This document shows positions 1 to 64,000 of a DNA stretch of 64,000 bases, piece by piece. The stretch covers positions 168,802-232,801 of IMG/VR virus record IMGVR_UViG_3300047476_002078. One strand, 5' to 3'. Within the stretch, counting starts at the first letter, position 1. Each line of letters begins with the position of its first letter. The notes under the pieces were generated by a model. That model was not told where the DNA came from and made no database searches. It saw nothing but the letters and a program-made list of their open reading frames with translations. This stretch comes from a virus. The position numbers and the translations under genes were made by a program.

Positions 1-23
1 TGTTTCAATAATCTAATGTTCAT
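1..23 (-). CDS. possible 5' end of an off-window gene
   Basis: An ATG on the minus strand overlaps the TAA stop of the next gene upstream (TAATG). Only seven codons are visible (M N I R L L K). The overlap style matches other junctions in this window, but there is no clear ribosome site, so this is only a suggestion that the operon continues beyond the left edge. Confidence 0.2.
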
Positions 24-298
24 TAAAAATACTTTTGAAGTAGTTTATAATCATCTTGCATATCATTTTTGATATACTTACCTCTTAAAAAGTTTTCATA
101 CTCTGACTTAACAAATTTTTCAGCTTTATCTTTTTCTACATCTGAAACATCAAGTATTTCTTTTACAGCTTCTTCTTTGCTAAGGTGCTCAAGAGAGTTG
201 TGCATAATATCTGCGATAACATCCATAGCATTGTATGAAGTTCTTGATATTTTTTCTAATTCGCTACTTACTTTTAAAAGAGTATTAACTATTTTCAT
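23..298 (-). CDS. hypothetical protein, small and helical
   Basis: About 91 residues if started at the ATG four bases after the stop of the preceding gene. An ATG at 340 would add 14 residues but overlap that gene by 38 bases; neither start has a good ribosome site. The protein is rich in Lys, Glu and Leu and looks wholly helical, with no membrane segment and no cysteine. No family was recognised. It is the last visible gene of the left-hand minus-strand cluster. Confidence 0.55.
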   Translation of the reverse strand: MKIVNTLLKVSSELEKISRTSYNAMDVIADIMHNSLEHLSKEEAVKEILDVSDVEKDKAEKFVKSEYENFLRGKYIKNDMQDDYKLLQKYF

Positions 299-302
299 AT
301 CT

Positions 303-1004
303 TTAAGGTTTGAAAGCTTTAAAAGCTTGTTCGGCTCCATCTACATTTGAACCGTATCTGCTAATAATTGATTTTAATTTCTTTTCATAATCTTTTTGTG
401 ACATTTCTACCCTGTACATCTCTTTTCTTTTTCCAGATTGTCCATTTGGATAATGGTATCCTACAACGAAACCTTCCGAGCCTTTTCTTTCATAGCTTAC
501 TGAGTGATGTTCTGTATCAAAAGGAGAAGATTTAGGTTTATCTTTTTTAATAGCGTCGTATTGACCCATGTCAACATTCGCAGCTTTTGAACTGTTCATC
601 AAATTATCTACAGCATTTTTAATATTTTGAAGTTTAGTGTAGGTATTAGTTCCGCCTGTATAGTCTTTTTCATTTTTTGCGGTTCTGATTAAAATGTGAT
701 TGAACCACTCATTTGGAAAATGGCGAACATCTGAAACAGAGAAGTAAACAAACTTGTCGTCTTTCTTTAAAAATCCACTGACATAGAAGTGACCTACATT
801 CTTATTTACAATTTCATAACCTTCGCAGAGTTTTTTAATATCACTTAAAAAGTCTCTAGCGAATTGTTTGAACTCTGGAGTTTTTGAACTAGAGCTTTCA
901 AATTCGTGGTTCACCCACTTTTCACTTTTTAAAGCTCCTGCAATTTTTGAAACTATGCCTGATAGGTATGATTCTAATTTTTTTAAAGTGTTTAAAGAAG
1001 CCAT
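303..1004 (-). CDS. hypothetical protein (233 aa)
   Basis: The ATG follows an AAAGGA ribosome site. The protein is 233 residues and soluble, with a basic Ser/Lys-rich middle (around residues 150-190) and a tail rich in Lys and Tyr. A central stretch with FYVSGFLKKDDKFVYFSVSD looks like beta-strands, suggesting a mixed alpha/beta fold. No catalytic motif was recognised and no function is proposed. It lies 10 bases downstream of the small winged-helix-like gene in the same direction. Confidence 0.7.
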   Translation of the reverse strand: MASLNTLKKLESYLSGIVSKIAGALKSEKWVNHEFESSSSKTPEFKQFARDFLSDIKKLCEGYEIVNKNVGHFYVSGFLKKDDKFVYFSVSDVRHFPNEWFNHILIRTAKNEKDYTGGTNTYTKLQNIKNAVDNLMNSSKAANVDMGQYDAIKKDKPKSSPFDTEHHSVSYERKGSEGFVVGYHYPNGQSGKRKEMYRVEMSQKDYEKKLKSIISRYGSNVDGAEQAFKAFKP

Positions 1005-1014
1005 GGCTTTTCCT

Positions 1015-1308
1015 TTATATTATTCTTTTCTTGTTAGTTTTAGGATTTCTATATTCACCTGAAGCTAACATATCTTCCAATTTTTTTCTTCCTTCAGAAG
1101 TGATCGAATATTTGTTATCTTCTGTATGCTTGATGTAACCCAACTCTTGTAATTTTTGGACGGATTTTTGTTTTGATGATTTATCTTCTTCTGAAATATG
1201 AATCTCACCCGTAGAATAAGAATCTTTCAAATGTTTAAAATCATAAAGACCTAAACTCGAAAACTTTTGAAGAATATTTGCTAATTTTTTGAGATGTTTT
1301 AATTTCAT
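1015..1308 (-). CDS. small winged-helix-like protein
   Basis: 97 residues. The segment around residues 45-80 (KQKSVQKLQELGYIKHTEDN followed by KYSITSEGRKKLEDML) has the typical helix-wing pattern of winged-helix DNA-binding domains: a recognition helix, a Gly-Tyr turn, then a short beta wing ending in a T-x-E-G-R-K-x-L helix. The ATG overlaps the previous stop as ATGA, so translation is probably coupled. It could be a transcriptional regulator, but its target is unknown. Confidence 0.65.
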   Translation of the reverse strand: MKLKHLKKLANILQKFSSLGLYDFKHLKDSYSTGEIHISEEDKSSKQKSVQKLQELGYIKHTEDNKYSITSEGRKKLEDMLASGEYRNPKTNKKRII

Positions 1309-1709
1309 AAAAAGTTTTGTTCAAACGTATCAAAGTTACATTTTAAAGTAGCGTATCCGCTAACTCTGTCTCCAGAAATAGCTACTTCATTGTCATTTAA
1401 AGTGTGCTCTTTGGTTTGATTCCCTTCTAAGCCCTTTTGTATATCAGTGATTTGACCATTCTTGATGTTCACTATTACTTGGTAGCTGTAATCAAAGTTA
1501 TCGTATTGAGGAGCGTGTTGGTTTGCGTAAGCTTGGATAGAATTTGATATTTCTAGTTTGATTTCTCTTTTACTGAATCTATTATTTTTTAAAATTCTCT
1601 TTACCTCATTAGGTAAATTTTTAGATTTTATACGCTCATCATTAAACGAAAACTTTAAAAAATTAATTTCCGCTATAGCAATTTTTTTCGCAATTTTATT
1701 CCAGTTCAT
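1305..1709 (-). CDS. hypothetical protein (134 aa)
   Basis: 134 residues, basic N-terminal half, then a beta-rich half (YSYQVIVNIKNGQITDIQKG). The ATG has an AAGG/GAGG stretch just upstream. There is no recognisable motif or membrane segment. It is translationally coupled to the winged-helix-like gene downstream. Confidence 0.65.
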   Translation of the reverse strand: MNWNKIAKKIAIAEINFLKFSFNDERIKSKNLPNEVKRILKNNRFSKREIKLEISNSIQAYANQHAPQYDNFDYSYQVIVNIKNGQITDIQKGLEGNQTKEHTLNDNEVAISGDRVSGYATLKCNFDTFEQNFL

Positions 1710-1762
1710 ACCTCAAACCTTGATATAAAGGACTATATTTCTGTGCAAAATTAATCAATTAG

Positions 1763-2422
1763 TCACTTAATGAACAAGGTTCTGTGGAGAGGGCAGGAAC
1801 CATATTTTTTTATGGCTTGCCTGTGATCTTCAGTACCGTAGCCTTTGTTTTTATCCCATCCGTACTGAGGATAAATACTCGATTGTTCAACAATTAAACT
1901 ATCTCTATAAACTTTTGCAACAGTTGAGGCACATCCTAAAAGATAGGATTTTGCATCACCTTTTATTATAGTTTCGTGCTCATAGATAGTATTTTGAACT
2001 TTCCTGCTACCATCTAAAACAATCTTATATAAGTCTTGGTTTATTGAATCGTTGGATAATATTTTTGATAAGGCTGATTCAAATGCGAATTTATAAGAAC
2101 TTATCATTCCTTTTGAATTAATAAGTTCTGGCTCTGCTTCCCCAATAGATACTAAAAATCTATCGTTTTCTAATTCTTTGATACTATCAGAGACATTTTT
2201 TCTATTTTTCTCTGAAACTTTTTTACTATCATCTACTTTCTGTAAATTATTGTTTTTACTTATTATATCTGGGAGTTCCTCGTAAAAACTTCGATGGATA
2301 GCTACACATCCTAGAACGATACTGCCTGCGAAAGAACCCCATCCTACTTCATCTATTCCTACTAACCAGTCTCCTAAAGAAAACAAAGTCTGATCGAACT
2401 CTAGTTTTTCTTTCCACTTCAT
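1763..2422 (-). CDS. rnhB: ribonuclease HII
   Basis: 219 residues, close to the usual length. RNase HII cleaves RNA in RNA-DNA hybrids and at single ribonucleotides in DNA. The family motifs are visible in order: GIDEVGWG (Asp24-Glu25), the DDSKK motif, VLDGSRK, KGDAKS...VAKVYRDS, and the C-terminal GYGTEDH motif. The acidic catalytic set therefore looks intact. One odd point: the strongly conserved Gly-Arg-Gly that normally follows DEAG, and reads the 2'-hydroxyl, is Gly-Trp-Gly here (residues 27-29). The start overlaps the preceding gene as ATGA. It probably removes Okazaki primers or misincorporated ribonucleotides during phage replication. Confidence 0.92.
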   Translation of the reverse strand: MKWKEKLEFDQTLFSLGDWLVGIDEVGWGSFAGSIVLGCVAIHRSFYEELPDIISKNNNLQKVDDSKKVSEKNRKNVSDSIKELENDRFLVSIGEAEPELINSKGMISSYKFAFESALSKILSNDSINQDLYKIVLDGSRKVQNTIYEHETIIKGDAKSYLLGCASTVAKVYRDSLIVEQSSIYPQYGWDKNKGYGTEDHRQAIKKYGSCPLHRTLFIK

Positions 2423-2664
2423 AGAGAGTTTTCTTGATCTTTTTTATCGTGGAAATAACCTTCAAACTCTGAGTCGTAAGTTTCAATTTTTGGTTTAGAT
2501 ATTTCTTTGTAGATAGAATAAACGTGTAAGGCTTCAGATAAAATTCGGTCTTTTTTCTTTTGAAGTTCTAATTCTTTCTTACGTTTTATTTTGTAGTTTA
2601 TGTAAAAGGAAACCAAAATTAAAAAACTTAACCCGAAACCTGCTATAAAGCCTTCTAAAAACAT
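2419..2664 (-). CDS. small single-pass membrane protein
   Basis: 81 residues from the ATG that sits six bases after an AAGGTG ribosome site; a GTG nine bases upstream is also possible. The N-terminus is a strong membrane segment (FIAGFGLSFLILVSFYINY) followed by a very basic KIKRKKELELQKKK stretch, which predicts the C-terminus stays in the cytoplasm. The rest is charged and helical. The function is unknown. It lies directly upstream of, and coupled to, RNase HII. Confidence 0.7.
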   Translation of the reverse strand: MFLEGFIAGFGLSFLILVSFYINYKIKRKKELELQKKKDRILSEALHVYSIYKEISKPKIETYDSEFEGYFHDKKDQENSL

Positions 2665-2669
2665 AAATA

Positions 2670-3020
2670 TCACCTTAGTTGGTTTATTATAGCATCATCT
2701 GAAGTTTGCATCTCTTTTGAGTAGCTAATAGCTTTGTCATTTGTATCAATTATTTTTAAAACTTGCGATTTATTGTACTTAGGGTATTTCTTTAGTTCAG
2801 GTAGTGGATGTCCATATCCTCCAGCTTTGACAAAATCTTCAATGGAGTATGGGATGTATCCCTTTTCAATTATTTTTTTCTCTAATTTTTTAAACTTCTT
2901 TTCAAGAGAATCAAATCCTACAATCTCACCCATAAAAGAATAGCTGATAGCATCGCCAAAGTCTTCACCGACACTTATGTATTTCTTAATTAAAAAACTT
3001 TCAAAAAAATAGTGTAACAT
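2670..3020 (-). CDS. hypothetical protein (116 aa)
   Basis: 116 residues; the start overlaps the previous stop as TAATG. The sequence includes a Gly/Tyr/Pro-rich turn (FVKAGGYGHPLPELKKYPKY) between two helical parts. No family was recognised. It is coupled on both sides within the left-hand minus-strand cluster. Confidence 0.65.
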   Translation of the reverse strand: MLHYFFESFLIKKYISVGEDFGDAISYSFMGEIVGFDSLEKKFKKLEKKIIEKGYIPYSIEDFVKAGGYGHPLPELKKYPKYNKSQVLKIIDTNDKAISYSKEMQTSDDAIINQLR

Positions 3021-3718
3021 TATTTATCCAATGGTTTTTTTAAACTTGGGTCGTGTGGAAAAAAGTATCTTTTTAATTTTATCGGTTTAAGAGTTTTTGC
3101 ATCAAAAGTTATGCCCCAACCATATTGGTAAGGTTCGGTTTTCCAAGCATCATTATCGTCGTTTTCTGGGAACGGTAGAATGTTGGATAAAGCGTATTTT
3201 TCTACCGTGTCAGTTCTTGTTGTGACGAAATAAAAGTCTCTAAAGTTTTCATGCTTTTGACTTCCAAAATGCACACCAATACCTTGATTCGTTTGAATAG
3301 CTACACCTTCAGGCATTTTAGGTAGTTGATATATTCCAAAACACTCATCATAAACTTTTAAAACTTTAGTTTTAGATTCTAGCTGATATTTAATCATGTA
3401 GAAGTCAGAGAATTTTGAATTTTCGTTATGTGTCTCCGTAAATTCTTTTATTATGTTTAACGACGGAACACCTTTATAAACTAACGCAACAGTGTCTTCA
3501 AAATAAGTAATATTATCTGCTTTGGTCAATCCAATCATTTCCCAATTGTTAATGTCTGAATTAGGGAAATTAGTAAGAATTAAATTAACAAGTTCAACCA
3601 CTTCAGGAAGGTGTGCATGAATTCTGCCGTAAGTTTTCTCAACAACGCCTTTACTATCAAGAGTTACTTCTAAAGGGTTATTATTGATTCCGGGCATAAT
3701 GTCTTGAGTTGTTTCCAT
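3020..3718 (-). CDS. hypothetical protein (232 aa)
   Basis: The chosen ATG has a GGAGG ribosome site seven bases upstream; the longer open frame to 3769 would add 17 unlikely residues and lacks such a site. The product is 232 residues and soluble, with alternating helical and beta stretches and an aromatic C-terminal part (EPYQYGWGITFD...KRYFFPHDPS). No catalytic motif was recognised. It is probably the first gene of a transcript that runs down to RNase HII and beyond. Confidence 0.72.
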   Translation of the reverse strand: METTQDIMPGINNNPLEVTLDSKGVVEKTYGRIHAHLPEVVELVNLILTNFPNSDINNWEMIGLTKADNITYFEDTVALVYKGVPSLNIIKEFTETHNENSKFSDFYMIKYQLESKTKVLKVYDECFGIYQLPKMPEGVAIQTNQGIGVHFGSQKHENFRDFYFVTTRTDTVEKYALSNILPFPENDDNDAWKTEPYQYGWGITFDAKTLKPIKLKRYFFPHDPSLKKPLDK

Positions 3719-3816
3719 ACTTACCTCCGTTGTTGCTATTACGGTATTACATTTGTGAAAGCAATCCAAGGACTTAGTATGTCATATTTTACGGAAAGTA
3801 AACTCGCAACGTAATA

Positions 3817-4095
3817 TCAAGAACCTTTGAAAACTATCTCGTGGTCTTTAAGTTCTGGAGGGAGGAATGTGGCTATTGATTTACGCTGTTTGTCATAAAC
3901 TGCTATGATTTTATTTCCATTGTGTTTAATCTCGTGAACGCTAACTCTATGAGTCTGTTTTTTTATGAGTCTGCTTTTTCCATCTCGAATCCAAGCACAG
4001 AATTGGTCATATAGAGAGTCATTAATGACGAAATCATATCTTTCTTTAGCTCGTCGTAAAGCATGTTTCTTTTGTGTATGCTGTTTTTCCGCCAT
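3817..4095 (-). CDS. small basic protein, DUF4258/RelE-fold-like
   Basis: 92 residues, very basic N-terminus (HALRRAKERY) and a beta-rich C-terminus ending in VYDKQRKSIATFLPPE. This layout resembles the DUF4258-type small proteins related to the RelE/BrnT fold, which are common in phages; the match is by eye only. No antitoxin-like partner lies next to it. The ribosome site is a striking GGGGGG tract before GAAGTTATG, and a TATAAT-like box lies about 33 bases upstream of the start. Confidence 0.7.
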   Translation of the reverse strand: MAEKQHTQKKHALRRAKERYDFVINDSLYDQFCAWIRDGKSRLIKKQTHRVSVHEIKHNGNKIIAVYDKQRKSIATFLPPELKDHEIVFKGS

Positions 4096-4127
4096 AACTT
4101 CCCCCCTTTTAAATTATTTTAGAAGGT

Positions 4128-4133
4128 ATTATA
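4128..4133 (-). promoter_or_regulatory. candidate -10 box
   Basis: A perfect TATAAT on the minus strand, about 33 bases upstream of the start of the 3817-4095 gene. No convincing -35 box was found at the right spacing, so only the -10 is proposed. Confidence 0.35.
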
Positions 4134-4169
4134 CGGTTTATTCAAACAATGTTTTGCAAGTATTAGAAT

Positions 4170-4198
4170 TTGACAGATTATTCTAAATTTAATTTAAT
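4170..4198 (+). promoter_or_regulatory. candidate sigma70-type promoter
   Basis: TTGACA, a 17-base spacer, then TTTAAT, which is a near-consensus promoter. It points at the isolated plus-strand gene beginning at 4305 and leaves a leader of about 100 bases. The intergenic stretch 4096-4304 holds nothing else I can support. Confidence 0.5.
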
Positions 4199-4304
4199 TG
4201 AAACAATAAGAACTTGATTGGTCTTATTAACTTGAATGAACCAAAGGCTTGATTGCATCTGTGTACAAAAACTTACAAATTACAATTTTATGGAGAAAGA
4301 ATTT

Positions 4305-4727
4305 ATGATTGCTCATGAAACAAACGTGCTATTGAATAGCGTTATAAACACTGTACGTAATTTAGATAATAAAAAATCTCAGTTAGGAGATCAAAGCTCT
4401 CTTTTTATTAAAAACATTACGCAAAAATTAAAATCAAATGAGATTCCTCCTGTGGAATTAGTTTTTACTCACTATGTAGAAGAACTTGGATGCGACATTG
4501 ATTTTTGGGTCAAATGGGATGGAAAAATATTCTTAACATCTTCTGATGGTAACGATGACTATTCTCCTATACTTGGACAAAAAATTCAAAGCCGATTTAA
4601 TTTTGTTAAGATGATTCCAGTAATATTAAAAGATATGGAAAATCATTTTTCAAACGAGTTGAAAGAAATGGATTTTTTTATAGAAGGTGCTGAAAGCGAA
4701 GATGAAGAAGATATAAACAGTCTTTAA
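4305..4727 (+). CDS. hypothetical acidic protein, isolated gene
   Basis: 140 residues from the ATG preceded by GGAGA at the right distance; upstream in-frame starts add 23 residues without a ribosome site. The C-terminus is strongly acidic (GAESEDEEDINSL). A central beta-type segment (GCDIDFWVKWDGKIFLTSS) has no recognised family. It is the only plus-strand gene between two minus-strand blocks, and it has a near-consensus promoter upstream and a hairpin terminator at its end, so it is probably expressed alone. Early expression of a small acidic host-takeover protein is possible but is inference. Confidence 0.7.
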   Translation: MIAHETNVLLNSVINTVRNLDNKKSQLGDQSSLFIKNITQKLKSNEIPPVELVFTHYVEELGCDIDFWVKWDGKIFLTSSDGNDDYSPILGQKIQSRFNFVKMIPVILKDMENHFSNELKEMDFFIEGAESEDEEDINSL

Positions 4728-5428
4728 TTTAGAGAGGGGATAGAATCCCCTCTCCTTATTTCTTTAAGCCTATTTTTCGTCAAAGTGTGTTCCACATATC
4801 CCAAATGGCAAAGTAAACTATACCTTTCTTTTTTAACTTTTAGTTCTTCGACTCTATGAAGTTTAGTAAAATCAAGATTATTTACAGTAACCATTACGCC
4901 GTGATTTGGTAAAATTTTATCAATCTCTTCCACTGTTTTTTCATCTATTCCACCGTATTTATTTAACTTAGCTTTCCCTATTCCTAAATACCCTCCGTCT
5001 GTTTCATAAAAAACGTCTTTAGTTAAATATAAAATATTTGTCATAAAAGTTGAATCGTAACTGTCGGAGTGCCATACCATACCTGAATTTTTTGCATAAT
5101 TATTTATCATTGGACTACCTTGAGAAAAGGGTCCGAAACAATCAGTAAACCATTTAAAATATTTTGAATTAGATAAGCCTTCCCAAAAATCTTTAAAAAT
5201 TTTTGGAGCTTCTTCATTATAGGATGTCAATGTGTGTGAAGCCTCCCACTTTGAAATTAAAGGAGCATCATATCCAGCGGAAGAATAGTAACCATCTCCT
5301 GTAACGTAAATTTGACTTCGTACTTGTTCTAAAAAATAATCAGCTACTTCGAGATCAATTCTTGTTACGGTGTAACCGTCTTTAAAGAATTTATGAATAT
5401 CAAAATTATCTTTTATTTGTAGTTTCAG
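4724..5428 (-). CDS. 2-oxoglutarate/Fe(II) oxygenase (CTG start proposed)
   Basis: Predicted to hydroxylate a protein or small molecule using iron, oxygen and 2-oxoglutarate. With the start proposed here, the facial triad is His120-x-Asp122 and His191, with the 2-oxoglutarate-binding Arg202 (WHSDS, LHRVE, KERYSLL). The open frame extends upstream past the first TTG (5230) for 66 more codons that align with the neighbouring paralogue (DIHKFFKDGYTVTRIDLEVA here, DLNDFFNKGYAVSKINVDIA there), but no ATG, GTG or TTG occurs in that stretch. A CTG at 5428 lies six bases after GGAG and overlaps the upstream stop as CTGA, giving 234 residues, near the paralogue's 245. Last gene of the radical SAM operon. 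Confidence 0.8.
   Translation of the reverse strand: MKLQIKDNFDIHKFFKDGYTVTRIDLEVADYFLEQVRSQIYVTGDGYYSSAGYDAPLISKWEASHTLTSYNEEAPKIFKDFWEGLSNSKYFKWFTDCFGPFSQGSPMINNYAKNSGMVWHSDSYDSTFMTNILYLTKDVFYETDGGYLGIGKAKLNKYGGIDEKTVEEIDKILPNHGVMVTVNNLDFTKLHRVEELKVKKERYSLLCHLGYVEHTLTKNRLKEIRRGDSIPSLN
4732..4754. terminator. hairpin terminator between convergent genes
   Basis: Perfect 10-bp stem GAGAGGGGAT / ATCCCCTCTC with a 3-base loop, followed on the plus strand by CTTATTTCTTT. It ends the isolated plus-strand gene. It sits inside the last codons of the convergent oxygenase gene, whose stop overlaps by four bases. Confidence 0.7.
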
Positions 5429-6162
5429 ATCATGCTCCAGTTTTTAGCTTTCAATGAATAAAGAACATTTGCTGAATAACCAAACTGGCATATCAAAGAA
5501 AATCTTTTTTTATTTGTTTTTAACGGTGGTACACGATGAACAAAATTAGGGTTTAAATTATTAGCTGTGACCATTACACCATGATTAGGCAAAATTTTTC
5601 CAGTAGGTATAACTTTCTCTTTTTCAATTTCTCCCGTGTATTCACAAACCCCAAACTCAACGTAACCTCCATCGCTTTCTGTGAATGTTTCTTCTGTGAG
5701 ATATATCATGTTGATTAAAAATGAAGCATCTCTAAAATCATAATGCCAGCTTAGACCATCATTTTTACTATATTTCATCATTTGTTTTGATAGCTGTGAA
5801 AAATCTCCGAAGTGTTGAGTTAGAGGTTTGAAATAATTCTCTTTAGATAAATTACTCCAGAAATCATTAAAATAAGGTTTATCATCTTCTACGAAACCCA
5901 TGCCCATTTGAGGTGAACTCAAATTTTCCCCTTCTGGAACAGTAAAAGGTGTTACACACTCACAATAAAAAAGTCCTGTGTCTGTGTGATAAACAGGATG
6001 CTCGTCAGAACTTATAACTGAAGGATAATTGAATTTTTGATTACGTATTTTTTTAAGTAAATTGTCAGCTATATCTACATTAATTTTGGATACAGCGTAA
6101 CCTTTATTAAAGAAATCATTAAGATCAATAGAGTCATTGAGTATTATCTGATTCTTTGTCAT
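5425..6162 (-). CDS. 2-oxoglutarate/Fe(II) oxygenase
   Basis: 245 residues, ATG start with a short AGG site. The core double-stranded beta-helix motifs are present: His140-x-Asp142 (SWHYDF), distal His209 (FVHRV) and Arg220 (KKRFSL), with the Gly-Gly of ESDGGY between them. The fold is like prolyl-4-hydroxylase-type enzymes. It is a tandem paralogue of the downstream gene and of the degenerate copy at 39047-39703. It shares a transcript with four radical SAM genes, so it may hydroxylate the same substrate; that link is inferred from context only. Confidence 0.85.
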   Translation of the reverse strand: MTKNQIILNDSIDLNDFFNKGYAVSKINVDIADNLLKKIRNQKFNYPSVISSDEHPVYHTDTGLFYCECVTPFTVPEGENLSSPQMGMGFVEDDKPYFNDFWSNLSKENYFKPLTQHFGDFSQLSKQMMKYSKNDGLSWHYDFRDASFLINMIYLTEETFTESDGGYVEFGVCEYTGEIEKEKVIPTGKILPNHGVMVTANNLNPNFVHRVPPLKTNKKRFSLICQFGYSANVLYSLKAKNWSMI

Positions 6163-6523
6163 GTATGCCTAAATGTATAATTAATTTTAAAATCATTTTG
6201 TTTTGTGATTCCATTCGATTGAGTAAAACTTTAATCTCGTCATTGGACATTTTGCTTACTTCATAATTGTACTTAGCCAATATCCTATCTTGTTCTCCTA
6301 GCTTCTTTTGAGACATTAGAATAAATGGGGCTGTATAAGCAGCTTGAAATGATAAAAATAAAGTTAAAAATAAAAATGGGTAAGGGTCTAATCTTAATAT
6401 TCCAAAATAGTTAAAAAACACCCAAGCAATAATGAATAGCGTTTGAAATATTACAAACTTCCAAGAGCCTACAAAATTGGTCACAAAATCAGCTAATTTA
6501 GACCATCTTTTTTTCCTATCCAT
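6134..6523 (-). CDS. DUF1003-type membrane protein
   Basis: 129 residues. Two membrane segments (about residues 22-41 and 48-70) surround the signature LDPYPFLFLTLFLSFQAAYTAP, followed by ILMSQKKLGEQDR and a charged helix, as in DUF1003 membrane proteins. The biochemical role of that family is not known to me. It overlaps the oxygenase gene by 29 bases and follows an AAAGGA ribosome site. Its place in the operon hints at anchoring or export at the membrane, but this is speculation. Confidence 0.8.
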   Translation of the reverse strand: MDRKKRWSKLADFVTNFVGSWKFVIFQTLFIIAWVFFNYFGILRLDPYPFLFLTLFLSFQAAYTAPFILMSQKKLGEQDRILAKYNYEVSKMSNDEIKVLLNRMESQNKMILKLIIHLGIHDKESDNTQ

Positions 6524-6532
6524 TTTTTCCTT

Positions 6533-7009
6533 TTACAATATTGATAAAACTTCATTTAGTTCCTTACCTATAAACATTTCTTTTTTAAAGTAATCAACTG
6601 TTGACTTTACTTGCGATGGTAAAAAGTAAGAGTCATTAATTACGTTTACAAGTACAGGAAACACTCTTATTAAAACTTCATCATATAGAGATTTGCTATC
6701 TTCAGAGTAAGGAACAAAATAAGGGTCATTTCCAAATAGCAATTCCGAGTCTGATAAGTTTTCATAATAATCAAGACCAAAGTATTTTGATATAAGGGAT
6801 GCGTAAACAATAGCTACCATAAAAGATTTTGCAGGATATTGAAGAAAAGTGACTTCTTCTTTGAAGTGCTTTTCAATATCTTCTACTATTTCTTGGAATG
6901 TGTAGAAATCTTTGACTAGGTAAATTTCCTCTTTTGATATGTCATAAATTGAGTCTGTTATGGGCTGGGTTTGATGATAAACTTTCTGTCGTAATTTGTG
7001 TTCTTTCAT
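6533..7009 (-). CDS. hypothetical protein in the radical SAM operon
   Basis: 158 residues, helical, rich in Tyr, Phe and Glu, with no Cys cluster or membrane segment. The ATG sits just after GGAGTGGT, so the 68-base overlap with the upstream radical SAM gene looks genuine. A weak resemblance to the N-terminal part of the 39687-40565 protein, which also follows an oxygenase paralogue, was seen by eye and needs a profile search. It could be a recognition or partner protein of the modification system. Confidence 0.65.
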   Translation of the reverse strand: MKEHKLRQKVYHQTQPITDSIYDISKEEIYLVKDFYTFQEIVEDIEKHFKEEVTFLQYPAKSFMVAIVYASLISKYFGLDYYENLSDSELLFGNDPYFVPYSEDSKSLYDEVLIRVFPVLVNVINDSYFLPSQVKSTVDYFKKEMFIGKELNEVLSIL

Positions 7010-7904
7010 ACCACTCCAATAAAAATTTAAACCCGTTGCAAGAATTTTCTAAACTTTTAACATCTCTATAATGTTCTGTTAGGCATGTTCCAAAATAATC
7101 ACATTTACTGCATATTTTGTTCTGTTTAACTTTTATTTTTTCATTTTCTCTCCATGTAAAATATTCTTCTATATTTTCCATTTCAACAAAATGTTCTCTA
7201 TCATCACTATCAAAATCTAAAATGCCAAATTTTCCTGAAGGTGTGATGTAAACGTGATTGTCAGAAAAAGCGTTTCGTTCTTTTTTTATACTCTCAACTA
7301 TGTTGAACTCATTAACGAATACAGACTTTAATTGTACTTTGTTATTCAAAAACTTTTTAATAAATTCTTCAAAGTCTTTAAAAGTAACATTTAAGCTATT
7401 GTATTGATTTGTGCTATACGGCTTAATTTCTACAGACTTTACATTTGAGATACTGTTTAATGTTTGAATCATATAATCAACATCAATATTTATGAGGCAT
7501 GGAGAAGCCAACATCAATACAGCAATATGCTTGTTAAGAGAAAGCATATTGCTTAAAGTATTTTTAAACCCTGATCTACATTCAAAATCAAAGGATACTG
7601 AAACATCAACGTCTTCTCTCATTAACACATCTGTAATTTTGGTAAGATTAGTTATGATGTTTATTTTTCCGCCATAATACTTTTTAATTATTAAGAAAAG
7701 TTCATCCAAGTATTCTTTAGAAAGTAACTGTATTTCTCCTCCGTACAAGTCTATATGTTCTATTTTTTCATATTGTGAAATTTGTTTTAAACGCAAATCA
7801 ATATCTTTTAGATCAGTTGTTTTTGGGTCACTTAATTTATCACCTAGATAACAAAAGGGGCATCTAAGATTGCAAAGATATGTCGGATTAAGAGACACAT
7901 TCAT
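6942..7904 (-). CDS. radical SAM protein with C-terminal Cys cluster (rSAM 1)
   Basis: 320 residues. The [4Fe-4S]/SAM-binding motif C-x3-C-x2-C lies at Cys11, Cys15 and Cys18 (CNLRCPFC), followed by the DLYGGE motif that contacts SAM. The C-terminal part carries ICSKCDYFGTCL and a further Cys (ENSCNG), which looks like a shortened SPASM/Twitch-type auxiliary cluster domain, usual in enzymes that modify peptides. Substrate not shown; the Cys-His-Ser-Ser protein in the same operon is the natural candidate. Start overlaps the upstream gene as ATGA. Confidence 0.88.
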   Translation of the reverse strand: MNVSLNPTYLCNLRCPFCYLGDKLSDPKTTDLKDIDLRLKQISQYEKIEHIDLYGGEIQLLSKEYLDELFLIIKKYYGGKINIITNLTKITDVLMREDVDVSVSFDFECRSGFKNTLSNMLSLNKHIAVLMLASPCLINIDVDYMIQTLNSISNVKSVEIKPYSTNQYNSLNVTFKDFEEFIKKFLNNKVQLKSVFVNEFNIVESIKKERNAFSDNHVYITPSGKFGILDFDSDDREHFVEMENIEEYFTWRENEKIKVKQNKICSKCDYFGTCLTEHYRDVKSLENSCNGFKFLLEWYERTQITTESLSSNPAHNRLNL

Positions 7905-9004
7905 GACTGTCCAATATCTTTAAAATATTCTTTAAAGTGCTCTTTAACATCGTCTTTAGCCGATGATAACTGTGATTCTAAGTCTTGTTTTACAGCCACA
8001 AGTTTAAGAATATCATCTGCGTTACCTTTCATTATTTTACAATGTTCCTCTACCAAACCAAGCTTTTTGTAATCTTTAATAGTTTTGTGACAGCCATTGC
8101 AAATATCAAACATTGGACAAGTAAGACATTCATCTTTCATCCTTTGTAATTCATAATGTTGCTTCAAAGGGGTAAAGAAATTACCTTGTTTTACTTCTTG
8201 ATCGAAATCAATTCTATACTTTCCTTCATCTTCAAAATCATCATCTCCAAAAGCTCCGCAAGAGTGATAAGCCCCATTAGGCTGAAGACATCGAATATGA
8301 CTGTCACACTCTCTTGCGAGAGGGCAAGTCGTTCCCATTTTTTTAATTCTGACAGTCATTTGTTTTGTGTTGTATTCCCAAGGAGCCAAACCTTCCTTAT
8401 ATACATCAAGATATATTTTGTATATTTTTCCTAAAAGAAAAGGTTTTGATTGGTCGCCTGAAGCCATGGCATAGTTAAGCTTACACTCAACTCCCATTTT
8501 CTTAGCTAATCTCACATTATCTATTGCAGTATCTTCGTTTTCTTCTGTGATTACAGATATAAATCCGGGGCGGTATCCAACTTTTTCAAGAAATAAATCA
8601 GACACTTTCCAAAAAATATCCTCTGTGAAAACTTTGTTTTTTGTTATACGTCTAGTGTTTCCATAGTTAAAAGATGTGGCTACGCTTACCCTGTCTTGCC
8701 TTTTAAAAAGTTTTGTCCATTTATCAGGGTACTTATAAAAATCCCATAAATTTGTAGTGAAAGAAACTATAGCTGGATATTTGTTATCATCTAAATGTTT
8801 CACTAGCTCCCAATAATAATCAGGGTGGATTACAAGAGGGTCGCCTCCGTTCACAATAATTGTTCTGGTATCTGGAAATCTTTTTAAGAAATCCACAATA
8901 TATTGCATTGGCAGTATTTGTTTTTTATCTTCTGAAATGTTGGTAGAGCTACAGAAAGTACAGGCAAAATTACAAACTTCTGTAGGTTTAATAATTAAGT
9001 CCAC
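7901..9004 (-). CDS. radical SAM/SPASM protein (rSAM 2)
   Basis: 367 residues from a GTG that overlaps the previous gene by 10 bases; a later start would lose the cluster motif, so the GTG must be right. C-x3-C-x2-C is at Cys11, Cys15 and Cys18 (CNFACTFC), with VNGGDP as the SAM-contact motif. The C-terminal half has many cysteines (CPLARECDSHIRCLQPNG, YHSCGAF, CLTCPMFDICNGCHK, EEHCK), a full SPASM-type arrangement for auxiliary iron-sulfur clusters. Ends in a charged helical tail of about 40 residues. Expected to act on a peptide or protein, with partner enzymes in the operon. Confidence 0.9.
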   Translation of the reverse strand: MDLIIKPTEVCNFACTFCSSTNISEDKKQILPMQYIVDFLKRFPDTRTIIVNGGDPLVIHPDYYWELVKHLDDNKYPAIVSFTTNLWDFYKYPDKWTKLFKRQDRVSVATSFNYGNTRRITKNKVFTEDIFWKVSDLFLEKVGYRPGFISVITEENEDTAIDNVRLAKKMGVECKLNYAMASGDQSKPFLLGKIYKIYLDVYKEGLAPWEYNTKQMTVRIKKMGTTCPLARECDSHIRCLQPNGAYHSCGAFGDDDFEDEGKYRIDFDQEVKQGNFFTPLKQHYELQRMKDECLTCPMFDICNGCHKTIKDYKKLGLVEEHCKIMKGNADDILKLVAVKQDLESQLSSAKDDVKEHFKEYFKDIGQS

Positions 9005-10110
9005 TTTTTATCTATCTCCCTAAACATTATTTTATAAAGACATTCTGACAGTTGTTTTCTTTCTGCAAAATAAACATGATCTTCCATCACAAAACAAGAA
9101 AATCCACATCTTCCAAAAAACTCACAACTTAAACACTCTTTTTTTGTAACAAAAGATTCGATAATATTGGCATTACTTTCATAATTGATTTTATGTTCAA
9201 ATTCGCTAGGGTTGTATTGGAGTTGTCTGCAAGTTAAAATTCTACCGTTAGGAAGAATCGTAATTTTGTTCAAACTCATACAGGTCATCTGGTTTACATC
9301 ATTTTCAATCCACTGTTTTATTGGCTGAATTTCTGGAAATTCATTAATAACTTTAAGCAAGAAATCCAAAATGTCTTTGTCTGAAGGTACTAGCAATTGA
9401 GCGTTAGTTTCAGGGGTGTAATAATCGAAACTTATAGGAAAACCTTCATCATACAAGTATTTAAAGTAACTTGTATCAGAATTTAAAAACTTTTCGATAG
9501 TAGGTTTGGTCAAAACTAAATTAATAGTTCCTATATGCTTTTTAAATTTTATTATGTTTTTATGCCATAAGGTATTAACGTGATGAGCTACTGCTCGACC
9601 ATGAAAATCAAGAGAGGTTGTAATGCAAAATTCTATATTATTATTTTCTAATTTATTTAAAAACTCTTCAACTTTTTCTACTTCAGTAAAAAGACAATTT
9701 GTAACTAAAACAATATTGGCTTGTTTATTTAGTGTTTTAGCATGTGAATCAACTTTTTTTATCAATTCAAAATAGTCATCAAATTTGTTTCTTCCATCTT
9801 GAAAAATTTCTCCGCCCATTAGACAGATATTAAAACGAGTGCAAGAATTATCACTGATAAATTGATTGATAGGTTCAGCTTTTTCAATAATTTCTTCAAG
9901 ACCTGTGGTATCATCGTGATCTTGCCAGCAAAAAGCACAACGTAAATTGCAAGCTTGAAAAAGACTTACTTCTACTTCTGCTTCAGAAGGAACTTTAGTT
10001 CGTAATAAAGACTTTATGTAATTTTCATCAACAGGACTTTGAAGTTTTGATTCCTTAAACTCTTGATAAGTTTTAGGTCCTTCTGTCACTATTGGAATTT
10101 TTTTCTTCAT
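8995..10110 (-). CDS. radical SAM/SPASM protein (rSAM 3)
   Basis: 371 residues. Unlike the two downstream copies it has an N-terminal extension of about 50 residues before the C-x3-C-x2-C motif (Cys54, Cys58, Cys61: CNLRCAFC); LMGGEIF follows. The SPASM region shows MTCMSLNKITILPNGRILTC and ECLSCEFFGRCGFSC with a final Cys (SECLY). The extension could hold a peptide-recognition element, which is inference. The start overlaps the Cys-rich small gene by 38 bases, with GGGGAAAA upstream as a distant ribosome site. Confidence 0.9.
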   Translation of the reverse strand: MKKKIPIVTEGPKTYQEFKESKLQSPVDENYIKSLLRTKVPSEAEVEVSLFQACNLRCAFCWQDHDDTTGLEEIIEKAEPINQFISDNSCTRFNICLMGGEIFQDGRNKFDDYFELIKKVDSHAKTLNKQANIVLVTNCLFTEVEKVEEFLNKLENNNIEFCITTSLDFHGRAVAHHVNTLWHKNIIKFKKHIGTINLVLTKPTIEKFLNSDTSYFKYLYDEGFPISFDYYTPETNAQLLVPSDKDILDFLLKVINEFPEIQPIKQWIENDVNQMTCMSLNKITILPNGRILTCRQLQYNPSEFEHKINYESNANIIESFVTKKECLSCEFFGRCGFSCFVMEDHVYFAERKQLSECLYKIMFREIDKKWT

Positions 10111-10285
10111 CTAAATATTTTCCCCACTTACCAATGGGACATTCGCTATTTTTAAGTCTGGCTTTTACAACCATGAAACAGCCACACTTTCCGCAAACAT
10201 CCATCTTTAACGGTTGCTTTAATTCTGGACAAGCTCTACAAATACCTATTCGATATTCGTAATTTTCTTCATCAACAAAAATCAA
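10073..10285 (-). CDS. small Cys-rich protein (DUF6171-like)
   Basis: 70 residues. Cysteines are arranged as CRAC, then CGKCGC, then ECPIGKW, which matches small phage metal-binding proteins of the DUF6171 kind (recognised by eye). It probably binds zinc or an iron-sulfur cluster. The start is TTG, six bases after AAGG and overlapping the preceding stop as TTGA. It lies between the radical SAM genes and the substrate-like gene. A scaffold or electron-transfer partner role is possible but not shown. Confidence 0.75.
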   Translation of the reverse strand: MIFVDEENYEYRIGICRACPELKQPLKMDVCGKCGCFMVVKARLKNSECPIGKWGKYLDEEKNSNSDRRT

Positions 10286-11067
10286 ACAATACCTTCGGAT
10301 ACCACAGCTTCATCAATTTTTTGTTCAATTAACGAAAGCTCTTGGCTCACTTTAGCAATCATATCAGGAGTAATATCCCCATTTGCTAAAGCGTCTATAC
10401 CTAAACATAAAGGGTTTTTTGAATTTAAAATATAATGAGTGAGCATTAATCCTTTAAAAGCCCCTTCCTCAAACTGCATCTTGAACCATTTCAAAGGGTG
10501 TTTACTAGGCTTACTTACAAACGCCTCAATGAATCCTTCAATTTGGATTACATTCAGTACATTAACTGTGATATACATAGCATCATTTACTTCTTCAAAT
10601 TCATCCAATGATATTTGAGGGTCGAAGGCTCGGACATACAAAAGCAAAATAGAATCTAAAAAAGTTGCCCACTTCTCCACCACTTCAGGATATTTGGCAA
10701 TAAATTCAGGTATTTCTTCATTGGATAAAACACTCTTTTCGATGACACTAATATGATCTACCTCTTTATAAAAAAGCATTATGTGTGCAATTGTTTGTGA
10801 AAGAGGTATAGATGCGTTGAAAGCTCTTAGTTTCATAAAAGCTGCTATAAAATCGTGTTTTTCAACTGTCGATGTTTCTGATAAATCAAAATCTGGATTT
10901 AACTCTAGGTTTGCTAGATATGTTAAAAGCTGATCTCCTTTTATTGAACTATTTGCATAATCCACAGTGTATTTAATTTTTTCTCTATTCATGAAAACTT
11001 CTTTCATGAGATCAACACTTAAAGGAATTGTTACACGTCTTTCAATAAATTCTACATTTGTTTCCAT
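10282..11067 (-). CDS. unknown protein of the radical SAM operon
   Basis: 261 residues from the ATG that follows AGGAG at five bases; it begins two bases after the stop of the Cys-His-Ser-Ser gene, and the ribosome site lies inside that gene's last codons. A longer open frame upstream (27 residues of VHAT-type repeats) is only the repeat read in another frame. The protein is helical and acidic, has no Cys cluster, and matches no family I know. Immediately adjacent, coupled expression with the putative substrate suggests a chaperone-like or recognition partner. Confidence 0.75.
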   Translation of the reverse strand: METNVEFIERRVTIPLSVDLMKEVFMNREKIKYTVDYANSSIKGDQLLTYLANLELNPDFDLSETSTVEKHDFIAAFMKLRAFNASIPLSQTIAHIMLFYKEVDHISVIEKSVLSNEEIPEFIAKYPEVVEKWATFLDSILLLYVRAFDPQISLDEFEEVNDAMYITVNVLNVIQIEGFIEAFVSKPSKHPLKWFKMQFEEGAFKGLMLTHYILNSKNPLCLGIDALANGDITPDMIAKVSQELSLIEQKIDEAVVSEGIV

Positions 11068-11068
11068 T

Positions 11069-11626
11069 TTATCTCCTAGCTCTACTGCTATGGCATGAAC
11101 TGTGGCATGAACTGTGGCATGAGCTATGACATGAACAGTGACACCCATCTTGTGTTATACAAGCGACTCTGTAAGCCGCACCTTCTGAAAGGTCAGCGAT
11201 ATTCTTTAAAGTAGTAACAAAGTTATTCAAAGCTGTAGCTGATACTACCCCTTGAGGTCCGGGCGTTGTATCTATTTGAGAAGTTAAAGCGGAAACATAG
11301 TAAGCACTTGTTAAAGCAGCAACACGGATACCATTATATACTGAGTAGTTTCCACACGAAGGATTGTATCTTCCCGACTCTAGCTGTCTGATTCTAGTTG
11401 ATTCTTTGGCAAAATTTCTAATTTGCGTAATTACTTCATTAGCCGTTAAAACCGAACTCAGATTACTTTCGCCCATGGGAGTTAATTGTGTGTCCAAAGT
11501 ACCACAATTAGGTTCGATGGAAGAATCTGTCCACCAAACAACTCTACTATTTTTGGGTGTAACTATATCATTATTAACATCGTTGATTATACCTGCTTTG
11601 GTAATAATCGTTCCTTGAATAGCCAT
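11069..11626 (-). CDS. putative modified protein with C-terminal Cys-His-Ser-Ser repeats
   Basis: 185 residues. Residues 1-158 are an unfamiliar Ser/Thr/Asn/Ala-rich domain with two isolated Cys near residues 41 and 91. Residues 160-181 read DGCHCS and then CHSS four times, ending in RARR. A four-residue Cys repeat at the C-terminus is the hallmark of targets of the CXXX-repeat radical SAM maturases, and each unit also contains a His-x-Ser as in the His-Xaa-Ser system. The gene lies directly downstream of one radical SAM gene and upstream of three more, so it is the likely substrate. The N-terminal domain is far longer than a normal leader peptide; it may be a virion or carrier domain. Alternatively the tail simply binds metal. 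Confidence 0.8.
   Translation of the reverse strand: MAIQGTIITKAGIINDVNNDIVTPKNSRVVWWTDSSIEPNCGTLDTQLTPMGESNLSSVLTANEVITQIRNFAKESTRIRQLESGRYNPSCGNYSVYNGIRVAALTSAYYVSALTSQIDTTPGPQGVVSATALNNFVTTLKNIADLSEGAAYRVACITQDGCHCSCHSSCHSSCHSSCHSSRARR
11084..11143 (-). repeat. 12-base tandem repeat encoding Cys-His-Ser-Ser units
   Basis: About four tandem 12-base units, two of them identical at the DNA level (TGGCATGAACTG on the plus strand), the others differing at synonymous positions. The synonymous variation argues for selection on the protein repeat rather than recent duplication alone. Unit number could vary by slippage in whole codons. Confidence 0.85.
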
Positions 11627-11635
11627 TAAAAACTC

Positions 11636-12721
11636 CTACTCTTGCCCGATGAAACCGTTTAAAACAGTTCTCATAAGGGTTGCATCTCCATAAGGAAATT
11701 CTTTATTATATTTAAGCTTTTGCATTAAAGTTTTAGGAGCAGGGCAAACATCTCCATCCCAAGCTAGTTGGTGACAATCCCCATTACAAATATCGAAAAC
11801 ATCGCATCCATAACAGCCCGGATTTCTAACTGCTTCACAAGCAATTTCCTTCATTCTTCCTTTTGAATACATGATTTCCAGAATTGGATAGTCTATGTAT
11901 CCATAAGGTTTTTCGACCGCAGAATTTGGACACCCTCCAACAGTTCCGTCAGCATTGAGTGTGAATATTTTTTGCTCACATGTTCTGCACCGACATCCGC
12001 TGTGGGTACTGTGAACTAAAGGTGAGAGGATAGAATTGAAAAATAAATTTTGAATTTTTTCATGATATTTATTCTCTATCGTCTGTTCCCACATCTTTAG
12101 AAAATAGTCTTGTAAATTTTTGTTTCCTGCGGCTAGATCATTATTACTTCTAGCGTTACCATTTGGAGTCATTCTTTCAAAATTAAGATAAGTGACTCCT
12201 AAATCAATCATTTTTTCTATGATTTGTTTTGGCTCTAATTCAAGAGTTTTAGAAGTAAGTGAAACCATAACTGTAACAGGGTATCCAAGCTTAACAAGAG
12301 TTCGGACATTATTCTCCCACAGTTCTTCAGCCTTTCTATTCGGAAATCTGATTTTATAATCCCATGAAGTTCCAAAGCTGTTTCTTTTTAACACCTCATC
12401 GAAAAAAGCAATTTTAGCATCATCCAGTCTGTAGGTTAGGTTGGTTTGAATACCCCACCAAACCTCATCCCAAAGAGGGCTTACCTCTCTGTAAACTTTT
12501 AGCATATCTTCAATAGGAGCAAGCATAGGCTCTCCTCCGTGAAAGGATATGTGTCCACCTTTTTTAAAATTAGGAACGACTTCTTTTAATCTCTTGAAAA
12601 AACTAATAGTTTTATCTGGATTAAAAAATACTTTTTTGCCTTGAGAGCCGCTGGTGAAGCAATGCTCACAGTTTAACTGACATGTTTCTGTTGTTTTTAA
12701 ATATACCATCAACTCATTCAT
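11636..12721 (-). CDS. radical SAM/SPASM protein, anSME-like (rSAM 4)
   Basis: 361 residues. Cluster motif at Cys14, Cys18 and Cys21 (CQLNCEHC), SAM motif SFHGGEP, and a Cys-rich SPASM region (SGCRCRTCEQ, GGCPNS, GCYGCDVFDICNGDCHQ, DVCPAP). This layout is close to anaerobic sulfatase-maturase-like peptide-modifying enzymes. A GAGAGG ribosome site precedes the ATG. It is the first gene of the modification operon and ends 10 bases before the start of the Cys-His-Ser-Ser protein, which makes it the prime candidate for the dedicated maturase. Confidence 0.9.
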   Translation of the reverse strand: MNELMVYLKTTETCQLNCEHCFTSGSQGKKVFFNPDKTISFFKRLKEVVPNFKKGGHISFHGGEPMLAPIEDMLKVYREVSPLWDEVWWGIQTNLTYRLDDAKIAFFDEVLKRNSFGTSWDYKIRFPNRKAEELWENNVRTLVKLGYPVTVMVSLTSKTLELEPKQIIEKMIDLGVTYLNFERMTPNGNARSNNDLAAGNKNLQDYFLKMWEQTIENKYHEKIQNLFFNSILSPLVHSTHSGCRCRTCEQKIFTLNADGTVGGCPNSAVEKPYGYIDYPILEIMYSKGRMKEIACEAVRNPGCYGCDVFDICNGDCHQLAWDGDVCPAPKTLMQKLKYNKEFPYGDATLMRTVLNGFIGQE

Positions 12722-12756
12722 AAAAACCTCTCGTTACCGTAACATTTTGTAAAAAA

Positions 12757-13308
12757 TTACAAGTCAACTGCGTTTTCTGGTTTTTCCGATTTTTTACAAC
12801 TGTCACTACAAAATTTTGCGTACTTACCTTTTATAGTAAAATAACTTCCACAGGATTGGCAATTTTTTAACAAGTCTGTACCGTAATATTTGCAGAACAA
12901 GCTAAAGTTGTACAAGATAATTCCAGTTATCCAGTCTCCGTTAGCATCTCCAATTTTTACGAAACGCTGTATATTACCTTTTTTATCTTCTTCTTTAATC
13001 TCTCTTAAAGAAGATAAATAGAAATTAGCCCATTGCCCAAAATCCTTATCGAATTTTTTAAAGTTCATGATGTGATCTATATGATCTTTGAACTTTTTTT
13101 GAACAAGTCTAAAAGCTTCTAAATGATGTTCTTTGAAACTTTCTTTTCGTTCATTAACGGACACTTTGTCAGACTCATCGTTAAAAACAGAACCTAACTT
13201 CTCTAAGAGATTTGTAACATACTCTTCTGATATTTTAGAATTTAAAAATTTAACGAACAAAGGTTCTTCTTTTGGAAGAATACTTTTAGATTTCTTTTTT
13301 TCAGCCAA
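12757..13308 (-). CDS. zinc-ribbon protein
   Basis: 183 residues from a TTG start seven bases after AAGGGA. Mostly helical and basic, with a C-terminal zinc-binding module CQSCGSYFTIKGKYAKFCSDSCKK (about residues 150-173) holding two pairs of Cys in a MYM/CGNR-like pattern. It probably binds nucleic acid or a protein partner. It lies immediately downstream of the DnaJ-like gene and upstream of the radical SAM operon. Confidence 0.75.
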   Translation of the reverse strand: MAEKKKSKSILPKEEPLFVKFLNSKISEEYVTNLLEKLGSVFNDESDKVSVNERKESFKEHHLEAFRLVQKKFKDHIDHIMNFKKFDKDFGQWANFYLSSLREIKEEDKKGNIQRFVKIGDANGDWITGIILYNFSLFCKYYGTDLLKNCQSCGSYFTIKGKYAKFCSDSCKKSEKPENAVDL

Positions 13309-13312
13309 TTTT

Positions 13313-14161
13313 TCATCCCTTGTTTTGCAATACCGAGACTATTTTTTCGCAAATATCGTCAGGGAGTCTTGGTATTTCTATTTTTATCTTTATTATATGA
13401 TCTCCGTAACTATTTTTTCTGTTATCAAATAACCCCTTGCCTTTTAACCGTAACATCTGTTCAGGTTGTACGCATCTAGGTATTTGAACTTCTATTTTGC
13501 CGTGCAAAGTATCAGCCGTAATAGTGCTATTGTCAAAGACTTTAATGAAAGGCAAATTTACTGTTGAATATACGGTTGTTCCATTTATTTCAAAAATGCT
13601 ATGAGGAGCGACTTGAATATTAACGATTACATCTTTTTCTTCTGCGATTAATGTTGTTCCTGAAGTAACGCTACGTGGTATAGAAACACTTGTTTGTTTG
13701 TGTGTGCTCGTTGAACCTACTCCGAAACATCTATCACAACTAGAGATAGCTCGACCTGTTTTATCGAAAGTTGTAGCTCCTGTTCCTCCACAATAATGAC
13801 AAGTTTCATTGATTTTATATTGAATAGTTTTGGTAACACCTTGAAATGCTTCTTCTAAAGTAAGAACAATACTAATATGTACTGTTTTCTTTCTGACGCT
13901 TCCCTGCATATTTGTAAAGAAGTCTTTAAAGTAAGTTTCAAGGTCGGAATCCCAAACAAAACTACCATGTGATCTGTTTTTATAAGACTTAACTTTTTGT
14001 TCAGTGTTTATGAGTTCGTAAGCTGATTGTATCTCACGAAATTTATCCTCATCTCCACCGCTTTTGTCTGGGTGATATTTTAGAGCTAAGGTTCGATAAG
14101 CTTTTTTAATTTCTTGCTGTGTAGCATTTTCAGAAACGCCGAGGATTTCAAACGGGTTCAT
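13313..14161 (-). CDS. dnaJ: DnaJ-like co-chaperone
   Basis: 282 residues, shorter than the usual 370-380. The J domain is at residues 2-60 with the HPD tripeptide in KYHPDKSGGD, which stimulates host DnaK. The Gly/Phe linker is short. The zinc domain has only one pair of repeats (CHYCGGTG and CDRCFGVG) instead of four, so one zinc centre. A beta-rich C-terminal client-binding domain follows (VNIQVAPHSIFEINGTTVY, then KIEVQIPRCVQPEQMLRLKG). The start overlaps the preceding gene as ATGA. A role in virion or enzyme folding with host DnaK is likely. Confidence 0.9.
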   Translation of the reverse strand: MNPFEILGVSENATQQEIKKAYRTLALKYHPDKSGGDEDKFREIQSAYELINTEQKVKSYKNRSHGSFVWDSDLETYFKDFFTNMQGSVRKKTVHISIVLTLEEAFQGVTKTIQYKINETCHYCGGTGATTFDKTGRAISSCDRCFGVGSTSTHKQTSVSIPRSVTSGTTLIAEEKDVIVNIQVAPHSIFEINGTTVYSTVNLPFIKVFDNSTITADTLHGKIEVQIPRCVQPEQMLRLKGKGLFDNRKNSYGDHIIKIKIEIPRLPDDICEKIVSVLQNKG

Positions 14162-14505
14162 TTGCCTTCCTCAAACTTTCCCATTAAATCCGATATTAAA
14201 TTATCGAGTTCATCCAAATCTTTATACAACTGTTTTTTATTTGTTTCTAAATTAAGATTTACGGTAATTATTTTGGAATTTTTAGAACAGTGTGGGCAGA
14301 TACCTGCTAAGGTTTCTTTGAACATATAGTTACCGTTAATTAAATCCAAATCTATTGATTTGTTTTCAGAAAAATATTGAAAATGGTTTAAATTAGAATT
14401 TAATGAATAGGTTACTCCGTTTATAATAACGTCTAAGAGAAACCCTTCAAAAAGGAATCGAGAACATTCTTTATTTTCGCACGTAAATACTTGGTTTGTT
14501 TTCAT
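14158..14505 (-). CDS. small protein with two Cys pairs
   Basis: 115 residues from MKTNQVFTC; an upstream in-frame start would overlap the divergent gene. Cys pairs (FTCENKECSRF and GICPHCSKN) suggest a zinc site joining a beta-rich middle to a coiled C-terminal helix. Function unknown. It is the first gene of this minus-strand run, and a TATAAT lies just six bases upstream of the ATG, which would give an almost leaderless message if used. Confidence 0.65.
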   Translation of the reverse strand: MKTNQVFTCENKECSRFLFEGFLLDVIINGVTYSLNSNLNHFQYFSENKSIDLDLINGNYMFKETLAGICPHCSKNSKIITVNLNLETNKKQLYKDLDELDNLISDLMGKFEEGK

Positions 14506-14516
14506 ACACTTATTAT

Positions 14517-14819
14517 ATGAATCAGTTAGAATTTGAATCACATTTTAAAAAATTGTGGGAAAATCTGAAACTTTATAACCACATCGTAAAAAATTTGAAG
14601 AAACGAAATAATGCAAAGCAGGCTTCGGAAATAGCTGACAATTTTGAACGGGAAATAAAAAAAGATATTATACAGGATTTATTGAATTGGTATGTTTTAA
14701 AAAAACATTTTGGCGAAGAAATAGATGAAAACATTATCCGTAACGATGTTGTGCATAGAATTAATGGGGAACTGGCAAAGCTTGGAGTTCCTATGTTAGA
14801 TACTTCTATTTTACGGTAG
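14517..14819 (+). CDS. hypothetical small helical protein
   Basis: 100 residues starting at an ATG with no ribosome site; the bases upstream (TTATTAT) are pure A/T. The protein is basic and helical with a long N-terminal coil (HIVKNLKKRNNAKQASEIAD). It is the first gene of the long plus-strand run and diverges from the Cys-pair gene with only 11 bases between the starts. Confidence 0.6.
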   Translation: MNQLEFESHFKKLWENLKLYNHIVKNLKKRNNAKQASEIADNFEREIKKDIIQDLLNWYVLKKHFGEEIDENIIRNDVVHRINGELAKLGVPMLDTSILR

Positions 14820-14867
14820 AAACAATTTACCGTAGATTTTTTGAAAATATATTTGTATTCTTTTTTA

Positions 14868-15533
14868 ATGATAGGATTCTTCAAAAAACACGCTGAAAAT
14901 ATAAATGACTCTGAATTTATAGATTACATCAATACTCAAAGAAATTTACAAATAGATGATATTATTCCTTATGAAGTAGGTTACTACAGATGGAACCCTG
15001 CCGATAAAAAGAACTATAAAATCCAACCGTTTTTTGACAAGTCTGTATTTTTACCTATTTTTGATGATTTACTTACTCCTGTAGGTTTTGAATTAAGAAG
15101 CATTAAAGAAAAGAACCATTTCAAATATTTTGTTCCAAATGCAAGGTATCATTTTTACGGTTTAAATAAACGATCTCTGCAATCAATTTGGGAAACAGAA
15201 ACAGTTTTTTTAACTGAAGGAACTTTTGATGCTATGACATTAGGTATTTGGAAACCTAATGTTTTAAGTCTCATGACAAACAAAGTTTCACAAAGCCAAA
15301 AATTATTTTTGAAAAGATATGTTACGGATATTTTCCTTTGTCTTGATTGGGACAAGGGAGGAATACGGGAAGAAAAGTTTATTATTGAAGATTTACAAAA
15401 TTACGGTTTTAATGTTAAAAAATTTCCTTACATTAGAGGAATAGATAACGCTAAAGATGCAAATCAATTTTTAAAACAGAGTGGAAGAGAAAAATTTTTA
15501 AGACAGATAAATGTAAGATTTAAAGAAATGTGA
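14868..15533 (+). CDS. TOPRIM-domain DNA primase, truncated DnaG-like
   Basis: 221 residues from ATG 14868; a TTG at 14841 would add nine. Neither has a ribosome site. The TOPRIM motifs are present: TVFLTEGTFDAMTLG (catalytic Glu) and FLCLDWDKGG (Asp-x-Asp). The DnaG zinc finger and helicase-binding C-terminal domain are missing, so this is only the polymerase core, or a primase relying on partner proteins. It lies at the head of the replication cluster before the RdgC-like protein and sliding clamp. A topoisomerase-like or nuclease TOPRIM is the alternative. Confidence 0.75.
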   Translation: MIGFFKKHAENINDSEFIDYINTQRNLQIDDIIPYEVGYYRWNPADKKNYKIQPFFDKSVFLPIFDDLLTPVGFELRSIKEKNHFKYFVPNARYHFYGLNKRSLQSIWETETVFLTEGTFDAMTLGIWKPNVLSLMTNKVSQSQKLFLKRYVTDIFLCLDWDKGGIREEKFIIEDLQNYGFNVKKFPYIRGIDNAKDANQFLKQSGREKFLRQINVRFKEM

Positions 15534-15539
15534 GGTTAT

Positions 15540-16571
15540 ATGGGTTTATTAAAAAAAGCAGCTACTTTTTCCGTAATTCAGGTTCAGGGAAATATTCCTG
15601 ATCTTAATACGTTAAAGTCTTCAATCGAAGGTTCAACTACTCCAAATATTGAAGGGAGTACCGCTCCCGAATGTTTTAGTTTTTGTAAAATTAATGATGT
15701 GTTTGATAAAGAAGTTATTCAAGGAGATCAAACTATTGCGTTTGGGTTGAGACACGATAAAAAGGTCGTATCTAAATCCTTATTCAAAAAGAAATATTCT
15801 GAAGGTTTGAAAAAATTAAAAGTTGAAGCAAAGCAAGCAAAAAGAAAAGTTGAAAAAGATGAAAAGGTGATTCTCAAAGACAACATTTTAGCAAATCTTT
15901 ATGCTGGGGCAAAACCTTTAGAAAAACTAATAGAAATTTTATGGGACACTGAAACTAAAACTATCTACGTAGGTACTGCTAACAAAGCTTTAATTGATGC
16001 CTTTGTTTCTCAATGCACTAAACTATTTCCAGAGATGGAACTTATTAGATGGCAACCTTTAAGCCCAGAAACTCAAAACTCAGATGTAAAAGGCAGTAAA
16101 GATAATTTTCAAAATGCTTTCTTTACTTGGGTTTACTATGAAACAAAAATCAATAAAGATAAATTTTGGATTCCTTTAAACATTACATTTGTGAATGATT
16201 CAGCACAAGTTTCAATTAAAGGTGATACCGATATATCACTAGAATCTTATCTTTCAATTTACCACGGAAGATTGGTTGATAGCTTAGATATTGGTTATAG
16301 TGATGATGACCAGCAATATGAAATGACTCTGACTAGAGGAACATGGGCATTTAAAAAGTTTTTAACAAAACCTGAAATAGTCCACGAGAATTTAGATTCC
16401 GCTGCATTTGAAAGATCAAAATTATTTAAAGAAGTTACCGACAAATTCACAAAATTAGTTAAAGAGTTTGAAGAAATTAGAAATAATGATGATAAGAATA
16501 GAAAATTTTGGAAATCTTTATCTGATATGGCATCGCAAAAAATAAAAGAAAGCTTAGGAGAATCTTTATGA
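15540..16571 (+). CDS. RdgC-like protein (tentative)
   Basis: 343 residues. The sequence order (a Lys/Glu-rich helix around residues 75-105, then LLxRA-like AKPLEKLIEILWDTETKTIY, VGTANKALIDAFVSQCTKLF, and late strand-turn repeats) resembles the recombination-associated RdgC family, a DNA-binding ring that modulates RecA. This is by-eye similarity only and may be wrong. It sits between primase and sliding clamp with ATGA coupling to the clamp, so a DNA replication or recombination role is likely either way. A GAGG ribosome site is present. Confidence 0.7.
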   Translation: MGLLKKAATFSVIQVQGNIPDLNTLKSSIEGSTTPNIEGSTAPECFSFCKINDVFDKEVIQGDQTIAFGLRHDKKVVSKSLFKKKYSEGLKKLKVEAKQAKRKVEKDEKVILKDNILANLYAGAKPLEKLIEILWDTETKTIYVGTANKALIDAFVSQCTKLFPEMELIRWQPLSPETQNSDVKGSKDNFQNAFFTWVYYETKINKDKFWIPLNITFVNDSAQVSIKGDTDISLESYLSIYHGRLVDSLDIGYSDDDQQYEMTLTRGTWAFKKFLTKPEIVHENLDSAAFERSKLFKEVTDKFTKLVKEFEEIRNNDDKNRKFWKSLSDMASQKIKESLGESL

Positions 16572-17665
16572 TTATTTCTGTAGGTCAAAAACAATTAAAA
16601 AATGGATTAAAAGCAGTAAGAAAAGTTCTAGGTATGAATAAAGAATCAAAGTCTTTGTTCAGTAACGCTATCAAACTAGAAGCTAAAGAAGACAGTTTGA
16701 GCCTTCTTGGCACAAATGGAGAAACCATTTATTTTTGGAAAACTAAAGATACTGTTGTTGTAAATGCCGATGGGGTGGTTGGAATTGTAGCAGATAAATT
16801 TATTACGGCAGTCGAGGCTCTTTCAGGTGAAGCTCCGATTGAATTAAATTATAATGCAGGCATCGTTTATATGAAATGCGGAAACAGGGAAGCAGAGCTT
16901 AAAACTGTTGAAGCTGATGAATTTCCAGAGTTTACTCCTGTGGAAAATTTAGTAAAATTTCCTTTTGATACAACAAAAATGTTTTCAAAAATTTCACATA
17001 CTGTTGGTCGAGATATTAGTAAACCTAGACTTTTAGGATTACTTTCAGAATTCATTTCTGAAGGAGATCAAAAAAAGGTAGTTTTTTCGGCAGTAAATCC
17101 AAACAAAGCAAGCAGACTGATTGAAAAATTTGAAAGTTCTGATTCTCTCAGCATGAAAATAATTTTACCTGTTTTCATCGTCGATGAATCACTAGAATTC
17201 CCATTAAAAGGTTTAGCTACAACCAAGTCGAGATTGATTGCTGATTTTGGCGATTTAAAAATTATGACTCCTATGCCAGAAGATAGATTCGTTAATCCTG
17301 AAAACGCTTTTGCTACTCCAAAAGATAGTAAAATTGTAGGATTTAACAGGAAGCAATTAATTGATGCTTTGAAATACACTCGTGCAATGGCGGATAAGCA
17401 TGATTTGAAATCTAAATTTATTGTGAATGGTGATGTAACAGAGATTACTTCTTATACTGAAAATTCAAAATCAAAAGATTCTTTAAAAAGCAGAAGTAAT
17501 GAAAAAATGACTTTTTCTTTAAATTGTGAGTATCTTATTGAGTTACTTTCATGCTTAAATAAAGAAGACGTAGAATTTCATGTTGTAGGTAAGGGAACTT
17601 CGGGTCAAATTACTTATAGGACTGACAATTACCAATACGTTACTTCAATGTATAGCCAAGGATAG
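16568..17665 (+). CDS. dnaN: DNA polymerase sliding clamp, beta type
   Basis: 365 residues, standard length for the bacterial beta clamp. Visible features: the N-terminal basic helix KQLKNGLKAVRKVLG, repeated clamp-fold strands (IELNYNAGIVYMKCGNREAELKTVEADEFPEF is the typical EFP motif region), and a C-terminal ending in ITYRTDNYQYVTSMYSQG. It encircles DNA and tethers the polymerase. AGGAG precedes the ATG, which overlaps the upstream stop as ATGA. It is followed directly by the clamp loader. Use of a bacterial-type clamp with a family A polymerase is uncommon. Confidence 0.9.
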   Translation: MIISVGQKQLKNGLKAVRKVLGMNKESKSLFSNAIKLEAKEDSLSLLGTNGETIYFWKTKDTVVVNADGVVGIVADKFITAVEALSGEAPIELNYNAGIVYMKCGNREAELKTVEADEFPEFTPVENLVKFPFDTTKMFSKISHTVGRDISKPRLLGLLSEFISEGDQKKVVFSAVNPNKASRLIEKFESSDSLSMKIILPVFIVDESLEFPLKGLATTKSRLIADFGDLKIMTPMPEDRFVNPENAFATPKDSKIVGFNRKQLIDALKYTRAMADKHDLKSKFIVNGDVTEITSYTENSKSKDSLKSRSNEKMTFSLNCEYLIELLSCLNKEDVEFHVVGKGTSGQITYRTDNYQYVTSMYSQG

Positions 17666-17673
17666 AGGTTAGC

Positions 17674-19092
17674 TTGTTATCTAAGAAATATAGACCTTCT
17701 ACATTTGCAGATTTAATCGGACAAGAGGATAATGTAATCATTCTAAAAGAGTACATCAAGAATGGTTTAATTACTCCTCTTCTCTTTACAGGTCCTTTCG
17801 GTAGTGGAAAAACTTCAGCTTCTCGTGTAACAGCTAAAGCTATACTATGCCACAATTTAACTGAAGAACTAGAGCCTTGTTGCAAATGTCAAAGCTGTAT
17901 TGATTTCTCAGAAGATAGAAATATTAATTATACAGAGATAGACGCAGCTTCAAACGGCGATGTTGAATCAATAAGAAATCTTAGAGAGCAAGTAGGGTAC
18001 TCTTCAGTAGGTTCAAAGTTTAAAATTACAAATATTGATGAAGCACATAACATAACTAAAGCAGGTTATAACGCCTTATTAAAACAATTAGAAGAAGGTT
18101 ACGAGCATCATATTTTTATGTTTTGTACAAATGAGCCTGAGAAAATGTTATCCACGGTTCGATCTCGCTGTTGGAGAATTCATAGTCAAGCAGTCTCCTC
18201 TGAAAATTTATTTGAATACGTAAAAAACATTGCAGCGAAAGAAAAAATAAATGCTGAAGAAGAGGCGTTGAAACTAATCTGTGATGTTACCGCTCCGCAT
18301 ATAAGAGATACTCTAAACGCAATAGATTTTCTAAACTATAAAGGTAGTGTTAATAAATCTGACGTTGAAGTTTATTTCCAAATATCTGACAAAAATAAAT
18401 TTTTAGAAATGTTGATATATTTAAAAACAGATTTGCCTAAAGCTATATACGCTTTGGATGAATTATCGAGTAGATATGATATTGATACTATTTTTTCAAA
18501 ATTGGTTGAACAGTGTTTAATCCTAGAATCAAAAATAAAAGGGGTTAATTTAAAACATGACTATGTTGATTCTGAATTATTGGAACAAGCCCTTTCTCTT
18601 AAAATTGATTTTTTAGGAGTATCTTCATATCTGTTAAAAGTAGATAGACATGTTGATATGATCTACCTAAAGCACTTACTTCTTGAACTTAATAGAATTT
18701 TAAATGACGAAACCACGGCACAGTATGGAACCCCTGTTCATATTATTCGTGATATTCAAGTAATAAATTCGACACAAATAGGCGATATACCTAAAAATAT
18801 TGAAAAACCTATTGAAACGACAACTATAATATCTCCTGAAGAGGCATCGTTTAGCGGTTTTGATATAAGCAACATAATGAAGTTGTCTGACGCAAAACCT
18901 AAAAAATTGAACGATACCCAAAAACTGAAAAGTGTAAATGTTAAAACCGCATTTGGAAGTACAAAAGGGGCTGTCGAAAACGAACAATATCTTACAAACA
19001 AGATCGGAAATAAACCTGTTCCTGTTTCAGATGTTAAAGCGTATTTAGACAAAGTGTTGGCGAAAAATGATAGCAAGAAAAAACAAATTTAA
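17674..19092 (+). CDS. dnaX: clamp loader subunit, DnaX type
   Basis: 472 residues from TTG 17674, five bases after AGAGG. AAA+ ATPase with KYRPSTFADLIGQE at the start, Walker A GPFGSGKTS, a zinc module (CCKCQSC), the DEAH-like NIDEAHN Walker B, and the SRC arginine-finger motif (STVRSRCWR). It loads the sliding clamp on DNA. The C-terminal ~130 residues diverge from tau and are Lys/Ser-rich. No separate delta or delta-prime gene was seen, so it may act as a homo-oligomer or borrow host subunits. The end overlaps the NusG-like gene by 26 bases. Confidence 0.92.
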   Translation: MLSKKYRPSTFADLIGQEDNVIILKEYIKNGLITPLLFTGPFGSGKTSASRVTAKAILCHNLTEELEPCCKCQSCIDFSEDRNINYTEIDAASNGDVESIRNLREQVGYSSVGSKFKITNIDEAHNITKAGYNALLKQLEEGYEHHIFMFCTNEPEKMLSTVRSRCWRIHSQAVSSENLFEYVKNIAAKEKINAEEEALKLICDVTAPHIRDTLNAIDFLNYKGSVNKSDVEVYFQISDKNKFLEMLIYLKTDLPKAIYALDELSSRYDIDTIFSKLVEQCLILESKIKGVNLKHDYVDSELLEQALSLKIDFLGVSSYLLKVDRHVDMIYLKHLLLELNRILNDETTAQYGTPVHIIRDIQVINSTQIGDIPKNIEKPIETTTIISPEEASFSGFDISNIMKLSDAKPKKLNDTQKLKSVNVKTAFGSTKGAVENEQYLTNKIGNKPVPVSDVKAYLDKVLAKNDSKKKQI

Positions 19093-19738
19093 ACCTACCG
19101 TAAAAAAGAAAGCATCTTCCGTAAAATCTAAGTCTAAATCCCCTCCTAAGAAACAAGTTAAAAAACAAATTAAAATTTTTGAAAAAACATCTAACTGGGT
19201 AGCACTAGAGCTAACCCAGCGAGGAGAAACGGAAAAAGACGTTCAAATACTTGTTGATCTCATCAAAAGAAGTCTGGGCGACCCAAATTTAGAAATATTC
19301 GTTCCCATTTACTATGAAAATGAAGAATTTTTTGAAAAAAATGTTTCTCTTTTTAGCGGTTACTTCTTTATACGTCATGCAAAAGGATTGCCTTACCACA
19401 AGTTAAAAGAAACTAAGTATTTTGAAGGGGTGGTTTGTAATCCTATGACAAATGAACCTGAAATAATCCCAAATTCTCAAATAGACTCACTTAAAGAAAA
19501 GTTTGAAAATTTAATTGAACAAGCATCACAAATAAAAGTTGGTCAAACTGTTAGGCTTTTGGATGGTCTTTATAAGAATTTAACAGGCAAAGTTACAAGA
19601 GTAATTAAAAAAGAAAAAATGTGCATCATTAAAATTACAAGTTTAAAAAGCCGGAATATCACAATATCTGCTCCTTTTATGAGTGTTCTTGTGGAAGAGG
19701 ATATGGAAGACAATTCAGATGTTCCGACATTTTTTTAA
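19067..19738 (+). CDS. NusG/Spt5-like transcription factor
   Basis: 223 residues. A very basic N-terminal tail of about 35 residues (KKKASSVKSKSKSPPKK) precedes an NGN-like domain (NWVALELTQRGE, then IFVPIYY, LFSGYFFIRHA) and a KOW motif (IKVGQTVRLLDGLYKNLTGKVTRVIKK). NusG-family proteins bind RNA polymerase and control pausing and termination. The basic tail is unusual and may bind nucleic acid. Encoded with a tandem-HTH protein, it could redirect host polymerase or act as an antiterminator; this is inferred from family and context. Confidence 0.85.
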   Translation: MIARKNKFKPTVKKKASSVKSKSKSPPKKQVKKQIKIFEKTSNWVALELTQRGETEKDVQILVDLIKRSLGDPNLEIFVPIYYENEEFFEKNVSLFSGYFFIRHAKGLPYHKLKETKYFEGVVCNPMTNEPEIIPNSQIDSLKEKFENLIEQASQIKVGQTVRLLDGLYKNLTGKVTRVIKKEKMCIIKITSLKSRNITISAPFMSVLVEEDMEDNSDVPTFF

Positions 19739-19747
19739 GGGGTATTG

Positions 19748-20377
19748 ATGGGTTCAATATTTGTTCAAGCTATTGATTCTAATGAATTAGAAGCACGATT
19801 TAGCAATGATGACAGGTTAATGTACTTTGGTCAAAGTAAGTATTCTCTTGATGATGTAAAACCTTACTTGGCAATGCTACCGAAAAAAGAAGCTGATTTG
19901 ATTTTGATGTATTACATACTTAAAAAAGATCAAAAAGAGATAGCAAAAATTTTAAATTTATCCCAAGGCGGAGTATCTCACCGAATCGCTCGTGCCCGTG
20001 AAAGACTTAAATTTCTTATTTCTATTCCTAAATTTTCTCGATCTGAACTATTTGAAGACCTAAAAAACATAATTGAAGAAGAAGTTGATTTAATTATCAT
20101 GTGGGAGCTTTATAAAACTACATGTCAAAGCCAAGTTGCGGAAGTTGTCGGAATGACCCAATCAAGAGTCAGACACCGCTTTATGAAGTCTTTAAAGATA
20201 CTTGAAGATAAATCAGAAACATGTGAAAAATTAAAAATATACTTTGAAGCTTTTCACCAAATATCAAAAAATTTCAATATTCTGCATGAAATTAGTCTTC
20301 CTAAGTGGGCACATAAGAATAAGGACTACAAAGATATTCGTTTGAAGAATGTAAAGAAGGCTAAAAAATCGAAGTAA
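19748..20377 (+). CDS. tandem sigma-region-4-like HTH protein
   Basis: 209 residues from ATG 19748, after AAGGGG. Two sigma70-region-4-like helix-turn-helix units are visible: LPKKEADLILMYYILKKDQK with EIAKILNLSQGGVSHRIARA (about residues 40-85) and a second one with QSQVAEVVGMTQSRVRHRFM (about residues 125-160). There is no region 2, so it is not a complete sigma factor. It could bind a -35-like DNA site or the beta flap. The C-terminus is basic. It is co-transcribed with the NusG-like gene. Confidence 0.75.
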   Translation: MGSIFVQAIDSNELEARFSNDDRLMYFGQSKYSLDDVKPYLAMLPKKEADLILMYYILKKDQKEIAKILNLSQGGVSHRIARARERLKFLISIPKFSRSELFEDLKNIIEEEVDLIIMWELYKTTCQSQVAEVVGMTQSRVRHRFMKSLKILEDKSETCEKLKIYFEAFHQISKNFNILHEISLPKWAHKNKDYKDIRLKNVKKAKKSK

Positions 20378-20402
20378 TTGTCTAATAATTAATATTTTTA
20401 TT

Positions 20403-21275
20403 ATGAAAATAAGCCTTAAAAAAAGGTCTGACACTGACCCATCTTCTCCAAATAGAGCGTTTGATTGGCAAACAGGCAAGACCTATACGCAATTTCAAAG
20501 ATTCCGTATGCCCGGTGAAGATAGAAACACTCATAGCGTTCTACCGGGCGACTCACTGGCAAACCCTTTTCTTAAAATACATCCAAAGTATTTGAGAAAA
20601 ATGTATCAAATAGAAACTGACATCAAAGTAAAGAAGTTAATTTGGAAGGCTTTGAAGCAATGGGCACGTTTGTATAGTGATTCACTAATAAATCCTTATA
20701 AATACGATAAATATTTCAATGATATAAAAAATGATTATAAATATTTAGATAACGTGGCGGAAAAAATATCTTCAAAATTCGCTGAATTTTATCCTTCACG
20801 GAATTTATTTTATTATCAGTCAGGAGAAACTAACCAATATCCTAACATAGATGATGGTTATTTAGAGCCTACTGTTGGAGATTCAGATGAATTACATAAC
20901 CGTAAATTATTTGTATATCCAAATAAATATGAGCAAAATAGACCTGAGAATCCTTCGTGGGGTGAGGGAGATTTTCAAACCCCTTATGATGGAGAAATTA
21001 ACAAAGACTTGGACATTAATAGGGGAGCGAAAATGAGTTTTTTTGATACATTCGTGTGGGGCGAGGTAGAAAATCTCGATAACCTATTCAATAAAAATAA
21101 AAAAGCTTCAATGAAGAAAGTATCTAAAATAGTTAAAGTTGCTGATTTAGAAAATTTCACAAAAATAGGTGAAAACCTTTTGGTTCATAAAAGCGATAAA
21201 GACCTTTGGGCTATGGAAACAGATGATAATGGAAACATAGTTATTAGCAGACTTTTTGAAGGCGATATAATTTAA
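20403..21275 (+). CDS. hypothetical protein (290 aa)
   Basis: 290 residues; the ATG has no ribosome site and follows an A/T-only stretch. The N-terminus is rich in Arg, Asp, Pro and Gly (FRMPGEDRNTHSVLPGDS), then comes a helical and Tyr/Asn-rich middle, and a compact end (KDLWAMETDDNGNIVISRLF). No family was recognised. It sits between transcription and packaging genes and might be virion-associated, but nothing in the sequence proves it. Confidence 0.65.
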   Translation: MKISLKKRSDTDPSSPNRAFDWQTGKTYTQFQRFRMPGEDRNTHSVLPGDSLANPFLKIHPKYLRKMYQIETDIKVKKLIWKALKQWARLYSDSLINPYKYDKYFNDIKNDYKYLDNVAEKISSKFAEFYPSRNLFYYQSGETNQYPNIDDGYLEPTVGDSDELHNRKLFVYPNKYEQNRPENPSWGEGDFQTPYDGEINKDLDINRGAKMSFFDTFVWGEVENLDNLFNKNKKASMKKVSKIVKVADLENFTKIGENLLVHKSDKDLWAMETDDNGNIVISRLFEGDII

Positions 21276-21287
21276 GGATAAAAGTAT

Positions 21288-22754
21288 ATGTCAAAAAACA
21301 CAATCGACAATTTTTTTAACGACGCTGTAGCAGACCATGAATGGTTGGATGCTAATGATAAGGTGAACGCACCTTTTAGCGATTACCCAAGCTACAATAA
21401 ACTTCCTGAATTAGCTTTTCAAGAAATGCCTCAACCTTTACATAAAGATTTTTTGAAAACCAAAGAAGCTAACATTGAAAAGGTTTCCAACGAAGTTAAA
21501 AAACAACTTATGTTAGGAAAATCTTTAAAACATGTTAAAGAGTCTGTGATTGATAACTTACCTGTGTCTATTAAGGTTTCTGCTTATCATGAACTAACTA
21601 AAATCGCAGAAGAGTTTCCTTTATTAGGAACGGTGTATATTGAACCTTCAGCATTTGGAGATAATGCAAAAAGTTGTGTTAATGGGTCTAATATACTCAA
21701 TCAAAAAAATTCTAGTAAACTTGCTATCTATGCCAAAAAGATGGCTTCTTGCGGTGGATGCTCTTATAACCAAGGTGGGGTTTGCAGACTTTACAAAAAA
21801 GCCTTAGTAGAAGAAATTCCTTATACTGAAAAAACATTTAACCATTATAAAAATCATCTCGTAGTCGCAAATAAAGTCGCTTCATCAAAGCAAATAACTT
21901 CTAAAGAAGAGTTAAAAAACGCTTTAATGTCTATCAACAGTGTTAAAAAAGAAGCTTCATCTGTTGTTTACCACAATGAATCTAAGCGTACAGCTACTAC
22001 AAAATCAGCAACATATAATTTTGAAAATAAAGAAAAGATAGATATTTCAAAAGATTTATCTTTGAAACTCGCTTCGGGAATTGAAGCAAGTATTTTTAAA
22101 AATTATGTAACGACTAAATATTCTTCTGAGTATAAAAAATATCCTGAAGTTTTTTCTAAATATGCAGGATTTGTAGGAAGTTTAGGTCGAGTTTTTATTG
22201 AATTATCCGCTTTTAATTCTTTAGCAGAAGCTAAAAATTTTATTGTCAGAAATGCAAGTAAAGTTCCTTTTGTTTTATCTGATAACAAAAGAAAATATAC
22301 TGATCTTGATGAAAAATTCTTGGGTAAAAAAATCATATCTTCTTTAAAAGAAATCCCTATGAAATATTGGGAAAACAATTTAAAAGGTTTCTCTTTCAAT
22401 CCGTCTGATTTGAAGTCTAACCCTCTAGCTGTCACGAAAAAAGCTTTTCTCAAAACAGAGAAAGTCAAAACTGCTTCCCATGTAGAAACTTTTGATATGG
22501 AAAGAGAAATTGATATTAATGGTTTTGACCCATCGTATAATAATTCTGATAAAAAGATTCAACCTAAGATTAAAAAGGAAAGAGAAGTAAAAAGCTCCAA
22601 GCCCGTGCCTGCCGAAGGTTTTAAGAAATCAGCTACATCTTTAGTCGAAACTGTTAAAACAGAAGACGCAAAGGTTAAGGTTAGATTAGATAAATCATTA
22701 GAAGTTGAAATGGAATCAACTGATTTCGATCAGAGCATATCAAAATACTTATAA
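21288..22754 (+). CDS. hypothetical protein with Cys cluster
   Basis: 488 residues, with an AAGGA ribosome site. A cysteine cluster around residues 130-170 (KSCVNGS, then CGGCSYNQGGVCRLYKK) could bind zinc or an iron-sulfur cluster. The flanks are long Lys/Ser/Glu-rich helical stretches with low complexity, like internal or scaffold-type virion proteins. No family was recognised. A hairpin follows the stop. Confidence 0.7.
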   Translation: MSKNTIDNFFNDAVADHEWLDANDKVNAPFSDYPSYNKLPELAFQEMPQPLHKDFLKTKEANIEKVSNEVKKQLMLGKSLKHVKESVIDNLPVSIKVSAYHELTKIAEEFPLLGTVYIEPSAFGDNAKSCVNGSNILNQKNSSKLAIYAKKMASCGGCSYNQGGVCRLYKKALVEEIPYTEKTFNHYKNHLVVANKVASSKQITSKEELKNALMSINSVKKEASSVVYHNESKRTATTKSATYNFENKEKIDISKDLSLKLASGIEASIFKNYVTTKYSSEYKKYPEVFSKYAGFVGSLGRVFIELSAFNSLAEAKNFIVRNASKVPFVLSDNKRKYTDLDEKFLGKKIISSLKEIPMKYWENNLKGFSFNPSDLKSNPLAVTKKAFLKTEKVKTASHVETFDMEREIDINGFDPSYNNSDKKIQPKIKKEREVKSSKPVPAEGFKKSATSLVETVKTEDAKVKVRLDKSLEVEMESTDFDQSISKYL

Positions 22755-22766
22755 ATCTGACTCTCG

Positions 22767-22798
22767 AAGCTACAATAGACTATGTACTATTGTAGCTT
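22767..22798. terminator. hairpin between the Cys-cluster gene and the terminase genes
   Basis: Perfect 12-bp stem AAGCTACAATAG / CTATTGTAGCTT with an 8-base loop, in the 59-base gap before 22814. There is only a short T stretch after it (TTTGGTTT), so it may be a weak terminator or an RNA processing or stability element rather than a strong intrinsic terminator. Confidence 0.5.
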
Positions 22799-22813
22799 TG
22801 GTTTAGGAGTCTT

Positions 22814-23467
22814 ATGTCAAACGATAAAAAATATAAAGAAATAGATTTAGATAATATCGAAAATGATGATGATTTAAAAAGAAAGGCTGAAGCTCTGATC
22901 GAGCAAGAAGTCTCTAAAAACTCCTCTTATACTTCAAGCTACAGTCAACCTATTATACCTACAACAATACACGGCTCAGTACCTTCCCCTTCACAAAAAA
23001 TTGATGCTGATAAATACAAAAGCGAAAAAACTAACTTTATCGTGGAGGATAATCTTTTAAAGATGATACGTGAAGGTTCCAACAGCTTTGCTTTGCTAGA
23101 TAAAGTGATTGAAGAGATAGCCGAAGAATCAGCCAGTTTAAAATTTGATCGTAATTTCAGTGAAAGCCTTTTCGCTTTAGCTGGAGAGAACACTAAAGTT
23201 TCAAAAGCTAGAGCACAAATTCTGAAAACAATTGGTGATCTTCTTGTTACTAAGAGGGAGCTTGCAAAAAACGATGTTATTAATTTGAAGGGCAAGAGGA
23301 TGCAAGCAGTCTTCAAATATTTTATGACAGTCATCAAAACATCCATAGATCAAACTGAATCAATACTTCCAGAGCAAAAAGAACTTTTTTGGTCTAACCT
23401 GCAAAAGAATTTAGTTGATTTTGAAGAAAACGCTGAAAAAGTTATGTCAAAAGTAGAGGAAGAATGA
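22814..23467 (+). CDS. putative terminase small subunit or packaging accessory
   Basis: 217 residues, AGGAG ribosome site, and ATGA overlap with terminase large subunit. The N-terminal 80 residues are acidic and disordered (DLDNIENDDDLKRK, then Ser/Pro/Tyr). The rest is helical (about residues 85-215) with basic patches (KVSKARAQILKTIGDLLVTK). Position and helical layout suit a small terminase, but no HTH motif is convincing, so the call is from context. Confidence 0.6.
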   Translation: MSNDKKYKEIDLDNIENDDDLKRKAEALIEQEVSKNSSYTSSYSQPIIPTTIHGSVPSPSQKIDADKYKSEKTNFIVEDNLLKMIREGSNSFALLDKVIEEIAEESASLKFDRNFSESLFALAGENTKVSKARAQILKTIGDLLVTKRELAKNDVINLKGKRMQAVFKYFMTVIKTSIDQTESILPEQKELFWSNLQKNLVDFEENAEKVMSKVEEE

Positions 23468-26181
23468 GCATTGCAAATTTAGCAGGTTCTTTCATCCAGC
23501 AAAATGATGATGGAAGAGTTGCAGACATTATTACTTTTTGTGAGGCTCCTTGGGGTTTAAATATGAACCTCAAGACAGGTAACACAACTTTAAGACCTGT
23601 TCAAAAATTAGTAATGAAGTGTTACTACAATCTTGAACTTGATAATAAAGAAAAATCAATTATCGTTCGAGACTTCTTGAACGAAGAAGAAAAATACAGA
23701 TTCACAGAACAAGAATATCTTCACTTCCTTTATAACGAAGGAAGAACAAACATAAAAGAAGTTGGAAGTAAGTTAAGAAACGAATTAGTTTTAGTGGCTG
23801 GTCGAAGGGGAGGAAAATGCCTCAAAGAAGGAACGCTTATTTTAACTCCCAAAGGTCCTGTAGAAATTGAAAAAATTAAAGCAGGCGACACAGTTTATGG
23901 ATACAATGCAGATGGTTCAGTAAGCCCTACTAAAGTTTTGAATGTAGCCGATCAAGGTATTCAAGAAGTTGTTGATTTAACTTCAGGTACAGAAGTTATT
24001 CAAACTTGTACATTTAATCACAAATGGTTGACTATAGATGAAATAAACGACAAAAAAACTGAAAAAACACCTTCAACTTTTTGTAAAAGAGAGGGGAATC
24101 AGTATGCAAATATTGTAAGAAAAATAATTAAAATACCTTGTGGAGATGTTGAAGAGTCTCATGCTTATGGTATCGGAAAATATCCGTGGGGAAAAATTGT
24201 AGATTTAGATGTCGTTAAAAAATGGAATCGTGAGTCTTTGTTAAATTTTTTAGCAGGTTTTCTTGATACTGATGGAAGCGTAAGCGTTTCAGAAAATACA
24301 ATTTCAATAGAATTTTTTTGTCAATCAAAGTCGATTCTTGAAGCAGTAGATTACGCTTTTTTAACTTTGTTCCAATATAAACTTAATTGGAGCATTGATA
24401 AACGAGATGTAAATGAAACTGTTTATCGACTAAGAATGAAAAACAATTTTTTTGCTAAAGCCGCTTTGCGTGAACTTAATGATTATTTGGTTAATCCTGC
24501 AAGAAAATGGAAACCTGAATATGAATCATTTTTGGAAAATAACTCTAATCCTTATTATGTCGGAGTAAAATTAGGTAAAAAATATGAAGCTAGAACTTAT
24601 GATATTGAAGTAGATAATGAAACAAGTCTTTATGTTTTAGCAAACCAAGGATTAGTAACACACAATAGTAAATTAGGTGCTATTGTTTCTGCTTACGAGG
24701 CATACAGCTTAATTAAAAAACAACATCCTCAAAGAGCTTACGGTCTTACAGACAACGCTGAGATTTATCTTACAACCGTTGCAACATCCACAGAGCAGGC
24801 GGAACTCCTCTTTAATGATATTGCTGCTTATATAGACAGTTCTCAATTTTTTAACCGCTACAAGAATGACCCTACTCTTCAGTTCATGAAGTTGAGATCA
24901 CCTTATGATATTGAAAATAGCGGTCAAGATGGTCGAACTTCAATCATTATTAAAGCCGCTCCGTGTTCCGGTCGAGGTCTTCGTGGTATGGCAAACATTG
25001 TTATTATCATGGATGAGCAAGCCCACTTTATTGATTCTTCTACCAACAAATCTGACGCTGCTATTTATGAAGCTGTAACACCTTCAACTCTTTCATTTGG
25101 TAAAGATGCTAGAATTTTAAATATTAGTTCTCCTCTTAACAAACAGGGAAAACTTTGGGAATTATACAACGCATCATTTCAATCTGAAAAGATTTTAATG
25201 TTTCAAATACCGACGTGGGAACTTTACCCTCAAGTTGACTCCTCTGAATTAAGAGAAAGATACCGCCGAAATCCAGATGTATATTGGTGTGAAATTGGAG
25301 CAAAATTTTCTGATACCGTAAAATCTTGGATGCCTGTTGAACAGTTGGTAAAATGTATAGAGCCTACCCTCAAGCCAAAGCTTAGAGGTCTTCCAAAAAC
25401 GGAACACTTTATGGGGATTGATATAGGTCTTAAAAAAGACCAAACTGCCATAACTGTTCTTCATGTTGAAAACAAGAGAGAGCCTGTTTTCAATGTAAAC
25501 GGTCAATTAATTGACGAAATCATAGTTCCAAAATACGAGCTTGATTACCAAGAGGTTTTACAAGCAGGCGTTGGTAAACACGTAGGTAGAGAGTTTTTAG
25601 ATTTCGATAATATCGCTGACAGGATTGAAAGTGTCTGTAAAGATTTTATGGTCGTGAAAGGTTTATTTGACCAATATAACGGCGTTCCTTTGATGCAATC
25701 TCTCCAGAAAAAAGGATTGAACCAGTTTTCTATGGTGTATTTTGACCGTAGATTCAATTCAGAACTTTACAATAATTTTATGCTTCAAGTCATTGATGGG
25801 AAATTAGTTTTATTCGACGACCCTGAATCAAGTCAGCCCTTGGCTGAAGGTAAGCATGGACCTTTTATTTCTGAAATAATTGACCTTCAGAGTGAATTTA
25901 TATCAAAATATATTACACAGGTGTTTGCTCCCGAAATTGAAGGTAAGCACGATGACCGCTCTGACTCATTTGTTCGAGCTTTGTGGTGTGCGACGGAATG
26001 GCTTACAAAAAATAAAGATAATTCGGGGCAGTTTTTACCGTCTTTGCAATTTACGGAAAATGGTAATTCTTCAGGTATGCAAGCAAGGAAGCATAGACCT
26101 TACATGAATCAAAGAGTTGGAACGTCTAACAATAGAGCTAGTCCATACTCCGTGTTTTTTAATAAGAGAGGAAGGCGTTGA
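23464..26181 (+). CDS. terL: terminase large subunit with intein
   Basis: 905 residues as encoded, about 622 after removal of a 283-residue intein (residues 119-401). The ATPase Walker A is split: GRRGGK precedes the intein and S-K-L-G-A follows, giving GRRGGKS on splicing. Walker B is NIVIIMDEQAHF. The nuclease domain shows GIDIGLKKDQTAI, LFDQYNG and HDDRSDSFVRALW, consistent with the metal-binding acidic residues. The enzyme cuts concatemeric DNA and powers packaging into the prohead. Activity requires splicing, because the phosphate-binding loop is interrupted. A GAGGA ribosome site precedes ATG, and the portal lies 360 bases downstream. Confidence 0.95.
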   Translation: MSIANLAGSFIQQNDDGRVADIITFCEAPWGLNMNLKTGNTTLRPVQKLVMKCYYNLELDNKEKSIIVRDFLNEEEKYRFTEQEYLHFLYNEGRTNIKEVGSKLRNELVLVAGRRGGKCLKEGTLILTPKGPVEIEKIKAGDTVYGYNADGSVSPTKVLNVADQGIQEVVDLTSGTEVIQTCTFNHKWLTIDEINDKKTEKTPSTFCKREGNQYANIVRKIIKIPCGDVEESHAYGIGKYPWGKIVDLDVVKKWNRESLLNFLAGFLDTDGSVSVSENTISIEFFCQSKSILEAVDYAFLTLFQYKLNWSIDKRDVNETVYRLRMKNNFFAKAALRELNDYLVNPARKWKPEYESFLENNSNPYYVGVKLGKKYEARTYDIEVDNETSLYVLANQGLVTHNSKLGAIVSAYEAYSLIKKQHPQRAYGLTDNAEIYLTTVATSTEQAELLFNDIAAYIDSSQFFNRYKNDPTLQFMKLRSPYDIENSGQDGRTSIIIKAAPCSGRGLRGMANIVIIMDEQAHFIDSSTNKSDAAIYEAVTPSTLSFGKDARILNISSPLNKQGKLWELYNASFQSEKILMFQIPTWELYPQVDSSELRERYRRNPDVYWCEIGAKFSDTVKSWMPVEQLVKCIEPTLKPKLRGLPKTEHFMGIDIGLKKDQTAITVLHVENKREPVFNVNGQLIDEIIVPKYELDYQEVLQAGVGKHVGREFLDFDNIADRIESVCKDFMVVKGLFDQYNGVPLMQSLQKKGLNQFSMVYFDRRFNSELYNNFMLQVIDGKLVLFDDPESSQPLAEGKHGPFISEIIDLQSEFISKYITQVFAPEIEGKHDDRSDSFVRALWCATEWLTKNKDNSGQFLPSLQFTENGNSSGMQARKHRPYMNQRVGTSNNRASPYSVFFNKRGRR
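23818..24666 (+). mobile_element. intein in the terminase Walker A motif, single DOD motif
   Basis: 283 residues. Splicing motifs: Cys1 with CLKEGTLILTPKGPVEIEKI (block A), TCTFNHKWLT (block B with the T-x-x-H), and the C-terminal YDIEVDNETSLYVLANQGL followed by VTHN, with Ser as the +1 residue. One LAGLIDADG-type motif, LAGFLDTDGS, lies near the middle, but the second motif expected for an active DOD homing endonuclease was not found, so homing is probably degenerate. The ends are exact by motif and restore GRRGGKS. Confidence 0.92.
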
Positions 26182-26543
26182 AAATTAAAAACCAAGATGA
26201 AGCCAGAAAGGTTTTGAGCAAAGTTAATGAGAAAAGCCGCCAAATGCTTGCAGACTTTTACGAACTTCAAAAAAACCTGACTGAATTAGAAAGGTTTTTT
26301 AGATCAGACTCGGAAAATTACAAAAATTTTACTAATGTTAATTCTATTCGGATTGCAGGGAACGAAATAGCTAGAATCAGTCGTAAAGTTCCTCCTGTAG
26401 GTTCGGTTTTAAAGCACCTATCTAACATTACATACCCTTTGACTTTTACGGAAGAACCTTTTGTGTATCCAAAAAAAGAATCTCCTAATAAAATCAATAA
26501 GAATGTAGTTGTACCTAAAATAAATTTGGAAGATGAAGAATAA
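26178..26543 (+). CDS. hypothetical small protein between terminase and portal
   Basis: 121 residues from a TTG that overlaps the terminase stop (TTGA) after a GGAAGG site. Helical, basic, with a coiled N-terminal half (KVLSKVNEKSRQMLADFYELQKNLTELERFF). No family was recognised. It is coupled both ways and probably virion- or packaging-associated. Confidence 0.65.
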   Translation: MKIKNQDEARKVLSKVNEKSRQMLADFYELQKNLTELERFFRSDSENYKNFTNVNSIRIAGNEIARISRKVPPVGSVLKHLSNITYPLTFTEEPFVYPKKESPNKINKNVVVPKINLEDEE

Positions 26544-28249
26544 TGGAAAATAATAAGAAAAAGATGCCTGTAGTTCAGGTAAATAAAAATCCACATCCCT
26601 CAAAAGTTAAAAATAACCGTAAGTACGCTACCGCTCAGTTGACTCGAAATAAGACGGCAAGCCCTGATACAATGTTATCTTCCGCTAGTAATATATTTTC
26701 GTTTCAGTTAGGTACAGACTTTCTTGAAAAACCACAAAACCTTAAAGAGAAGCGAGCGGTATATAGATACTTGGCTAGTTCAGATGAGTTCGTAAATCGT
26801 GCTTTAGAACTCAAGGTTTCGATACCTTTATCTAAAGTCAGACTTAATCCTCCCGATGGAAGAAACTTTGAAAAGAATCAATACATTTTAGATTTTTATG
26901 AAAAGATGTGTAATAGAATCAAACTTTTTGAGCGTTTATGCCAAATTGTTTACGAGTATTATCTTCATGGAGTTTGTTACACTTTTACAGAAGATCAAGA
27001 TGAAGACGAAGAACTTGATCTTGAAAATTTAGATGCTGAATTAGCAAAAATGCTTGAAGATGAGAAAAAAGAATTAGCAAACGGTCAACCTCTTGCTAAA
27101 GATAAATATGACGTAGTTGAGCCTTCTTATGAAGGGTGGAAAAGACTTGTAATTCTTCCTCCAGACGCAGTTGAAGTAACAACATATCCATTTAGTGACA
27201 GGGTTGACGTTAGAGTAATACCTCCAGTCAACACGAAGAATAATCAGCTTTCTCCTGACGAAGAAGGGGTTCTATCCGGAATACCTGAAGAAATTAAAAA
27301 TTCTATGCAGGAAGGAAAAATTCCTCTCGATACAGACCCTAATACAGGTTCATTTGTTCACGTATTAAAGAGAGGGGGAAGTTATTACGATGATTTAGGT
27401 CAATCTCTGTTAGACCCTATTCTCGGAACAATGGTTTATAGAGAAAAACTTCGTCAAGCTCAAACATCAATTGCTTCAAGACACATGACTCCTATTAGAG
27501 TGGTTTGGGGTGAGAATTTGTCTTCTTTCCACGTTGATGATTTAAGAGCACAGGTTGATCTTGCCTTGCAAGACCCTGATTATTCAATCATCGCTAACTA
27601 TGAAATTAACTGGCAAGAGTTCGGCTCTAACGACAGATTAATGGATTTAACTTCTGAGTACGAAGAAACAGAAAAAAGAATGATGGTAGCATTAGGATTC
27701 ACTTCTGAAATTTTAAGAGGTGAGGGAACCTATGCAGGAAACAGACTTAATCTTGAAATTATCAACACTGAATTTTTACATCTACGTCAAATCATATCTT
27801 CTTTTATTGAAGAGTATATCTTTGCCCCAATTGCAAAGAGGAAAGGTTTTTACGAAATAGATAAATTCGGGAACAAAAAATTGCTTTATCCTAAATTGAG
27901 CTTTAGCCGTCTTGCCCTTAAAGACAACCAAGAAGTGTTTAGCTCCTTACTCGATTTATATCAGAAAGGTGCTATACCTATCTCTTATGTTCTTGATTTA
28001 TTTAACATTGATGATAAGTCAGCCTTTAAAGAAATGAAAGATGACTTATTTACGCCTAGAGACTCTACGTATAATGAGTTTTTACGAGGTATTAATCAGT
28101 CTGTTTCTCAAAAATTTGCAGATGAAACCAATATTTTTGATCTTTTTGTAGATAAGCTAAAAAATGTGGGTATTAAAAAGCAAGAGGCTCCTCAAGAAGG
28201 GGGAGGAGATATGGCTAGATTTGCAAACAAAAGTCAAAATAAAGTATGA
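26543..28249 (+). CDS. portal protein
   Basis: 568 residues, start overlapping the previous stop (TAATG). The basic N-terminus is followed by the portal-type helical and beta core: FVNRALELKVSIPLSKVRLN (core entry), IKLFERLCQIVYEYYLHGVCY (wing), and the clip/stem region (MTPIRVVWGENLSSFHVDDLRAQVDLAL). The late part EILRGEGTYAGNRLNLEIIN resembles portal stem helices. It forms the dodecameric channel at the head vertex. Identity rests on its place after the terminase and on overall layout. Confidence 0.85.
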   Translation: MENNKKKMPVVQVNKNPHPSKVKNNRKYATAQLTRNKTASPDTMLSSASNIFSFQLGTDFLEKPQNLKEKRAVYRYLASSDEFVNRALELKVSIPLSKVRLNPPDGRNFEKNQYILDFYEKMCNRIKLFERLCQIVYEYYLHGVCYTFTEDQDEDEELDLENLDAELAKMLEDEKKELANGQPLAKDKYDVVEPSYEGWKRLVILPPDAVEVTTYPFSDRVDVRVIPPVNTKNNQLSPDEEGVLSGIPEEIKNSMQEGKIPLDTDPNTGSFVHVLKRGGSYYDDLGQSLLDPILGTMVYREKLRQAQTSIASRHMTPIRVVWGENLSSFHVDDLRAQVDLALQDPDYSIIANYEINWQEFGSNDRLMDLTSEYEETEKRMMVALGFTSEILRGEGTYAGNRLNLEIINTEFLHLRQIISSFIEEYIFAPIAKRKGFYEIDKFGNKKLLYPKLSFSRLALKDNQEVFSSLLDLYQKGAIPISYVLDLFNIDDKSAFKEMKDDLFTPRDSTYNEFLRGINQSVSQKFADETNIFDLFVDKLKNVGIKKQEAPQEGGGDMARFANKSQNKV

Positions 28250-28268
28250 ATTTTTACCTTTATAGAAA

Positions 28269-28499
28269 ATGACTGTAGCAGAGAAATTTATTAAAAATTT
28301 AAAGGCGTTAGCAGATAAAAAAGTATTTACTGAAGAAGAAGTATCTTTCATTCTTTTGTCTTTACAAGAAACCGCTACTTTATCGCCATTAGAACTCATA
28401 AGTCTGCTAGATAATGTAGATGTCTGCTTTGAGGAAGCATTAAAAGAAATGCCCCAAGATGAGTTTGACGCTTTGAAAAAAGAATTGCTTGAGGAGTAA
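28269..28499 (+). CDS. hypothetical small acidic protein
   Basis: 76 residues, strongly acidic and helical (FEEALKEMPQDEFDALKKELLEE). There is no clear ribosome site. It lies between portal and fibre gene. Its function is unknown, possibly a small structural or assembly factor. Confidence 0.55.
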   Translation: MTVAEKFIKNLKALADKKVFTEEEVSFILLSLQETATLSPLELISLLDNVDVCFEEALKEMPQDEFDALKKELLEE

Positions 28500-28501
28500 A
28501 A

Positions 28502-30277
28502 ATGTCATTCGTTAAACGCTTATCACCTTTAGTAACAGTTAAAAGAAAGACAAATACGGATAAGGTTCCCACAGGTCTTCTTGGAACTAATGCTGTAAGC
28601 ACAAATATGTTACAGAATGGTGCTGTGACTCTTGAAAAGCTCTCATTTGATATTGGTGGATATGTTGGAAGTTTTACTAACCGAATTCCAAGTGTTGTAA
28701 CAAGCGGAACAGAGGGACAAGCGGTTTATTTCAACGGCACTTCTTATGTTCCTTGTATTGCGGATGATTTATCAACATCTAAGTTTTCAGGTATTTTAGT
28801 TTTAAATACGTTTACGAATCAATTAGACTTAGTAACTTCTGGAGTAGTTTCAGGATACACTGGTTTAGTAGCAGGGACGATTTTTTATTTAAGTCAAAGT
28901 AATGCAGGTGAAATAACAGACGTGCGTCCTTTTACTGGAATTGTTCGTCCTATCGGAATTGCAATTTCTAATTCTGAAATTCAAATAATCCAACCGATAA
29001 CGCAAAATATTAGTAATGAGTCTTCGATTATACGAAAAGCCCCGATGGCAGATGTAGGCTTAGGTAAAGCTGTTTATTATAATTCATCAACAAATGCTTT
29101 TGAATTAGCCGATAACACATCATTCGCTCTTTCAAGAGTTGTAGGTCTTTCGCTTTTAAATGAATTAGGAGTAGCCACAGATATATTACTATCAGGAATT
29201 ATTGAACTTTCTGGATTATCTGTAGGCTCGACTTATTTTTTAGATGCTTCAGGAGAGATTACAGACACTTCACCAAGCTCAGGTTTTGCAGTTGAGATTG
29301 GAAAAGCTATCACGGAAACGAAACTTTTAGTTGATATTAAATATCTTGGTATTTATAGTGCAGGAACAGGTCCGACTACGATTAACTGGAACAATGGTGA
29401 TGTTCAATCTTGTAGCGTGACTGCTAACATTACAACATTTAGTAACGGCGTATCTGGTAAAATTTATACTTTAATTACGACTACTAACGGAACTCAATAT
29501 AGTTTTCCTAGCTCAGTAACGCCTTCAACATCTAGTAGTTCTTTACCTAACGGCTCAGTAGTTGTTTATCAATTTCTTTGTGAAAGCCCCTCAGTTTACA
29601 GAAATATTTCTTATGGGGAACCTACAACATTTTTTAGTGCAGGAACAGGTCCGACTACGATTAACTGGAACAACGGTTCTACTCAATCATTAACTTTAAC
29701 TGCTAACATTACAAGCTTCAACAATGGAGTAGCTGGCAGGCTATACACTTTGCTCGTTACCTCTAATGGTACTTCTTATACCCTTCCAACATCTTTAGTA
29801 AATTGGGATGGAATAGTTCCTCAATCAGGAGCGACTTTTACCCTCCTTATATTATGTATTGATTCATCGACATACAGAATTTTAAATACTCCGTACATAA
29901 CTTCAAACGAGTATGATTACGTTGTTGGTACTTCATCACAAGTAACTAACGGTCTGGCTACACATTCAAGTTTACAGTCTGCAATCACACAAGCTGCTGC
30001 TAACTCTAAAATTTTAATTTTAAAAGGTTACTCCCTTTCAGAAAATGTTACCTTGAATAAAACTATGAATATCGACGGCGAAGGTAGAACTTCCGCCATA
30101 ACAGGTAATTTGACTCTTGGAGCGGACTGCGACTTTAGCATAATTAGAGATATAAGAGTTACGGGAAATGTCGTTTTTAGTGCAGGCTCAAGTTTTAATT
30201 TTTTACGAGACTCTTGGGTGGGAGGAACTGTTACTGATTCCGGAACAAGTAATTCAGTATTAGTAATACAGGCTTAA
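28502..30277 (+). CDS. repeat-containing tail fibre/tailspike
   Basis: 591 residues, GAGGAG ribosome site. The N-terminus (about residues 1-60) resembles a virion-attachment domain. It then has two copies of a fibre module of about 90 residues (GQAVYFNGTSYVPCIADDLS and GKAVYYNSSTNAFELADNTS), then two copies of AGTGPTTINWNNG followed by TANIT, and a C-terminal beta-helix-like part (ILILKGYSLSENVTL...GNVVFSAGSSFNFLRD). The modules match those in the 40631-41914 protein. It likely contacts the host surface. Ser/Thr/Asn-rich and Cys-poor, as usual for fibres. Confidence 0.85.
   Translation: MSFVKRLSPLVTVKRKTNTDKVPTGLLGTNAVSTNMLQNGAVTLEKLSFDIGGYVGSFTNRIPSVVTSGTEGQAVYFNGTSYVPCIADDLSTSKFSGILVLNTFTNQLDLVTSGVVSGYTGLVAGTIFYLSQSNAGEITDVRPFTGIVRPIGIAISNSEIQIIQPITQNISNESSIIRKAPMADVGLGKAVYYNSSTNAFELADNTSFALSRVVGLSLLNELGVATDILLSGIIELSGLSVGSTYFLDASGEITDTSPSSGFAVEIGKAITETKLLVDIKYLGIYSAGTGPTTINWNNGDVQSCSVTANITTFSNGVSGKIYTLITTTNGTQYSFPSSVTPSTSSSSLPNGSVVVYQFLCESPSVYRNISYGEPTTFFSAGTGPTTINWNNGSTQSLTLTANITSFNNGVAGRLYTLLVTSNGTSYTLPTSLVNWDGIVPQSGATFTLLILCIDSSTYRILNTPYITSNEYDYVVGTSSQVTNGLATHSSLQSAITQAAANSKILILKGYSLSENVTLNKTMNIDGEGRTSAITGNLTLGADCDFSIIRDIRVTGNVVFSAGSSFNFLRDSWVGGTVTDSGTSNSVLVIQA
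29356..29673 (+). repeat. two 39-base direct repeats inside the fibre gene
   Basis: The bases 29356-29394 and 29635-29673 are identical and encode AGTGPTTINWNNG. They lie 279 bases apart, an exact multiple of three, so recombination between them would delete or duplicate one in-frame domain. Confidence 0.9.
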
Positions 30278-30281
30278 CCAA

Positions 30282-32339
30282 ATGACTATTTTAGAATCCA
30301 GAGTTAGGACATTAACGACTACAGAGCACTTGTCAAATTTGACAACATTATCTTCTGGAACTCTTTCTTGTTCTATTACTGCTTCTGCGGTGAGTGTAGG
30401 TTTAGCTTGGTCAGCTTCAGCGTCTATATCATCTGCCCGTTACCATGTTTCAGGCTCAGGGAGCCAAAATGCTGCCTTTGTAGCTAATGGTATTACTAGC
30501 ACCGCCCCTTCTCCAACTGGTGCTCAAAGTCCAATGTCTCTACTAACAGTTGAAGCTTTTAATGGAACCAACTGGTTTTCAAGAGCCGACACCTTAGCTC
30601 GAAGATTCCAAGGAGCTTCTTTTGGTAATTATGCTGGAACGATTGTAGTCGGCGGAGAAAATTATGCTATTGGCGTAGTTACTATAAACGGCGTTGCGAC
30701 AAATTATGAAATCACTTTAAGTCAATCTGAAATTCATACAATTATATTAAACTCATGGAGATCGTCATCTAACCTAAACACAGATAGAAGATTGTTATCT
30801 GCCTGCGGTACAGTCAATGCAGGTTTGACTGTGGCAGGATACAGAATAAACTCTGTTTCAAATGTTACCGAAAAATTTAATGGTCTTGTTTGGTCTAATA
30901 GCGGAGCAGTCACGGCTAGATACGGTTCTGCTTCAACAGGCTCTCAAAATGCAGCTTTATGTTTCGGTGGATTTACTACAGGAGTCTTATCAATAACTGA
31001 AAAATTTAATGGGAATACTTGGTCATCCACAGGGTCAATGCCTACAGCTTTACACGCTCATTCAGGAGCAGGAAGCGGAAACTATGCTCTTTCTATTTCA
31101 GGATACACGACTGTAGGAACTACTGTATGCCAAAGGTTTAACGTATCTACTTGGTCAACATCTCAGTCAAATATAACAGCTAGATGGTGGACAGGGGGAG
31201 CAGGTACACAAAACAAGGCTTTAGTATTTGGAGGCTCCTCTACTACAATATCTGAAAAATATAATGGTAACGCTTTACTTCAAATAAAAGTTTATTCGAG
31301 ACATGAAGAGGATAACAGTAATCAATCCACTTCAATAAAAGTATTAGAAGAAGCTCACATAGAGATTACGAACTTTCCTTACGCTAATCTTTTAGAAAGA
31401 ACTGAACTTCAAGAAATAAGTTTATCAGAAGATGATGGATGTTGGTCTAGTTCTTCTGGAGCTATGACTGTCGCTAGACAAGGTTGTATGGCTACAGGAA
31501 CATATAGAACAGCATTAATTTTTGGGGGTTTTACATCTTTAGGAGTTACTGTTCCAGTCAGTTCAATAGTCACAGAAAAATTTAATCTTGATGTAGTTAC
31601 AGCTTCAGCTAACATGCTCTTAGGAACTTGGAATATGGGGTGCTCTGGTACTCAGAACGCTACATTTAGTTTTGGGGGGAATGCTTCTCAAAGCCCTTTT
31701 ATAAGAAATAATTCATATAGTTTTAATGGAACATCTTGGAGCAGTAGCTCTGCTACTTTAAATGTTAGCAGACAGTCTTTAGCAGGATTAGGGGCTTCAT
31801 TATCAGCTTTTGCTATTGGAGGAAGTTCTGGTACAGAAATTTTTAGATCAACTGAAATTTATAATGGAACATCTTGGAGTAATTCACAAAACTTAAATAT
31901 CCCAAGAGAGGCGGCAGAAGGAACAGGAAGTGTGAACTCTGCTATTATTGTAAATGGTAGATTTGAACTTTCTGGTAATAGAACTAGGTCAACTGAAAAA
32001 TTTAATGGGGTTTCTTGGTCTTCTTCTGATATGCCTGTTGTTTCTTTTGCTTCTGGTGGAATATCAGGAACACAAAACAATTGTGTATTTTTTGGAGGTT
32101 TCTCTACTTCAGTTACTTCTCTAACACAAGTTTATAACGGTACAACTTGGTTTTTAACTGGAGCTATGGTTTCAGGAAGACATCAACATGGAGGTTGCGG
32201 AACGCAATCTTACGCAATTGCGACGGGAGGATTTACTACAGCTATAGCAAACTCTATAGAAAGAAGACTTGATAGATTTGCACCTACCGTTACAGGAACC
32301 TTATCGTTAAATAACTTAACGAGTGGTACAATATCATAA
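30282..32339 (+). CDS. double Kelch-type beta-propeller fibre protein
   Basis: 685 residues. Repeats of about 45-50 residues run through most of the protein with a core such as GSQNAALCFGGFTTGVLSIT followed by EKFNG-x-x-W, then a Ser-Gly-rich link; they occur from about residue 60 to 325 and again from about 385 to 680. Between them lies a different, charged stretch (VYSRHEEDNSNQSTSIKVLE, then LLERTELQEISLSEDDG). This suggests two Kelch-like propellers joined by a linker, a shape used for sugar or protein binding. The ATG has no clear ribosome site. Probable receptor-binding or surface-adhesion protein. Confidence 0.8.
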   Translation: MTILESRVRTLTTTEHLSNLTTLSSGTLSCSITASAVSVGLAWSASASISSARYHVSGSGSQNAAFVANGITSTAPSPTGAQSPMSLLTVEAFNGTNWFSRADTLARRFQGASFGNYAGTIVVGGENYAIGVVTINGVATNYEITLSQSEIHTIILNSWRSSSNLNTDRRLLSACGTVNAGLTVAGYRINSVSNVTEKFNGLVWSNSGAVTARYGSASTGSQNAALCFGGFTTGVLSITEKFNGNTWSSTGSMPTALHAHSGAGSGNYALSISGYTTVGTTVCQRFNVSTWSTSQSNITARWWTGGAGTQNKALVFGGSSTTISEKYNGNALLQIKVYSRHEEDNSNQSTSIKVLEEAHIEITNFPYANLLERTELQEISLSEDDGCWSSSSGAMTVARQGCMATGTYRTALIFGGFTSLGVTVPVSSIVTEKFNLDVVTASANMLLGTWNMGCSGTQNATFSFGGNASQSPFIRNNSYSFNGTSWSSSSATLNVSRQSLAGLGASLSAFAIGGSSGTEIFRSTEIYNGTSWSNSQNLNIPREAAEGTGSVNSAIIVNGRFELSGNRTRSTEKFNGVSWSSSDMPVVSFASGGISGTQNNCVFFGGFSTSVTSLTQVYNGTTWFLTGAMVSGRHQHGGCGTQSYAIATGGFTTAIANSIERRLDRFAPTVTGTLSLNNLTSGTIS

Positions 32340-32358
32340 ATATAGATGGAGAAAAAAT

Positions 32359-33102
32359 ATGTCAGAAATAATTCCAATTTTAGGAAATGCTACAGTATCA
32401 GAAGTAATTGAAGCTGTTAAGCATATACCTATCCTTAAAAATGAAGATATTTCTTTTTTGCAAGAAAACTCTCGTCATCTCGCAACAGTAATTGAAAAGA
32501 CACACATTTGGAGAACAGATACTCAAAAACTATCTATCATTAATGATGTTCAGTTTCCAACAGCACACGCTAAACTGCACCAATCTATGTTAGAGCAAAA
32601 AGTTCAGTTCGACCAAGCTATGTATCTGGCGAAAGATTTTGAGTTTAAAAAATTAGAGGCAGAAGAAAAACAATTAGACTTGTCAGAACTTGGTGATTCA
32701 GCAAGGGATAAAATTAAAAAGAAAAAATTAGAAATTGAACTTCAATTTATAAACTATGAATTGAAGCAAATGCAAATTTCTATGCACTATAGGATGGAAG
32801 AAATTAAAGGTTGGCAAAAGATTCAAAATGAACTTTTAGATGATCTAAGAGCTTCAGGTATGTCTGAAGAGGAAATTTGGTCTAAAAACGCAGGCGAGCT
32901 TAAATTTATGTTTTACTACGCTCTCAACAATCTTCAATCACTTCCAACTACAACTGATAGTGCTGAACGCTCGAATCTTATTTCTATTGCACTTTTTTCT
33001 TACAAGAACGCTCAAAGAGCAGGTATGTTGGAAGAATTTAAAAAAGGTTGCAATTCTATTCAATTAGATTCTTTAAACTGGTTAGAAAAACAATTGGGGT
33101 AA
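32359..33102 (+). CDS. coiled-coil protein
   Basis: 247 residues from the ATG after GGAGAAA; a longer frame overlaps the fibre gene. Mainly helical with a long coil (about residues 80-160: FEFKKLEAEEKQLDLSELGD, DKIKKKKLEIELQFINYELKQ). It follows the propeller gene, so it may be a fibre chaperone or assembly protein, but no motif proves this. Confidence 0.65.
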   Translation: MSEIIPILGNATVSEVIEAVKHIPILKNEDISFLQENSRHLATVIEKTHIWRTDTQKLSIINDVQFPTAHAKLHQSMLEQKVQFDQAMYLAKDFEFKKLEAEEKQLDLSELGDSARDKIKKKKLEIELQFINYELKQMQISMHYRMEEIKGWQKIQNELLDDLRASGMSEEEIWSKNAGELKFMFYYALNNLQSLPTTTDSAERSNLISIALFSYKNAQRAGMLEEFKKGCNSIQLDSLNWLEKQLG

Positions 33103-33105
33103 AAT

Positions 33106-33528
33106 ATGTGGGAAAATTTAATCGCTAAAGCGAGAACACTTGCAATGTACTATCATACAGCACATTGGCAAGTTCATGGTTCACTTTATTATTCAGATCA
33201 TTTACTTTTTGAAAGACTTTATAATTCTTCAACAGAAGACATTGATAAGCTTGCGGAAAGAGCTATAGGAATCACAGGCGATATTGGGGTTGTTAATTTG
33301 AATAACATCTTATCTTTGATGTGTGCGGAGGCTGTAAAGCTACCTTATGAGTGCAAAGAAAATATTCAATACGCTCAAGCAGCATTACTTTTAGAAAAAG
33401 ACTTTATATCTTGTTTAAATGAATGTGAGGCTAATGCTGAATCCGCAGGAACTAAAGATTTGTTAGCAGGAATATCAGATAAACATGAAGAACATATTTA
33501 TCTTTTACAGCAAAGAGTTTCTAAATAA
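33106..33528 (+). CDS. Dps/ferritin-like protein
   Basis: 140 residues. The Dps ferroxidase residues are present with exact family spacing: His20, His32 (12 apart), Asp47 (15 later) and Glu51 (4 later), within HWQVHGSLYYSDHLLFERLY and DIDKLAERA. Dps proteins oxidise iron and protect DNA from peroxide, usually as 12-mers. The usual basic N-terminal DNA-binding tail is missing, so mineralisation rather than DNA binding is likely. GGGG precedes the ATG. Its place beside fibre genes is odd; it may protect phage DNA, or have been recruited as a structural cage. Confidence 0.85.
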   Translation: MWENLIAKARTLAMYYHTAHWQVHGSLYYSDHLLFERLYNSSTEDIDKLAERAIGITGDIGVVNLNNILSLMCAEAVKLPYECKENIQYAQAALLLEKDFISCLNECEANAESAGTKDLLAGISDKHEEHIYLLQQRVSK

Positions 33529-33791
33529 TGTTTGGTAATATCCCAGAAGAAGTTTTAAATGCAATAGTTCCAGATGTTGATAGTGAAACTACACTGAGAC
33601 AACATCTGGAGTTTTTCAATGCTGAAATTGATGTAGCCTTGTGGCAAACAGAGTATTCTGATTATTTATCACGTTTAGTTTTAAAAGAATTTATCGCTTG
33701 GTCTAAAGATTATATCTATCTTCAAAGCATGAATGTTTTTGGAGAGACTATTTTAAAAATACCTAAAAATCCACCACAAATATCAGAATAA
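33528..33791 (+). CDS. hypothetical small protein
   Basis: 87 residues, start TAATG with the Dps-like gene, acidic N-terminus, aromatic and helical end (WSKDYIYLQSMNVF). Its stop overlaps the convergent glycosyltransferase gene by nine bases. No family was recognised. Confidence 0.6.
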   Translation: MFGNIPEEVLNAIVPDVDSETTLRQHLEFFNAEIDVALWQTEYSDYLSRLVLKEFIAWSKDYIYLQSMNVFGETILKIPKNPPQISE

Positions 33792-34700
33792 ACTTTCGAT
33801 TGTTGCCATCCACTTCTTAGTTATTTCACAAGTTTTATAATATTGAACTGCTTGATTACCGTTCTCAATAATTTGTTTGTGGTTTATGTCTGAAAGCTTT
33901 TTTAAAATATCTGTAACGTCTTCAAAGCTGTGGTACAGGTATCCATTAACAGCGTGATCTATTGTGGCTCTATAAGAAGGAATTGGCGAAGCTAATGGTA
34001 TCAAGCTGTTTGCCCAAGAAGTAACGACTTTGATTACGCTTTTATTGACACCTGTAACAAAATCATGAGCACAAATAGCTACATGACACTTTCTGTATTC
34101 ATCTAGCCACCAATAAGGATTGCCTCCATAATCATCCTCTTCTCTGAAATAATCTCTGCCATCATTGGGGTATCCTATGACTTTAAAATCCCATCCAGCT
34201 TCTTCTACATGTTTACGATACATGTTAGCTAGTTGTGGATTACCTCCACTGTAAACGGCTGTTAATTTTTCATGTTTCTTTGGATAATTAGAGCAATCGT
34301 AAAAAACATCATCGGCAGGGTCATCTATATGAACACATTTACCTAGTTTATGTGTAGTCTCTGTGTGATAAGCAAGCATTGGGCTTACACATATAACAAA
34401 GTCCACAAGAGAAAATATTTCTTTCTGATACGGAAAAGAAAATATACTCTCCATGTGGTGAAAGAAAGTTTTTATTCCAGCATCTTTACATTTTTTAACT
34501 GTTTGAAGAGTTATCTCATCAACAGAGCAGAAAATGACAGCATTGAGTTTATTATCAAAAATTTCATTTGGATGACTTACTATAAAAGACTGCCACCCCA
34601 ATAAGTTCATATTACTATGAACGAAATTTTTAATTCTTAGGTTTGGGTCTTTTAAATTGAAGATGCTTGCACCAAACATCCACCCTATTTTTCTAAACAT
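33783..34700 (-). CDS. glycosyltransferase, GT-B type
   Basis: 305 residues from the ATG that overlaps the previous stop as TGATG. The second half has the GT-B pattern: LTAVYSGGNPQLANMYRKHV (start of the donor domain), FKVIGYP, CHVAICAHD, then SVIKVVTSWANSLIPLASPI and HAVNGYLYHSF near the end. It likely transfers a sugar to phage or host glycan. It is encoded with a methyltransferase and a GT2 fusion, a modification cassette. Confidence 0.8.
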   Translation of the reverse strand: MFRKIGWMFGASIFNLKDPNLRIKNFVHSNMNLLGWQSFIVSHPNEIFDNKLNAVIFCSVDEITLQTVKKCKDAGIKTFFHHMESIFSFPYQKEIFSLVDFVICVSPMLAYHTETTHKLGKCVHIDDPADDVFYDCSNYPKKHEKLTAVYSGGNPQLANMYRKHVEEAGWDFKVIGYPNDGRDYFREEDDYGGNPYWWLDEYRKCHVAICAHDFVTGVNKSVIKVVTSWANSLIPLASPIPSYRATIDHAVNGYLYHSFEDVTDILKKLSDINHKQIIENGNQAVQYYKTCEITKKWMATIESLF

Positions 34701-35290
34701 CAAATTAAACCAAGACGCTTTCTTTCTTGCGTCCAAAAATCAGGTTTTACTACTCTGATATGATATTTTATTTCATCTACCACGTTCCAATATCTATGTC
34801 TGGCAATCTGTTGTTCTTCCTCTGACCTATTTTCTAAATATTTAAAATCCGGAAAATAGCCAAACTCTATTTTTTCAACTTCTACTGTGCATAGAATCCA
34901 TGTTTCAGAAATACTCCCTTTCCTTACTAGAGTGTTACCGCAAGGTTTGTGAGTTCCGCTAAAGAAGCTAAAGGCGTATTCATTAAATCTATTATTGATA
35001 TGGAATGGGTTAGCTATAGTGTGATGAGAATGAGCATAAGGGACTTTAATGAGCCATTTAGCGTCAGGCTTACTTACTCTATACATTTCTTCCAAGCAAT
35101 GAACATAGCCTTTTACAGGGTCTAAATGTTCTAAGCAATGCGAACTATAAATTTCATCAACAGAATCGTTTTCAAAAGGTAATTTATCTACGTTGAAATC
35201 CATCACATGATTTACTTTTGGATGAACCAAGCAATCAATATTGAAATAACCTTCTAGCGGAATAGGACCGCCTCCAATTTCTACTTTCAC
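34700..35290 (-). CDS. SAM-dependent methyltransferase
   Basis: 196 residues, class I fold: VEIGGGP (motif I), NIDCL (motif II acidic end), DFNVDKLPFENDSVDEIYSS with HCLEHL (motif of the type 11 family), and WLIKVPYAHSHH (motif VI-like). The length is typical of small sugar or glycan O-methyltransferases. It is coupled to neighbours on both sides, so it probably methylates a sugar added by the neighbouring transferases. Confidence 0.85.
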   Translation of the reverse strand: MKVEIGGGPIPLEGYFNIDCLVHPKVNHVMDFNVDKLPFENDSVDEIYSSHCLEHLDPVKGYVHCLEEMYRVSKPDAKWLIKVPYAHSHHTIANPFHINNRFNEYAFSFFSGTHKPCGNTLVRKGSISETWILCTVEVEKIEFGYFPDFKYLENRSEEEQQIARHRYWNVVDEIKYHIRVVKPDFWTQERKRLGLI

Positions 35291-36576
35291 ATTAGCTCCT
35301 GTACGATTGCAAACCCGTTGCCTTCTTTAAATTCAAAATAGGATTTATTCTTTTTATACTCATTAAAGAAATTTTTATTGTCTTCTTGAGTATTGCTAAT
35401 AAGAAGCAATCCACCTTTTTTGAGTTTTGATAAAGCTACTCTTAGGTCTGTTGGATTTGTTTCTCTAACAACATGAATTAAATCATACTGTTCGTCAAAA
35501 CCCAAAACACTTTTAGAAAAGTTTTGATAAGTTTTATTAGTTTCTTTTAATGGATGTTCGCTATACGAGGATATTTTAGAATTAGAACCGCTTTTTAATA
35601 GTGCTTCGCACATTGTATAATATAACTGCCCCTGATTTGTCCCTAGTTCTAAAATATTTATGTTTTCACTTTTTGCTTGTAGGTAAATAAGATTGAAAAC
35701 TGTGTCTATTAAATGTTTTGTAGGCTCAAACCATTTTAACCAGTTCAAGTCAAAAGATGTTTTAAAACATTCTATTTTTTTAAGAAGTTTTTCTAATTCG
35801 GAGTCAGGGTATATATCACAAGATTCTAATTGATAATTTGATTTATCTATAGAAATAGCTTTTTTAAAAGATGCTGTATTAGACTGATTTGGATGTAAAT
35901 TTTCCATCTCTTCATTCCATTTAAGCCAAACATCTTTATACCAAGATTCCATTGAAGGGTCAGCATGAGAAAAGGTTCTTATTTTTCTCAGCATAGACTC
36001 ATCACTTCTGACGTAACTATAATGATGACAAATTAAATCTTGAGGAAAAAAGGTGTACCATTTCCCTCTTGTGATAATAGCTCTAGCCTCATTGAAATAA
36101 AGTAAGTCTTGCTCTGTACTAGCAAAAGAAGGTAAAGCTGCTACAGTATTACTTATACAATGCTTTGTATCTTTCCAATAAACTTGGTGCGGTGATAGAT
36201 AAACCGAAAAATCCTGCTTGAAAACTCTTTCATGTAATTGGTTTTTTAAATCAGCATAATTATACATCTCGTCGTCATCAATTATAAAATTCCACTGAAT
36301 ACCTTGTTCCCGACATCTTTTTAAACCAAAATTTCTTTGTTCTGCTTCAGACTTCCAGTATCCTGAAACGACCTCAATTTTATGGTGAGGGTCATACATC
36401 TTTAAAATGTCGGAATAAGTTTGTTCGACAATTTTGTAATCACCTTCACCATTCCAAGGCTTGAAATTTAAGAGAAAAAGAATTTTATCCATCAATGGGT
36501 AAACTCTTCTTACGGACTCGGCTAAAAAACCAGAATTTTCATATACACAATATACGGCGGCTACTTTTTGCATCAT
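35287..36576 (-). CDS. GT2 glycosyltransferase fused to a methyltransferase-like domain
   Basis: 429 residues. Residues 1-210 resemble GT2-type glycosyltransferases (VAAVYCVYENSGFLAES, EAEQRNFGLKRC, FIIDDDEMYNYADL with the D-x-D-type acidic motif). Residues about 300-429 form a Rossmann domain with NILELGTNQGQLYYTM (SAM motif I), DLIHVV and LKKGGLLLIS, like class I methyltransferases. A fusion of this kind would couple sugar transfer and capping. No ribosome site precedes the ATG. Confidence 0.78.
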   Translation of the reverse strand: MMQKVAAVYCVYENSGFLAESVRRVYPLMDKILFLLNFKPWNGEGDYKIVEQTYSDILKMYDPHHKIEVVSGYWKSEAEQRNFGLKRCREQGIQWNFIIDDDEMYNYADLKNQLHERVFKQDFSVYLSPHQVYWKDTKHCISNTVAALPSFASTEQDLLYFNEARAIITRGKWYTFFPQDLICHHYSYVRSDESMLRKIRTFSHADPSMESWYKDVWLKWNEEMENLHPNQSNTASFKKAISIDKSNYQLESCDIYPDSELEKLLKKIECFKTSFDLNWLKWFEPTKHLIDTVFNLIYLQAKSENINILELGTNQGQLYYTMCEALLKSGSNSKISSYSEHPLKETNKTYQNFSKSVLGFDEQYDLIHVVRETNPTDLRVALSKLKKGGLLLISNTQEDNKNFFNEYKKNKSYFEFKEGNGFAIVQELM

Positions 36577-36629
36577 AATTGATACTATAGGAAAAAGTTT
36601 ACCGTAAATCTAATATTTATTTTAAAATC

Positions 36630-37166
36630 TTAATCCGAAAGAAGTTTATCTAAATATTCCCACATTTTTGTTGACTCTGTGCAACTTGAATTGAATAGAT
36701 TTTGTCTGAATTGAGAGTATTCTTTTTTATACTTACGCAACATTTTACCCCCGTCATACTTGGAAGATACGATAGAGGTTTCAACATTAGTAATTCTGTC
36801 TGCTAATTTTAAAATAACAGCGTAACGATTTTGTTTTAACTTTGCGTAAGTTTTTTGAAGTTTTTCTTCTCTGTTTGAACTCGGCTCATTTGTAACACAC
36901 CATACAAGTTCAGCAATCTCTTTTCCGAACTTTTCTTCAATAAATTCTTTTGTTATCTCAGTGTCTTCCACAATATCATGGAGCCATGAAGCTACACTTA
37001 GTCTGGCGTAATTTTCATTTTTGTGGTCAGGATGGAAGCCGAACCTGATAAGTACATTTTGAACATTTTTTAAATGCTCAGTGTATGGCTCATTTCCATA
37101 TCTTTGATCTGCATGGTTTTCAAAAGCAAGTTCAACAGCTAGTTCTAATAATTTTGAGTAGTTCAT
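36630..37166 (-). CDS. SpoT/MESH1-like HD hydrolase
   Basis: 178 residues. HD-domain motifs: His31 (YTEHLKN), His63-Asp64 (WLHDIVED) with Glu67-Asp68, and ILKLADRITNVE (metal-binding Asp). This matches the (p)ppGpp hydrolase domain of SpoT/MESH1-type enzymes. The synthetase domain is absent, so it would only remove alarmones. In a phage this could counter the stringent response or alarmone-based defence; that is inferred from the family. It lies three bases upstream of the next gene's stop, in the same direction. Confidence 0.85.
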   Translation of the reverse strand: MNYSKLLELAVELAFENHADQRYGNEPYTEHLKNVQNVLIRFGFHPDHKNENYARLSVASWLHDIVEDTEITKEFIEEKFGKEIAELVWCVTNEPSSNREEKLQKTYAKLKQNRYAVILKLADRITNVETSIVSSKYDGGKMLRKYKKEYSQFRQNLFNSSCTESTKMWEYLDKLLSD

Positions 37167-37168
37167 TT

Positions 37169-37393
37169 TTATTTATTATACTTATTTTTAGCATAATCCC
37201 AAAGAAGATTTTGTTTTTCGTCATCTAGCTCACATAGACCTACAAACAGATTTTTCCTTAAACCTTGAAATTTGTTAAGCCAGTATTCTTCGCTAAATTC
37301 ATCTGACACCTCTACATTCAAAGCCTTCGCAAATTCTCTAAAATCCATACAATAAATAACCTTTAATACTTTCATGGCTTCATCACCTTTCAT
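37169..37393 (-). CDS. hypothetical small protein
   Basis: 74 residues; AAGGAG lies five bases before the ATG. Mixed helical with an aromatic centre (DFREFAKALNVEVSDEFSEE). It starts the minus-strand operon, 40 bases from the large inverted repeat. The function is unknown. Confidence 0.65.
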   Translation of the reverse strand: MKGDEAMKVLKVIYCMDFREFAKALNVEVSDEFSEEYWLNKFQGLRKNLFVGLCELDDEKQNLLWDYAKNKYNK

Positions 37394-37432
37394 AAAAACT
37401 CCTTAAATAGCTGCTTTTATTAGCCTCACTTA

Positions 37433-37476
37433 CTATACCGATTCCACTCATAGAGGCAATAGTGGAATCGGTATAG
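37433..37476. promoter_or_regulatory. perfect 16-bp inverted repeat in a divergent promoter region
   Basis: CTATACCGATTCCACT and AGTGGAATCGGTATAG, separated by 12 bases, form a perfect palindrome in the 111-base gap between two diverging gene sets. Each arm ends in TATAG. On the minus strand TTGCCT, 16 bases, TATAGT spans it, which could be a promoter. It could be a dimer operator, a hairpin in both leaders, or a recombination site for the nearby recombinase. Confidence 0.7.
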
Positions 37477-37504
37477 CACTTGAGAAAAGGACAAAGGAGC
37501 CTGT

Positions 37505-38443
37505 ATGAATGACAAAAAATTCGGTATTGAAATTGAGTTTATTAGCCCTATGAAAAGAAGTTCTATTTTTCAGAAGTTGGTAGCAAGAGGTATCAAAGTA
37601 GTTTCCTCTGATAGCTATGCTTCTAACTATCACCAAAAAAACAATGATTACACTAATTGGATGTTAGCAAGTGATAGTTCAGTCAGAGAGTCAGGGAATG
37701 ACGGACACGAACTTACTTCTCCTCCTCTTGTTGGTGAAGAAGGTATGAGGCAATTAAAAATTGTTTTAGAGGTTTTATCTTCTGTTAAAGCTAAAATCAA
37801 TCGCACTTGCGGTCTTCATGTTCATCACGAAGTTGATAGACTTATGGCTAGAACTGCCCTTGCTAAAATGTTTGTAAAATACCAATCAGCTTTGTATGCA
37901 GTAATTTCAAAAAATAGAGAAAGTAACCACTACTGTAAACCTCTTCCTGACGACTTCATCAAAATTGCAAATCCAAACGGTGACAGAAGTCAGCGATACT
38001 ATGGATTGAATTTTTTACCAGTAGATAAAGGTCATATCGAGTTCCGACTGCATCACGGTTCTATATGTTACGCAGAAATCAGAAATTGGGTTATACTTAC
38101 TCAAAGACTTGTAGAAGTTTCTCAAAAGCCTCTTATTAGAGATGAACTAAAAGTAAAAATTATAGAGATTCTTTCAAACCAAATGCTTTCATTCGACAAT
38201 CTAGTAAGAGAGATATTTAACCAAGGTTTGAGATTTACTGAACAGGAAATTAAAACATGCCTTGAAAAAAATTACTTCAGCAAAATTTCAGACGGTTCTA
38301 ATGAATGGTTTACCGCAATCGAACACAAATCTCTAGTTGAGGAAATGCTAGAGGTTCTTGATCTTAAAGATAGCGACATTGAATTGTTTTACCGAGCTAG
38401 AGAAGAAATGAGAAATGTATTTGGAGATGCGAGGGCAGTATGA
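37505..38443 (+). CDS. amidoligase-like enzyme
   Basis: 312 residues, AAAGGAG ribosome site. The N-terminus FGIEIEFI, then WMLASDSSV, ELTSPPLVGEEGMRQL, CGLHVHHE and HIEFRLHHGS follow the order of the Amidoligase_2 family (glutamine-synthetase/ATP-grasp-like fold), thought to form amide bonds between amines and carboxylates, in some cases on peptides. Substrate unknown. It begins right after the inverted repeat and overlaps the tyrosine recombinase as ATGA. It might tag a virion or host protein. Confidence 0.85.
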   Translation: MNDKKFGIEIEFISPMKRSSIFQKLVARGIKVVSSDSYASNYHQKNNDYTNWMLASDSSVRESGNDGHELTSPPLVGEEGMRQLKIVLEVLSSVKAKINRTCGLHVHHEVDRLMARTALAKMFVKYQSALYAVISKNRESNHYCKPLPDDFIKIANPNGDRSQRYYGLNFLPVDKGHIEFRLHHGSICYAEIRNWVILTQRLVEVSQKPLIRDELKVKIIEILSNQMLSFDNLVREIFNQGLRFTEQEIKTCLEKNYFSKISDGSNEWFTAIEHKSLVEEMLEVLDLKDSDIELFYRAREEMRNVFGDARAV

Positions 38444-38994
38444 CAAGTAGTTTAACCGAAAAGAAATTTTTAACCGATGAAGAAAGAGAATCTCTCTTTG
38501 ATCTTTTGAACAGGCACAAAGGGGAGAGGGATTCTATCATGATTCGATTGGCTTTATTTACTGGAGCCAGAGGAGCTTCAGAAATATTACCGCTAAAGCC
38601 TAAAGATTTTGGTAACAATAGTGTAACGATTAAAGCTTCTAAAAATTCTTTCGATAGAACAGTTCCTCTCGACGTTTCTTTTTTCAGGGAAATCCAAGCC
38701 TATATCTCTTCAAATAATATTGGAAGAGATGAAAGAATATTCCCTATCTCAGATAGGCAATGGAGAAGAATTTGGGATTATTGGCGACCTAATTCATCCA
38801 AAGGTTCGCATTGTCTAAGACATACGGCAGGAACATTACTATATATAAATTGTAGAGATTTAATGACCGTTAGAGCCTTTCTAGGTCACAAACAAATAAA
38901 CAATACTATGATATATTTGCAATATGTTGAGGGGGCTAGAAGTCTCAGATCAAAAATGAAAGGTATGTGGAAAAAGAATATTGATGACGCATAG
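38440..38994 (+). CDS. minimal tyrosine recombinase
   Basis: 184 residues, which is only the catalytic half of a typical integrase. Catalytic residues by motif: Arg44 (TGARGASEIL), a basic residue near Lys65/Lys68, His124 and Arg127 (HCLRH), His150 (LGHKQ), and nucleophile Tyr159 nine residues later. The N-terminal core-binding domain is absent, as in some small phage XerC-like and telomere-type proteins. Possible roles are dimer resolution, genome integration, or switching near the adjacent inverted repeat. No att sites were recognised. Confidence 0.85.
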   Translation: MTSSLTEKKFLTDEERESLFDLLNRHKGERDSIMIRLALFTGARGASEILPLKPKDFGNNSVTIKASKNSFDRTVPLDVSFFREIQAYISSNNIGRDERIFPISDRQWRRIWDYWRPNSSKGSHCLRHTAGTLLYINCRDLMTVRAFLGHKQINNTMIYLQYVEGARSLRSKMKGMWKKNIDDA

Positions 38995-39046
38995 CAATTT
39001 TTCAATTTTTACACTACTGTATATTATTTCTTAAAGAGGTAAAGTC

Positions 39047-39703
39047 ATGGATAAAATGAATCTTTCAGACTATTTTCATAAAGGTTACACATCTACGAAT
39101 ATTCCAGAAGTAGAAGAACTTTTGCCTTTTTTGAGAAGCCAAAAATGGCACACTGTTGAAAATAGTTATCAGGAATTTGCTGAAGGTAATACTTTTACTT
39201 TACCTTTGTCTGCGGATTGGGACTTCAAATCTCATCAAAACAAAATACCTTCGTCGCTGTATGAGGCTATTAAAGATTTAGCCAGTTCTGGTTACTACGA
39301 ATGGTTTACTCAAATATATGGCAATTTTACTCAAATTACCGTAATGCTTACAAAAATGGAAAAGGGTTCGGGATACGATTGGTATCAAGACACAAAACTT
39401 GGTGCTTTTAATGGAAACCTTTTATTTATTACGCCAGAAGTTTTTGATGAATCTGACGGTGGAGAAATTTCTTTAGGTATATGTGACTCTTCCCCAACAG
39501 GAAAACCTTTGTCTGATACAGTCATACCTCTTGAACATTTTATTCCTACGAACGGACTTATGATTACCAACTATAACATTAACCCGAATGTTATAAGAAA
39601 AATAAACCCATTAAAAACAGACAAGGAGCTTTATATCCTTCATTTTTATCTAGGCTATGTTGAAAATACGCTTATGAAGGAAATGAATGTTTCACATAGT
39701 TAA
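39047..39703 (+). CDS. degenerate 2-oxoglutarate oxygenase paralogue
   Basis: 218 residues, AGAGG ribosome site. It aligns along its length with the oxygenases at 4724-5428 and 5425-6162 (MNLSDYFHKGYTSTNIPEVE; FDESDGGEISLG; HFYLGYVENTL). The catalytic residues are replaced: Tyr113 for the first His (DWYQD, Asp115 kept), Ile183 for the distal His, and Leu195 for the Arg. It is thus probably inactive as an iron enzyme and may act as a binding or scaffold partner, or it may be a decaying copy. Confidence 0.82.
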   Translation: MDKMNLSDYFHKGYTSTNIPEVEELLPFLRSQKWHTVENSYQEFAEGNTFTLPLSADWDFKSHQNKIPSSLYEAIKDLASSGYYEWFTQIYGNFTQITVMLTKMEKGSGYDWYQDTKLGAFNGNLLFITPEVFDESDGGEISLGICDSSPTGKPLSDTVIPLEHFIPTNGLMITNYNINPNVIRKINPLKTDKELYILHFYLGYVENTLMKEMNVSHS

Positions 39704-40565
39704 TGACTGTTATCTGGATTTAATAGGTTCACCAAAAAAAGAAAATTGTAAGGTAGTACAACTTTTAACTTTTGAAGATAGTTCATTTTTCAAAAGTATT
39801 GAAGATATAAAAGAAAAAGTTTGTTTTCACTTGTCTAGCAATGATCTTTGTTTTGCTATCGTGTGTTTTTTAAAAGAAGTTTACCCAAGTATTCCAAAAG
39901 AAGAAATTAAAAATCTTTATGATTTAACAATTGAAAGGTTTGTCATTCAAATTTCTTTAATAAACAATCAAGACTATAGCTCTTTAAAAAATAAAAATTT
40001 TAATACTATGTATGAACAAGCGGTTGTTCATAAATCAGTAAATAAAAATTTAATAGGTGTTGAATATTTGATTGGTAATTTTTTTGCACATACAGGTTTT
40101 TATGGTGCAGAAAATTATCCAAATCGAAATGTTTTAGTTAATAGATTAAAAAAGTTTTTCGATGACTCAAAGTATAAAACTGTAGATGAGATAAAAAAAG
40201 AATTAATCTATAAAATAGACCGTATTGATAAAAGTATAATCCCTTTACTTACAAAAGATAAATTGAGCAACTTTGAAATTAAAACTCTTTCCAACACTTT
40301 TGCTAGTTTTTATAAAAAGTATGCGGAAGGTTATTCAAGTAAATACCAAGAACTATCAACTTTGAATGATTTTCTTTTATCTGTAGAGGAAGCTGAAATT
40401 GAAGATGAAGGTTATTTAAAATTCTTATTAAAAGATGTTAAAAGACCTCATAGCATACTGTTTTGCACTCATACCTATATCAATAAAGTTAATCTTTTTT
40501 TAATCAATTATTTTTATGATTCTTTTCTGAATAAAGGTATCGCAAACAGGCACTACTTCTTATAA
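39687..40565 (+). CDS. hypothetical protein next to the oxygenase paralogue
   Basis: 292 residues; it overlaps the oxygenase paralogue by 17 bases, with AAGGA just before the ATG. Mainly helical with Lys/Asn/Leu/Phe-rich composition; no catalytic motif. A weak N-terminal likeness to the 6533-7009 protein was noted by eye. The stop is followed by a strong hairpin. Confidence 0.65.
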   Translation: MFHIVNDCYLDLIGSPKKENCKVVQLLTFEDSSFFKSIEDIKEKVCFHLSSNDLCFAIVCFLKEVYPSIPKEEIKNLYDLTIERFVIQISLINNQDYSSLKNKNFNTMYEQAVVHKSVNKNLIGVEYLIGNFFAHTGFYGAENYPNRNVLVNRLKKFFDDSKYKTVDEIKKELIYKIDRIDKSIIPLLTKDKLSNFEIKTLSNTFASFYKKYAEGYSSKYQELSTLNDFLLSVEEAEIEDEGYLKFLLKDVKRPHSILFCTHTYINKVNLFLINYFYDSFLNKGIANRHYFL

Positions 40566-40566
40566 A

Positions 40567-40597
40567 GAAGCCTCTCGTTTTTTAGGCGAGAGGCTTC
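40567..40597. terminator. bidirectional hairpin terminator between convergent genes
   Basis: Perfect 11-bp GC-rich stem GAAGCCTCTCG / CGAGAGGCTTC with a 9-base loop, two bases after the plus-strand stop. On the minus strand it is followed by TTTATAAG. It separates two converging transcription units. A further small CGAA/TTCG hairpin lies at about 40615-40625. Confidence 0.7.
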
Positions 40598-40630
40598 CGA
40601 CACCTCGACGGTAGCGAATCCTTCGGGGGT

Positions 40631-41914
40631 TTAACCGTATAAAGTCAGTGTAGCAAATTTGTTTGGATAAATAATAAAACTATCTAATCTAACAGTTCCA
40701 GCATTTGCAGATATTTCAATGCGAGGTTGTAGCCAACGTGTGTTTGTCGGTAATGTACCTGCGGTTGAGCCTTCTTTTGTACTTATATTTTGAACATAAG
40801 CGTATGTCGTACTGTTATAAACTACACCATTAGCTAGAAAATTATTTTGAACAGCATTATGAGAAATTTCTGTTTGTGTTGAATCAAACCCTCTATATCC
40901 AAGGCTAATTGTAGCACTCGCAGTTGAGGCGTAGTTAGCGAATCCTCCGATTCCTACATCTGGATTAACAGCATATACTGTATTTAAAACCCAGACTCCT
41001 GTTCCAGTAAATTCAAACGCACCTGTTCCCATTTTTGAAGGAGCGGAAGCATTGTATGTAACAGTTCCCGTCCCTGAAATTAACTGAAAAAAAGCAAGCC
41101 CTGAAGATTTTTGAGCATAGTTAATTGGGCAAAAAACTTCATTACTGTATGATTGAAAAAACATTGGAGTAATGTTTATTCTGATTCCATCTGTTTCATC
41201 GGTATTTCCAACCAGAACTACTAATCCATGATCGGGTTTTTCAGAAGTAACTGCACCTGCTACTGTTTGACTAAGATAACACGAAGCATTTGAACCTATA
41301 GGAATTATTGTGTTTGAAAACGGTAAAGAAGATGCGGTCAGTCCTGTGCTTGGTGCTAATCCAGAGATGTAAACATCTCCAGTACCTCCGGAAACATTTT
41401 GAATAATACCAACAGCTTTCGCATTGGTAAGACTATCAGCTATCGCAGGAACATAAGAGGAACCATCAAATCTGACTATATTTCCGTTAGAGCATCCCAC
41501 TTGAGGAACTTGTCTCAGTACGCTCCCGATTTCATTTTTAATTGATGTTATTATTGTAGAGCTATTTAACGCTATGCCTAAAAAAACAGGTAGGCTAGGT
41601 TTTGTGCTTGTTAATCCACCTGCCGTAGTTGAACTCAGATAATATGACGTTCCTGCCGTTAATCCACTGAATCCAGACAAAATTCCATTAGCGATAATTA
41701 AATCACCTGTATTTGTATCAGAATTTTTATTTACAATAAAACCTATAGCATCGGCGTTGGTTGAGGTGTCTGCTTGAGCTTGGACAAAAATGGTTCCGTT
41801 GAACCGAACAACATCTCCATCATTAACAGAAGGGTCGATTGCCACGCTTAAAATATATTGTGTATTTACTCTAGGGTCGTCGCCCTTAATCCACCAGATC
41901 GTAGGTTGTGTCAT
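40631..41914 (-). CDS. tail fibre protein with repeated modules
   Basis: 427 residues from the ATG after GAGGA; a TTG upstream is less likely. Two copies of the module of about 90 residues (DVVRFNGTIFVQAQADTSTN with AIGFIVN; NIVRFDGSSYVPAIADSLTN with AVGIIQN) are related to those in the 28502-30277 protein. The C-terminal ~150 residues are a distinct beta-rich domain (LSLGYRGFDSTQTEIS-type). Probably a tail fibre attached beyond the baseplate spike gene. Confidence 0.82.
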   Translation of the reverse strand: MTQPTIWWIKGDDPRVNTQYILSVAIDPSVNDGDVVRFNGTIFVQAQADTSTNADAIGFIVNKNSDTNTGDLIIANGILSGFSGLTAGTSYYLSSTTAGGLTSTKPSLPVFLGIALNSSTIITSIKNEIGSVLRQVPQVGCSNGNIVRFDGSSYVPAIADSLTNAKAVGIIQNVSGGTGDVYISGLAPSTGLTASSLPFSNTIIPIGSNASCYLSQTVAGAVTSEKPDHGLVVLVGNTDETDGIRINITPMFFQSYSNEVFCPINYAQKSSGLAFFQLISGTGTVTYNASAPSKMGTGAFEFTGTGVWVLNTVYAVNPDVGIGGFANYASTASATISLGYRGFDSTQTEISHNAVQNNFLANGVVYNSTTYAYVQNISTKEGSTAGTLPTNTRWLQPRIEISANAGTVRLDSFIIYPNKFATLTLYG

Positions 41915-41958
41915 ATTTAAAATCCTCAATTCATTGAAAAATTAGCCAAATATCACGT

Positions 41959-44007
41959 TTATATAGTGTTACATGTAACCGTTACTGCACCTATCAGAGG
42001 TAAACCTGTTAGATAATCCTTGTGCCCTGCGGGACCGGAATTCACAACTCCTCCTTGTGTACTACTGCCTATTCTTACAATAGGAGCTTTTGCAGTAATT
42101 TGGAGAGCTTTCATAGTTATCGTTAAAGCCTCTAGGCTCATTTGCCCGACTTTTGTTCCAATACTCACGTTTCCTAAAAGAGTCTCAATATTGATATTTC
42201 CAAGTTTTACTCCAACTTTAAAATTACCAATACCTACATCTGTGGTTTTTCCGCCAACTAAAATCTGTTCTTTATAGTTACCTGCTACTAATTTTTGAGT
42301 ATAACTTCCTAGAAGCATTTCTAGTTCTTTATCTCCTAACAAAATTCTTTCTTTATCGGCGGCTAAACCTCCAGCCGCTAAGTTAGGAGCAGCAATAACT
42401 ACTTTTCTTCCTGCTCCAATATTTGATTGGTAGTCTGCGGTAACATTTTCTTTTAAACCTCCACCGTAGTTATTAGATTTATCATTGATAAAGTTATCAA
42501 CTTTTTTACCTAAAACACGATGTTCTAGCTTTCCATGTATAAGATAAATGTCATCTCCTTTAACTTCAGTAAACCTATTACCGTCAATTACAAGATCAAC
42601 ATTATTTTTTATTCTTCCACGAATTGAATTTTTTCCTGCGTCTGAACCAACAATTTCAAAATTTAATCCGTTAGTCATTAGAACATCAAGGCTTCGATTG
42701 TTTGTAGATTCCCCACCTATAAATACTTGTGCTCCTCCAAGTAGATCAAGTATAAGAGATTTTCCATCTGAGGCTTCTTTACCAATCATCATTTTTAAAG
42801 AGCCTGCCATACCAATATTTGCTGATCTTCCAGCACCTAAAGGATGAATTGAACTACTCTTATCTAAACTAAACTCTAAAACTCCTTCTTTGGTAAAATT
42901 GAAAGATGTTAAAGTGTTTGGTATTTTAACTTGAAAAGCACCTGCTTGAGTTTTTTCTCCATTGATTCCGTTTTCATTAACTACTTGTTGTTCTGTGGCA
43001 ATGATATTGTCAGGAGTTCTTGTTTTATTATCTGCAAAAGTTACAGGCATTAAAATTTTGCCGTAGTTCTTTCTACCTTCTGAAGAAATAGCATCATTTC
43101 CTACTAAGGTTCCAACTACAAGAGATACGAGAGGCTTAGTTACCTTCCCACTTTCTTGTGAATTGTTTGCCTTGTATAAAGGGCTTAAATTAGCTCCACC
43201 ACTAGATTCTTCTGGTAAGTCTAAAGAAAGGTCTGAATATTCTTTTAAATCAAGTCTAAACTCGGTGTATCCGTTTATACCGTTATTGTCTATGGAAAGG
43301 GTTCCGTAAGGGTTTTGAGCGGTTTTAGGAGCATCTGTGACTCTATAAAAGAGTCTTCCATCTGTAAGATATTGAGAAGCATCTAGGAACTGAGTTCCAA
43401 AATCTTTGTTACCTATAAGTTCATTTCTATGAATAAAACCGAAGTTTATTCTTCCTGCTTTGGAGTTTAAAACTTGGTTCTGAGACATAATAGAAGCTAT
43501 TTGAGAAAAAGGGTCGAGATTTATTTCATTCATTGCTGAATTTTGTAAAAACACGCCTTCATCTAACCTTAAATCTGCTCCTGCTTTTGAGGACACCCAA
43601 AAGTCTCCGGGGTATAATTTCCAGTTTTTAAATCTTTGTGTTAGAGCAATTTGGTCTGAACTATTTTCTATATTACTTCTTAGATAAACAGGTTCAAAAT
43701 CGTAAGAAAAGAAAATATTGCGTGGAATGAATCCAAGAATACATGGGTATCCTTGATTATTGGCAAGTCTAAAATAATAACAAACTACAATTGAACCAAT
43801 ATCAGGCATACCTCCCATGAAACTGTTAGGAGCGATAAATGGATTTGCTACCATTACGTCAGTAGCGTAATTTTCTCCATCTAAGTATTTAATATCAACA
43901 GTGTGTTTAAAGTAATCAACTCTAGTGATTTCTGCGAATCTTAAAAAATCAAAACTTGTTCCACTACTTTTGAAATTGCTATAAGGTTTATTATCCCATT
44001 TTGCCAT
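41959..44007 (-). CDS. baseplate spike/gp5-VgrG-like protein
   Basis: 682 residues. The N-terminal OB-fold-like part (TVDIKYLDGENYATDVMVAN, then MPDIGSIVVCYYF) resembles baseplate assembly V/VgrG proteins. The middle carries structural loops, and the C-terminus has repeated short strands (KVGVKLGNINIETLLGNVSI; GKNSIRGRIKNNVDLVIDGN), typical of a beta-helix spike. It would form the central puncturing needle of the baseplate. No lysozyme motif was seen. Confidence 0.8.
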   Translation of the reverse strand: MAKWDNKPYSNFKSSGTSFDFLRFAEITRVDYFKHTVDIKYLDGENYATDVMVANPFIAPNSFMGGMPDIGSIVVCYYFRLANNQGYPCILGFIPRNIFFSYDFEPVYLRSNIENSSDQIALTQRFKNWKLYPGDFWVSSKAGADLRLDEGVFLQNSAMNEINLDPFSQIASIMSQNQVLNSKAGRINFGFIHRNELIGNKDFGTQFLDASQYLTDGRLFYRVTDAPKTAQNPYGTLSIDNNGINGYTEFRLDLKEYSDLSLDLPEESSGGANLSPLYKANNSQESGKVTKPLVSLVVGTLVGNDAISSEGRKNYGKILMPVTFADNKTRTPDNIIATEQQVVNENGINGEKTQAGAFQVKIPNTLTSFNFTKEGVLEFSLDKSSSIHPLGAGRSANIGMAGSLKMMIGKEASDGKSLILDLLGGAQVFIGGESTNNRSLDVLMTNGLNFEIVGSDAGKNSIRGRIKNNVDLVIDGNRFTEVKGDDIYLIHGKLEHRVLGKKVDNFINDKSNNYGGGLKENVTADYQSNIGAGRKVVIAAPNLAAGGLAADKERILLGDKELEMLLGSYTQKLVAGNYKEQILVGGKTTDVGIGNFKVGVKLGNINIETLLGNVSIGTKVGQMSLEALTITMKALQITAKAPIVRIGSSTQGGVVNSGPAGHKDYLTGLPLIGAVTVTCNTI

Positions 44008-44011
44008 ACGA

Positions 44012-46162
44012 TTACTTCTTTTCTTTCACATTAATATTAGTCATATCTTTAGCTTTAGGATTCTTTGATTCTTTTCTTGTTGTAGATACTGTAGCTCTTT
44101 CTTGTTTTCTGCTAGTTATATTCATGTTTGCAAGGGCTTCGGCAGGTCTTCTTCTTGTAATATCTTCTGTCAATAAAGAAGTATCTAAATCTAATGCTCC
44201 TGCTTTAGGTTGTAATATTCCAAAAGAGTCTAATATTAAATCTGCCCCGTGAGATATAATTCCAATAAGCTCATATCCATCATAGTCTGTTATGTTTTGA
44301 ACTTGATTATTATAGAAAGGTACTTGTTTATCTGAACTTCTAGCTTTTGATACTGTTCTTACTCTTGAAAAGTTTGTAGCCGTTCCAACTATTTGACCTT
44401 TTCTTTCTGCTTCTAAATGCTGTCTATCTATAAAAGTTTTAGGAAGATTGCTTGAAACGTCTTGTGCAGGTCTTAGCGTCATGCTTGAACCCAAGTCTGA
44501 TTTATATCTAAACGCTTCGACTGTTAATGTGGTTTGAAAAGAATTACCGAAGGAGAAGCTATGGTTTATTCCTGTTACATAAGCATAGCAATCTCGTGAT
44601 TCAAAATAAATTGGAAAGCCCAATTTTATTTCAGGGGTTCCAATAATAGTTATAGTTCCTTGAGTTCTTCTTGAATTATAAATATCCATTTGATTTTGAG
44701 CATAGATAGCTAACAATTGAGTAAATGATATTTTACCGCTTCTTCTAACCATCATTTGCATGTCGGTTTGTTGTGAACGTATTCCAAACTGGCGAGCGAG
44801 TTTTGCATCTAAAGCAGAACCCATTTCTTTTATTTCAGAAGTCATTCCTACTTCTTGAGATATGTTTCCTCTAACAGAAAAAACAGTCATCACATCATCT
44901 GTTTCTTGAAGAGAAAAAGACATTACATCTTCATCTTTAACAACAAAAGGTCTGTAAGTTTTTACATCTAAATTAAACAAAGGAGGTTTAAAATAAATTG
45001 TTCCATCTAGTGACATGAAGAATTCATACCCTATATAGTCTCTACAAATAATACAAATATCTAGTAATGCTTGGTACTCAGAATTGATGACATCTATTCC
45101 AACTAATTGTCCAAAAGGTGCTGCGTTTTCTATTAGTTTATCTAACTCACGCTCAATGGTATTATCTCTAAAATTATTTCCTATAGCTCTTGACTCAGCA
45201 TCACTAATAACATTTATTTGACCTTTGAACACGTTAGAATCAGCTTCTTCAATTAGTTCTTCTCTTTGATCGTAAACTTCTTTTTTTCCAGTTACTTGTT
45301 TTTCGTCAGTGTTTAATTTTTTCTCATTCTTTTTAACAAGACTAGCTGGTGGAGTGTACCCGTATATAATCATGGATAGTAGATTTGTATCTGACCTCTC
45401 TGGAACAGAACCATCAAAAATCAACTGGAACCTGTTTCTCCAGTAACTTTCAACCATAGCATCTCTTTGAATATCTTTAAAGGTTTTAGCCTCGGCTTGA
45501 GGGTCAAATACTACATTTCGTATAGCAAAAGCCACGTTGTTAAATGTTTCCGGAACTACTACAGCATTTATGAATTTATTTCCGTAATCTCCTCCACCTA
45601 ATGCCCAATTTACTAATTTTTTAACTAACTCTTTTGGACTCTCATCTTTGAAGTTACTTGCAAAAACCGTTGCCGAAGCCCCTGTTGATACAGCATTAAG
45701 AATACTTGGATGATGATTGGTTTTTACTATTTTTAACCAATATAACAAATCTTGACACTGGAATGATAGACTATGTTGATCTCCAGAGTAGTCATCTGAA
45801 ATTGAAGTAATGATTCCATGAAATTGCTGATAAGCTTTTGGTAAACTTAAACTTCCATCATCATCATAAAGGTAAAACCTACCTTTGATGAATATTTTAA
45901 TTTCACTCATTACAGGTATGAGACACTTACCGTTTTTAAAATACTTAAATTCTTCATTTCTAGGAACAATTATTGTAAAGCTTGCTGTAGATGGAGGGCT
46001 ATCGACGTTACCATTGATATTTATCTGCGATATATCGTCGTTAAAAGGTACTCGTTGCCCATTAGAAGATGAAATAAAAGATTCTTGGTTTATGATAACA
46101 AATGCGTCTGGAGCGACACGTTTTAAATTTTTTTGTTTTTGACCGTTTTTTATATTCTTCAT
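44012..46162 (-). CDS. baseplate hub protein (gp27/GpD-like)
   Basis: 716 residues, TAATG overlap with upstream gene. N-terminal beta-rich domain (ISQININGNVDSPPSTASFT, then IKIFIKGRFYLYDDDG, FHGIITSISDDYSGDQHSL) resembles tail hub/late control D proteins, and the C-terminal part (TITIIGTPEIKLGFPIYFES with ITGINHSFSFGNSF) matches the second hub barrel. The middle is a long insertion. It likely connects tape measure and spike. The C-terminus is basic and disordered. Confidence 0.78.
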   Translation of the reverse strand: MKNIKNGQKQKNLKRVAPDAFVIINQESFISSSNGQRVPFNDDISQININGNVDSPPSTASFTIIVPRNEEFKYFKNGKCLIPVMSEIKIFIKGRFYLYDDDGSLSLPKAYQQFHGIITSISDDYSGDQHSLSFQCQDLLYWLKIVKTNHHPSILNAVSTGASATVFASNFKDESPKELVKKLVNWALGGGDYGNKFINAVVVPETFNNVAFAIRNVVFDPQAEAKTFKDIQRDAMVESYWRNRFQLIFDGSVPERSDTNLLSMIIYGYTPPASLVKKNEKKLNTDEKQVTGKKEVYDQREELIEEADSNVFKGQINVISDAESRAIGNNFRDNTIERELDKLIENAAPFGQLVGIDVINSEYQALLDICIICRDYIGYEFFMSLDGTIYFKPPLFNLDVKTYRPFVVKDEDVMSFSLQETDDVMTVFSVRGNISQEVGMTSEIKEMGSALDAKLARQFGIRSQQTDMQMMVRRSGKISFTQLLAIYAQNQMDIYNSRRTQGTITIIGTPEIKLGFPIYFESRDCYAYVTGINHSFSFGNSFQTTLTVEAFRYKSDLGSSMTLRPAQDVSSNLPKTFIDRQHLEAERKGQIVGTATNFSRVRTVSKARSSDKQVPFYNNQVQNITDYDGYELIGIISHGADLILDSFGILQPKAGALDLDTSLLTEDITRRRPAEALANMNITSRKQERATVSTTRKESKNPKAKDMTNINVKEKK

Positions 46163-47319
46163 TATCTTTGTTGTATTCTTTTAGTTAATGATGCTACGCC
46201 TCCAGAAGTCTGTTGACCGAACTGATAAGGCTTTCCGTTATTACTAGAGTTCGCTAAGTTTTGAAGTCTCAAACTTTCTTGAGTGTTATTAGCTATTGTA
46301 GATAAAAAGTTTTGTCTTGCTATTCTGTTTTGCTGTTCTAAGAAATTTGATTGTTCTACTGTTGATTGAGTAGGAACTAATCTGACAGCACCTTGTCTTA
46401 GTTGCTGTACGTTAGTCCCAGAAGGAGTGATGTCATGGATGCTGATAGATTCAGAAACATTAAAGGTAAATGTATATTCTAATGTAAAAGGTTTATCTAC
46501 AGATTCGGTAATTGAAAACGAGTCAAAAGTACCTCTGAATAGTTCATATCCGTACAATATTTCAATATACCCTACATCCAAAATTCTTCTATTAGTGCTA
46601 GGAGCGTCTTCTGAGCCTTCGTAGCTGTTACCGTATAAGCACCCATTATTTCTGAATATCTGAATTAAATTCATTAAATTTGTAAAAGACGGTGTTTGTC
46701 TTTTATATGTTCTCGTTAAACCTGTTTCTTGAGTATAAAAACCTCCAATAGAACCAGTAGCAGTTATTTGTTCTAATTCTTCTCCCCACCTTTCAGTCTT
46801 GATTCCATTACGAACATAGTTATTATTTTGTACTTTATTATTCGCTCTTGACCAATTAGCTGGATTTACAAATAAAAAAAATGGGGGCGGAGCTAAAAAA
46901 TTTTCAGCTTGAACAACTCCGGGTAAAATAACATTAAAAATCATAGGCATTAGTGGTATTCGTGAAGGAATTAAACCTTTTAAATATTTAGCCTGCAAAG
47001 AAACCTTGTATGTGTCTAATGTTTGAAGTCTTGTAAAAGCTTCATTGCTTTCATTAATATCACTTCTATCAAACAACCTATTACCACGTATTTGATTGAT
47101 TCCTGACCGTGAAACTCTAGGGTCTAAATCTAATTTATATTGAGACATCAATTGATTTATTCTTGTTTGAGTAGAGGCTGTAAAAAGAGGCTCACCTTTT
47201 GTACTTGTAGCATTAAAAATCTGTTTGTTTAAATTTAATAGTCGCTCATCTGCCGATTTTTGAACCTCTTCTTTGAAAGTTCCTAAACTTTGTGCCCAAG
47301 ACCTTAGTGTTCCACTCAT
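46162..47319 (-). CDS. tail/baseplate protein, paralogue 2
   Basis: 385 residues. The central part (residues about 150-300) matches the neighbouring 47316-47843 protein: FFLFVNPANWS, ERWGEELEQI, ATGSIGGFYTQETGL, LIQIFRNNGCLYGN and FDSFSITESVDKPF. The N-terminal 130 residues and Gln/Asn/Ser-rich C-terminus are additional. A structural role between tape measure and hub is inferred from order. Confidence 0.75.
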   Translation of the reverse strand: MSGTLRSWAQSLGTFKEEVQKSADERLLNLNKQIFNATSTKGEPLFTASTQTRINQLMSQYKLDLDPRVSRSGINQIRGNRLFDRSDINESNEAFTRLQTLDTYKVSLQAKYLKGLIPSRIPLMPMIFNVILPGVVQAENFLAPPPFFLFVNPANWSRANNKVQNNNYVRNGIKTERWGEELEQITATGSIGGFYTQETGLTRTYKRQTPSFTNLMNLIQIFRNNGCLYGNSYEGSEDAPSTNRRILDVGYIEILYGYELFRGTFDSFSITESVDKPFTLEYTFTFNVSESISIHDITPSGTNVQQLRQGAVRLVPTQSTVEQSNFLEQQNRIARQNFLSTIANNTQESLRLQNLANSSNNGKPYQFGQQTSGGVASLTKRIQQR

Positions 47320-47843
47320 ACTATAACCTGTGTCCTTTTAACTTCAAAAGCAAAATTAAATACATATCTAAAAGGATTATCTATAGTTTCGTCCCAATTG
47401 AATGATTGAAATTGACCAAAAAGTTTATAGGTATCATATTCAATGAAAACATCTCCTTGGTTTACAATGTTTCCAAGATTGTCATACACACAAGCGTTAT
47501 TTTTATAAATGGCTAGTATTTCTTGAAAATTTATCATGGATAAAGTTTCGTGCCTTCTTGTTACATTTAAACCTGTTTCTAAACTGAGAAAAGAGCCAGT
47601 AGATGCTTCAATGTTTACAACGTCTAGTTCATCGCCCCAATGCTCCTCAATCCACCCACCTCTCGTTCTTTGTCTTGTGATTATCTTTTTGTATTGAAAA
47701 TTTATGCTTGTCGGGTTTATGTGAAATTGAATAACAGGAATGAAAACTCTTCTATTAGAAGTATCAACAAGATTTTCAATACCTATCTTAAAAGGTATCA
47801 CTTCTAGTTTACTTGAAGGTCTGGCAGGGGTTCTAATTCTCAT
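47316..47843 (-). CDS. tail/baseplate protein, paralogue 1
   Basis: 175 residues. Shares FHINPTSINFQYKK, GGWIEEHWGDELDVVNIEAS, TGSFLSLETGL, LAIYKNNACVYDN and FQSFNWDETIDNPF with the downstream protein, so the two arose by duplication. It is essentially the shared core alone. It is coupled both ways (TAATG and ATGA). It is probably a ring protein below the tape measure. Confidence 0.75.
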   Translation of the reverse strand: MRIRTPARPSSKLEVIPFKIGIENLVDTSNRRVFIPVIQFHINPTSINFQYKKIITRQRTRGGWIEEHWGDELDVVNIEASTGSFLSLETGLNVTRRHETLSMINFQEILAIYKNNACVYDNLGNIVNQGDVFIEYDTYKLFGQFQSFNWDETIDNPFRYVFNFAFEVKRTQVIV

Positions 47844-50461
47844 TAACTATTTCTCTGTTGCTCGTAATTAATTTTTTTGACAATTGTTTTTAAAGCTTCT
47901 CCATTTTCTAGTTGTAGGACAGCATCTATATTAATAACGGTTTGACCTTGAGATGTTCCTGCTTGATTTGCGGTTTTGTTTTTAGCACCGTCTTCAATAT
48001 AAGTTGTAGATTTTTTTTCAGGTAAATCATCCCATGAACCAGTAGAGCCTTTTCCTTTAAATGTTCCACCTTTTGTATCAAAAGGCATAGTTCCCCAAGG
48101 ATTAAACTCTTCAGGTTTTGTTTCAGGTCTAGGAAAAATTAAACCGTCTTGTTTTTCTATTGAAGGTGAAATCATATTCTCTTTTAACATATTCTTTTTT
48201 TGTTCAGGGGTGGCTCTATAGTAATACATACTTTTTTTAATATCTGAACCTGCTGCCGATGTTTGATTACTATAAGCCCTTTCTTTAGATTGTTGTATTA
48301 ATCTTTCTGCTTCACTTCTTAGTCTTTCTTGATTTTTTTCTGTGTCTCTAGCATTTTTTAGTCTTTTGTCTCTTTCTTCTCTATTTCCTTTCCATCCAAA
48401 TAAATCTAAAATTACATTTACAGCTTCTTCTAGTAAATTAGCTATGCTTACTAGAATGTTATTTGTCATATCCCCAGCACCACTTATCGCTGTGACTGTT
48501 CTTGAGGCTATATTTTTTGCTTCTTCTGTTGCCTCAAGCTGTGCTTTAAAATTCTTATCAAATTCTGCGGAAGACATAACCTCCGCAGGGGTTTTTCCAG
48601 TCTGAATAGCTAATGTTTGAACTGTGCTTAAAAGAGTTCTCATGTCTTCAGCGGAACGGTCATACATCGCACCCATTACTTTTAATCTTTCTGGATTAAA
48701 AATAGCTTTATCTAAATCTTCATTAGTGTTTAGTTTTTGAGCATTTAGCATTGCCTTAACTTCGCCTGCAACACCTAAACCCCTTTCTATGGCAGCACCG
48801 CCTCTTAATGTTCCGCCTTTTTCTATTTCTTGAAGGTATCTCTGTCTTTCAAATAGCTGGTTTCTTTCTGCCTCAGACATTCCACCGATACCTCCCTCAA
48901 TCTGTTTTTGGATTTCTTTAAGTTCTATTTGAGCTTGTTTTCTATAAGCTCCTCCACTTAAAGCCATTCGACGAAATCCCTCGTCCATACCTTTAGTAGA
49001 AAAACCTGCTAAAGTATCCATCATTTTGGCTATTTGTTTTTGTGAATATCCTCCTCGGCTTCCTAAGTCGGACAGAACTTTAGAAAAAGTTTTTGTTTGA
49101 TCTACAAATATATTAAATTGTGCTGATACTGACTGAATCACAGATAAAAAATTATTTGCAGTCATGCTAGAATTTTTAATGTCGTGATTTAATGTTGCAA
49201 AAGTATCTTGAATAGAATCTATACCTTTTGCATAAGAGGAATAATACTCACCGACTATTTTTCCGCCTTCTTCAATATCTAATCCAAAATTTCTAGCAGC
49301 CGTAGCTGAAATTTCTGTAGCTCTAGTTAAATCTTTATACCCTCCAACCAAATTTTTAACACTCATTCCACTTTGCATTAAAGCGTTCATAGTGTTTTGG
49401 ATTTCTTCACTTGTTAATCTAAGATTATTCACTAACATAGGATTTTGTGCGTAAGACATTTTGTTTACTTCTTCGTTCAAATCTAAAATATCTCGATTTG
49501 ATAATCCTGCACTACCTATACCTTTGGCTAAGTTTCTATTTATTTCTTTTTGAGCAGCGTCAGCGGCTATCAATATACCACCTAAAGCAAATGCCCATCC
49601 CCCTAAAACATTTGTTAAAGTCGAAACAACTCCTGATAAAACTTTAAAAACTCCTCCAAGCTTTCCTCCAACCCCAGCTAGTTTACTGAATGTTTTTGCA
49701 GTATCTACCATTCCTTCTCTAACTTTAACCCCTTTACCTGACATACCTCCGCTTAATTTATCCGCTACTCCTGATAAGAAACTTTTAGTTTGTGTTTTTA
49801 AAGCAACCTTGGCACTTTGTTGAGAATATTTAAGACGTATCTCTTCTAACTTTGACTGCCTTTCAGAAGAATCTTCTATGTTTTCTAAAGTTGATAGCTG
49901 TTCTTTTAAATTACCTAGCTCTTTATCTATTAATTGGTTTCTTTTTTTTAAAGAATCCTCATCGTCAGATTCAAAAGTAGCCTGACTTCTTAATTGTTTT
50001 TCATACTCTGCGACAGCTTCATTCGCTTTCTGAAAGCCTTGCATGTCCCTGTTGTATTTTACTGTTTCGGTTTTTAATTTTTTGATATTAGCTTGTATTC
50101 TTTCAGCCGCTTCATTTTCAGCTTTACCGATATTTCTACCATCTTGAACTTTTGCAAGTATTTCTTGGTCTTTCCTGATTTGCTGATTAATTTTTAAAGC
50201 TCTATTTTGAAATCTCAATGCTTTTTTAGAATTATCAATGTTGCTAAAGCCTGTTTCTTTAAGAGCGTCGTTCAACTCTTTGGTTATTTTTATTGCGTCC
50301 ATTTGGGAGGTTTTAAACCTCTTAGAACTTAAAGCATTTAATTTACTGATAAGTTTGTTAGATTCAAGGGCTGTTTTAGTAACAGAATTTATGGCGGAAA
50401 TGGCTTCACCTGACTCCACTTCAAATGATAATTCAATACTTTGTTCGTCTTTTTTTGCCAT
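47843..50461 (-). CDS. tape measure protein
   Basis: 872 residues. The N-terminal ~250 residues are coiled coil (Lys/Glu/Gln heptads such as LNALSSKRFKTSQMDAIKIT, EAAERIQANIKKLKTETVKY). A hydrophobic segment (VLGGWAFALGGILIAADAA, about residues 285-303) and another near residue 660 are typical membrane-spanning parts. The middle is Gln/Ser/Ala-rich helical, and the C-terminus has a Ser/Gly/Pro-rich tail. It sets tail length and threads the tail lumen. TAATG coupling to the tail genes downstream. Confidence 0.85.
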   Translation of the reverse strand: MAKKDEQSIELSFEVESGEAISAINSVTKTALESNKLISKLNALSSKRFKTSQMDAIKITKELNDALKETGFSNIDNSKKALRFQNRALKINQQIRKDQEILAKVQDGRNIGKAENEAAERIQANIKKLKTETVKYNRDMQGFQKANEAVAEYEKQLRSQATFESDDEDSLKKRNQLIDKELGNLKEQLSTLENIEDSSERQSKLEEIRLKYSQQSAKVALKTQTKSFLSGVADKLSGGMSGKGVKVREGMVDTAKTFSKLAGVGGKLGGVFKVLSGVVSTLTNVLGGWAFALGGILIAADAAQKEINRNLAKGIGSAGLSNRDILDLNEEVNKMSYAQNPMLVNNLRLTSEEIQNTMNALMQSGMSVKNLVGGYKDLTRATEISATAARNFGLDIEEGGKIVGEYYSSYAKGIDSIQDTFATLNHDIKNSSMTANNFLSVIQSVSAQFNIFVDQTKTFSKVLSDLGSRGGYSQKQIAKMMDTLAGFSTKGMDEGFRRMALSGGAYRKQAQIELKEIQKQIEGGIGGMSEAERNQLFERQRYLQEIEKGGTLRGGAAIERGLGVAGEVKAMLNAQKLNTNEDLDKAIFNPERLKVMGAMYDRSAEDMRTLLSTVQTLAIQTGKTPAEVMSSAEFDKNFKAQLEATEEAKNIASRTVTAISGAGDMTNNILVSIANLLEEAVNVILDLFGWKGNREERDKRLKNARDTEKNQERLRSEAERLIQQSKERAYSNQTSAAGSDIKKSMYYYRATPEQKKNMLKENMISPSIEKQDGLIFPRPETKPEEFNPWGTMPFDTKGGTFKGKGSTGSWDDLPEKKSTTYIEDGAKNKTANQAGTSQGQTVINIDAVLQLENGEALKTIVKKINYEQQRNS

Positions 50462-50494
50462 GTACAGAATTCCTAAAAAATATGCCTACATATC

Positions 50495-50500
50495 TATAAT
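50495..50500 (+). promoter_or_regulatory. candidate -10 box
   Basis: TATAAT on the plus strand, 40 bases before the next plus-strand start. No -35 box was found at a suitable distance, so the evidence is weak. Confidence 0.25.
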
Positions 50501-50540
50501 AATTAAAGAACTAATTTGAGCGGTAAGAAGGAGAAATTAA

Positions 50541-50768
50541 ATGGAAGTTGTTGGTTTTTTCCCGTCCAAAGGTAAGATTGAATTTATTGTAGTTAAAAAC
50601 ACAAATAATCAATATCAGACCATTTCAAAAAACTTAAATTGGTATATTTCCGACAGATGGGGAGCTAAAGCTATTCTTGATTTCGCTATATCAAAAGGCT
50701 TTTTAGAGCTTCCAAAACCTATGGATTTTGACTTTTTTATCCATAACTTATCTCAATTTGAAAAGTAG
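50541..50768 (+). CDS. hypothetical small protein
   Basis: 75 residues, GGAGAAATTAA ribosome site. Compact mixed fold (EVVGFFPSKGKIEFIVVKNT, DRWGAKAILDFAISKGFLEL). No family was recognised. It is the first gene of the short plus-strand accessory run. Confidence 0.62.
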   Translation: MEVVGFFPSKGKIEFIVVKNTNNQYQTISKNLNWYISDRWGAKAILDFAISKGFLELPKPMDFDFFIHNLSQFEK

Positions 50769-50776
50769 GTATAACC

Positions 50777-51559
50777 ATGAAATACTTAATTTTTATTCTT
50801 TTTTTAACAGGATGTGCTTCTATAGCACCTCAAAAATTAAACCCTTCTGTTTACTATAAAAACGACATCTGTTTTACCTATCAAAGAGATATATCTAAGC
50901 ATGGAGAAGCTCCAACTTGGTATAGAAACAAGATTAAAAGAGTTCCTAAAGTTTTCAAACGTGACAAAATATATCAAGAAATTGAAATATGCGGTTCCGG
51001 AGTTTTACCGTTTGATGACTCTTACAATGTACGAGTTAATCACTCCGCAAACATGAATTTTTTTGCAATGAATACATGTCATAGAGAGATTACGACAGAA
51101 AATCCTGACAGAGGTTTCTTTAAAAAAGATGGTCAATATTTCGTAGATTACAAACCTACTATGGAATCAGGAAAAGCATGTCCTTTGTTTGTAGCTACTT
51201 ACAACCGTGAAGGTAAACACGGTTGGGGCGTTCTGGCTTTTGAGCACCCTAGATTCAAAATGAAGTCTAAAATGCAATGTAACGGTGATGAATTAGAGTT
51301 CAATGGTGTTTCTCTATGTGAGTCAAAATTAGGTCTTTTGCAAAAAATAGAATTCCCTGAAGAAGTGGTGTCTGCCGAGCCTGTAAACGGCTCTGCCGAA
51401 AGAAAAGAACCTTGTCCAAAATTATCATCTTCCGATAATAAAACTTTTGAATTTATTATGCCTCCGAGAGAGTGTATTTACGGTTTTGTAGGAAAAACTT
51501 CTAAGCAGTTACACAAATTATACACTATCGGATACGAAGAATTAATCGTTAGGGAGTAA
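50777..51559 (+). CDS. lipoprotein
   Basis: 260 residues. Signal peptide MKYLIFILFLTGCAS with a clear lipobox (LTGC, Cys13 as the lipidated residue). Nine further cysteines in the mature part suggest disulfides in the periplasm or outside. No family was recognised. Phage lipoproteins can block receptors (superinfection exclusion) or act in lysis; neither is shown here. The signal type points to a Gram-negative host. Confidence 0.8.
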   Translation: MKYLIFILFLTGCASIAPQKLNPSVYYKNDICFTYQRDISKHGEAPTWYRNKIKRVPKVFKRDKIYQEIEICGSGVLPFDDSYNVRVNHSANMNFFAMNTCHREITTENPDRGFFKKDGQYFVDYKPTMESGKACPLFVATYNREGKHGWGVLAFEHPRFKMKSKMQCNGDELEFNGVSLCESKLGLLQKIEFPEEVVSAEPVNGSAERKEPCPKLSSSDNKTFEFIMPPRECIYGFVGKTSKQLHKLYTIGYEELIVRE

Positions 51560-51563
51560 AATT

Positions 51564-51758
51564 ATGATGGAATTAGTAGCCACTCTTGTACTAGGTATCT
51601 TGAAGTGGGTGTTTCAGATGCGAAGCAATAAAAAATTAAGTAATGAAGAATTTCTGGCACATATAAAAGCACACCAAGACCGTAGAAGTAATGCAGGTAA
51701 AGCTGCTCTTGATTTTGAAGAATCTATGAAAAAAGCCGAGGAAGAAGCTAATAAATGA
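51564..51758 (+). CDS. small membrane-anchored protein
   Basis: 64 residues; GGGAG precedes the start. One N-terminal membrane segment (LVATLVLGILKWVF), then a polar Lys/Glu-rich helix. A spanin-like or small anchor role beside the lipoprotein is possible, but the protein is short for an Rz. Function not assigned. Confidence 0.6.
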   Translation: MMELVATLVLGILKWVFQMRSNKKLSNEEFLAHIKAHQDRRSNAGKAALDFEESMKKAEEEANK

Positions 51759-51793
51759 TTGCTTAATGAGTAAAAATTTATAAACTTTGTTTT

Positions 51794-52006
51794 ATGGAAA
51801 TTAAAAAACCTAGAGGCTATAGATTCGTAGATAAAGTCAACGATACTTACATATTTTGTAAACCAAAACCTAACGGATTTTCTTGGAAGGTGATAGGAGC
51901 GGAAAATTCTGAAGGGTTGAGAGCAAAATATGATGTCTTATCAGAAGATTCTTACGAAACTACTTTAAACACTATCAAATTAAATGCAGAGAAAGGTAAG
52001 TATTAA
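51794..52006 (+). CDS. hypothetical small protein
   Basis: 70 residues, compact alpha/beta (RGYRFVDKVNDTYIFCKPKP, then SWKVIGAEN). No ribosome site was seen. Its stop overlaps a convergent open frame on the minus strand. No family was recognised. Confidence 0.6.
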   Translation: MEIKKPRGYRFVDKVNDTYIFCKPKPNGFSWKVIGAENSEGLRAKYDVLSEDSYETTLNTIKLNAEKGKY

Positions 52007-52212
52007 CGGTATTCTATAAGCTGAATTAATTCTTTGGCTTGATTAGAAATATCTTTTAATGATCTTACCATTTTTGAGGTAGCACTTGAGCTTTCTTGCC
52101 AATCCCAGCTAAATGGATTGTCTGTTCTTTTTTCAATGTTCTTTTTTAGCAAATTTGATTGATAAGATAATTCTTTTAATTCTCTTTCAGCTTGAATTAT
52201 AAAGTCGTTTAT
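52003..52212 (-). CDS. short open frame lacking a normal start codon
   Basis: An open frame of 69 codons that reads like real protein (AERELKELSYQSNLLKKNIE...NPFSWDWQESSSATS...ISNQAKELIQLIEYR), yet no ATG, GTG or TTG occurs at its beginning; the first usable codon after the in-frame TAA is ATA at 52212. An AAAT AAAT AAAC run at 52208-52219 lies just upstream of the coding part, and removal of eight bases would join it to an ATG (MFSNDF...). It is either a frame-disrupted gene, a gene with a non-standard start, or a misassembly point. Confidence 0.5.
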   Translation of the reverse strand: MNDFIIQAERELKELSYQSNLLKKNIEKRTDNPFSWDWQESSSATSKMVRSLKDISNQAKELIQLIEYR

Positions 52213-52230
52213 TTATTTGAAAACATAGTT

Positions 52231-52521
52231 TTAGCAAACAACAGTTGCGACTTTTCCGTAATTCATAAAAATTTGATAAGCTTTTAAAGCTATTGAAGGA
52301 GGAAGGATTTCTTTAGCAGCCTCGGCACGTCTTTTTGCCTTGAGTGCGTCTTTAATAGATTTTGCCATTTGTCTGCAAAGCTGAAGCATCTTGTCTTCGC
52401 TTCCTTTAGACTTTGTAACAATATCTTCAAGACGTTTATAGTCTTTTTCTTCAGGTTCGTCGGTTTTACCGTCAGTTAGTTTAGCTTCAAGAAATCGAAT
52501 TTGATCTATTAAGTTTTTCAT
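52231..52521 (-). CDS. hypothetical small helical protein
   Basis: 96 residues, helical, basic/acidic alternation (IRFLEAKLTDGKTDEPEEKD), with no motif. The ATG follows AGTAT without a ribosome site. It is the first intact gene after the disrupted frame, in the long minus-strand run. Confidence 0.6.
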   Translation of the reverse strand: MKNLIDQIRFLEAKLTDGKTDEPEEKDYKRLEDIVTKSKGSEDKMLQLCRQMAKSIKDALKAKRRAEAAKEILPPSIALKAYQIFMNYGKVATVVC

Positions 52522-52545
52522 ATACTGATTAAATAAATTAAACTT

Positions 52546-52821
52546 TTATGAAATCTTTTCCATTTCCCATACAGAATTTACGGTATCTATGACAAATGAA
52601 GTTTTTACTTTAGTTATTTTTTGAATAGTATCTGTAGAAAACTGAAAAGGTTTTTCGTCGAAAACAGTATTTTCTAATTTTAGAAATAAGCTCTTTTCTA
52701 TTTTTTCTGGTTCTATTTCGATACCTTCTACGTTTACCAATATTCCTTGAATTTCAAAACCTACAGGAAAAAGTCCTTGGTTATTGCTTTTGCTTGATCT
52801 TTTTTTAAGATAAACTCTCAT
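52546..52821 (-). CDS. hypothetical small protein
   Basis: 91 residues, beta-rich, with a basic N-terminus (YLKKRSSKSNNQGLF) and acidic centre. No family was recognised. It abuts the next gene upstream. Confidence 0.6.
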   Translation of the reverse strand: MRVYLKKRSSKSNNQGLFPVGFEIQGILVNVEGIEIEPEKIEKSLFLKLENTVFDEKPFQFSTDTIQKITKVKTSFVIDTVNSVWEMEKIS

Positions 52822-53160
52822 TTAAGCCCCTGTATTTCTGTCTCTAAGATGTTTAATAACTTGAATAAGGTTTCTTTGCAGTTCTTCTTGATTAGTAAAA
52901 CCTCTATTGATTAAAAGATTTTCAATAACTAATATCGAACCTCTGACAATTTCCCATTCTGTTAAATTCATATCTTTCATTTGGTCAAAAAGAACCTTTT
53001 TACGTTCTTCCCCAACAATAACTTTGATAAGCTCTATACGCTCTTTTAATTTAACCATCTGGAGAGTTTGTTCTCCAGATGGTGTAGTTATGGATGAAAG
53101 AGCTTTCAATTGATTTTTATAATCCTCTAGCATCAAAGTTAGTCTGTTTTCATCTAGCAT
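52822..53160 (-). CDS. hypothetical helical protein
   Basis: 112 residues, helical (LEDYKNQLKALSSITT, KLKERIELIKVIVGEERKK), a likely two-helix or coiled-coil protein. The start overlaps the PhoH stop. No motif was recognised. Confidence 0.65.
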   Translation of the reverse strand: MLDENRLTLMLEDYKNQLKALSSITTPSGEQTLQMVKLKERIELIKVIVGEERKKVLFDQMKDMNLTEWEIVRGSILVIENLLINRGFTNQEELQRNLIQVIKHLRDRNTGA

Positions 53161-54032
53161 TACTCTTCCTCAAATATTTTTGTGAACAGTTCTGCTACGG
53201 GACCTCTTTCAACTTTGAGAAGATGTATGTGACCTGTAATTGGAGACTGTTTAAATATTTCACTCTCAATGACTTTCATAATTCCGGGCTTAAACCCCTT
53301 AGTTTTTACATCTACTTGATTATAGTCTCCTGATATGATTAAACGTGACTCTTCACCAATACGTGTTCCAAGAGTCTTTATGATGTGGTCATCTACGTTT
53401 TGAGCTTCATCTAAGTAAACAACAGTGTTTCCAGAAAAACTTACACCTCGCATTAATTCTAAAGGCATAAATTCTATTAACCCTTTCGTTAAAAACATAT
53501 CAAAATAAGATTTACCTTTATCGCCAGCAAGTTTATCAAAAAGGTACTTAAAATTAAGCAGGAAAGGGGCAAATTTCTCATCGCTATCGCCCGGAACAGT
53601 ACCGTAATACTTCGACCCTCCGACAATTTCCATCGGTTTACTTATGACAATTTTATCAATTTTCTTTTTTGTTAATGCGTCGCACAAGTAAGAGCCAATG
53701 AGAAGAGATTTTCCTGTTCCTGCTTTTCCTGTAACTGTTACAACTTTAAGAGATTCGTCTGCCAGTACATTAAATAGCATGATCTGTTCTTTATTTTTTG
53801 GAACAACTCCGAAGAAATCCCAGTTTTGTTTGATCGGAACTATTTTCTTTCCGTCAGTTGATATTTTAGCAAGGGCGGAAGTTTGACCAGCGGATTTTAA
53901 AACTAAAAATTGATTAGGGTATAAATCCGCTTTTAATTTTAACGTAGATAAATCAATAAAACCATTTTCATAAAATTTTTGGATGTCATTAAAATCTTCA
54001 AGAACAGAGACTCCAGTAAACTTATCTTTCAT
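53160..54032 (-). CDS. phoH: PhoH-like ATPase
   Basis: 290 residues from ATG after AAGGGA. Walker A GKAGTGKS, then KIVISKPMEIVGG, Walker B VVYLDEAQNV and SGDYNQVD are the standard PhoH order (ATPase related to helicase superfamily I). PhoH proteins are frequent in phages, though their exact role there is not settled. It follows the sigma-like gene with an intervening hairpin. Confidence 0.92.
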   Translation of the reverse strand: MKDKFTGVSVLEDFNDIQKFYENGFIDLSTLKLKADLYPNQFLVLKSAGQTSALAKISTDGKKIVPIKQNWDFFGVVPKNKEQIMLFNVLADESLKVVTVTGKAGTGKSLLIGSYLCDALTKKKIDKIVISKPMEIVGGSKYYGTVPGDSDEKFAPFLLNFKYLFDKLAGDKGKSYFDMFLTKGLIEFMPLELMRGVSFSGNTVVYLDEAQNVDDHIIKTLGTRIGEESRLIISGDYNQVDVKTKGFKPGIMKVIESEIFKQSPITGHIHLLKVERGPVAELFTKIFEEE

Positions 54033-54047
54033 CAAATTTCCCTTTAT

Positions 54048-54068
54048 AAAAAGCCATTAGTGGCTCCT
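54048..54068 (-). terminator. weak hairpin with T tract upstream of phoH
   Basis: AGCCA/TGGCT five-base stem (extended by G-T pairs) followed by TTTTTAT on the minus strand, between the sigma-like gene stop and PhoH start. It is short for a terminator; attenuation is possible. Confidence 0.35.
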
Positions 54069-54092
54069 ATAATAATAAAAACAAAAGGATTA

Positions 54093-55241
54093 CTAACCTG
54101 TGACGAGTTTCTTAATATCTTTGAGAATGAAATCCTTTGTTTGATTTAAAGATGAATTGTTTACTTGATAAGTTTTTGCTATTTCTTTGTTAGTTTTTCC
54201 GTTCAACATCATTCTAAATAATTTATATGTAACGTCTGACTGAGTATTCAAAAAGTATTTTCCTTCCACCATTTCAAAAAGCTCTGAATGATTTTCTTGA
54301 AAATAAGAAATTATAAACCAAGTTAAATTTTCAATTTGATCGAATACTAAGTGAGATTTAAAATTAGTTTGATAGACGTAAGGTTTCCCTTTTTTATATC
54401 TCATAACAACTCTGTGTACAAAACCGTTAGATTCTAGCTCTGTAAGTATTTCATCTATCTTTTCAGAAGAATAATCTAAAACAGTTTTACATTCCATTAG
54501 CGTAGGCTGACAGTTTGATATGAAATTAAAAACGTCAGAAGCTTCGTAAGAGAGTTTGCTAAAATCTAAAATTCTTTTTTTAACCCCTGCTACATTTTCC
54601 CACAAGTTATTATTTTCCGAAGTTTCAATCGAACCTTTTTTAAACTTTTCCCAAATATCATACTTAATTTGATCTTTCTTTGGATGATAAGGATTAGATT
54701 GAAAAGCTACTTTTTTGTCTTCTATAAAATTGCATATTTCTTTTGTACTTCTCGGTGTTTCAAAAAACTCCCATAGAGCACTATATATGGTTCCTTTTTT
54801 ATAAGGATTATGAATTTTTAGATTTTTCTTTTTATGCTCTAAATGCTCTTTTATTTTTTCATCTACATCTAAAATTTCTAGTTTGTCTGAAAACGTGAAA
54901 TCAGAGTTGAAGTCTTTAATGTCAAGAATGGTTGTACCACTGTCTTCAAACATAGGAACATCAAGGCTGAGTGCGTGAGTTACCAACTCTTTATCTTCTT
55001 TAACTTTCTTACCTTTTAAGAACTTAAACAAATATGTGTAGAGATAGGTACTAAATTGAGCTTTTGTTGAATCATAAGTTTCAAAAAATTTCTTTTCTAA
55101 CAGATGTGCGTAAACATCGTTTTTAATCTCTGGTAACTCTTCAACTTTTATGTAGTTTTTGAAAGACCTACATAATATTCTTTCCAAGTCTTTATCATAT
55201 TTTTGGACAAATTCATCCAAAGTTTTACAAGGTCGTAGCAT
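54093..55241 (-). CDS. divergent sigma-like factor
   Basis: 382 residues, GGGAGG ribosome site. Residues about 15-75 look like a sigma region 2 (LERILCRSFKNYIKVEELPE, then YDSTKAQFSTYLYTYLFKFL), and the C-terminus has an HTH like region 4 (NGKTNKEIAKTYQVNNSSLN). The long middle holds a winged-helix-like piece (about 240-300). The fold and order suit a phage sigma factor directing late transcription, although similarity is low. Confidence 0.7.
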   Translation of the reverse strand: MLRPCKTLDEFVQKYDKDLERILCRSFKNYIKVEELPEIKNDVYAHLLEKKFFETYDSTKAQFSTYLYTYLFKFLKGKKVKEDKELVTHALSLDVPMFEDSGTTILDIKDFNSDFTFSDKLEILDVDEKIKEHLEHKKKNLKIHNPYKKGTIYSALWEFFETPRSTKEICNFIEDKKVAFQSNPYHPKKDQIKYDIWEKFKKGSIETSENNNLWENVAGVKKRILDFSKLSYEASDVFNFISNCQPTLMECKTVLDYSSEKIDEILTELESNGFVHRVVMRYKKGKPYVYQTNFKSHLVFDQIENLTWFIISYFQENHSELFEMVEGKYFLNTQSDVTYKLFRMMLNGKTNKEIAKTYQVNNSSLNQTKDFILKDIKKLVTG

Positions 55242-55262
55242 CCGTGCCTCCCTAATGTTATT

Positions 55263-58046
55263 TTAAATATTCAAATAATCTGCCAGAGTATCAAACCTGT
55301 TAGCGTCTAAATCATTACCTTGAGCAATGATTTGCTGTTGCATTGTTATTTTGTAAGGGTTCGTTCCTTTACACATTTTTATCAATGCTTCTATTTGGTA
55401 CATTTTTTGTTCTGTGATAAAAGAACTTTTCATTTTGTACTCATAGCTCATCCAAGCTGTAGGCTTTTTTCTTATTTCATTTTGTATTTCTTTTCCTACA
55501 ACTTTTAAAGAATTCAAATTTTTAATATATTCTGATATTCCAACTAAAAAAGCTTTTTCAGGGTCTTTAGTACAATAGTTTTTAAAAGATTCAATGGCAT
55601 TTTTTAAAGAGTTCTCATCAAAATTATCCATCGCTATTATTTCGTGTTCAGGCAATAAATCTACATGTTCTTGAGGAATAGTATGTTGATCTTCTGTCAA
55701 CATTTCTACAGCTTTAGCAGCATTTTCGGAATTTAAAGATTCAACATCAAAAAAGTCATCGTTGATTGTTTCTTCTTTAGGAACACTAAGTTGTTCCATT
55801 TTTTGTTCTATTTTTTCTGTGACTGGAGTTGGGTCTTCCCCAACAGGTTTTAAAGTTTTTGGGTCTAAAGACATAGCGAGTGCTTTTACTAATCTAAGGT
55901 TATCGTTAAGCTTTTCTAATAAATGAGGATTTTTTTGAAAATATTCATATTCAACGTCCCAATTATCTCCTACTTCGCAATCCATTGAAAGAGGAACCGC
56001 CCATTTTAAAACCCCTTGAAGAATAGTGTCCATGGACATTAAATTCATCAACTCCGGAATATGGACATCCATTTTATCTTCTTTGATCTCAAAAACTAAT
56101 TCATCGTGAACCGTAATGAGCATACGAACTTCATCATTAGACTTTGCTATGTATTCATTTGTGCGAACCATAGCCATTTTCATAATATCTCCACCTGCAC
56201 CTTGAATTGGAGTATTAATCGCTAACCTTTCAGACTCGGCTCTTTCTCTATTTATTTCTGATTTAATCATAGGAAGAGGTCTTCTTCTTCCTAATGGGGT
56301 GGAAGCGTACATGTTTTTATGAGCTTTTTTCTTGGTAGTATCCATCCACCTTTTTAAATCGCCAAGACCGCCAATCATTCGTTGTTGAAACTCTTTTGCC
56401 TCTTCAAAACTAGATTTAATTTTTCTTGAAATAGCAGAAGGACCTCCACCATAAAGGGTTTGGAAGTTAATTGCTTTTGAGGCATCCCGTTGATGCCCAT
56501 CTGGATTTTGAGTCTTAAATACAATTTTTGCTGTTTCTGTGTGAAGGTCGCCTGTGCCTTCTAAGAACTCTTTAATCCATATTTTTTCTTGAGAGACGTT
56601 AGCCGCCACCCTAAGCTCTTGTCCTGAATAGTCAATTGCGGCTAATTTATATCCGGGTCTGGCTCTAATACACGATCTGAGAAAGAAACCTGAGCCTTTC
56701 TTTTTTACTAATTCTAGGATTGGAATCGGATTTCCATTCTTGTCATATTTGTCTTTCTTTTTGAGAGGTTTGGTCAAAGCTTGAATGTTGACCCCGGAGT
56801 AACCTTCGTGAGCCTCTCCACCTTGGGACGCAAATCTGCCTGTTTCCACTCTCCAAGGAACAAACTTAAATTTAACTTCATTAAACTCGTCAGCCCTTGT
56901 TAAAAAATTATCAAGGTATGTGCCAACCGTTTTATTTATATCACGTAAGGTAAGAATTATATCTATCAAAGGGCATGTATCTATAAAAGGTTTTAGAGCC
57001 TCTTCGCCAGTCTCTATCTTCTTTTCACCCTTTTCTATAATGTAATTACCCTTGTCATCTTTAGCATAAATATCAAGATTGAAAGGAGGGCTAGTTAAAA
57101 TTTTTCCTACTTGAGCAGGAGAGGCGAGATTGGCAGAATACCCAAGAATTTTTGCAGCTTCATCTTGCAGTTCTAATTTTAATCCTAATAGGATGGATTT
57201 AAACTCTTTAATTTTTTCAATATCAATTAAGCATTTGTTTCTTTCCATTTGCCTAATAGCAAAAGTACAGCGTCTTTCTAGGTAGTAAATAAAAGCTTGT
57301 TCGTCAGCAACATGTTTTAATTTTTGATATAAATGATAAGTACATATAGCATCGGAAGCGGCGTACACAGTAGTCTTCTCATCATTGATAGGGTCTAAAG
57401 TGTAAAATTTAATATCTTTTTTGGTTTGAAAGATGTCAGTCAATTCCAACATTTTCATACCTAATAAACTTTCAGATAAAGCTTTTAGACCTTTTGATTT
57501 TAAAGAAGAATCCCACAAGTAAGCTAAACAGAAAGTATCATGAAACATTAGCTCTTTTATTTGCAATCTCTTATTGCTATCCACAGGAACCATTTTGTGT
57601 TCCTCTGGCTTTTTTACTTCTGGTATCTGAAAATTATTAGCGTGTAGTATTTCGTGATCGTATAGAGAGTTATGATAAATTGTTACACAACCATCCAGTA
57701 TTTTTTGTATTTCAATTTTAGCTAAGTCGTAATCAATATTAAGTTCAGATAATCTATGAAAAACTCCCTCATCTTCATAACCGTGATTTACTGGAACATA
57801 ATATCCAGTTTCCCCGTCAAAGCATAAAGCGTAGCCTGCGATAAATGTGTTGCATTTACCATTATAAACACGGGAATCAAGACCTGAAGTTTCCAAGTCA
57901 AGAACACACATGCCTGCTTTAATAGCCTTGTCTGCGATCTCTCTAAGTTGATGAATATCTTTTACACATATAAAAGATTTTTCCTTCATCCAAGGAAATC
58001 TGTCAAAAAGTGAAACGCCTGTAATTTCTTCATCTGATAATAGCAT
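55263..58046 (-). CDS. polA: family A DNA polymerase with 3'-5' exonuclease
   Basis: 927 residues. The 3'-5' exonuclease begins with VLDLETSGL (Asp-x-Glu) and has the D-type motifs later (YAASDAICTYHLYQKLKH). The polymerase motifs are AIDYSGQELRVAA (A), RDASKAINFQTLYGGG (B) and ITVHDELVFEI (C). There is no 5' nuclease. About 220 residues after motif C form an acidic extension with a C-terminal domain of unknown fold; a QLSVP near its start vaguely resembles a clamp-binding peptide. The ATG has no ribosome site. Confidence 0.93.
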   Translation of the reverse strand: MLLSDEEITGVSLFDRFPWMKEKSFICVKDIHQLREIADKAIKAGMCVLDLETSGLDSRVYNGKCNTFIAGYALCFDGETGYYVPVNHGYEDEGVFHRLSELNIDYDLAKIEIQKILDGCVTIYHNSLYDHEILHANNFQIPEVKKPEEHKMVPVDSNKRLQIKELMFHDTFCLAYLWDSSLKSKGLKALSESLLGMKMLELTDIFQTKKDIKFYTLDPINDEKTTVYAASDAICTYHLYQKLKHVADEQAFIYYLERRCTFAIRQMERNKCLIDIEKIKEFKSILLGLKLELQDEAAKILGYSANLASPAQVGKILTSPPFNLDIYAKDDKGNYIIEKGEKKIETGEEALKPFIDTCPLIDIILTLRDINKTVGTYLDNFLTRADEFNEVKFKFVPWRVETGRFASQGGEAHEGYSGVNIQALTKPLKKKDKYDKNGNPIPILELVKKKGSGFFLRSCIRARPGYKLAAIDYSGQELRVAANVSQEKIWIKEFLEGTGDLHTETAKIVFKTQNPDGHQRDASKAINFQTLYGGGPSAISRKIKSSFEEAKEFQQRMIGGLGDLKRWMDTTKKKAHKNMYASTPLGRRRPLPMIKSEINRERAESERLAINTPIQGAGGDIMKMAMVRTNEYIAKSNDEVRMLITVHDELVFEIKEDKMDVHIPELMNLMSMDTILQGVLKWAVPLSMDCEVGDNWDVEYEYFQKNPHLLEKLNDNLRLVKALAMSLDPKTLKPVGEDPTPVTEKIEQKMEQLSVPKEETINDDFFDVESLNSENAAKAVEMLTEDQHTIPQEHVDLLPEHEIIAMDNFDENSLKNAIESFKNYCTKDPEKAFLVGISEYIKNLNSLKVVGKEIQNEIRKKPTAWMSYEYKMKSSFITEQKMYQIEALIKMCKGTNPYKITMQQQIIAQGNDLDANRFDTLADYLNI

Positions 58047-58085
58047 TTAAAAAGAATATGAAATTACGGTAAAAAAAGCAAGAAC

Positions 58086-58811
58086 TCAAAATGCCATAAA
58101 AATAAACGCACCGTTTCTTTTATTCTTTTCATCCATGCGACTAAACAAACAGTCCTGTTCATTAAAGTACATAATTGGAGATTTATTTGGTGTGGCATAA
58201 AGAACATTGAAAGATAATAAGAACTGTTTACCGTAACATTTAAAGATCGGAGATTGTAACGGTATTTTCAAAAAACCTTTTTCATAATTTTCAGATAAAG
58301 ATACTTTCCCAACACGTAAAAGTTTTTGGCTTAAAGTATCATAAAGATTATAAGACAGTATCGCATTGTGTCTTAGAGCGTCTTCAGTTTTTATCTTTAT
58401 TTTTATCTCTTCTAAAGTGGGTTTAAAGTAATCGAAAACTTGACCGAATTTTTTATCTTTAGTAAGAAGGTATTCTAATTCTCCATGAGGCTGGTAACAT
58501 CCTAAAATTGATGGGATGTCGGGGGTTTTATTCCAAAATTCTTCAATCAAACGGTATGCTTGTGTGAGAGGGTCTGGAAATTCGTTTATAAATTTGTATT
58601 TATTGGTATCTTTGTTCAAAAGTATCTTATCACAAAAATATTTCTCAGCTTGGTCAAAACCGTCAGGAAGTAGTAAGCAAAAGTCGTATAAAGAGCTATC
58701 TAAAAAATCTTTATAGAAATACTGTTTGGTGATAACACGACTTTTTAAGTTCAAGTAAATTGGATGGTTTTCATATTCACGTTTAAAATAAACGAAAGCT
58801 AATTTAATCAT
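58086..58811 (-). CDS. hypothetical protein (241 aa)
   Basis: 241 residues, aromatic and basic, mixed alpha/beta, ATGA overlap with upstream transferase. No motif was recognised. It sits between DNA polymerase and the sugar cassette, belonging to the latter by coupling. Confidence 0.65.
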   Translation of the reverse strand: MIKLAFVYFKREYENHPIYLNLKSRVITKQYFYKDFLDSSLYDFCLLLPDGFDQAEKYFCDKILLNKDTNKYKFINEFPDPLTQAYRLIEEFWNKTPDIPSILGCYQPHGELEYLLTKDKKFGQVFDYFKPTLEEIKIKIKTEDALRHNAILSYNLYDTLSQKLLRVGKVSLSENYEKGFLKIPLQSPIFKCYGKQFLLSFNVLYATPNKSPIMYFNEQDCLFSRMDEKNKRNGAFIFMAF

Positions 58812-59580
58812 TTAAAACCTCTATCCAATCTACTGCTCTATTGTAGTTCAAATGATTTTTTAAAACGTAATCTCTAGTTATTTGAGAAATATATTCAAAA
58901 GATTCTGGAGATACCTTATAAAACTCTAAGAAGTCTTCTAATTCATTGTGTTTAGAAGGTCTAAAAAATTCTTTATAACTTAAAGGTATGTCGAACTGAC
59001 TGTATATTTTTTCAAATTCGTTTTCTATTTCTGGAGTGCTTAATGAAATAACAGGTATTTTTCTAACCCAAGCTTCAAAAAGTGCTTTTAAGTTTGTCGC
59101 AAGTACAAAATCCGCTTTATATTCATAAGTAAATTCAAAATTTAAGTTTAATTCTTTGGCATCTTCTAACGAATCGGTACATACAAAAATTTTTTTACCT
59201 TTTAAAAATTTTTTACAATCTTGGAGAAGTTTAACATCTTCTTTAAAACCTACCCACAAGCAAGTATTTAACTCTAAATTTTTTGATTTTCTAGGAACTC
59301 TGTAATCAACTCCATAATTAAAATTACGTTGATTTTTAAAAGTTTTAATATACTTTTCTGATAGACCGTCTATGAAAATTTTGTTTGTTTTTTGCCTAAG
59401 TATCAAATCAATATTTTTATCAATTAGATCAGAGGATATTACTAGATGGGAATAATTACCAAAAGGTATAAAAGACTCTGCTGAAACACCTTCAAAGGTA
59501 TTTAAAATTTGGACAAGGCTACTGAGACGTTGGTAGCTTTTAGACATTTTTTCAGATTCAAACCAAATACCTATTTTCAT
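58804..59580 (-). CDS. glycosyltransferase-like protein
   Basis: 258 residues from ATG overlapping the previous stop (ATGA). Layout resembles a GT-B C-terminal half: LEDAKELNLNFEFTYEYKAD, then LKALFEAWVRKIPVISLSTP and LSYKEFFRP. It is probably a partner of the adjacent glycosyltransferase. Confidence in the family is moderate. Confidence 0.6.
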   Translation of the reverse strand: MKIGIWFESEKMSKSYQRLSSLVQILNTFEGVSAESFIPFGNYSHLVISSDLIDKNIDLILRQKTNKIFIDGLSEKYIKTFKNQRNFNYGVDYRVPRKSKNLELNTCLWVGFKEDVKLLQDCKKFLKGKKIFVCTDSLEDAKELNLNFEFTYEYKADFVLATNLKALFEAWVRKIPVISLSTPEIENEFEKIYSQFDIPLSYKEFFRPSKHNELEDFLEFYKVSPESFEYISQITRDYVLKNHLNYNRAVDWIEVLND

Positions 59581-60593
59581 TCTAATAATTTTGACCACTT
59601 TTCATAAAACTTGTTCGTTGAAAATTTTTTCAACATGGTTTTTCTAGCGTTATAACCCATTTCGATAGCACGTTCAGGATTTGCAAGAAGATATATTGCA
59701 TAGTTTCTGAGTTCATATACATTGTTGCTGTAAAAACCATTATAACCGTTTTTAATTACCTTAGATTCACCAAAATAATTTGTGGTAACAGGCACACTTC
59801 CTAAAAGCATCGACTCATATAAGTTATGATGCCAAGGTTCTCTGACATGAGTATTTAAGTAACAACTGTATTGACCTATGAAATCCAAATAATCATAAAA
59901 ATTTATGATAGATTTCTCATTTGAATTTTCTTCAATTGAAGGGGGAGTTATTTCTTTTGCTATCCCTATTGGGTCTTTTCCTATAACTTCCACGCCTAAA
60001 CCTAAGCAAACTTTGTCGAATATTTTATATCCAGAGTATTGAGGATTCGTTGCCAAGAAAGGAGAAACGCTTACAAATTTACTCTTAGTTTTTGGAACAT
60101 AAGGATAATGTTGATAAGATAAGGTGGGTTCTATTATCAAAGAATTTTTGAAATTCCATTTACTTTGGGCTTCAAAGTTTGGAAATATAACCAAATCATC
60201 TTGAATAAAATCTTCTAACTCTTTTTTTGCTTCTTGGTCTATTTTTAAATTATCTTCAAAATAAAAATCTGGCTCAAATCTTCCTTCAAGAGCAGGAACG
60301 CCGTGGCATACAAAAACTTTTTTAATAGGGATTTTTGCTAATTTTCTAAAAACTTCTCCAAAATCACTTCTAACATTTTTTCCGGGATTTAAAACCATTT
60401 CGTTAAAATGAAGAACAAAAGCTTTATAGTTTTTAAGATCAATGTCTTCTATTTTTACAACTTTACAATTTTCGGAAAAAGGTCGAGCAGAATGGTTCCA
60501 AGGAAAAACATTAGGAAGATCAAGGTAATGGAATTGCCCTATTTTGTTTAACTCATATTGATAAATCACGTTCCATCGGTAAGTTAAATACAT
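59577..60593 (-). CDS. glycosyltransferase, GT4-like
   Basis: 338 residues. Donor-side motifs: VSVSPFLATNPQYSGYKIFD, VEVIGKDPIG, REPWHHNLYESMLLGSVPVT (the E-x7-E-like element) and VIKNGYNGFYSNNVYELRNY, typical of GT4 enzymes. GGGAAA precedes the ATG. With RmlABD encoded just upstream it may use a dTDP-sugar. Confidence 0.82.
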   Translation of the reverse strand: MYLTYRWNVIYQYELNKIGQFHYLDLPNVFPWNHSARPFSENCKVVKIEDIDLKNYKAFVLHFNEMVLNPGKNVRSDFGEVFRKLAKIPIKKVFVCHGVPALEGRFEPDFYFEDNLKIDQEAKKELEDFIQDDLVIFPNFEAQSKWNFKNSLIIEPTLSYQHYPYVPKTKSKFVSVSPFLATNPQYSGYKIFDKVCLGLGVEVIGKDPIGIAKEITPPSIEENSNEKSIINFYDYLDFIGQYSCYLNTHVREPWHHNLYESMLLGSVPVTTNYFGESKVIKNGYNGFYSNNVYELRNYAIYLLANPERAIEMGYNARKTMLKKFSTNKFYEKWSKLLE

Positions 60594-61420
60594 TTTCCCA
60601 AGTAGCTTGCTAGATGTTCATCCCATGAATACATCGGAGCTTGCTCTTTCTCCATTTTTGTTACATCAAGAACTCCGAACTTAGGTCTTTTCGCAGGTCT
60701 TGGAAACTCTTCTGAGTTACAAGGAATAACTTCTACTTTTTTGTTTTTAAGAATCTCTTTAGCAAAATCATACCAAGAACAGTAATCTGAAGCCCCTAAA
60801 TGAAAGCACCCTTTAGCATTGTTTGTTACTAAATAATGAATCGCCTTTGAAAGTAAAAACGTGCTTGTAGGTCTTCCAAACTGATCGTTTACTACTTTTA
60901 TTACTTTATTTTTTTCTGCAATTTTTAACATAGTATCAACAAAATTAGGTCCGTTTATTCCAAAGAGCCACTGAACTCTTAAAAGTAAATAATCTAGCCC
61001 TTGCTCGTTTTCTAAAGCAAGTTCACCCAAAAATTTTGAATGACCATAATGATTTATTGGCGATCTCTCGTCATTTTCCTTGTAGAAAGAAATAGAGTTG
61101 CCGTCAAACACGTAGTCTGTACTAAAATGAACGAACTTAGCTTTTATTAAATTACTATACTTTGCTAAGTAATGAACCGCAGTTGAATTTACTTTGTAAC
61201 AAGTAGGGTCTATTTCACAGTTATCTACTTTAGTGAAGGCAGCACAATTCACTACAATGTTTGGTCTAATTTGTAGTAAAGCTGTTTCAACTTCTTTTTT
61301 ATTTGTAATGTCTAGCTGACTTTTATCAAAAGCATATACGTTAGCATCTCCAAATAAAGGGATTAAATCCCTTGCTAACATTCCGTTTGAACCTGTAAAA
61401 AGAATTCTTGTCTTGTTCAT
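60584..61420 (-). CDS. rmlD: dTDP-4-dehydrorhamnose reductase
   Basis: 278 residues from the ATG overlapping the rmlB stop (ATGA). Short-chain dehydrogenase fold: ILFTGSNGMLARDL (NAD-binding), VVNCAAFTKVDNCE, STDYVFDG, YGHSKFLGE (Tyr-x3-Lys) and QFGRPTST. Makes dTDP-6-deoxy-L-hexose from the RmlB/RmlC product. No RmlC epimerase is present in the window, so the pathway may be completed elsewhere or make a different sugar. Confidence 0.9.
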   Translation of the reverse strand: MNKTRILFTGSNGMLARDLIPLFGDANVYAFDKSQLDITNKKEVETALLQIRPNIVVNCAAFTKVDNCEIDPTCYKVNSTAVHYLAKYSNLIKAKFVHFSTDYVFDGNSISFYKENDERSPINHYGHSKFLGELALENEQGLDYLLLRVQWLFGINGPNFVDTMLKIAEKNKVIKVVNDQFGRPTSTFLLSKAIHYLVTNNAKGCFHLGASDYCSWYDFAKEILKNKKVEVIPCNSEEFPRPAKRPKFGVLDVTKMEKEQAPMYSWDEHLASYLGKCI

Positions 61421-62379
61421 TTCCACACAGCCTTATAATTTTCTTCTAACCAAATCCAATTTTCTTTGTACCATTTAACGGTTTTTTCAAGACCTGTTCG
61501 GATGTCAACTTGTGGTTCCCATCCAAGTTTTTTAATTTTCGAGCAGTCCACACTGTATCTAAAGTCATGCCCTTTTCGGTCTTCTACAAAGTTTATCGAA
61601 TACGATTTATTTAAAATACCGCCCAAAATGCTGATAATGGATAGATTTGATTTTTCATTTTCAGAACCTACATTGTAGGTTTCCCCAATAATGCCTTTTT
61701 CGGCTACTACTCTAACTGCTCTTGCAGCGTCTTCTACAAACAACCACTCTCTAATATTTTGCCCTGTACCGTAGATAGGCAAGTCTTTTTCTGTTTCTAT
61801 TAAATACATCATTCGTGGTAATAATTTTTCTGGTAATTGTCGAGGACCGTAGCAATTAGATGGGCATATATTAACTACAGGTAGATCAAATGTTTCTTTA
61901 AATGCGTTAGCGAAGAGAAGCTGAGAAGCTTTTGAAGCTGAGTAGATATTCCTCGGATTAATTGGGGTATCTTCAGTAAAACTTGAATCTTCTCTTTTAA
62001 GATGACCGTAAACTTCATCGGTTCCAAAATTAACAATTTTCGGCACTTTATATTGAAGGCATACTTGAAATAGATTAGCAGAGCCTAGAATATTAGTCAT
62101 AATAAAGTCTTCGTAACCTTTAATTGATTTATCAACTGAAGATTCTGCGGCAGCGTGAATTACTAAATCAAAACACCCATGCTCAACGAAAACATCTTTT
62201 ATATCTTCTATATTTTTTAAATTTCCTTGAAAGAAAGTACAATCTACTTCATTCAAATGTTGTTTAAAACCGCTATACTCTAGGCTATCAAAAACTACTG
62301 TTTTGTATCCAGCATTTACAAACTCTCGAACTACTTGAGAGCCTATAAATCCACACCCTCCTGTTATAAGAACCTTCAT
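61417..62379 (-). CDS. rmlB: dTDP-glucose 4,6-dehydratase
   Basis: 320 residues. Rossmann GGCGFIGSQV, the catalytic YSASK motif, DEVYGHL (threonine/aspartate motif NFGTDEVYG), GPRQLPEKLLP and NIREWLFVEDAARA are the standard order. The enzyme converts dTDP-glucose to dTDP-4-keto-6-deoxyglucose. Coupled with RmlD and adjacent to RmlA. Confidence 0.93.
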   Translation of the reverse strand: MKVLITGGCGFIGSQVVREFVNAGYKTVVFDSLEYSGFKQHLNEVDCTFFQGNLKNIEDIKDVFVEHGCFDLVIHAAAESSVDKSIKGYEDFIMTNILGSANLFQVCLQYKVPKIVNFGTDEVYGHLKREDSSFTEDTPINPRNIYSASKASQLLFANAFKETFDLPVVNICPSNCYGPRQLPEKLLPRMMYLIETEKDLPIYGTGQNIREWLFVEDAARAVRVVAEKGIIGETYNVGSENEKSNLSIISILGGILNKSYSINFVEDRKGHDFRYSVDCSKIKKLGWEPQVDIRTGLEKTVKWYKENWIWLEENYKAVWK

Positions 62380-63243
62380 TTATACTCTCCACTTATCTAA
62401 TTTTTTTATGTGTTTTTTTAATTCATCTTTTATTTCTTCAGAATTTTTTTCGATTAGTCCTTCAGCTTTTGTTTTTGAAAAAGGTAATGCTAAGTCTAAC
62501 GAAAAGTGTTTATCAAAACGCTCTTTGTATTTATCTTTATTAGCGTGAATAAAATTAGCCCCATTAAGAAGTGTTTCAGGCGAGCCTAAATCTGTCCAGT
62601 ATCCTTTTAAAAGACCCCAATTAAGATTTTGCTGATCGTGATAATGCTGAATAATGTCAGTAACTTCTAGTTCCCCTCTATTTGAAGGTTTCAAAGTCTT
62701 GATAATATCAAAAACATCTTTATCGAAAATATAAGCTCCTACAATTGCTAAATTAGATTCTGGATTTTTTGGTTTTTCTACAATTTTTGTAATTTTACCA
62801 TCAACAACAGTTGCCACGCCGTAAGCGGAAGGGTCTGTGACTTCTTTTAGAAGAACCTTTCCTCCGCCTTTATAATCTTTAACGAAATCAGTTAAATCAT
62901 CTTCAAATAAGTTATCCCCAAGAATGACACATACAGGTTTACCTTCAGCGAAAGGTTTAGCACATCTTAGGGCATCACCGATTCCACCTTCACCATACTG
63001 TCGAGCATAGTTTAGAGATTTAAGACCAAATTCACGACCATTTCCTAGATAATCCATAGTGTCTCCACTATGTCTTCCTCCAGTAACAATAACCACTTCA
63101 TCAATCCCTGCTTCCACTAAACTTAGAAGAGGATAGTCCATCATAGGTCGGTTATAAACATAACATAAATGCTTGTTTGTTATTCTATGAGTGTAGTAAC
63201 CCATTCTTGTTCCTAATCCACCAGATAAAATAACACCTATCAT
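62380..63243 (-). CDS. rmlA: glucose-1-phosphate thymidylyltransferase
   Basis: 287 residues, GGAGG ribosome site. Signature GVILSGGLGTRMGYYTHRIT, then KHLCYVYNRPMMDYPL, VILGDNLFEDDLTDF (metal-binding Asp) and EKPKNP, as in RmlA. It makes dTDP-glucose, the start of the rhamnose-type pathway. It lies upstream of RmlB in the same transcript. Confidence 0.93.
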   Translation of the reverse strand: MIGVILSGGLGTRMGYYTHRITNKHLCYVYNRPMMDYPLLSLVEAGIDEVVIVTGGRHSGDTMDYLGNGREFGLKSLNYARQYGEGGIGDALRCAKPFAEGKPVCVILGDNLFEDDLTDFVKDYKGGGKVLLKEVTDPSAYGVATVVDGKITKIVEKPKNPESNLAIVGAYIFDKDVFDIIKTLKPSNRGELEVTDIIQHYHDQQNLNWGLLKGYWTDLGSPETLLNGANFIHANKDKYKERFDKHFSLDLALPFSKTKAEGLIEKNSEEIKDELKKHIKKLDKWRV

Positions 63244-63259
63244 AAAAATCCTCCGTAAA

Positions 63260-64000
63260 TTATTTAATGTTCAAAACTGAATTATAAGCGTTCATCCAAA
63301 GGTTTACATTGTTTGAAATGTTATAATCTTTCAAAGCAGTTAAATAACCGTTTTCAGCTAAAAACCCTTGTTGAATTGGATTTTGAATAATTAACTTTAA
63401 ATGCTTGTACCAATCTTCTGCAATGCCGTCAGAGTTTAAATCATTAGAGCAAAGATAACCATTTATGCCATGAGTGATTGTTTTTGAATAATTTTCAACT
63501 TTTGATGCAATTACTGACGCTTTCAAGGCAAAAGACTCTATAACTTTAAGATTGCTTTTTGCTCTGTTAAACGGGAGTTCAACTATCGGGCACACTGAAA
63601 TAGTCGGACCTATTTTTATTAAAGTGTGTAAAACTCCGTGAAAATTATTAACTGCAATAGGGTCAACAATGACTAATTGATCTGGAATATCCTTCATGTA
63701 ATCTAAAAATTCGGCAGTACAGCACCCAACTTTCATGATAATTAATTCTGGGTTTTCATGAGCTAAGAGAGCTAACGTCTTATCTACTATTTTTAAATCT
63801 TCCCGATGTGTAGGTGAACCCCACCACATGATTTTTAATTTACCTTTTAGTTTACGCATAACTTCATCTTGAGGCAAAACTTGATTAGTTTTGTTTCGAG
63901 ATAAAATATTTTTTGGGTCTTTGAACACTATATACTTATAAAAATGATCGGAAGGCAGTCCTGAGAAATTTTTTATCTGCTCTATGTCCATACTGTTCGG
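63260..64000 (-). CDS. glycosyltransferase, partial at window edge
   Basis: Open to the right edge, so the true start may be beyond 64000; at least 243 residues from an internal ATG at 63991. GT-B C-terminal half: KGKLKIMWWGSPTHREDLKI, then PFNRAKSNLKVIESFALKAS and ITHGINGYLCSND. It probably acts with the rhamnose-type sugar genes downstream in the transcript. Confidence 0.78.
   Translation of the reverse strand, partial: PNSMDIEQIKNFSGLPSDHFYKYIVFKDPKNILSRNKTNQVLPQDEVMRKLKGKLKIMWWGSPTHREDLKIVDKTLALLAHENPELIIMKVGCCTAEFLDYMKDIPDQLVIVDPIAVNNFHGVLHTLIKIGPTISVCPIVELPFNRAKSNLKVIESFALKASVIASKVENYSKTITHGINGYLCSNDLNSDGIAEDWYKHLKLIIQNPIQQGFLAENGYLTALKDYNISNNVNLWMNAYNSVLNIK

Follow-up and report, generated by a model that had tools for sequence, protein, structure and literature searches.

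A conserved radical SAM operon with a Cys-His repeat-tailed candidate substrate in tailed phages and some Bdellovibrionota

Radical SAM/SPASM-type enzymes are encoded beside a small folded protein that ends in invariant Cys-His repeats, in hundreds of tailed phages and in some Bdellovibrionota. Judged from sequence, the most likely role of this gene set is to modify, by elaborate radical SAM chemistry, a virion or fibre protein for host or prey recognition. We give a probability of roughly two in three to the reading that the operon is a self-contained modification system that finishes a virion recognition protein, with a Bdellovibrionota counterpart that serves a fibre.

Accounts of how phages recognise their hosts usually invoke protein folds alone. 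If the proposed reading is correct, conserved multi-enzyme post-translational finishing of a virion protein would bring new chemistry into the virus particle, account for the puzzling radical SAM cassettes of marine and jumbo phages, some of which lie in host-recognition regions, and connect phage docking with prey docking in Bdellovibrio-type bacteria. To our knowledge, the protein would also be the first component of a virion to arise through radical SAM chemistry. The system supplies several new radical SAM enzymes, for which a candidate substrate is obvious.

Organization of the operon

The window, which is the whole 64,000-nucleotide stretch of DNA analysed (positions 168,802 to 232,801 of IMG/VR record IMGVR_UViG_3300047476_002078), belongs to a 356-kb phage record. 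The operon spans positions 4724-12721 on the minus strand, its genes co-oriented with overlaps, and encodes four radical SAM proteins, two 2OG-Fe(II) oxygenases, a DUF1003 and a DUF6171 protein, two proteins of unknown function and a 185-aa repeat-tailed protein. Every gene that an earlier note had listed from the sequence alone, packed in one direction with overlaps, was found to be present, and Pfam matches bear out its two oxygenases, its DUF1003 protein and its small Cys-rich protein, which is DUF6171.

11636..12721, minus: rSAM1, 361 aa, radical SAM/SPASM, hallmark enzyme of the system (Cys conservation, nearest family matches)
11069..11626, minus: candidate precursor or substrate, 185 aa, folded body and disordered C-terminal repeat tail (AlphaFold)
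11084..11143, minus: core CHCS-CHSS-CHSS-CHSS-CHSS, five CH units, residues 162-181 (invariant C and H)
11072..11083, minus: C-terminal RARR (RxRR) motif (fixed R positions)
10282..11067, minus: unk260, partner protein that usually adjoins the precursor (phrog_20767, E=1e-37)
10073..10285, minus: small Cys-rich protein, DUF6171 (PF19668, E=1.7e-7; phrog_13558)
8995..10110, minus: rSAM2, radical SAM with SPASM-type Cys (conserved Cys; seen in 58 loci)
7901..9004, minus: rSAM3, radical SAM with SPASM-type Cys (PF04055, E=5e-10)
6942..7904, minus: rSAM4, radical SAM whose C-terminal Cys set is shorter (PF04055, E=3e-10)
6533..7009 (ORF limits), minus: p137, small conserved helper that overlaps the rSAM4 end (phrog_20737, E=3e-26)
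6134..6523, minus: DUF1003 membrane protein, accessory and not conserved in the system (PF06210, E=7.5e-28)
5425..6162, minus: 2OG-Fe(II) oxygenase, upstream copy (PF13640, E=6e-5)
4724..5420, minus: 2OG-Fe(II) oxygenase, last gene (PF13661, E=6e-6)

The radical SAM enzymes

The Radical_SAM model (PF04055) matches all four operon enzymes and no other protein in the whole 356-kb record, and the CxxxCxxC cysteines are conserved within each of the four families. Among 15 diverse orthologs of rSAM1, this motif and eight SPASM-type cysteines (245, 248, 264, 303, 306, 312, 316 and 326) are invariant. The conserved C-terminal cysteines of rSAM2 are 277, 294, 326, 329, 335, 339 and 357, and those of rSAM3, which is ~43-67% identical to its orthologs, are 227, 233, 249, 293, 296, 302, 305 and 322. 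Auxiliary-cluster cysteines thus number seven to eight in rSAM1-3 and four in rSAM4, which retains only 265, 268, 274 and 289. Both the count of four radical SAM proteins and the assignment of SPASM-type clusters to three of them were therefore sound, with the SPASM model itself (TIGR04085) scoring ~20 bits, below its cut-off of 27.

The nearest named families of rSAM1 are the peptide and protein maturases CbpB, anSME and DarE, all far under cut-off, and rSAM2-4 match mixed families as well, far under cut-off. A tRNA or cofactor family, the assignment that the earlier note had set against its own proposal, reaches its cut-off with none of the proteins. By sequence profile, the closest solved structures are the SPASM maturases 5wgg (a radical SAM domain protein) and 4k37 (anSME) in the PDB, which belong to the same superfamily; these matches are distant (E ~1e-7 to 1e-9) and those examples use other substrates.

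A folded protein with an invariant tail

The window precursor ends in GCHCS-(CHSS)4-RARR followed by the stop codon. The tail had been described as a run of four Cys-His-Ser-Ser units; the repeat is indeed there, and comprises five CH units, CHCS followed by four CHSS, before RARR. C-terminal CH-repeat tails were found in 182 distinct proteins. In the (CHxS)n-RxRR class, which is defined by the motif itself, the C, H and R positions (R-4, R-2 and R-1) are all fixed in 88 of 88 non-redundant precursors with divergent bodies, and across 80 precursors invariance is confined to the C and H of three successive units. A freshwater class ends in GS[IL] instead of RxRR, the cysteines are replaced in some tails, for example CHSSHSSHSSHSSRGRR, and the C-terminal peptide of the Atu_ph07 precursor ends CHSSCHASCHNSRSRR.

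AlphaFold predicts the window precursor with a mean pLDDT of 79 and a pTM of 0.73, the tail being of low confidence, and the predicted fold matches that of a 296-aa protein of Atu_ph07. A PDB fold search with the precursor gave no match, so that the body fold, having no solved relative, yields no adhesin signal; the precursors scanned gave no Pfam match, and hence none to the S74 chaperone domain. Neither tblastn in phages nor peptide patterns searched in IMG/VR brought up direct relatives of the window precursor, a consequence of its divergent body and low-complexity tail; a degenerate DNA pattern that targets the tail recovered precursors instead.

Linkage of tail and enzymes

The tail pattern occurs on at least 120 viral stretches. 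Among ORFs from viral and genome contigs with CHxxCHxxCHxxRxRR, 167 of 172 stop exactly at the motif, and the tail is therefore not a chance feature. In a motif-independent test, 80 viral loci were retrieved with the rSAM1 sequence alone. A CH-repeat protein lies directly downstream of rSAM1 in 72 of them, and the sequence ends within 4-1,281 nt in the remaining eight. These loci hold 3,107 ORFs, 75 with a CH-repeat tail, all of them precursors and all from the 72 loci. The identical tail type also stands beside rSAM1 in each of the five cultured jumbo-phage regions examined; a search of the cultured-phage collection for marine-phage precursors found none.

The order rSAM1-precursor-unk260-rSAM2-rSAM3-rSAM4-p137 is conserved, and is kept in jumbo phages of Agrobacterium, Sinorhizobium, Burkholderia and Pseudomonas. 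unk260 is present in 80 of 102 loci, with some copies truncated, and its AlphaFold model (pLDDT 86.5) found no match in a PDB fold search; p137 follows rSAM4 in many complete operons. The earlier note had inferred a system more elaborate than known bacterial ones; the system is widespread and not a single elaborate case.

The tail and rSAM1 are thus paired almost one to one, across phages and bacteria alike, and this pairing bears on whether the tail is modified at all. CH pairs could bind metal directly, and an unmodified tail might then be a Cys/His metal-binding motif while the enzymes act elsewhere, for example on a host molecule or a tail fibre. Against this stand the pairing itself and the largely peptide-modifying character of the enzymes' nearest named kin. 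Replacement of Cys, as in the tail cited above, might be taken in its favour; yet HxS repeats persist where Cys is lost, which favours an HxS substrate over a metal site built on Cys, and we consider this explanation improbable.

Relation to known systems

Two known systems resemble the operon. The His-Xaa-Ser system (HxsA with HxsB and HxsC; TIGR03979, TIGR03978, TIGR03977) likewise has His-x-Ser repeats beside several radical SAM proteins, whereas here Cys precedes His in nearly all tails, the end is RxRR, the body is folded, and there are usually at least three radical SAM enzymes plus oxygenases. CXXX-repeat targets and maturases (TIGR04117, TIGR04115) share a Cys every four residues and an adjoining SPASM-type maturase; here His and Ser are fixed besides Cys, and the context points to a virion. 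Membership in either curated family, as the earlier note might have led one to expect, is contradicted by profile searches, in which all scores fell far under the cut-offs. The window maturases score 30.2 bits (cut-off 370) and 27 bits (267.9) with HxsB and HxsC, and a Bdellovibrionota locus 23.6 and 28.9 bits. The CXXX models give 13.7 bits for TIGR04117 (cut-off 50) and 19.4 for TIGR04115 (350). HxsA does not match the window precursor, and reaches 16.1 bits (E=0.008; cut-off 121.65) with the most HxS-like tail, WCHSSHSSHSSHSSRGRR.

PHROGs contains system proteins, labelled as of unknown function or as radical SAM only: phrog_35144, in which 71 of 80 members are precursors, phrog_20767 (unk260), phrog_20737 (p137) and phrog_1802 (radical SAMs). 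We found no curated family that describes the system, and no description of the motif or of a phage radical SAM/RiPP system in the openly licensed PMC papers searched.

Context of a probable virion protein

In about half of the loci, a Peptidase_G2 chaperone-type tail-fibre gene, a phrog_473 virion protein and the large phage gene phrog_358 lie upstream; no tail gene adjoins the window operon. Pelagimyophage radical SAM cassettes sit in the host recognition cluster (PMC7029224). For phage phiRP31, which has deposited virion data (PXD006355), the authors list a radical SAM and an Fe-S oxidoreductase gene as ORFs 72 and 73. In Atu_ph07, mass spectrometry defined a virion-protein cluster of CDS 170-215 (PMC6102473). 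The precursor is gp170, the first CDS of that cluster (numbering checked), its detection being deduced from the cluster boundary. This is a strong hint that the precursor is a virion protein, tail or fibre associated, and together with the adjoining tail-fibre genes it makes the earlier suggestion of a virion protein as carrier likely.

These positions also weigh against a phage-borne RiPP natural product, whose C-terminal end would be cleaved after modification to give a free bacteriocin-like or signalling peptide, the body being a large leader. The operon does resemble RiPP clusters: maturase genes, including several radical SAM/SPASM enzymes, lie beside a precursor whose conserved repeat core is at the extreme C-terminus, and the basic RxRR end could serve as a processing or follower signal. 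However, the body is a folded domain with a fold common to several phages, and the named Pfam and PHROG matches among recurrent genes, many of which match no family, include no dedicated leader peptidase or transporter. We consider a released product unlikely.

Copies in Bdellovibrionota

Bdellovibrio-type bacteria are known as predators of other bacteria. Unexpectedly, the system is also chromosomal in some Bdellovibrionota. The complete virus-borne system proposed in the earlier note is supported in that several radical SAM enzymes stand with a candidate substrate that bears the repeat tail; the system is not limited to viruses. One Bdellovibrionota tail, the most HxS-like one above, is a pure HxS repeat. 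Phage contamination is unlikely for the contigs read, because genes for a thiolase, acyl-CoA dehydrogenase, hydroxyacyl-CoA dehydrogenase or AMP-ligase border two large contigs and the sheath family tested is absent from their genomes. Exchange took place between phages and Bdellovibrionota; a single transfer is unsupported, since no fewer than four label changes are needed on the rSAM1 tree (bootstrap not fully settled).

S74 fibre genes lie near the system in five Bdellovibrionota genomes, three of the fibres with a Pfam N_methyl match, and several other loci have no fibre within the stretch read. S74-chaperone MAT fibres occur on the Bdellovibrio surface and are implicated in prey recognition (PMC10769870). 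The neighbour fibres share the S74 domain but begin like pilins, in contrast to MATs, for which a signal peptide is reported; "radical SAM" is absent from the main text of that paper (PMC10769870). An injected or early-acting virion protein that disturbs the host's defence or physiology through an effector part formed by the modified tail would suit virion association as well as a surface protein does, but is the least probable explanation given the tail-fibre and host-recognition-cluster positions in phages and the surface-type fibres near the Bdellovibrionota copies.

Proposed mechanism

In the favoured reading of a finished virion recognition protein, rSAM1-3, rSAM4 and variable oxygenases would act on the C-terminal (C)HxS units of the small folded protein and install cross-links or other C-H modifications in the repeats, with unk260 and p137 probably aiding substrate handling. 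The altered tip of the modified virion protein, tail or fibre associated, may then contribute to recognition of the host surface or to attachment there; the Bdellovibrionota version of the module probably supports a pilin-like S74 fibre. The tail as substrate, the chemistry and the adhesive role are all read from gene content and context, which suggest that phages and some Bdellovibrio-type bacteria give a surface protein that recognises other bacteria a chemically unusual tip. More tentatively, and with somewhat less than even odds, this may be a new modification class common to tailed phages and Bdellovibrionota, in which the (C)HxS tip is rebuilt as a cross-linked, perhaps metal-binding or receptor-mimicking, structure for docking on Gram-negative cells.

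Of the remaining operon genes, DUF1003 gave one BLAST match only, in a search that included the window itself. The two oxygenases match 2OG-FeII_Oxy_3/4, and homologs of the 5425..6162 copy occur in related operons. The ATG/GTG/TTG ORF of the last oxygenase falls short of the full protein, as the frame is open to ~5420 with no such start before 5230, and the oxygenase's N-terminal extension, judged by eye, resembles the preceding oxygenase.

Operon and its repeat-tailed product

All four Radical_SAM matches in the 355,874-bp phage record containing the window, the number claimed in the earlier note, lie inside a single operon whose genes overlap or nearly so:

12721 down to 4724, minus strand: whole operon
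From 12721: rSAM1 (the hallmark enzyme), the repeat-tailed precursor, unk260 (no assigned function), DUF6171 small protein, rSAM2, rSAM3, rSAM4
After rSAM4, down to 4724: p137 (no assigned function), DUF1003 protein, two 2OG-Fe(II) oxygenases

The precursor C-terminus reads ...QDGCHCSCHSSCHSSCHSSCHSSRARR; it holds five CH units plus RARR, more than the bare run of four Cys-His-Ser-Ser units described earlier. Across the record, CHxxCH-coding sites were found in this tail only. AlphaFold modeled the precursor body mostly with confidence (mean pLDDT 79, pTM 0.73) and the tail with low confidence. A fold search with this model gave no PDB match, and its best matches in predicted viral structures include a 296-aa protein of phage Atu_ph07 (E=3e-4), whose length and source phage identify it as gp170. 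The model of unk260 is likewise a confident fold, with no PDB relative in the fold search.

Linkage of rSAM1 and the tail

Loci were fetched by rSAM1 alignment alone, leaving the tail motif unused, and 80 of the 377 relatives found in IMG/VR were kept. An ORF ending in CH repeats finishes 0.5-2.3 kb downstream of rSAM1 in 72 of them; in the other eight, merely 4 to 1,281 nt of sequence remain downstream, and a tail might have been expected in the longest (L195, 1,281 nt, no CH-repeat ORF). Such tails occur in 75 of the 3,107 ORFs of the 80 loci, all of them precursors, with two per locus in three of the 72. Because one tail motif is so steadily paired with a set of enzymes that count many peptide maturases among their closest named kin, the tail is very probably (about 0.85) the substrate of the system's enzymes.

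The working principle would be like that of the His-Xaa-Ser and CXXX systems, yet the system does not pass the curated tests of either family. It is therefore treated as a separate form of radical-SAM protein maturation, belonging to neither.

Abundance and conservation of the tail

The tail, searched for as a degenerate DNA pattern, matched at least 120 stretches in IMG/VR and 19 in 84,980 species genomes, where chance would give about 0.5 (a rough estimate, low-complexity DNA left out). The motif is the exact C-terminal end of 167 of 172 motif-bearing ORFs, and the remaining five appear to be low-complexity chance matches. Among 88 non-redundant precursors of the class ending in RxRR, C-16, H-15, C-12, H-11, C-8, H-7, R-4, R-2 and R-1 are invariant, these being class-defining positions; Ser, outside that definition, is kept at -13 (81/88), -9 (79/88) and -5 (82/88). 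In an alignment of 80 precursors, the six C/H columns are the only invariant ones. Variant C-termini include CHSNCHGSCHGS[IL] in freshwater phage, CHSSCHSSHSSRNRR among other rSAM1-fetched loci, and CHSSHSSHSSHSSRGRR and CHSNHCSHSNHGSRGRR in Bdellovibrionota. It follows from these variants that His-x-Ser comes near to the common element and that RxRR can be lost. One phage precursor (L122:7832-8512) carries many CH units in several blocks separated by NVPV/NVV spacers.

Gene order and variable additions

The order rSAM1-precursor-unk260-rSAM2-rSAM3-rSAM4-p137 recurs widely across loci. In some phages (L032, L053, L068, L115) two short precursors of about 130 aa lie in tandem, and the enzyme genes are several kb off. 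Variable additions include a cupin (47/102 loci; one case passes the cut-off as JmjC_2-like), a PF13759-type 2OG oxygenase (22/102), a B12-binding radical SAM protein (23/102; nearest family, the KedN5 methyltransferase) and further unnamed families. By analogy with the JmjC histidine hydroxylases, hydroxylation of the core could be the role of the cupin and the oxygenases.

Within a cultured-phage collection, rSAM1 and unk260 genes occur together in just seven records, all jumbo phages: Agrobacterium Atu_ph07 (two records), Sinorhizobium Phosso, Burkholderia FLC6, FLC8 and SURPRISE13, and Pseudomonas pPa_SNUABM_DT01. Five regions were inspected, and there the protein encoded directly after rSAM1 ends in CHTSCHASCHSSRSRR (Phosso), CHSSCHASCHNSRSRR (Atu_ph07), CHSSCHTSCHGSRGRR (FLC6 and SURPRISE13) or CHTSCHTSCHSARGRR (DT01). 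The Burkholderia phage papers name radical SAM, cupin and oxygenase genes and assign them no role (PMC11898562, PMC8066314). Phosso has an additional isolated rSAM2-like gene ~4 kb past the operon (L002:23606-24523).

Bacterial copies and a possible place on the virion

Bdellovibrionota genomes carry the same module amid chromosomal genes (thiolase, acyl-CoA dehydrogenase, hydroxyacyl-CoA dehydrogenase, AMP-ligase), and in one family an rSAM1 match at E<=1e-60 occurs in 8 of the 95 genomes. Phage and bacterial copies are intermixed in the rSAM1 tree, where well-supported branches force at least four changes and the window copy shares a clade with bacterial copies. In five Bdellovibrionota genomes a Peptidase_S74 chaperone-domain protein lies near the system, three of the five having a Pfam pilin-type N_methyl hit. 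A conserved 184-209-aa partner, without a Pfam match where tested, sits beside the pilin-like S74 fibre in four of the five cases:

L228:17698-18324
L230:10929-11525
L249:1563-2153
L250:19154-19705

S74-class MAT fibres on the surface of the predator Bdellovibrio bacteriovorus are implicated in prey recognition (PMC10769870).

In about half of the phage loci, the genes upstream of the operon are one of tail-fibre type with Peptidase_G2, one for a virion protein of phrog_473 and a large phage gene. Pelagimyophages hold radical SAM cassettes, unexplained there, within a host recognition cluster (PMC7029224); these need not be the rSAM1-precursor system. ESI-MS/MS of Atu_ph07 virions gave the clusters CDS 31-76, 170-215 and 284-329 (PMC6102473). 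Gene numbers in the Atu_ph07 record match that paper (glutaredoxin gp266, polymerases gp276/277, nudix gp257), and the second cluster therefore begins with its precursor, gp170, which was presumably itself among the proteins detected. As gp170, the tail-fibre neighborhood and the bacterial S74 fibres all fit, a place for the precursor on the virion or fibre, acting in recognition, is somewhat favored.

Further observations in the window

The frame of the last oxygenase extends, without a stop, beyond its first ATG/GTG/TTG in the upstream direction (5230-5420) and is similar there to the N-terminus of the oxygenase before it; translation may therefore begin at an unusual codon, for example CTG. 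A 249-aa ORF near the operon (3020-3769) may be an extra component of the system, because homologs sit close to it in Phosso (L002 19506), Atu_ph07 (L003 23298) and a Bdellovibrionaceae contig (L231 8409). The plus strand carries, at a great distance from the operon (39047-40565), a third 2OG-oxygenase-like ORF followed by a 292-aa ORF without assignment. A 905-aa terminase-like ORF (23464-26181) contains, by eye only, an intein-like stretch (CLKEGTLILTPKGPVEIEKIKAGDTVYGY ... LVTHN).

Follow-up and report, generated by a model that had tools for sequence, protein, structure and literature searches.

The window, by which we mean the whole 64-kb stretch analysed here, belongs to a viral record of 355,874 bases (356 kb). 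On its minus strand lies an operon in the gene order rSAM1, tail protein, partner protein, DUF6171 protein, rSAM2, rSAM3 and rSAM4. The features of the locus are as follows.

11069-11626, minus strand: putative substrate protein of 185 aa, consisting of an N-domain and a CHxS tail (ORF; 73-75 aligned homologues; AlphaFold model)
11153-11626, minus strand: predicted folded N-terminal domain, residues 1-158 (AlphaFold; viral structural relatives)
11072-11143, minus strand: repeat tail CHCS-CHSS-CHSS-CHSS-CHSS-RARR, residues 162-185 (sequence; conserved in 117 contigs among the matches listed)
11636-12721, minus strand: rSAM1, radical-SAM/SPASM enzyme of 361 aa, proposed tail maturase (phrog_1802, 5e-62)
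10282-11067, minus strand: conserved partner protein (phrog_20767, 1e-37)
10073-10285, minus strand: small Cys-rich protein, DUF6171 (PF19668, 1.7e-7, above cut-off)
8995-10110, minus strand: rSAM2, 371 aa (phrog_1802, 1.5e-38)
7901-9004, minus strand: rSAM3, 367 aa (PF04055 above cut-off; phrog_1802, 7e-50)
6942-7904, minus strand: rSAM4, 320 aa (PF04055 above cut-off; phrog_1802, 1.4e-40)
6533-7009, minus strand: small conserved protein, next after rSAM4 (phrog_20737, 3e-26)
5425-6162, minus strand: 2OG-Fe(II) oxygenase-like protein, possible accessory enzyme (PF13640, 6e-5, below cut-off)
4724-5230, minus strand: 2OG-Fe(II) oxygenase, possible accessory enzyme (PF13661, 5.8e-6, just above cut-off)

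The tail gene, its operon and its N-terminal domain

The tail gene starts with ATG and encodes 185 residues, the last 27 of which (159-185) read QDGCHCSCHSSCHSSCHSSCHSSRARR, i.e., QDG, then CHCS-CHSS-CHSS-CHSS-CHSS and finally RARR. An earlier note on this DNA had described a Ser/Thr/Asn/Ala-rich domain of about 158 residues followed by GCHCS, four CHSS units and RARR. The composition is confirmed, since these four residues make up 38.6% of positions 1-158 compared with 24% in other nearby long ORFs; the tail is indeed found at the very C-terminus, but its count is better given as five CHxS units (CHCS and four CHSS), compared with three in nearly all relatives. Different synonymous codons are used across the five units, indicating that the repeat is maintained at the protein level and did not arise by chance. 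In the whole 355,874-base record, the repeat pattern occurs at a single site, the tail gene.

rSAM1 lies directly upstream of the tail gene, with a gap of 9 nt. The same note had mentioned one maturase before the tail gene, which is correct for rSAM1 but understated: a radical-SAM profile search of the whole record revealed four genes, all of them around the tail gene. It had also seen an AGGAG-coupled gene downstream, and this holds, as the partner gene starts at 11067, one base past the stop of the tail gene, and its AGGAG is made by the two terminal Arg codons of the latter. The terminal RR might be viewed as no more than a side effect of a Shine-Dalgarno sequence; this was ruled out, because relatives use different Arg codons at the end of the tail (AGA/CGN), and the RxRR end is thus conserved as protein.

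The partner protein is present at 96 of the 117 tail loci among the matches listed. Its model has a pLDDT of 88, and a fold search against the PDB gave no match with Z of at least 5. A short protein similar to that of 6533-7009 likewise follows rSAM4 in the jumbo phage Phosso. Just past the radical-SAM operon lie the two 2OG-Fe(II) oxygenase-like genes (4724-5230 and 5425-6162), and the cluster of phage FLC6 has two as well; given these genes in both genomes, oxygenation may be part of the modification pathway.

Structure prediction for the window protein likewise agrees with the domain described earlier. The AlphaFold model is compact (pLDDT 81, pTM 0.72), with predicted helices at residues 10-28, 62-76 and 130-149, a hairpin at 79-105 and pLDDT values mostly between 80 and 95; from approximately residue 159 on, the tail is predicted to be disordered. 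The 73 homologues that can be aligned over their full length have invariant columns only in the tail, and the N-domain is one fast-diverging family. Used as a lone query (tblastn and locus searches), the window protein gave no match; the family could be reached only by way of the tail pattern and rSAM1. When the N-domain was compared with PDB folds, no convincing match emerged; neither this nor the result for the partner by itself amounts to a new fold. Among viral proteins, the structural matches included a 296-residue protein of phage Atu_ph07 (E 1.3e-4) as well as further phage proteins of suitable length, and jumbo-phage proteins beyond the reach of BLAST appear to share the predicted fold.

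Spread of the tail and its linkage to rSAM1

A DNA pattern of three CH units followed by RxRR was found in at least 120 stretches of viral sequence. Among the matches listed, the tail was in frame and closed the gene at 117 of the 121 loci examined. In the same listed set, the tail gene followed rSAM1 on the same strand within 60 nt at 71 of 85 loci, a count covering single-gene loci with upstream sequence. Twenty-seven contigs whose fetched flank had no rSAM1 match were searched whole; among these listed matches, 24 had a phrog_1802 match elsewhere, and the other three had a radical-SAM-like gene with CxxxCxxC near the tail gene. Of the 375 units of the pattern-scan set, 325 have Ser and 34 have Asn at position 4, and Ala occupied this position in the third unit in 8 of 125 cases (both among the matches listed). 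When the pattern was applied to 257 Gb of bacterial genomes, 88 stretches matched. A script called 18 of these in-frame tails, several of which belong to the phage types described above and lie in MAG contigs; the remaining stretches look like mostly chance, out-of-context matches.

Tail proteins were also seen on genome contigs (L128, L130, L138, L157, L191 and L204), some of them long (219 and 382 kb), that had been binned as an archaeon, Bacteriovoracaceae, Bdellovibrionaceae and other bacteria. Possible explanations are phage contigs, phages that infect predatory bacteria, and prophages. Furthermore, tail proteins of ~126 residues occur as tandem pairs at L008, L032, L041, L061, L075, L095 and other loci. 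At the loci inspected, this short and mostly tandem class is followed by different radical-SAM-like genes (phrog_31457-like) and a phrog_20767-type partner, and it probably represents a second branch of the system.

An important question is whether the constancy of the tail could be an artifact of the search, as its invariance in the pattern-scan sets is given by construction. Because the pattern fixes the residues sought, the linkage was tested again from rSAM1 and from the N-domain. The rSAM1-based search, in which the tail was ignored, revealed a CH-repeat protein downstream at 72 of 80 loci; the remaining eight consisted of six contig edges, one contig truncated before the gene (L220) and one locus interrupted by Hint domains (L265). 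At this last locus (7051-8289), the four CH units lead directly into Hint/intein domains (PF05203, 2e-15), presumably an intein within the tail or an autoprocessing end on it. The N-domain search was performed with the tail removed and a query representing the closer subset of the family, and all 79 complete genes ended in the tail. The earlier note had held that homologues with an unrelated metal-binding end, in genomes lacking radical-SAM neighbours, would refute substrate status; such homologues were sought and none were found.

The variants of the tail, which come closest to such homologues, point in the same direction. One clade ends in CHxx-CHxx-CHxx-I/L, without RxRR, and two sequences end in CHSxCHSSHSSRNRR, in which the third Cys is lost and HSS is kept; both types still lie beside rSAM1. 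In the rSAM1 tree, each tail-end variant forms a single clade (support 100/100 and 100/99), with the enzyme of the window placed among the RxRR types. The N-domain, the tail and the radical-SAM genes are linked near-obligately.

rSAM1 and the named maturase families

The CxxxCxxC motif of rSAM1 (C14/C18/C21) is invariant in 30 members, as are the cysteines of its SPASM set CX2CX5CX3C...C (C245, C248, C264, C303, C306, C312, C316 and C326), and the SPASM model TIGR04085 matches 22 of the 30. With both the CxxxCxxC motif and the SPASM cysteines, rSAM1 belongs to the radical-SAM/SPASM superfamily. The best solved relatives of its profile in the PDB are anSME (7e-9) and the CteB-type entry 5wgg.

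Is rSAM1 a member of a named maturase family? The anSME, PapB, DynA, CbpB and HxsB models gave family-wide best E-values of 3e-11 to 3e-17, and the anSME and PapB models each matched all 30 members. The window enzyme, however, lies far under every curated cut-off checked, including the equivalogs of anSME (52.6 bits vs 349) and PapB (37.7 vs 340) and the CXXX-repeat/FibroRumin maturase TIGR04115 (19.4 vs 350); the corresponding CXXX-repeat/FibroRumin substrate models reached 13.7 vs 50 and 15.9 vs 45 bits. The antiviral enzyme viperin was considered as well and ruled out (25.8 bits vs 180). rSAM1 is best called a putative maturase of an undescribed group, outside the named families.

The closest analogue is the His-Xaa-Ser system (HxsA/B/C, with HxsB and HxsC as paired maturases), in which a larger protein with C-terminal His-x-Ser repeats likewise adjoins several radical-SAM enzymes. 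The several C-terminal H-x-S triads characteristic of Hxs are present, with five units in the window protein and mostly three elsewhere, and the HxsB and HxsC models detect rSAM1 (2e-7; family best 3e-11) and rSAM3 (2e-6), respectively. Nevertheless, membership failed: the equivalog cut-offs were missed by rSAM1 (HxsB, 30.2 vs 370 bits) and rSAM3 (HxsC, 27 vs 267.9), and the HxsA model had no match to the window protein (E up to 1) or to the 73 homologues (E up to 0.01). The phage system also differs in its C-H-x-S repeat and its fibre neighbourhood.

A further likeness connects rSAM1 with the cyclophane maturases of triceptides and their kin (DynA, DarE, YhhB and FxsB), whose aromatic-x-Ser/Asn three-residue unit is compatible with H-x-S/N; the DynA and DarE models match rSAM1 at 7e-13 and 2e-13. 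However, the scores are approximately one tenth of the cut-offs, and the substrates of the DynA/DarE type are short peptides; to our knowledge, no phage virion substrates of cyclophane-forming maturases are known. Ranthipeptide and sactipeptide maturases (PapB and CteB) have in common with rSAM1 the SPASM architecture and a Cys-rich substrate, but the PapB cut-off is missed, the Cys of the third unit can be absent from the phage tail, and the thioether formed in those systems is only putative here. As in RiPP systems generally, the precursor-like gene lies beside that of the maturase. From classical RiPPs, the phage protein differs in its large conserved domain and its fibre neighbourhood, and no exporter or peptidase match was obtained when the operon proteins were scanned against family models.

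Fibre context and the proposed role of the protein

tblastn with rSAM1 retrieved seven jumbo-phage records. Four were inspected first, namely, Sinorhizobium phage Phosso, Agrobacterium phage Atu_ph07, Burkholderia phage SURPRISE13 and Pseudomonas phage DT01. In each of them, rSAM1 is immediately followed by a gene for a protein of 178-306 residues that ends in CHxSCHxSCHx[S/A]R[S/G]RR and that tblastn with the window protein had missed; a phrog_20767-type partner follows immediately or one to two genes on. DT01 and FLC6 (FLC6/RSF1 group) have the same gene cluster as the window. In environmental phages, a tail-fibre gene is typically located upstream of the operon; of the upstream neighbours that were tested, the majority matched PHROGs for tail fibres, virion structure or fibre ends (phrog_22593). 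The domain-plus-tail architecture and its frequent place after tail-fibre genes are shown. The window operon itself adjoins a DnaJ gene and not a fibre gene, which counts against a fibre-associated reading.

Radical-SAM gene clusters have been called "highly unusual" in published phage genomes. As far as the accessible portions of the reports go, SAR11 myophages carry unexplained radical-SAM cassettes inside the host-recognition cluster (PMC7029224), Aeromonas phage 332-Vera has eight unexplained radical-SAM genes in its structural cluster (PMC12390700), and one jumbo-phage report assigns such genes to DNA repair or host metabolism; in these portions, the DT01, 332-Vera and SAR11 phage reports name no substrate for the enzymes. 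In the open-access papers searched, no earlier description of the tail/enzyme system was found. The report on Atu_ph07 lists CDS 170-215 among its MS-based virion gene clusters (PMC6102473). The homologue in this phage is gp170 by its locus tag (FDI40_gp170, 296 aa), and the numbering agrees for gp181 (baseplate wedge) and gp198 (portal). All three clusters in that text span exactly 46 genes, so CDS 170 may be just the edge of a counting window, and its position was dropped as proof that gp170 had been detected.

Taken with the near-obligate linkage, these data raise a key question: what happens to the tail, and where does the protein go? The tail is very probably the substrate of rSAM1. The protein probably stays whole and enters the particle, and we favor the view that it is a virion protein, probably fibre-associated, whose CHxS tail is modified by phage-encoded radical-SAM enzymes. 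The earlier note had suggested that this could be a protein with a structural or carrier function and a modified tail, as opposed to a secreted peptide with a short leader, and the suggestion gains support because the domain is folded and family-wide, the tail is attached wherever the gene is complete and the radical-SAM genes are adjacent; the modification and the virion location are what we infer. In the proposed mechanism, rSAM1, aided by rSAM2-4 and the phrog_20767 partner, would install crosslinks on the CHxS units of the uncut protein; finishing or extending this modification would fall to the additional radical-SAM enzymes, the partner and, perhaps, the 2OG-Fe(II) oxygenases. The N-domain would anchor the protein, probably to the tail-fibre/baseplate assembly, and the tail would form a chemically hardened, rigid or metal-binding tip shown at adsorption. 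As a tentative first guess, by analogy with cyclophane-forming systems, the bond might lie within the H-x-S triad; alternatively, it could be a Cys thioether. The Ala at position 4 of some units fits poorly with a Ser-specific bond. The broadest form of the proposal, on which we are evenly divided, is that a widespread class of tailed phages, from giant phages to contigs similar to marine T4-like phages, build a fibre-tip protein with a radical-SAM-crosslinked CHxS tail, in which the protein and not a cut peptide is the product. Against the virion-protein reading count the three or more radical-SAM enzymes, exceeding the need of one short tail (some may act on other substrates), and the fact that phages with very different hosts share the same tail, an odd feature in a tip that binds receptors.

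Could the tail instead be modified and then cut off as a free RiPP-like peptide (a toxin, signal or superinfection blocker), with the N-domain as an outsized leader? The precursor-like place beside the maturase, the repetitive Cys/His core at the C-terminus behind a disordered linker, and the conserved basic end, which could serve as a processing signal, are all compatible with this. However, an N-domain that is the size of a functional domain and always kept, the position of the operon behind tail-fibre genes and the lack of any hit to peptidase or exporter families in the scanned operon proteins make such a peptide unlikely. Tail spikes and fibres with tips held by metal are known, and Cys-His pairs are good ligands; the tail could accordingly be an unmodified end that binds Zn, Fe or Cu, perhaps between subunits at a tip, while the radical-SAM enzymes act elsewhere. 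We consider this quite unlikely, as the tail and rSAM1 were found together in almost all cases from each of three independent starting points, the type of tail end tracks the rSAM1 clade, and the third Cys is lost in some sequences that keep HSS. That anSME is the top solved-structure match of the rSAM1 profile (7e-9), with its model matching all 30 members, raises a further option, namely, that rSAM1 oxidises Cys (or Ser) in the tail to formylglycine in the manner of an anaerobic sulfatase maturase, and that the resulting aldehyde would attach the protein to the host surface or to other virion parts. The score of 52.6 bits is far below the cut-off of 349, the PapB, DynA and CbpB models score equally well, and the tail is without a sulfatase motif of the C/S-x-P/A-x-R type; this chemistry is thus very unlikely.

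With the modified virion protein as the preferred reading, the puzzling radical-SAM clusters of jumbo and marine phages gain a concrete, testable substrate. If it is true, phages perform on a particle protein complex radical chemistry that is usual for peptide natural products, a large number of uncharacterised enzymes that come with their own substrate become accessible, and an unexplained part of the host-recognition regions of environmental phages becomes a defined module.

Two other features of the window were read from translations. The gene at 23464-26181 (plus strand) encodes a large terminase with an apparent intein at the Walker A site (GRRGGK-CLKEGTLIL...VTHN-SKLGAIV). At 58804-63991 (minus strand), a run of genes resembles dTDP-sugar synthesis and glycosyltransferase genes, which suggests possible surface-sugar changes by the phage.
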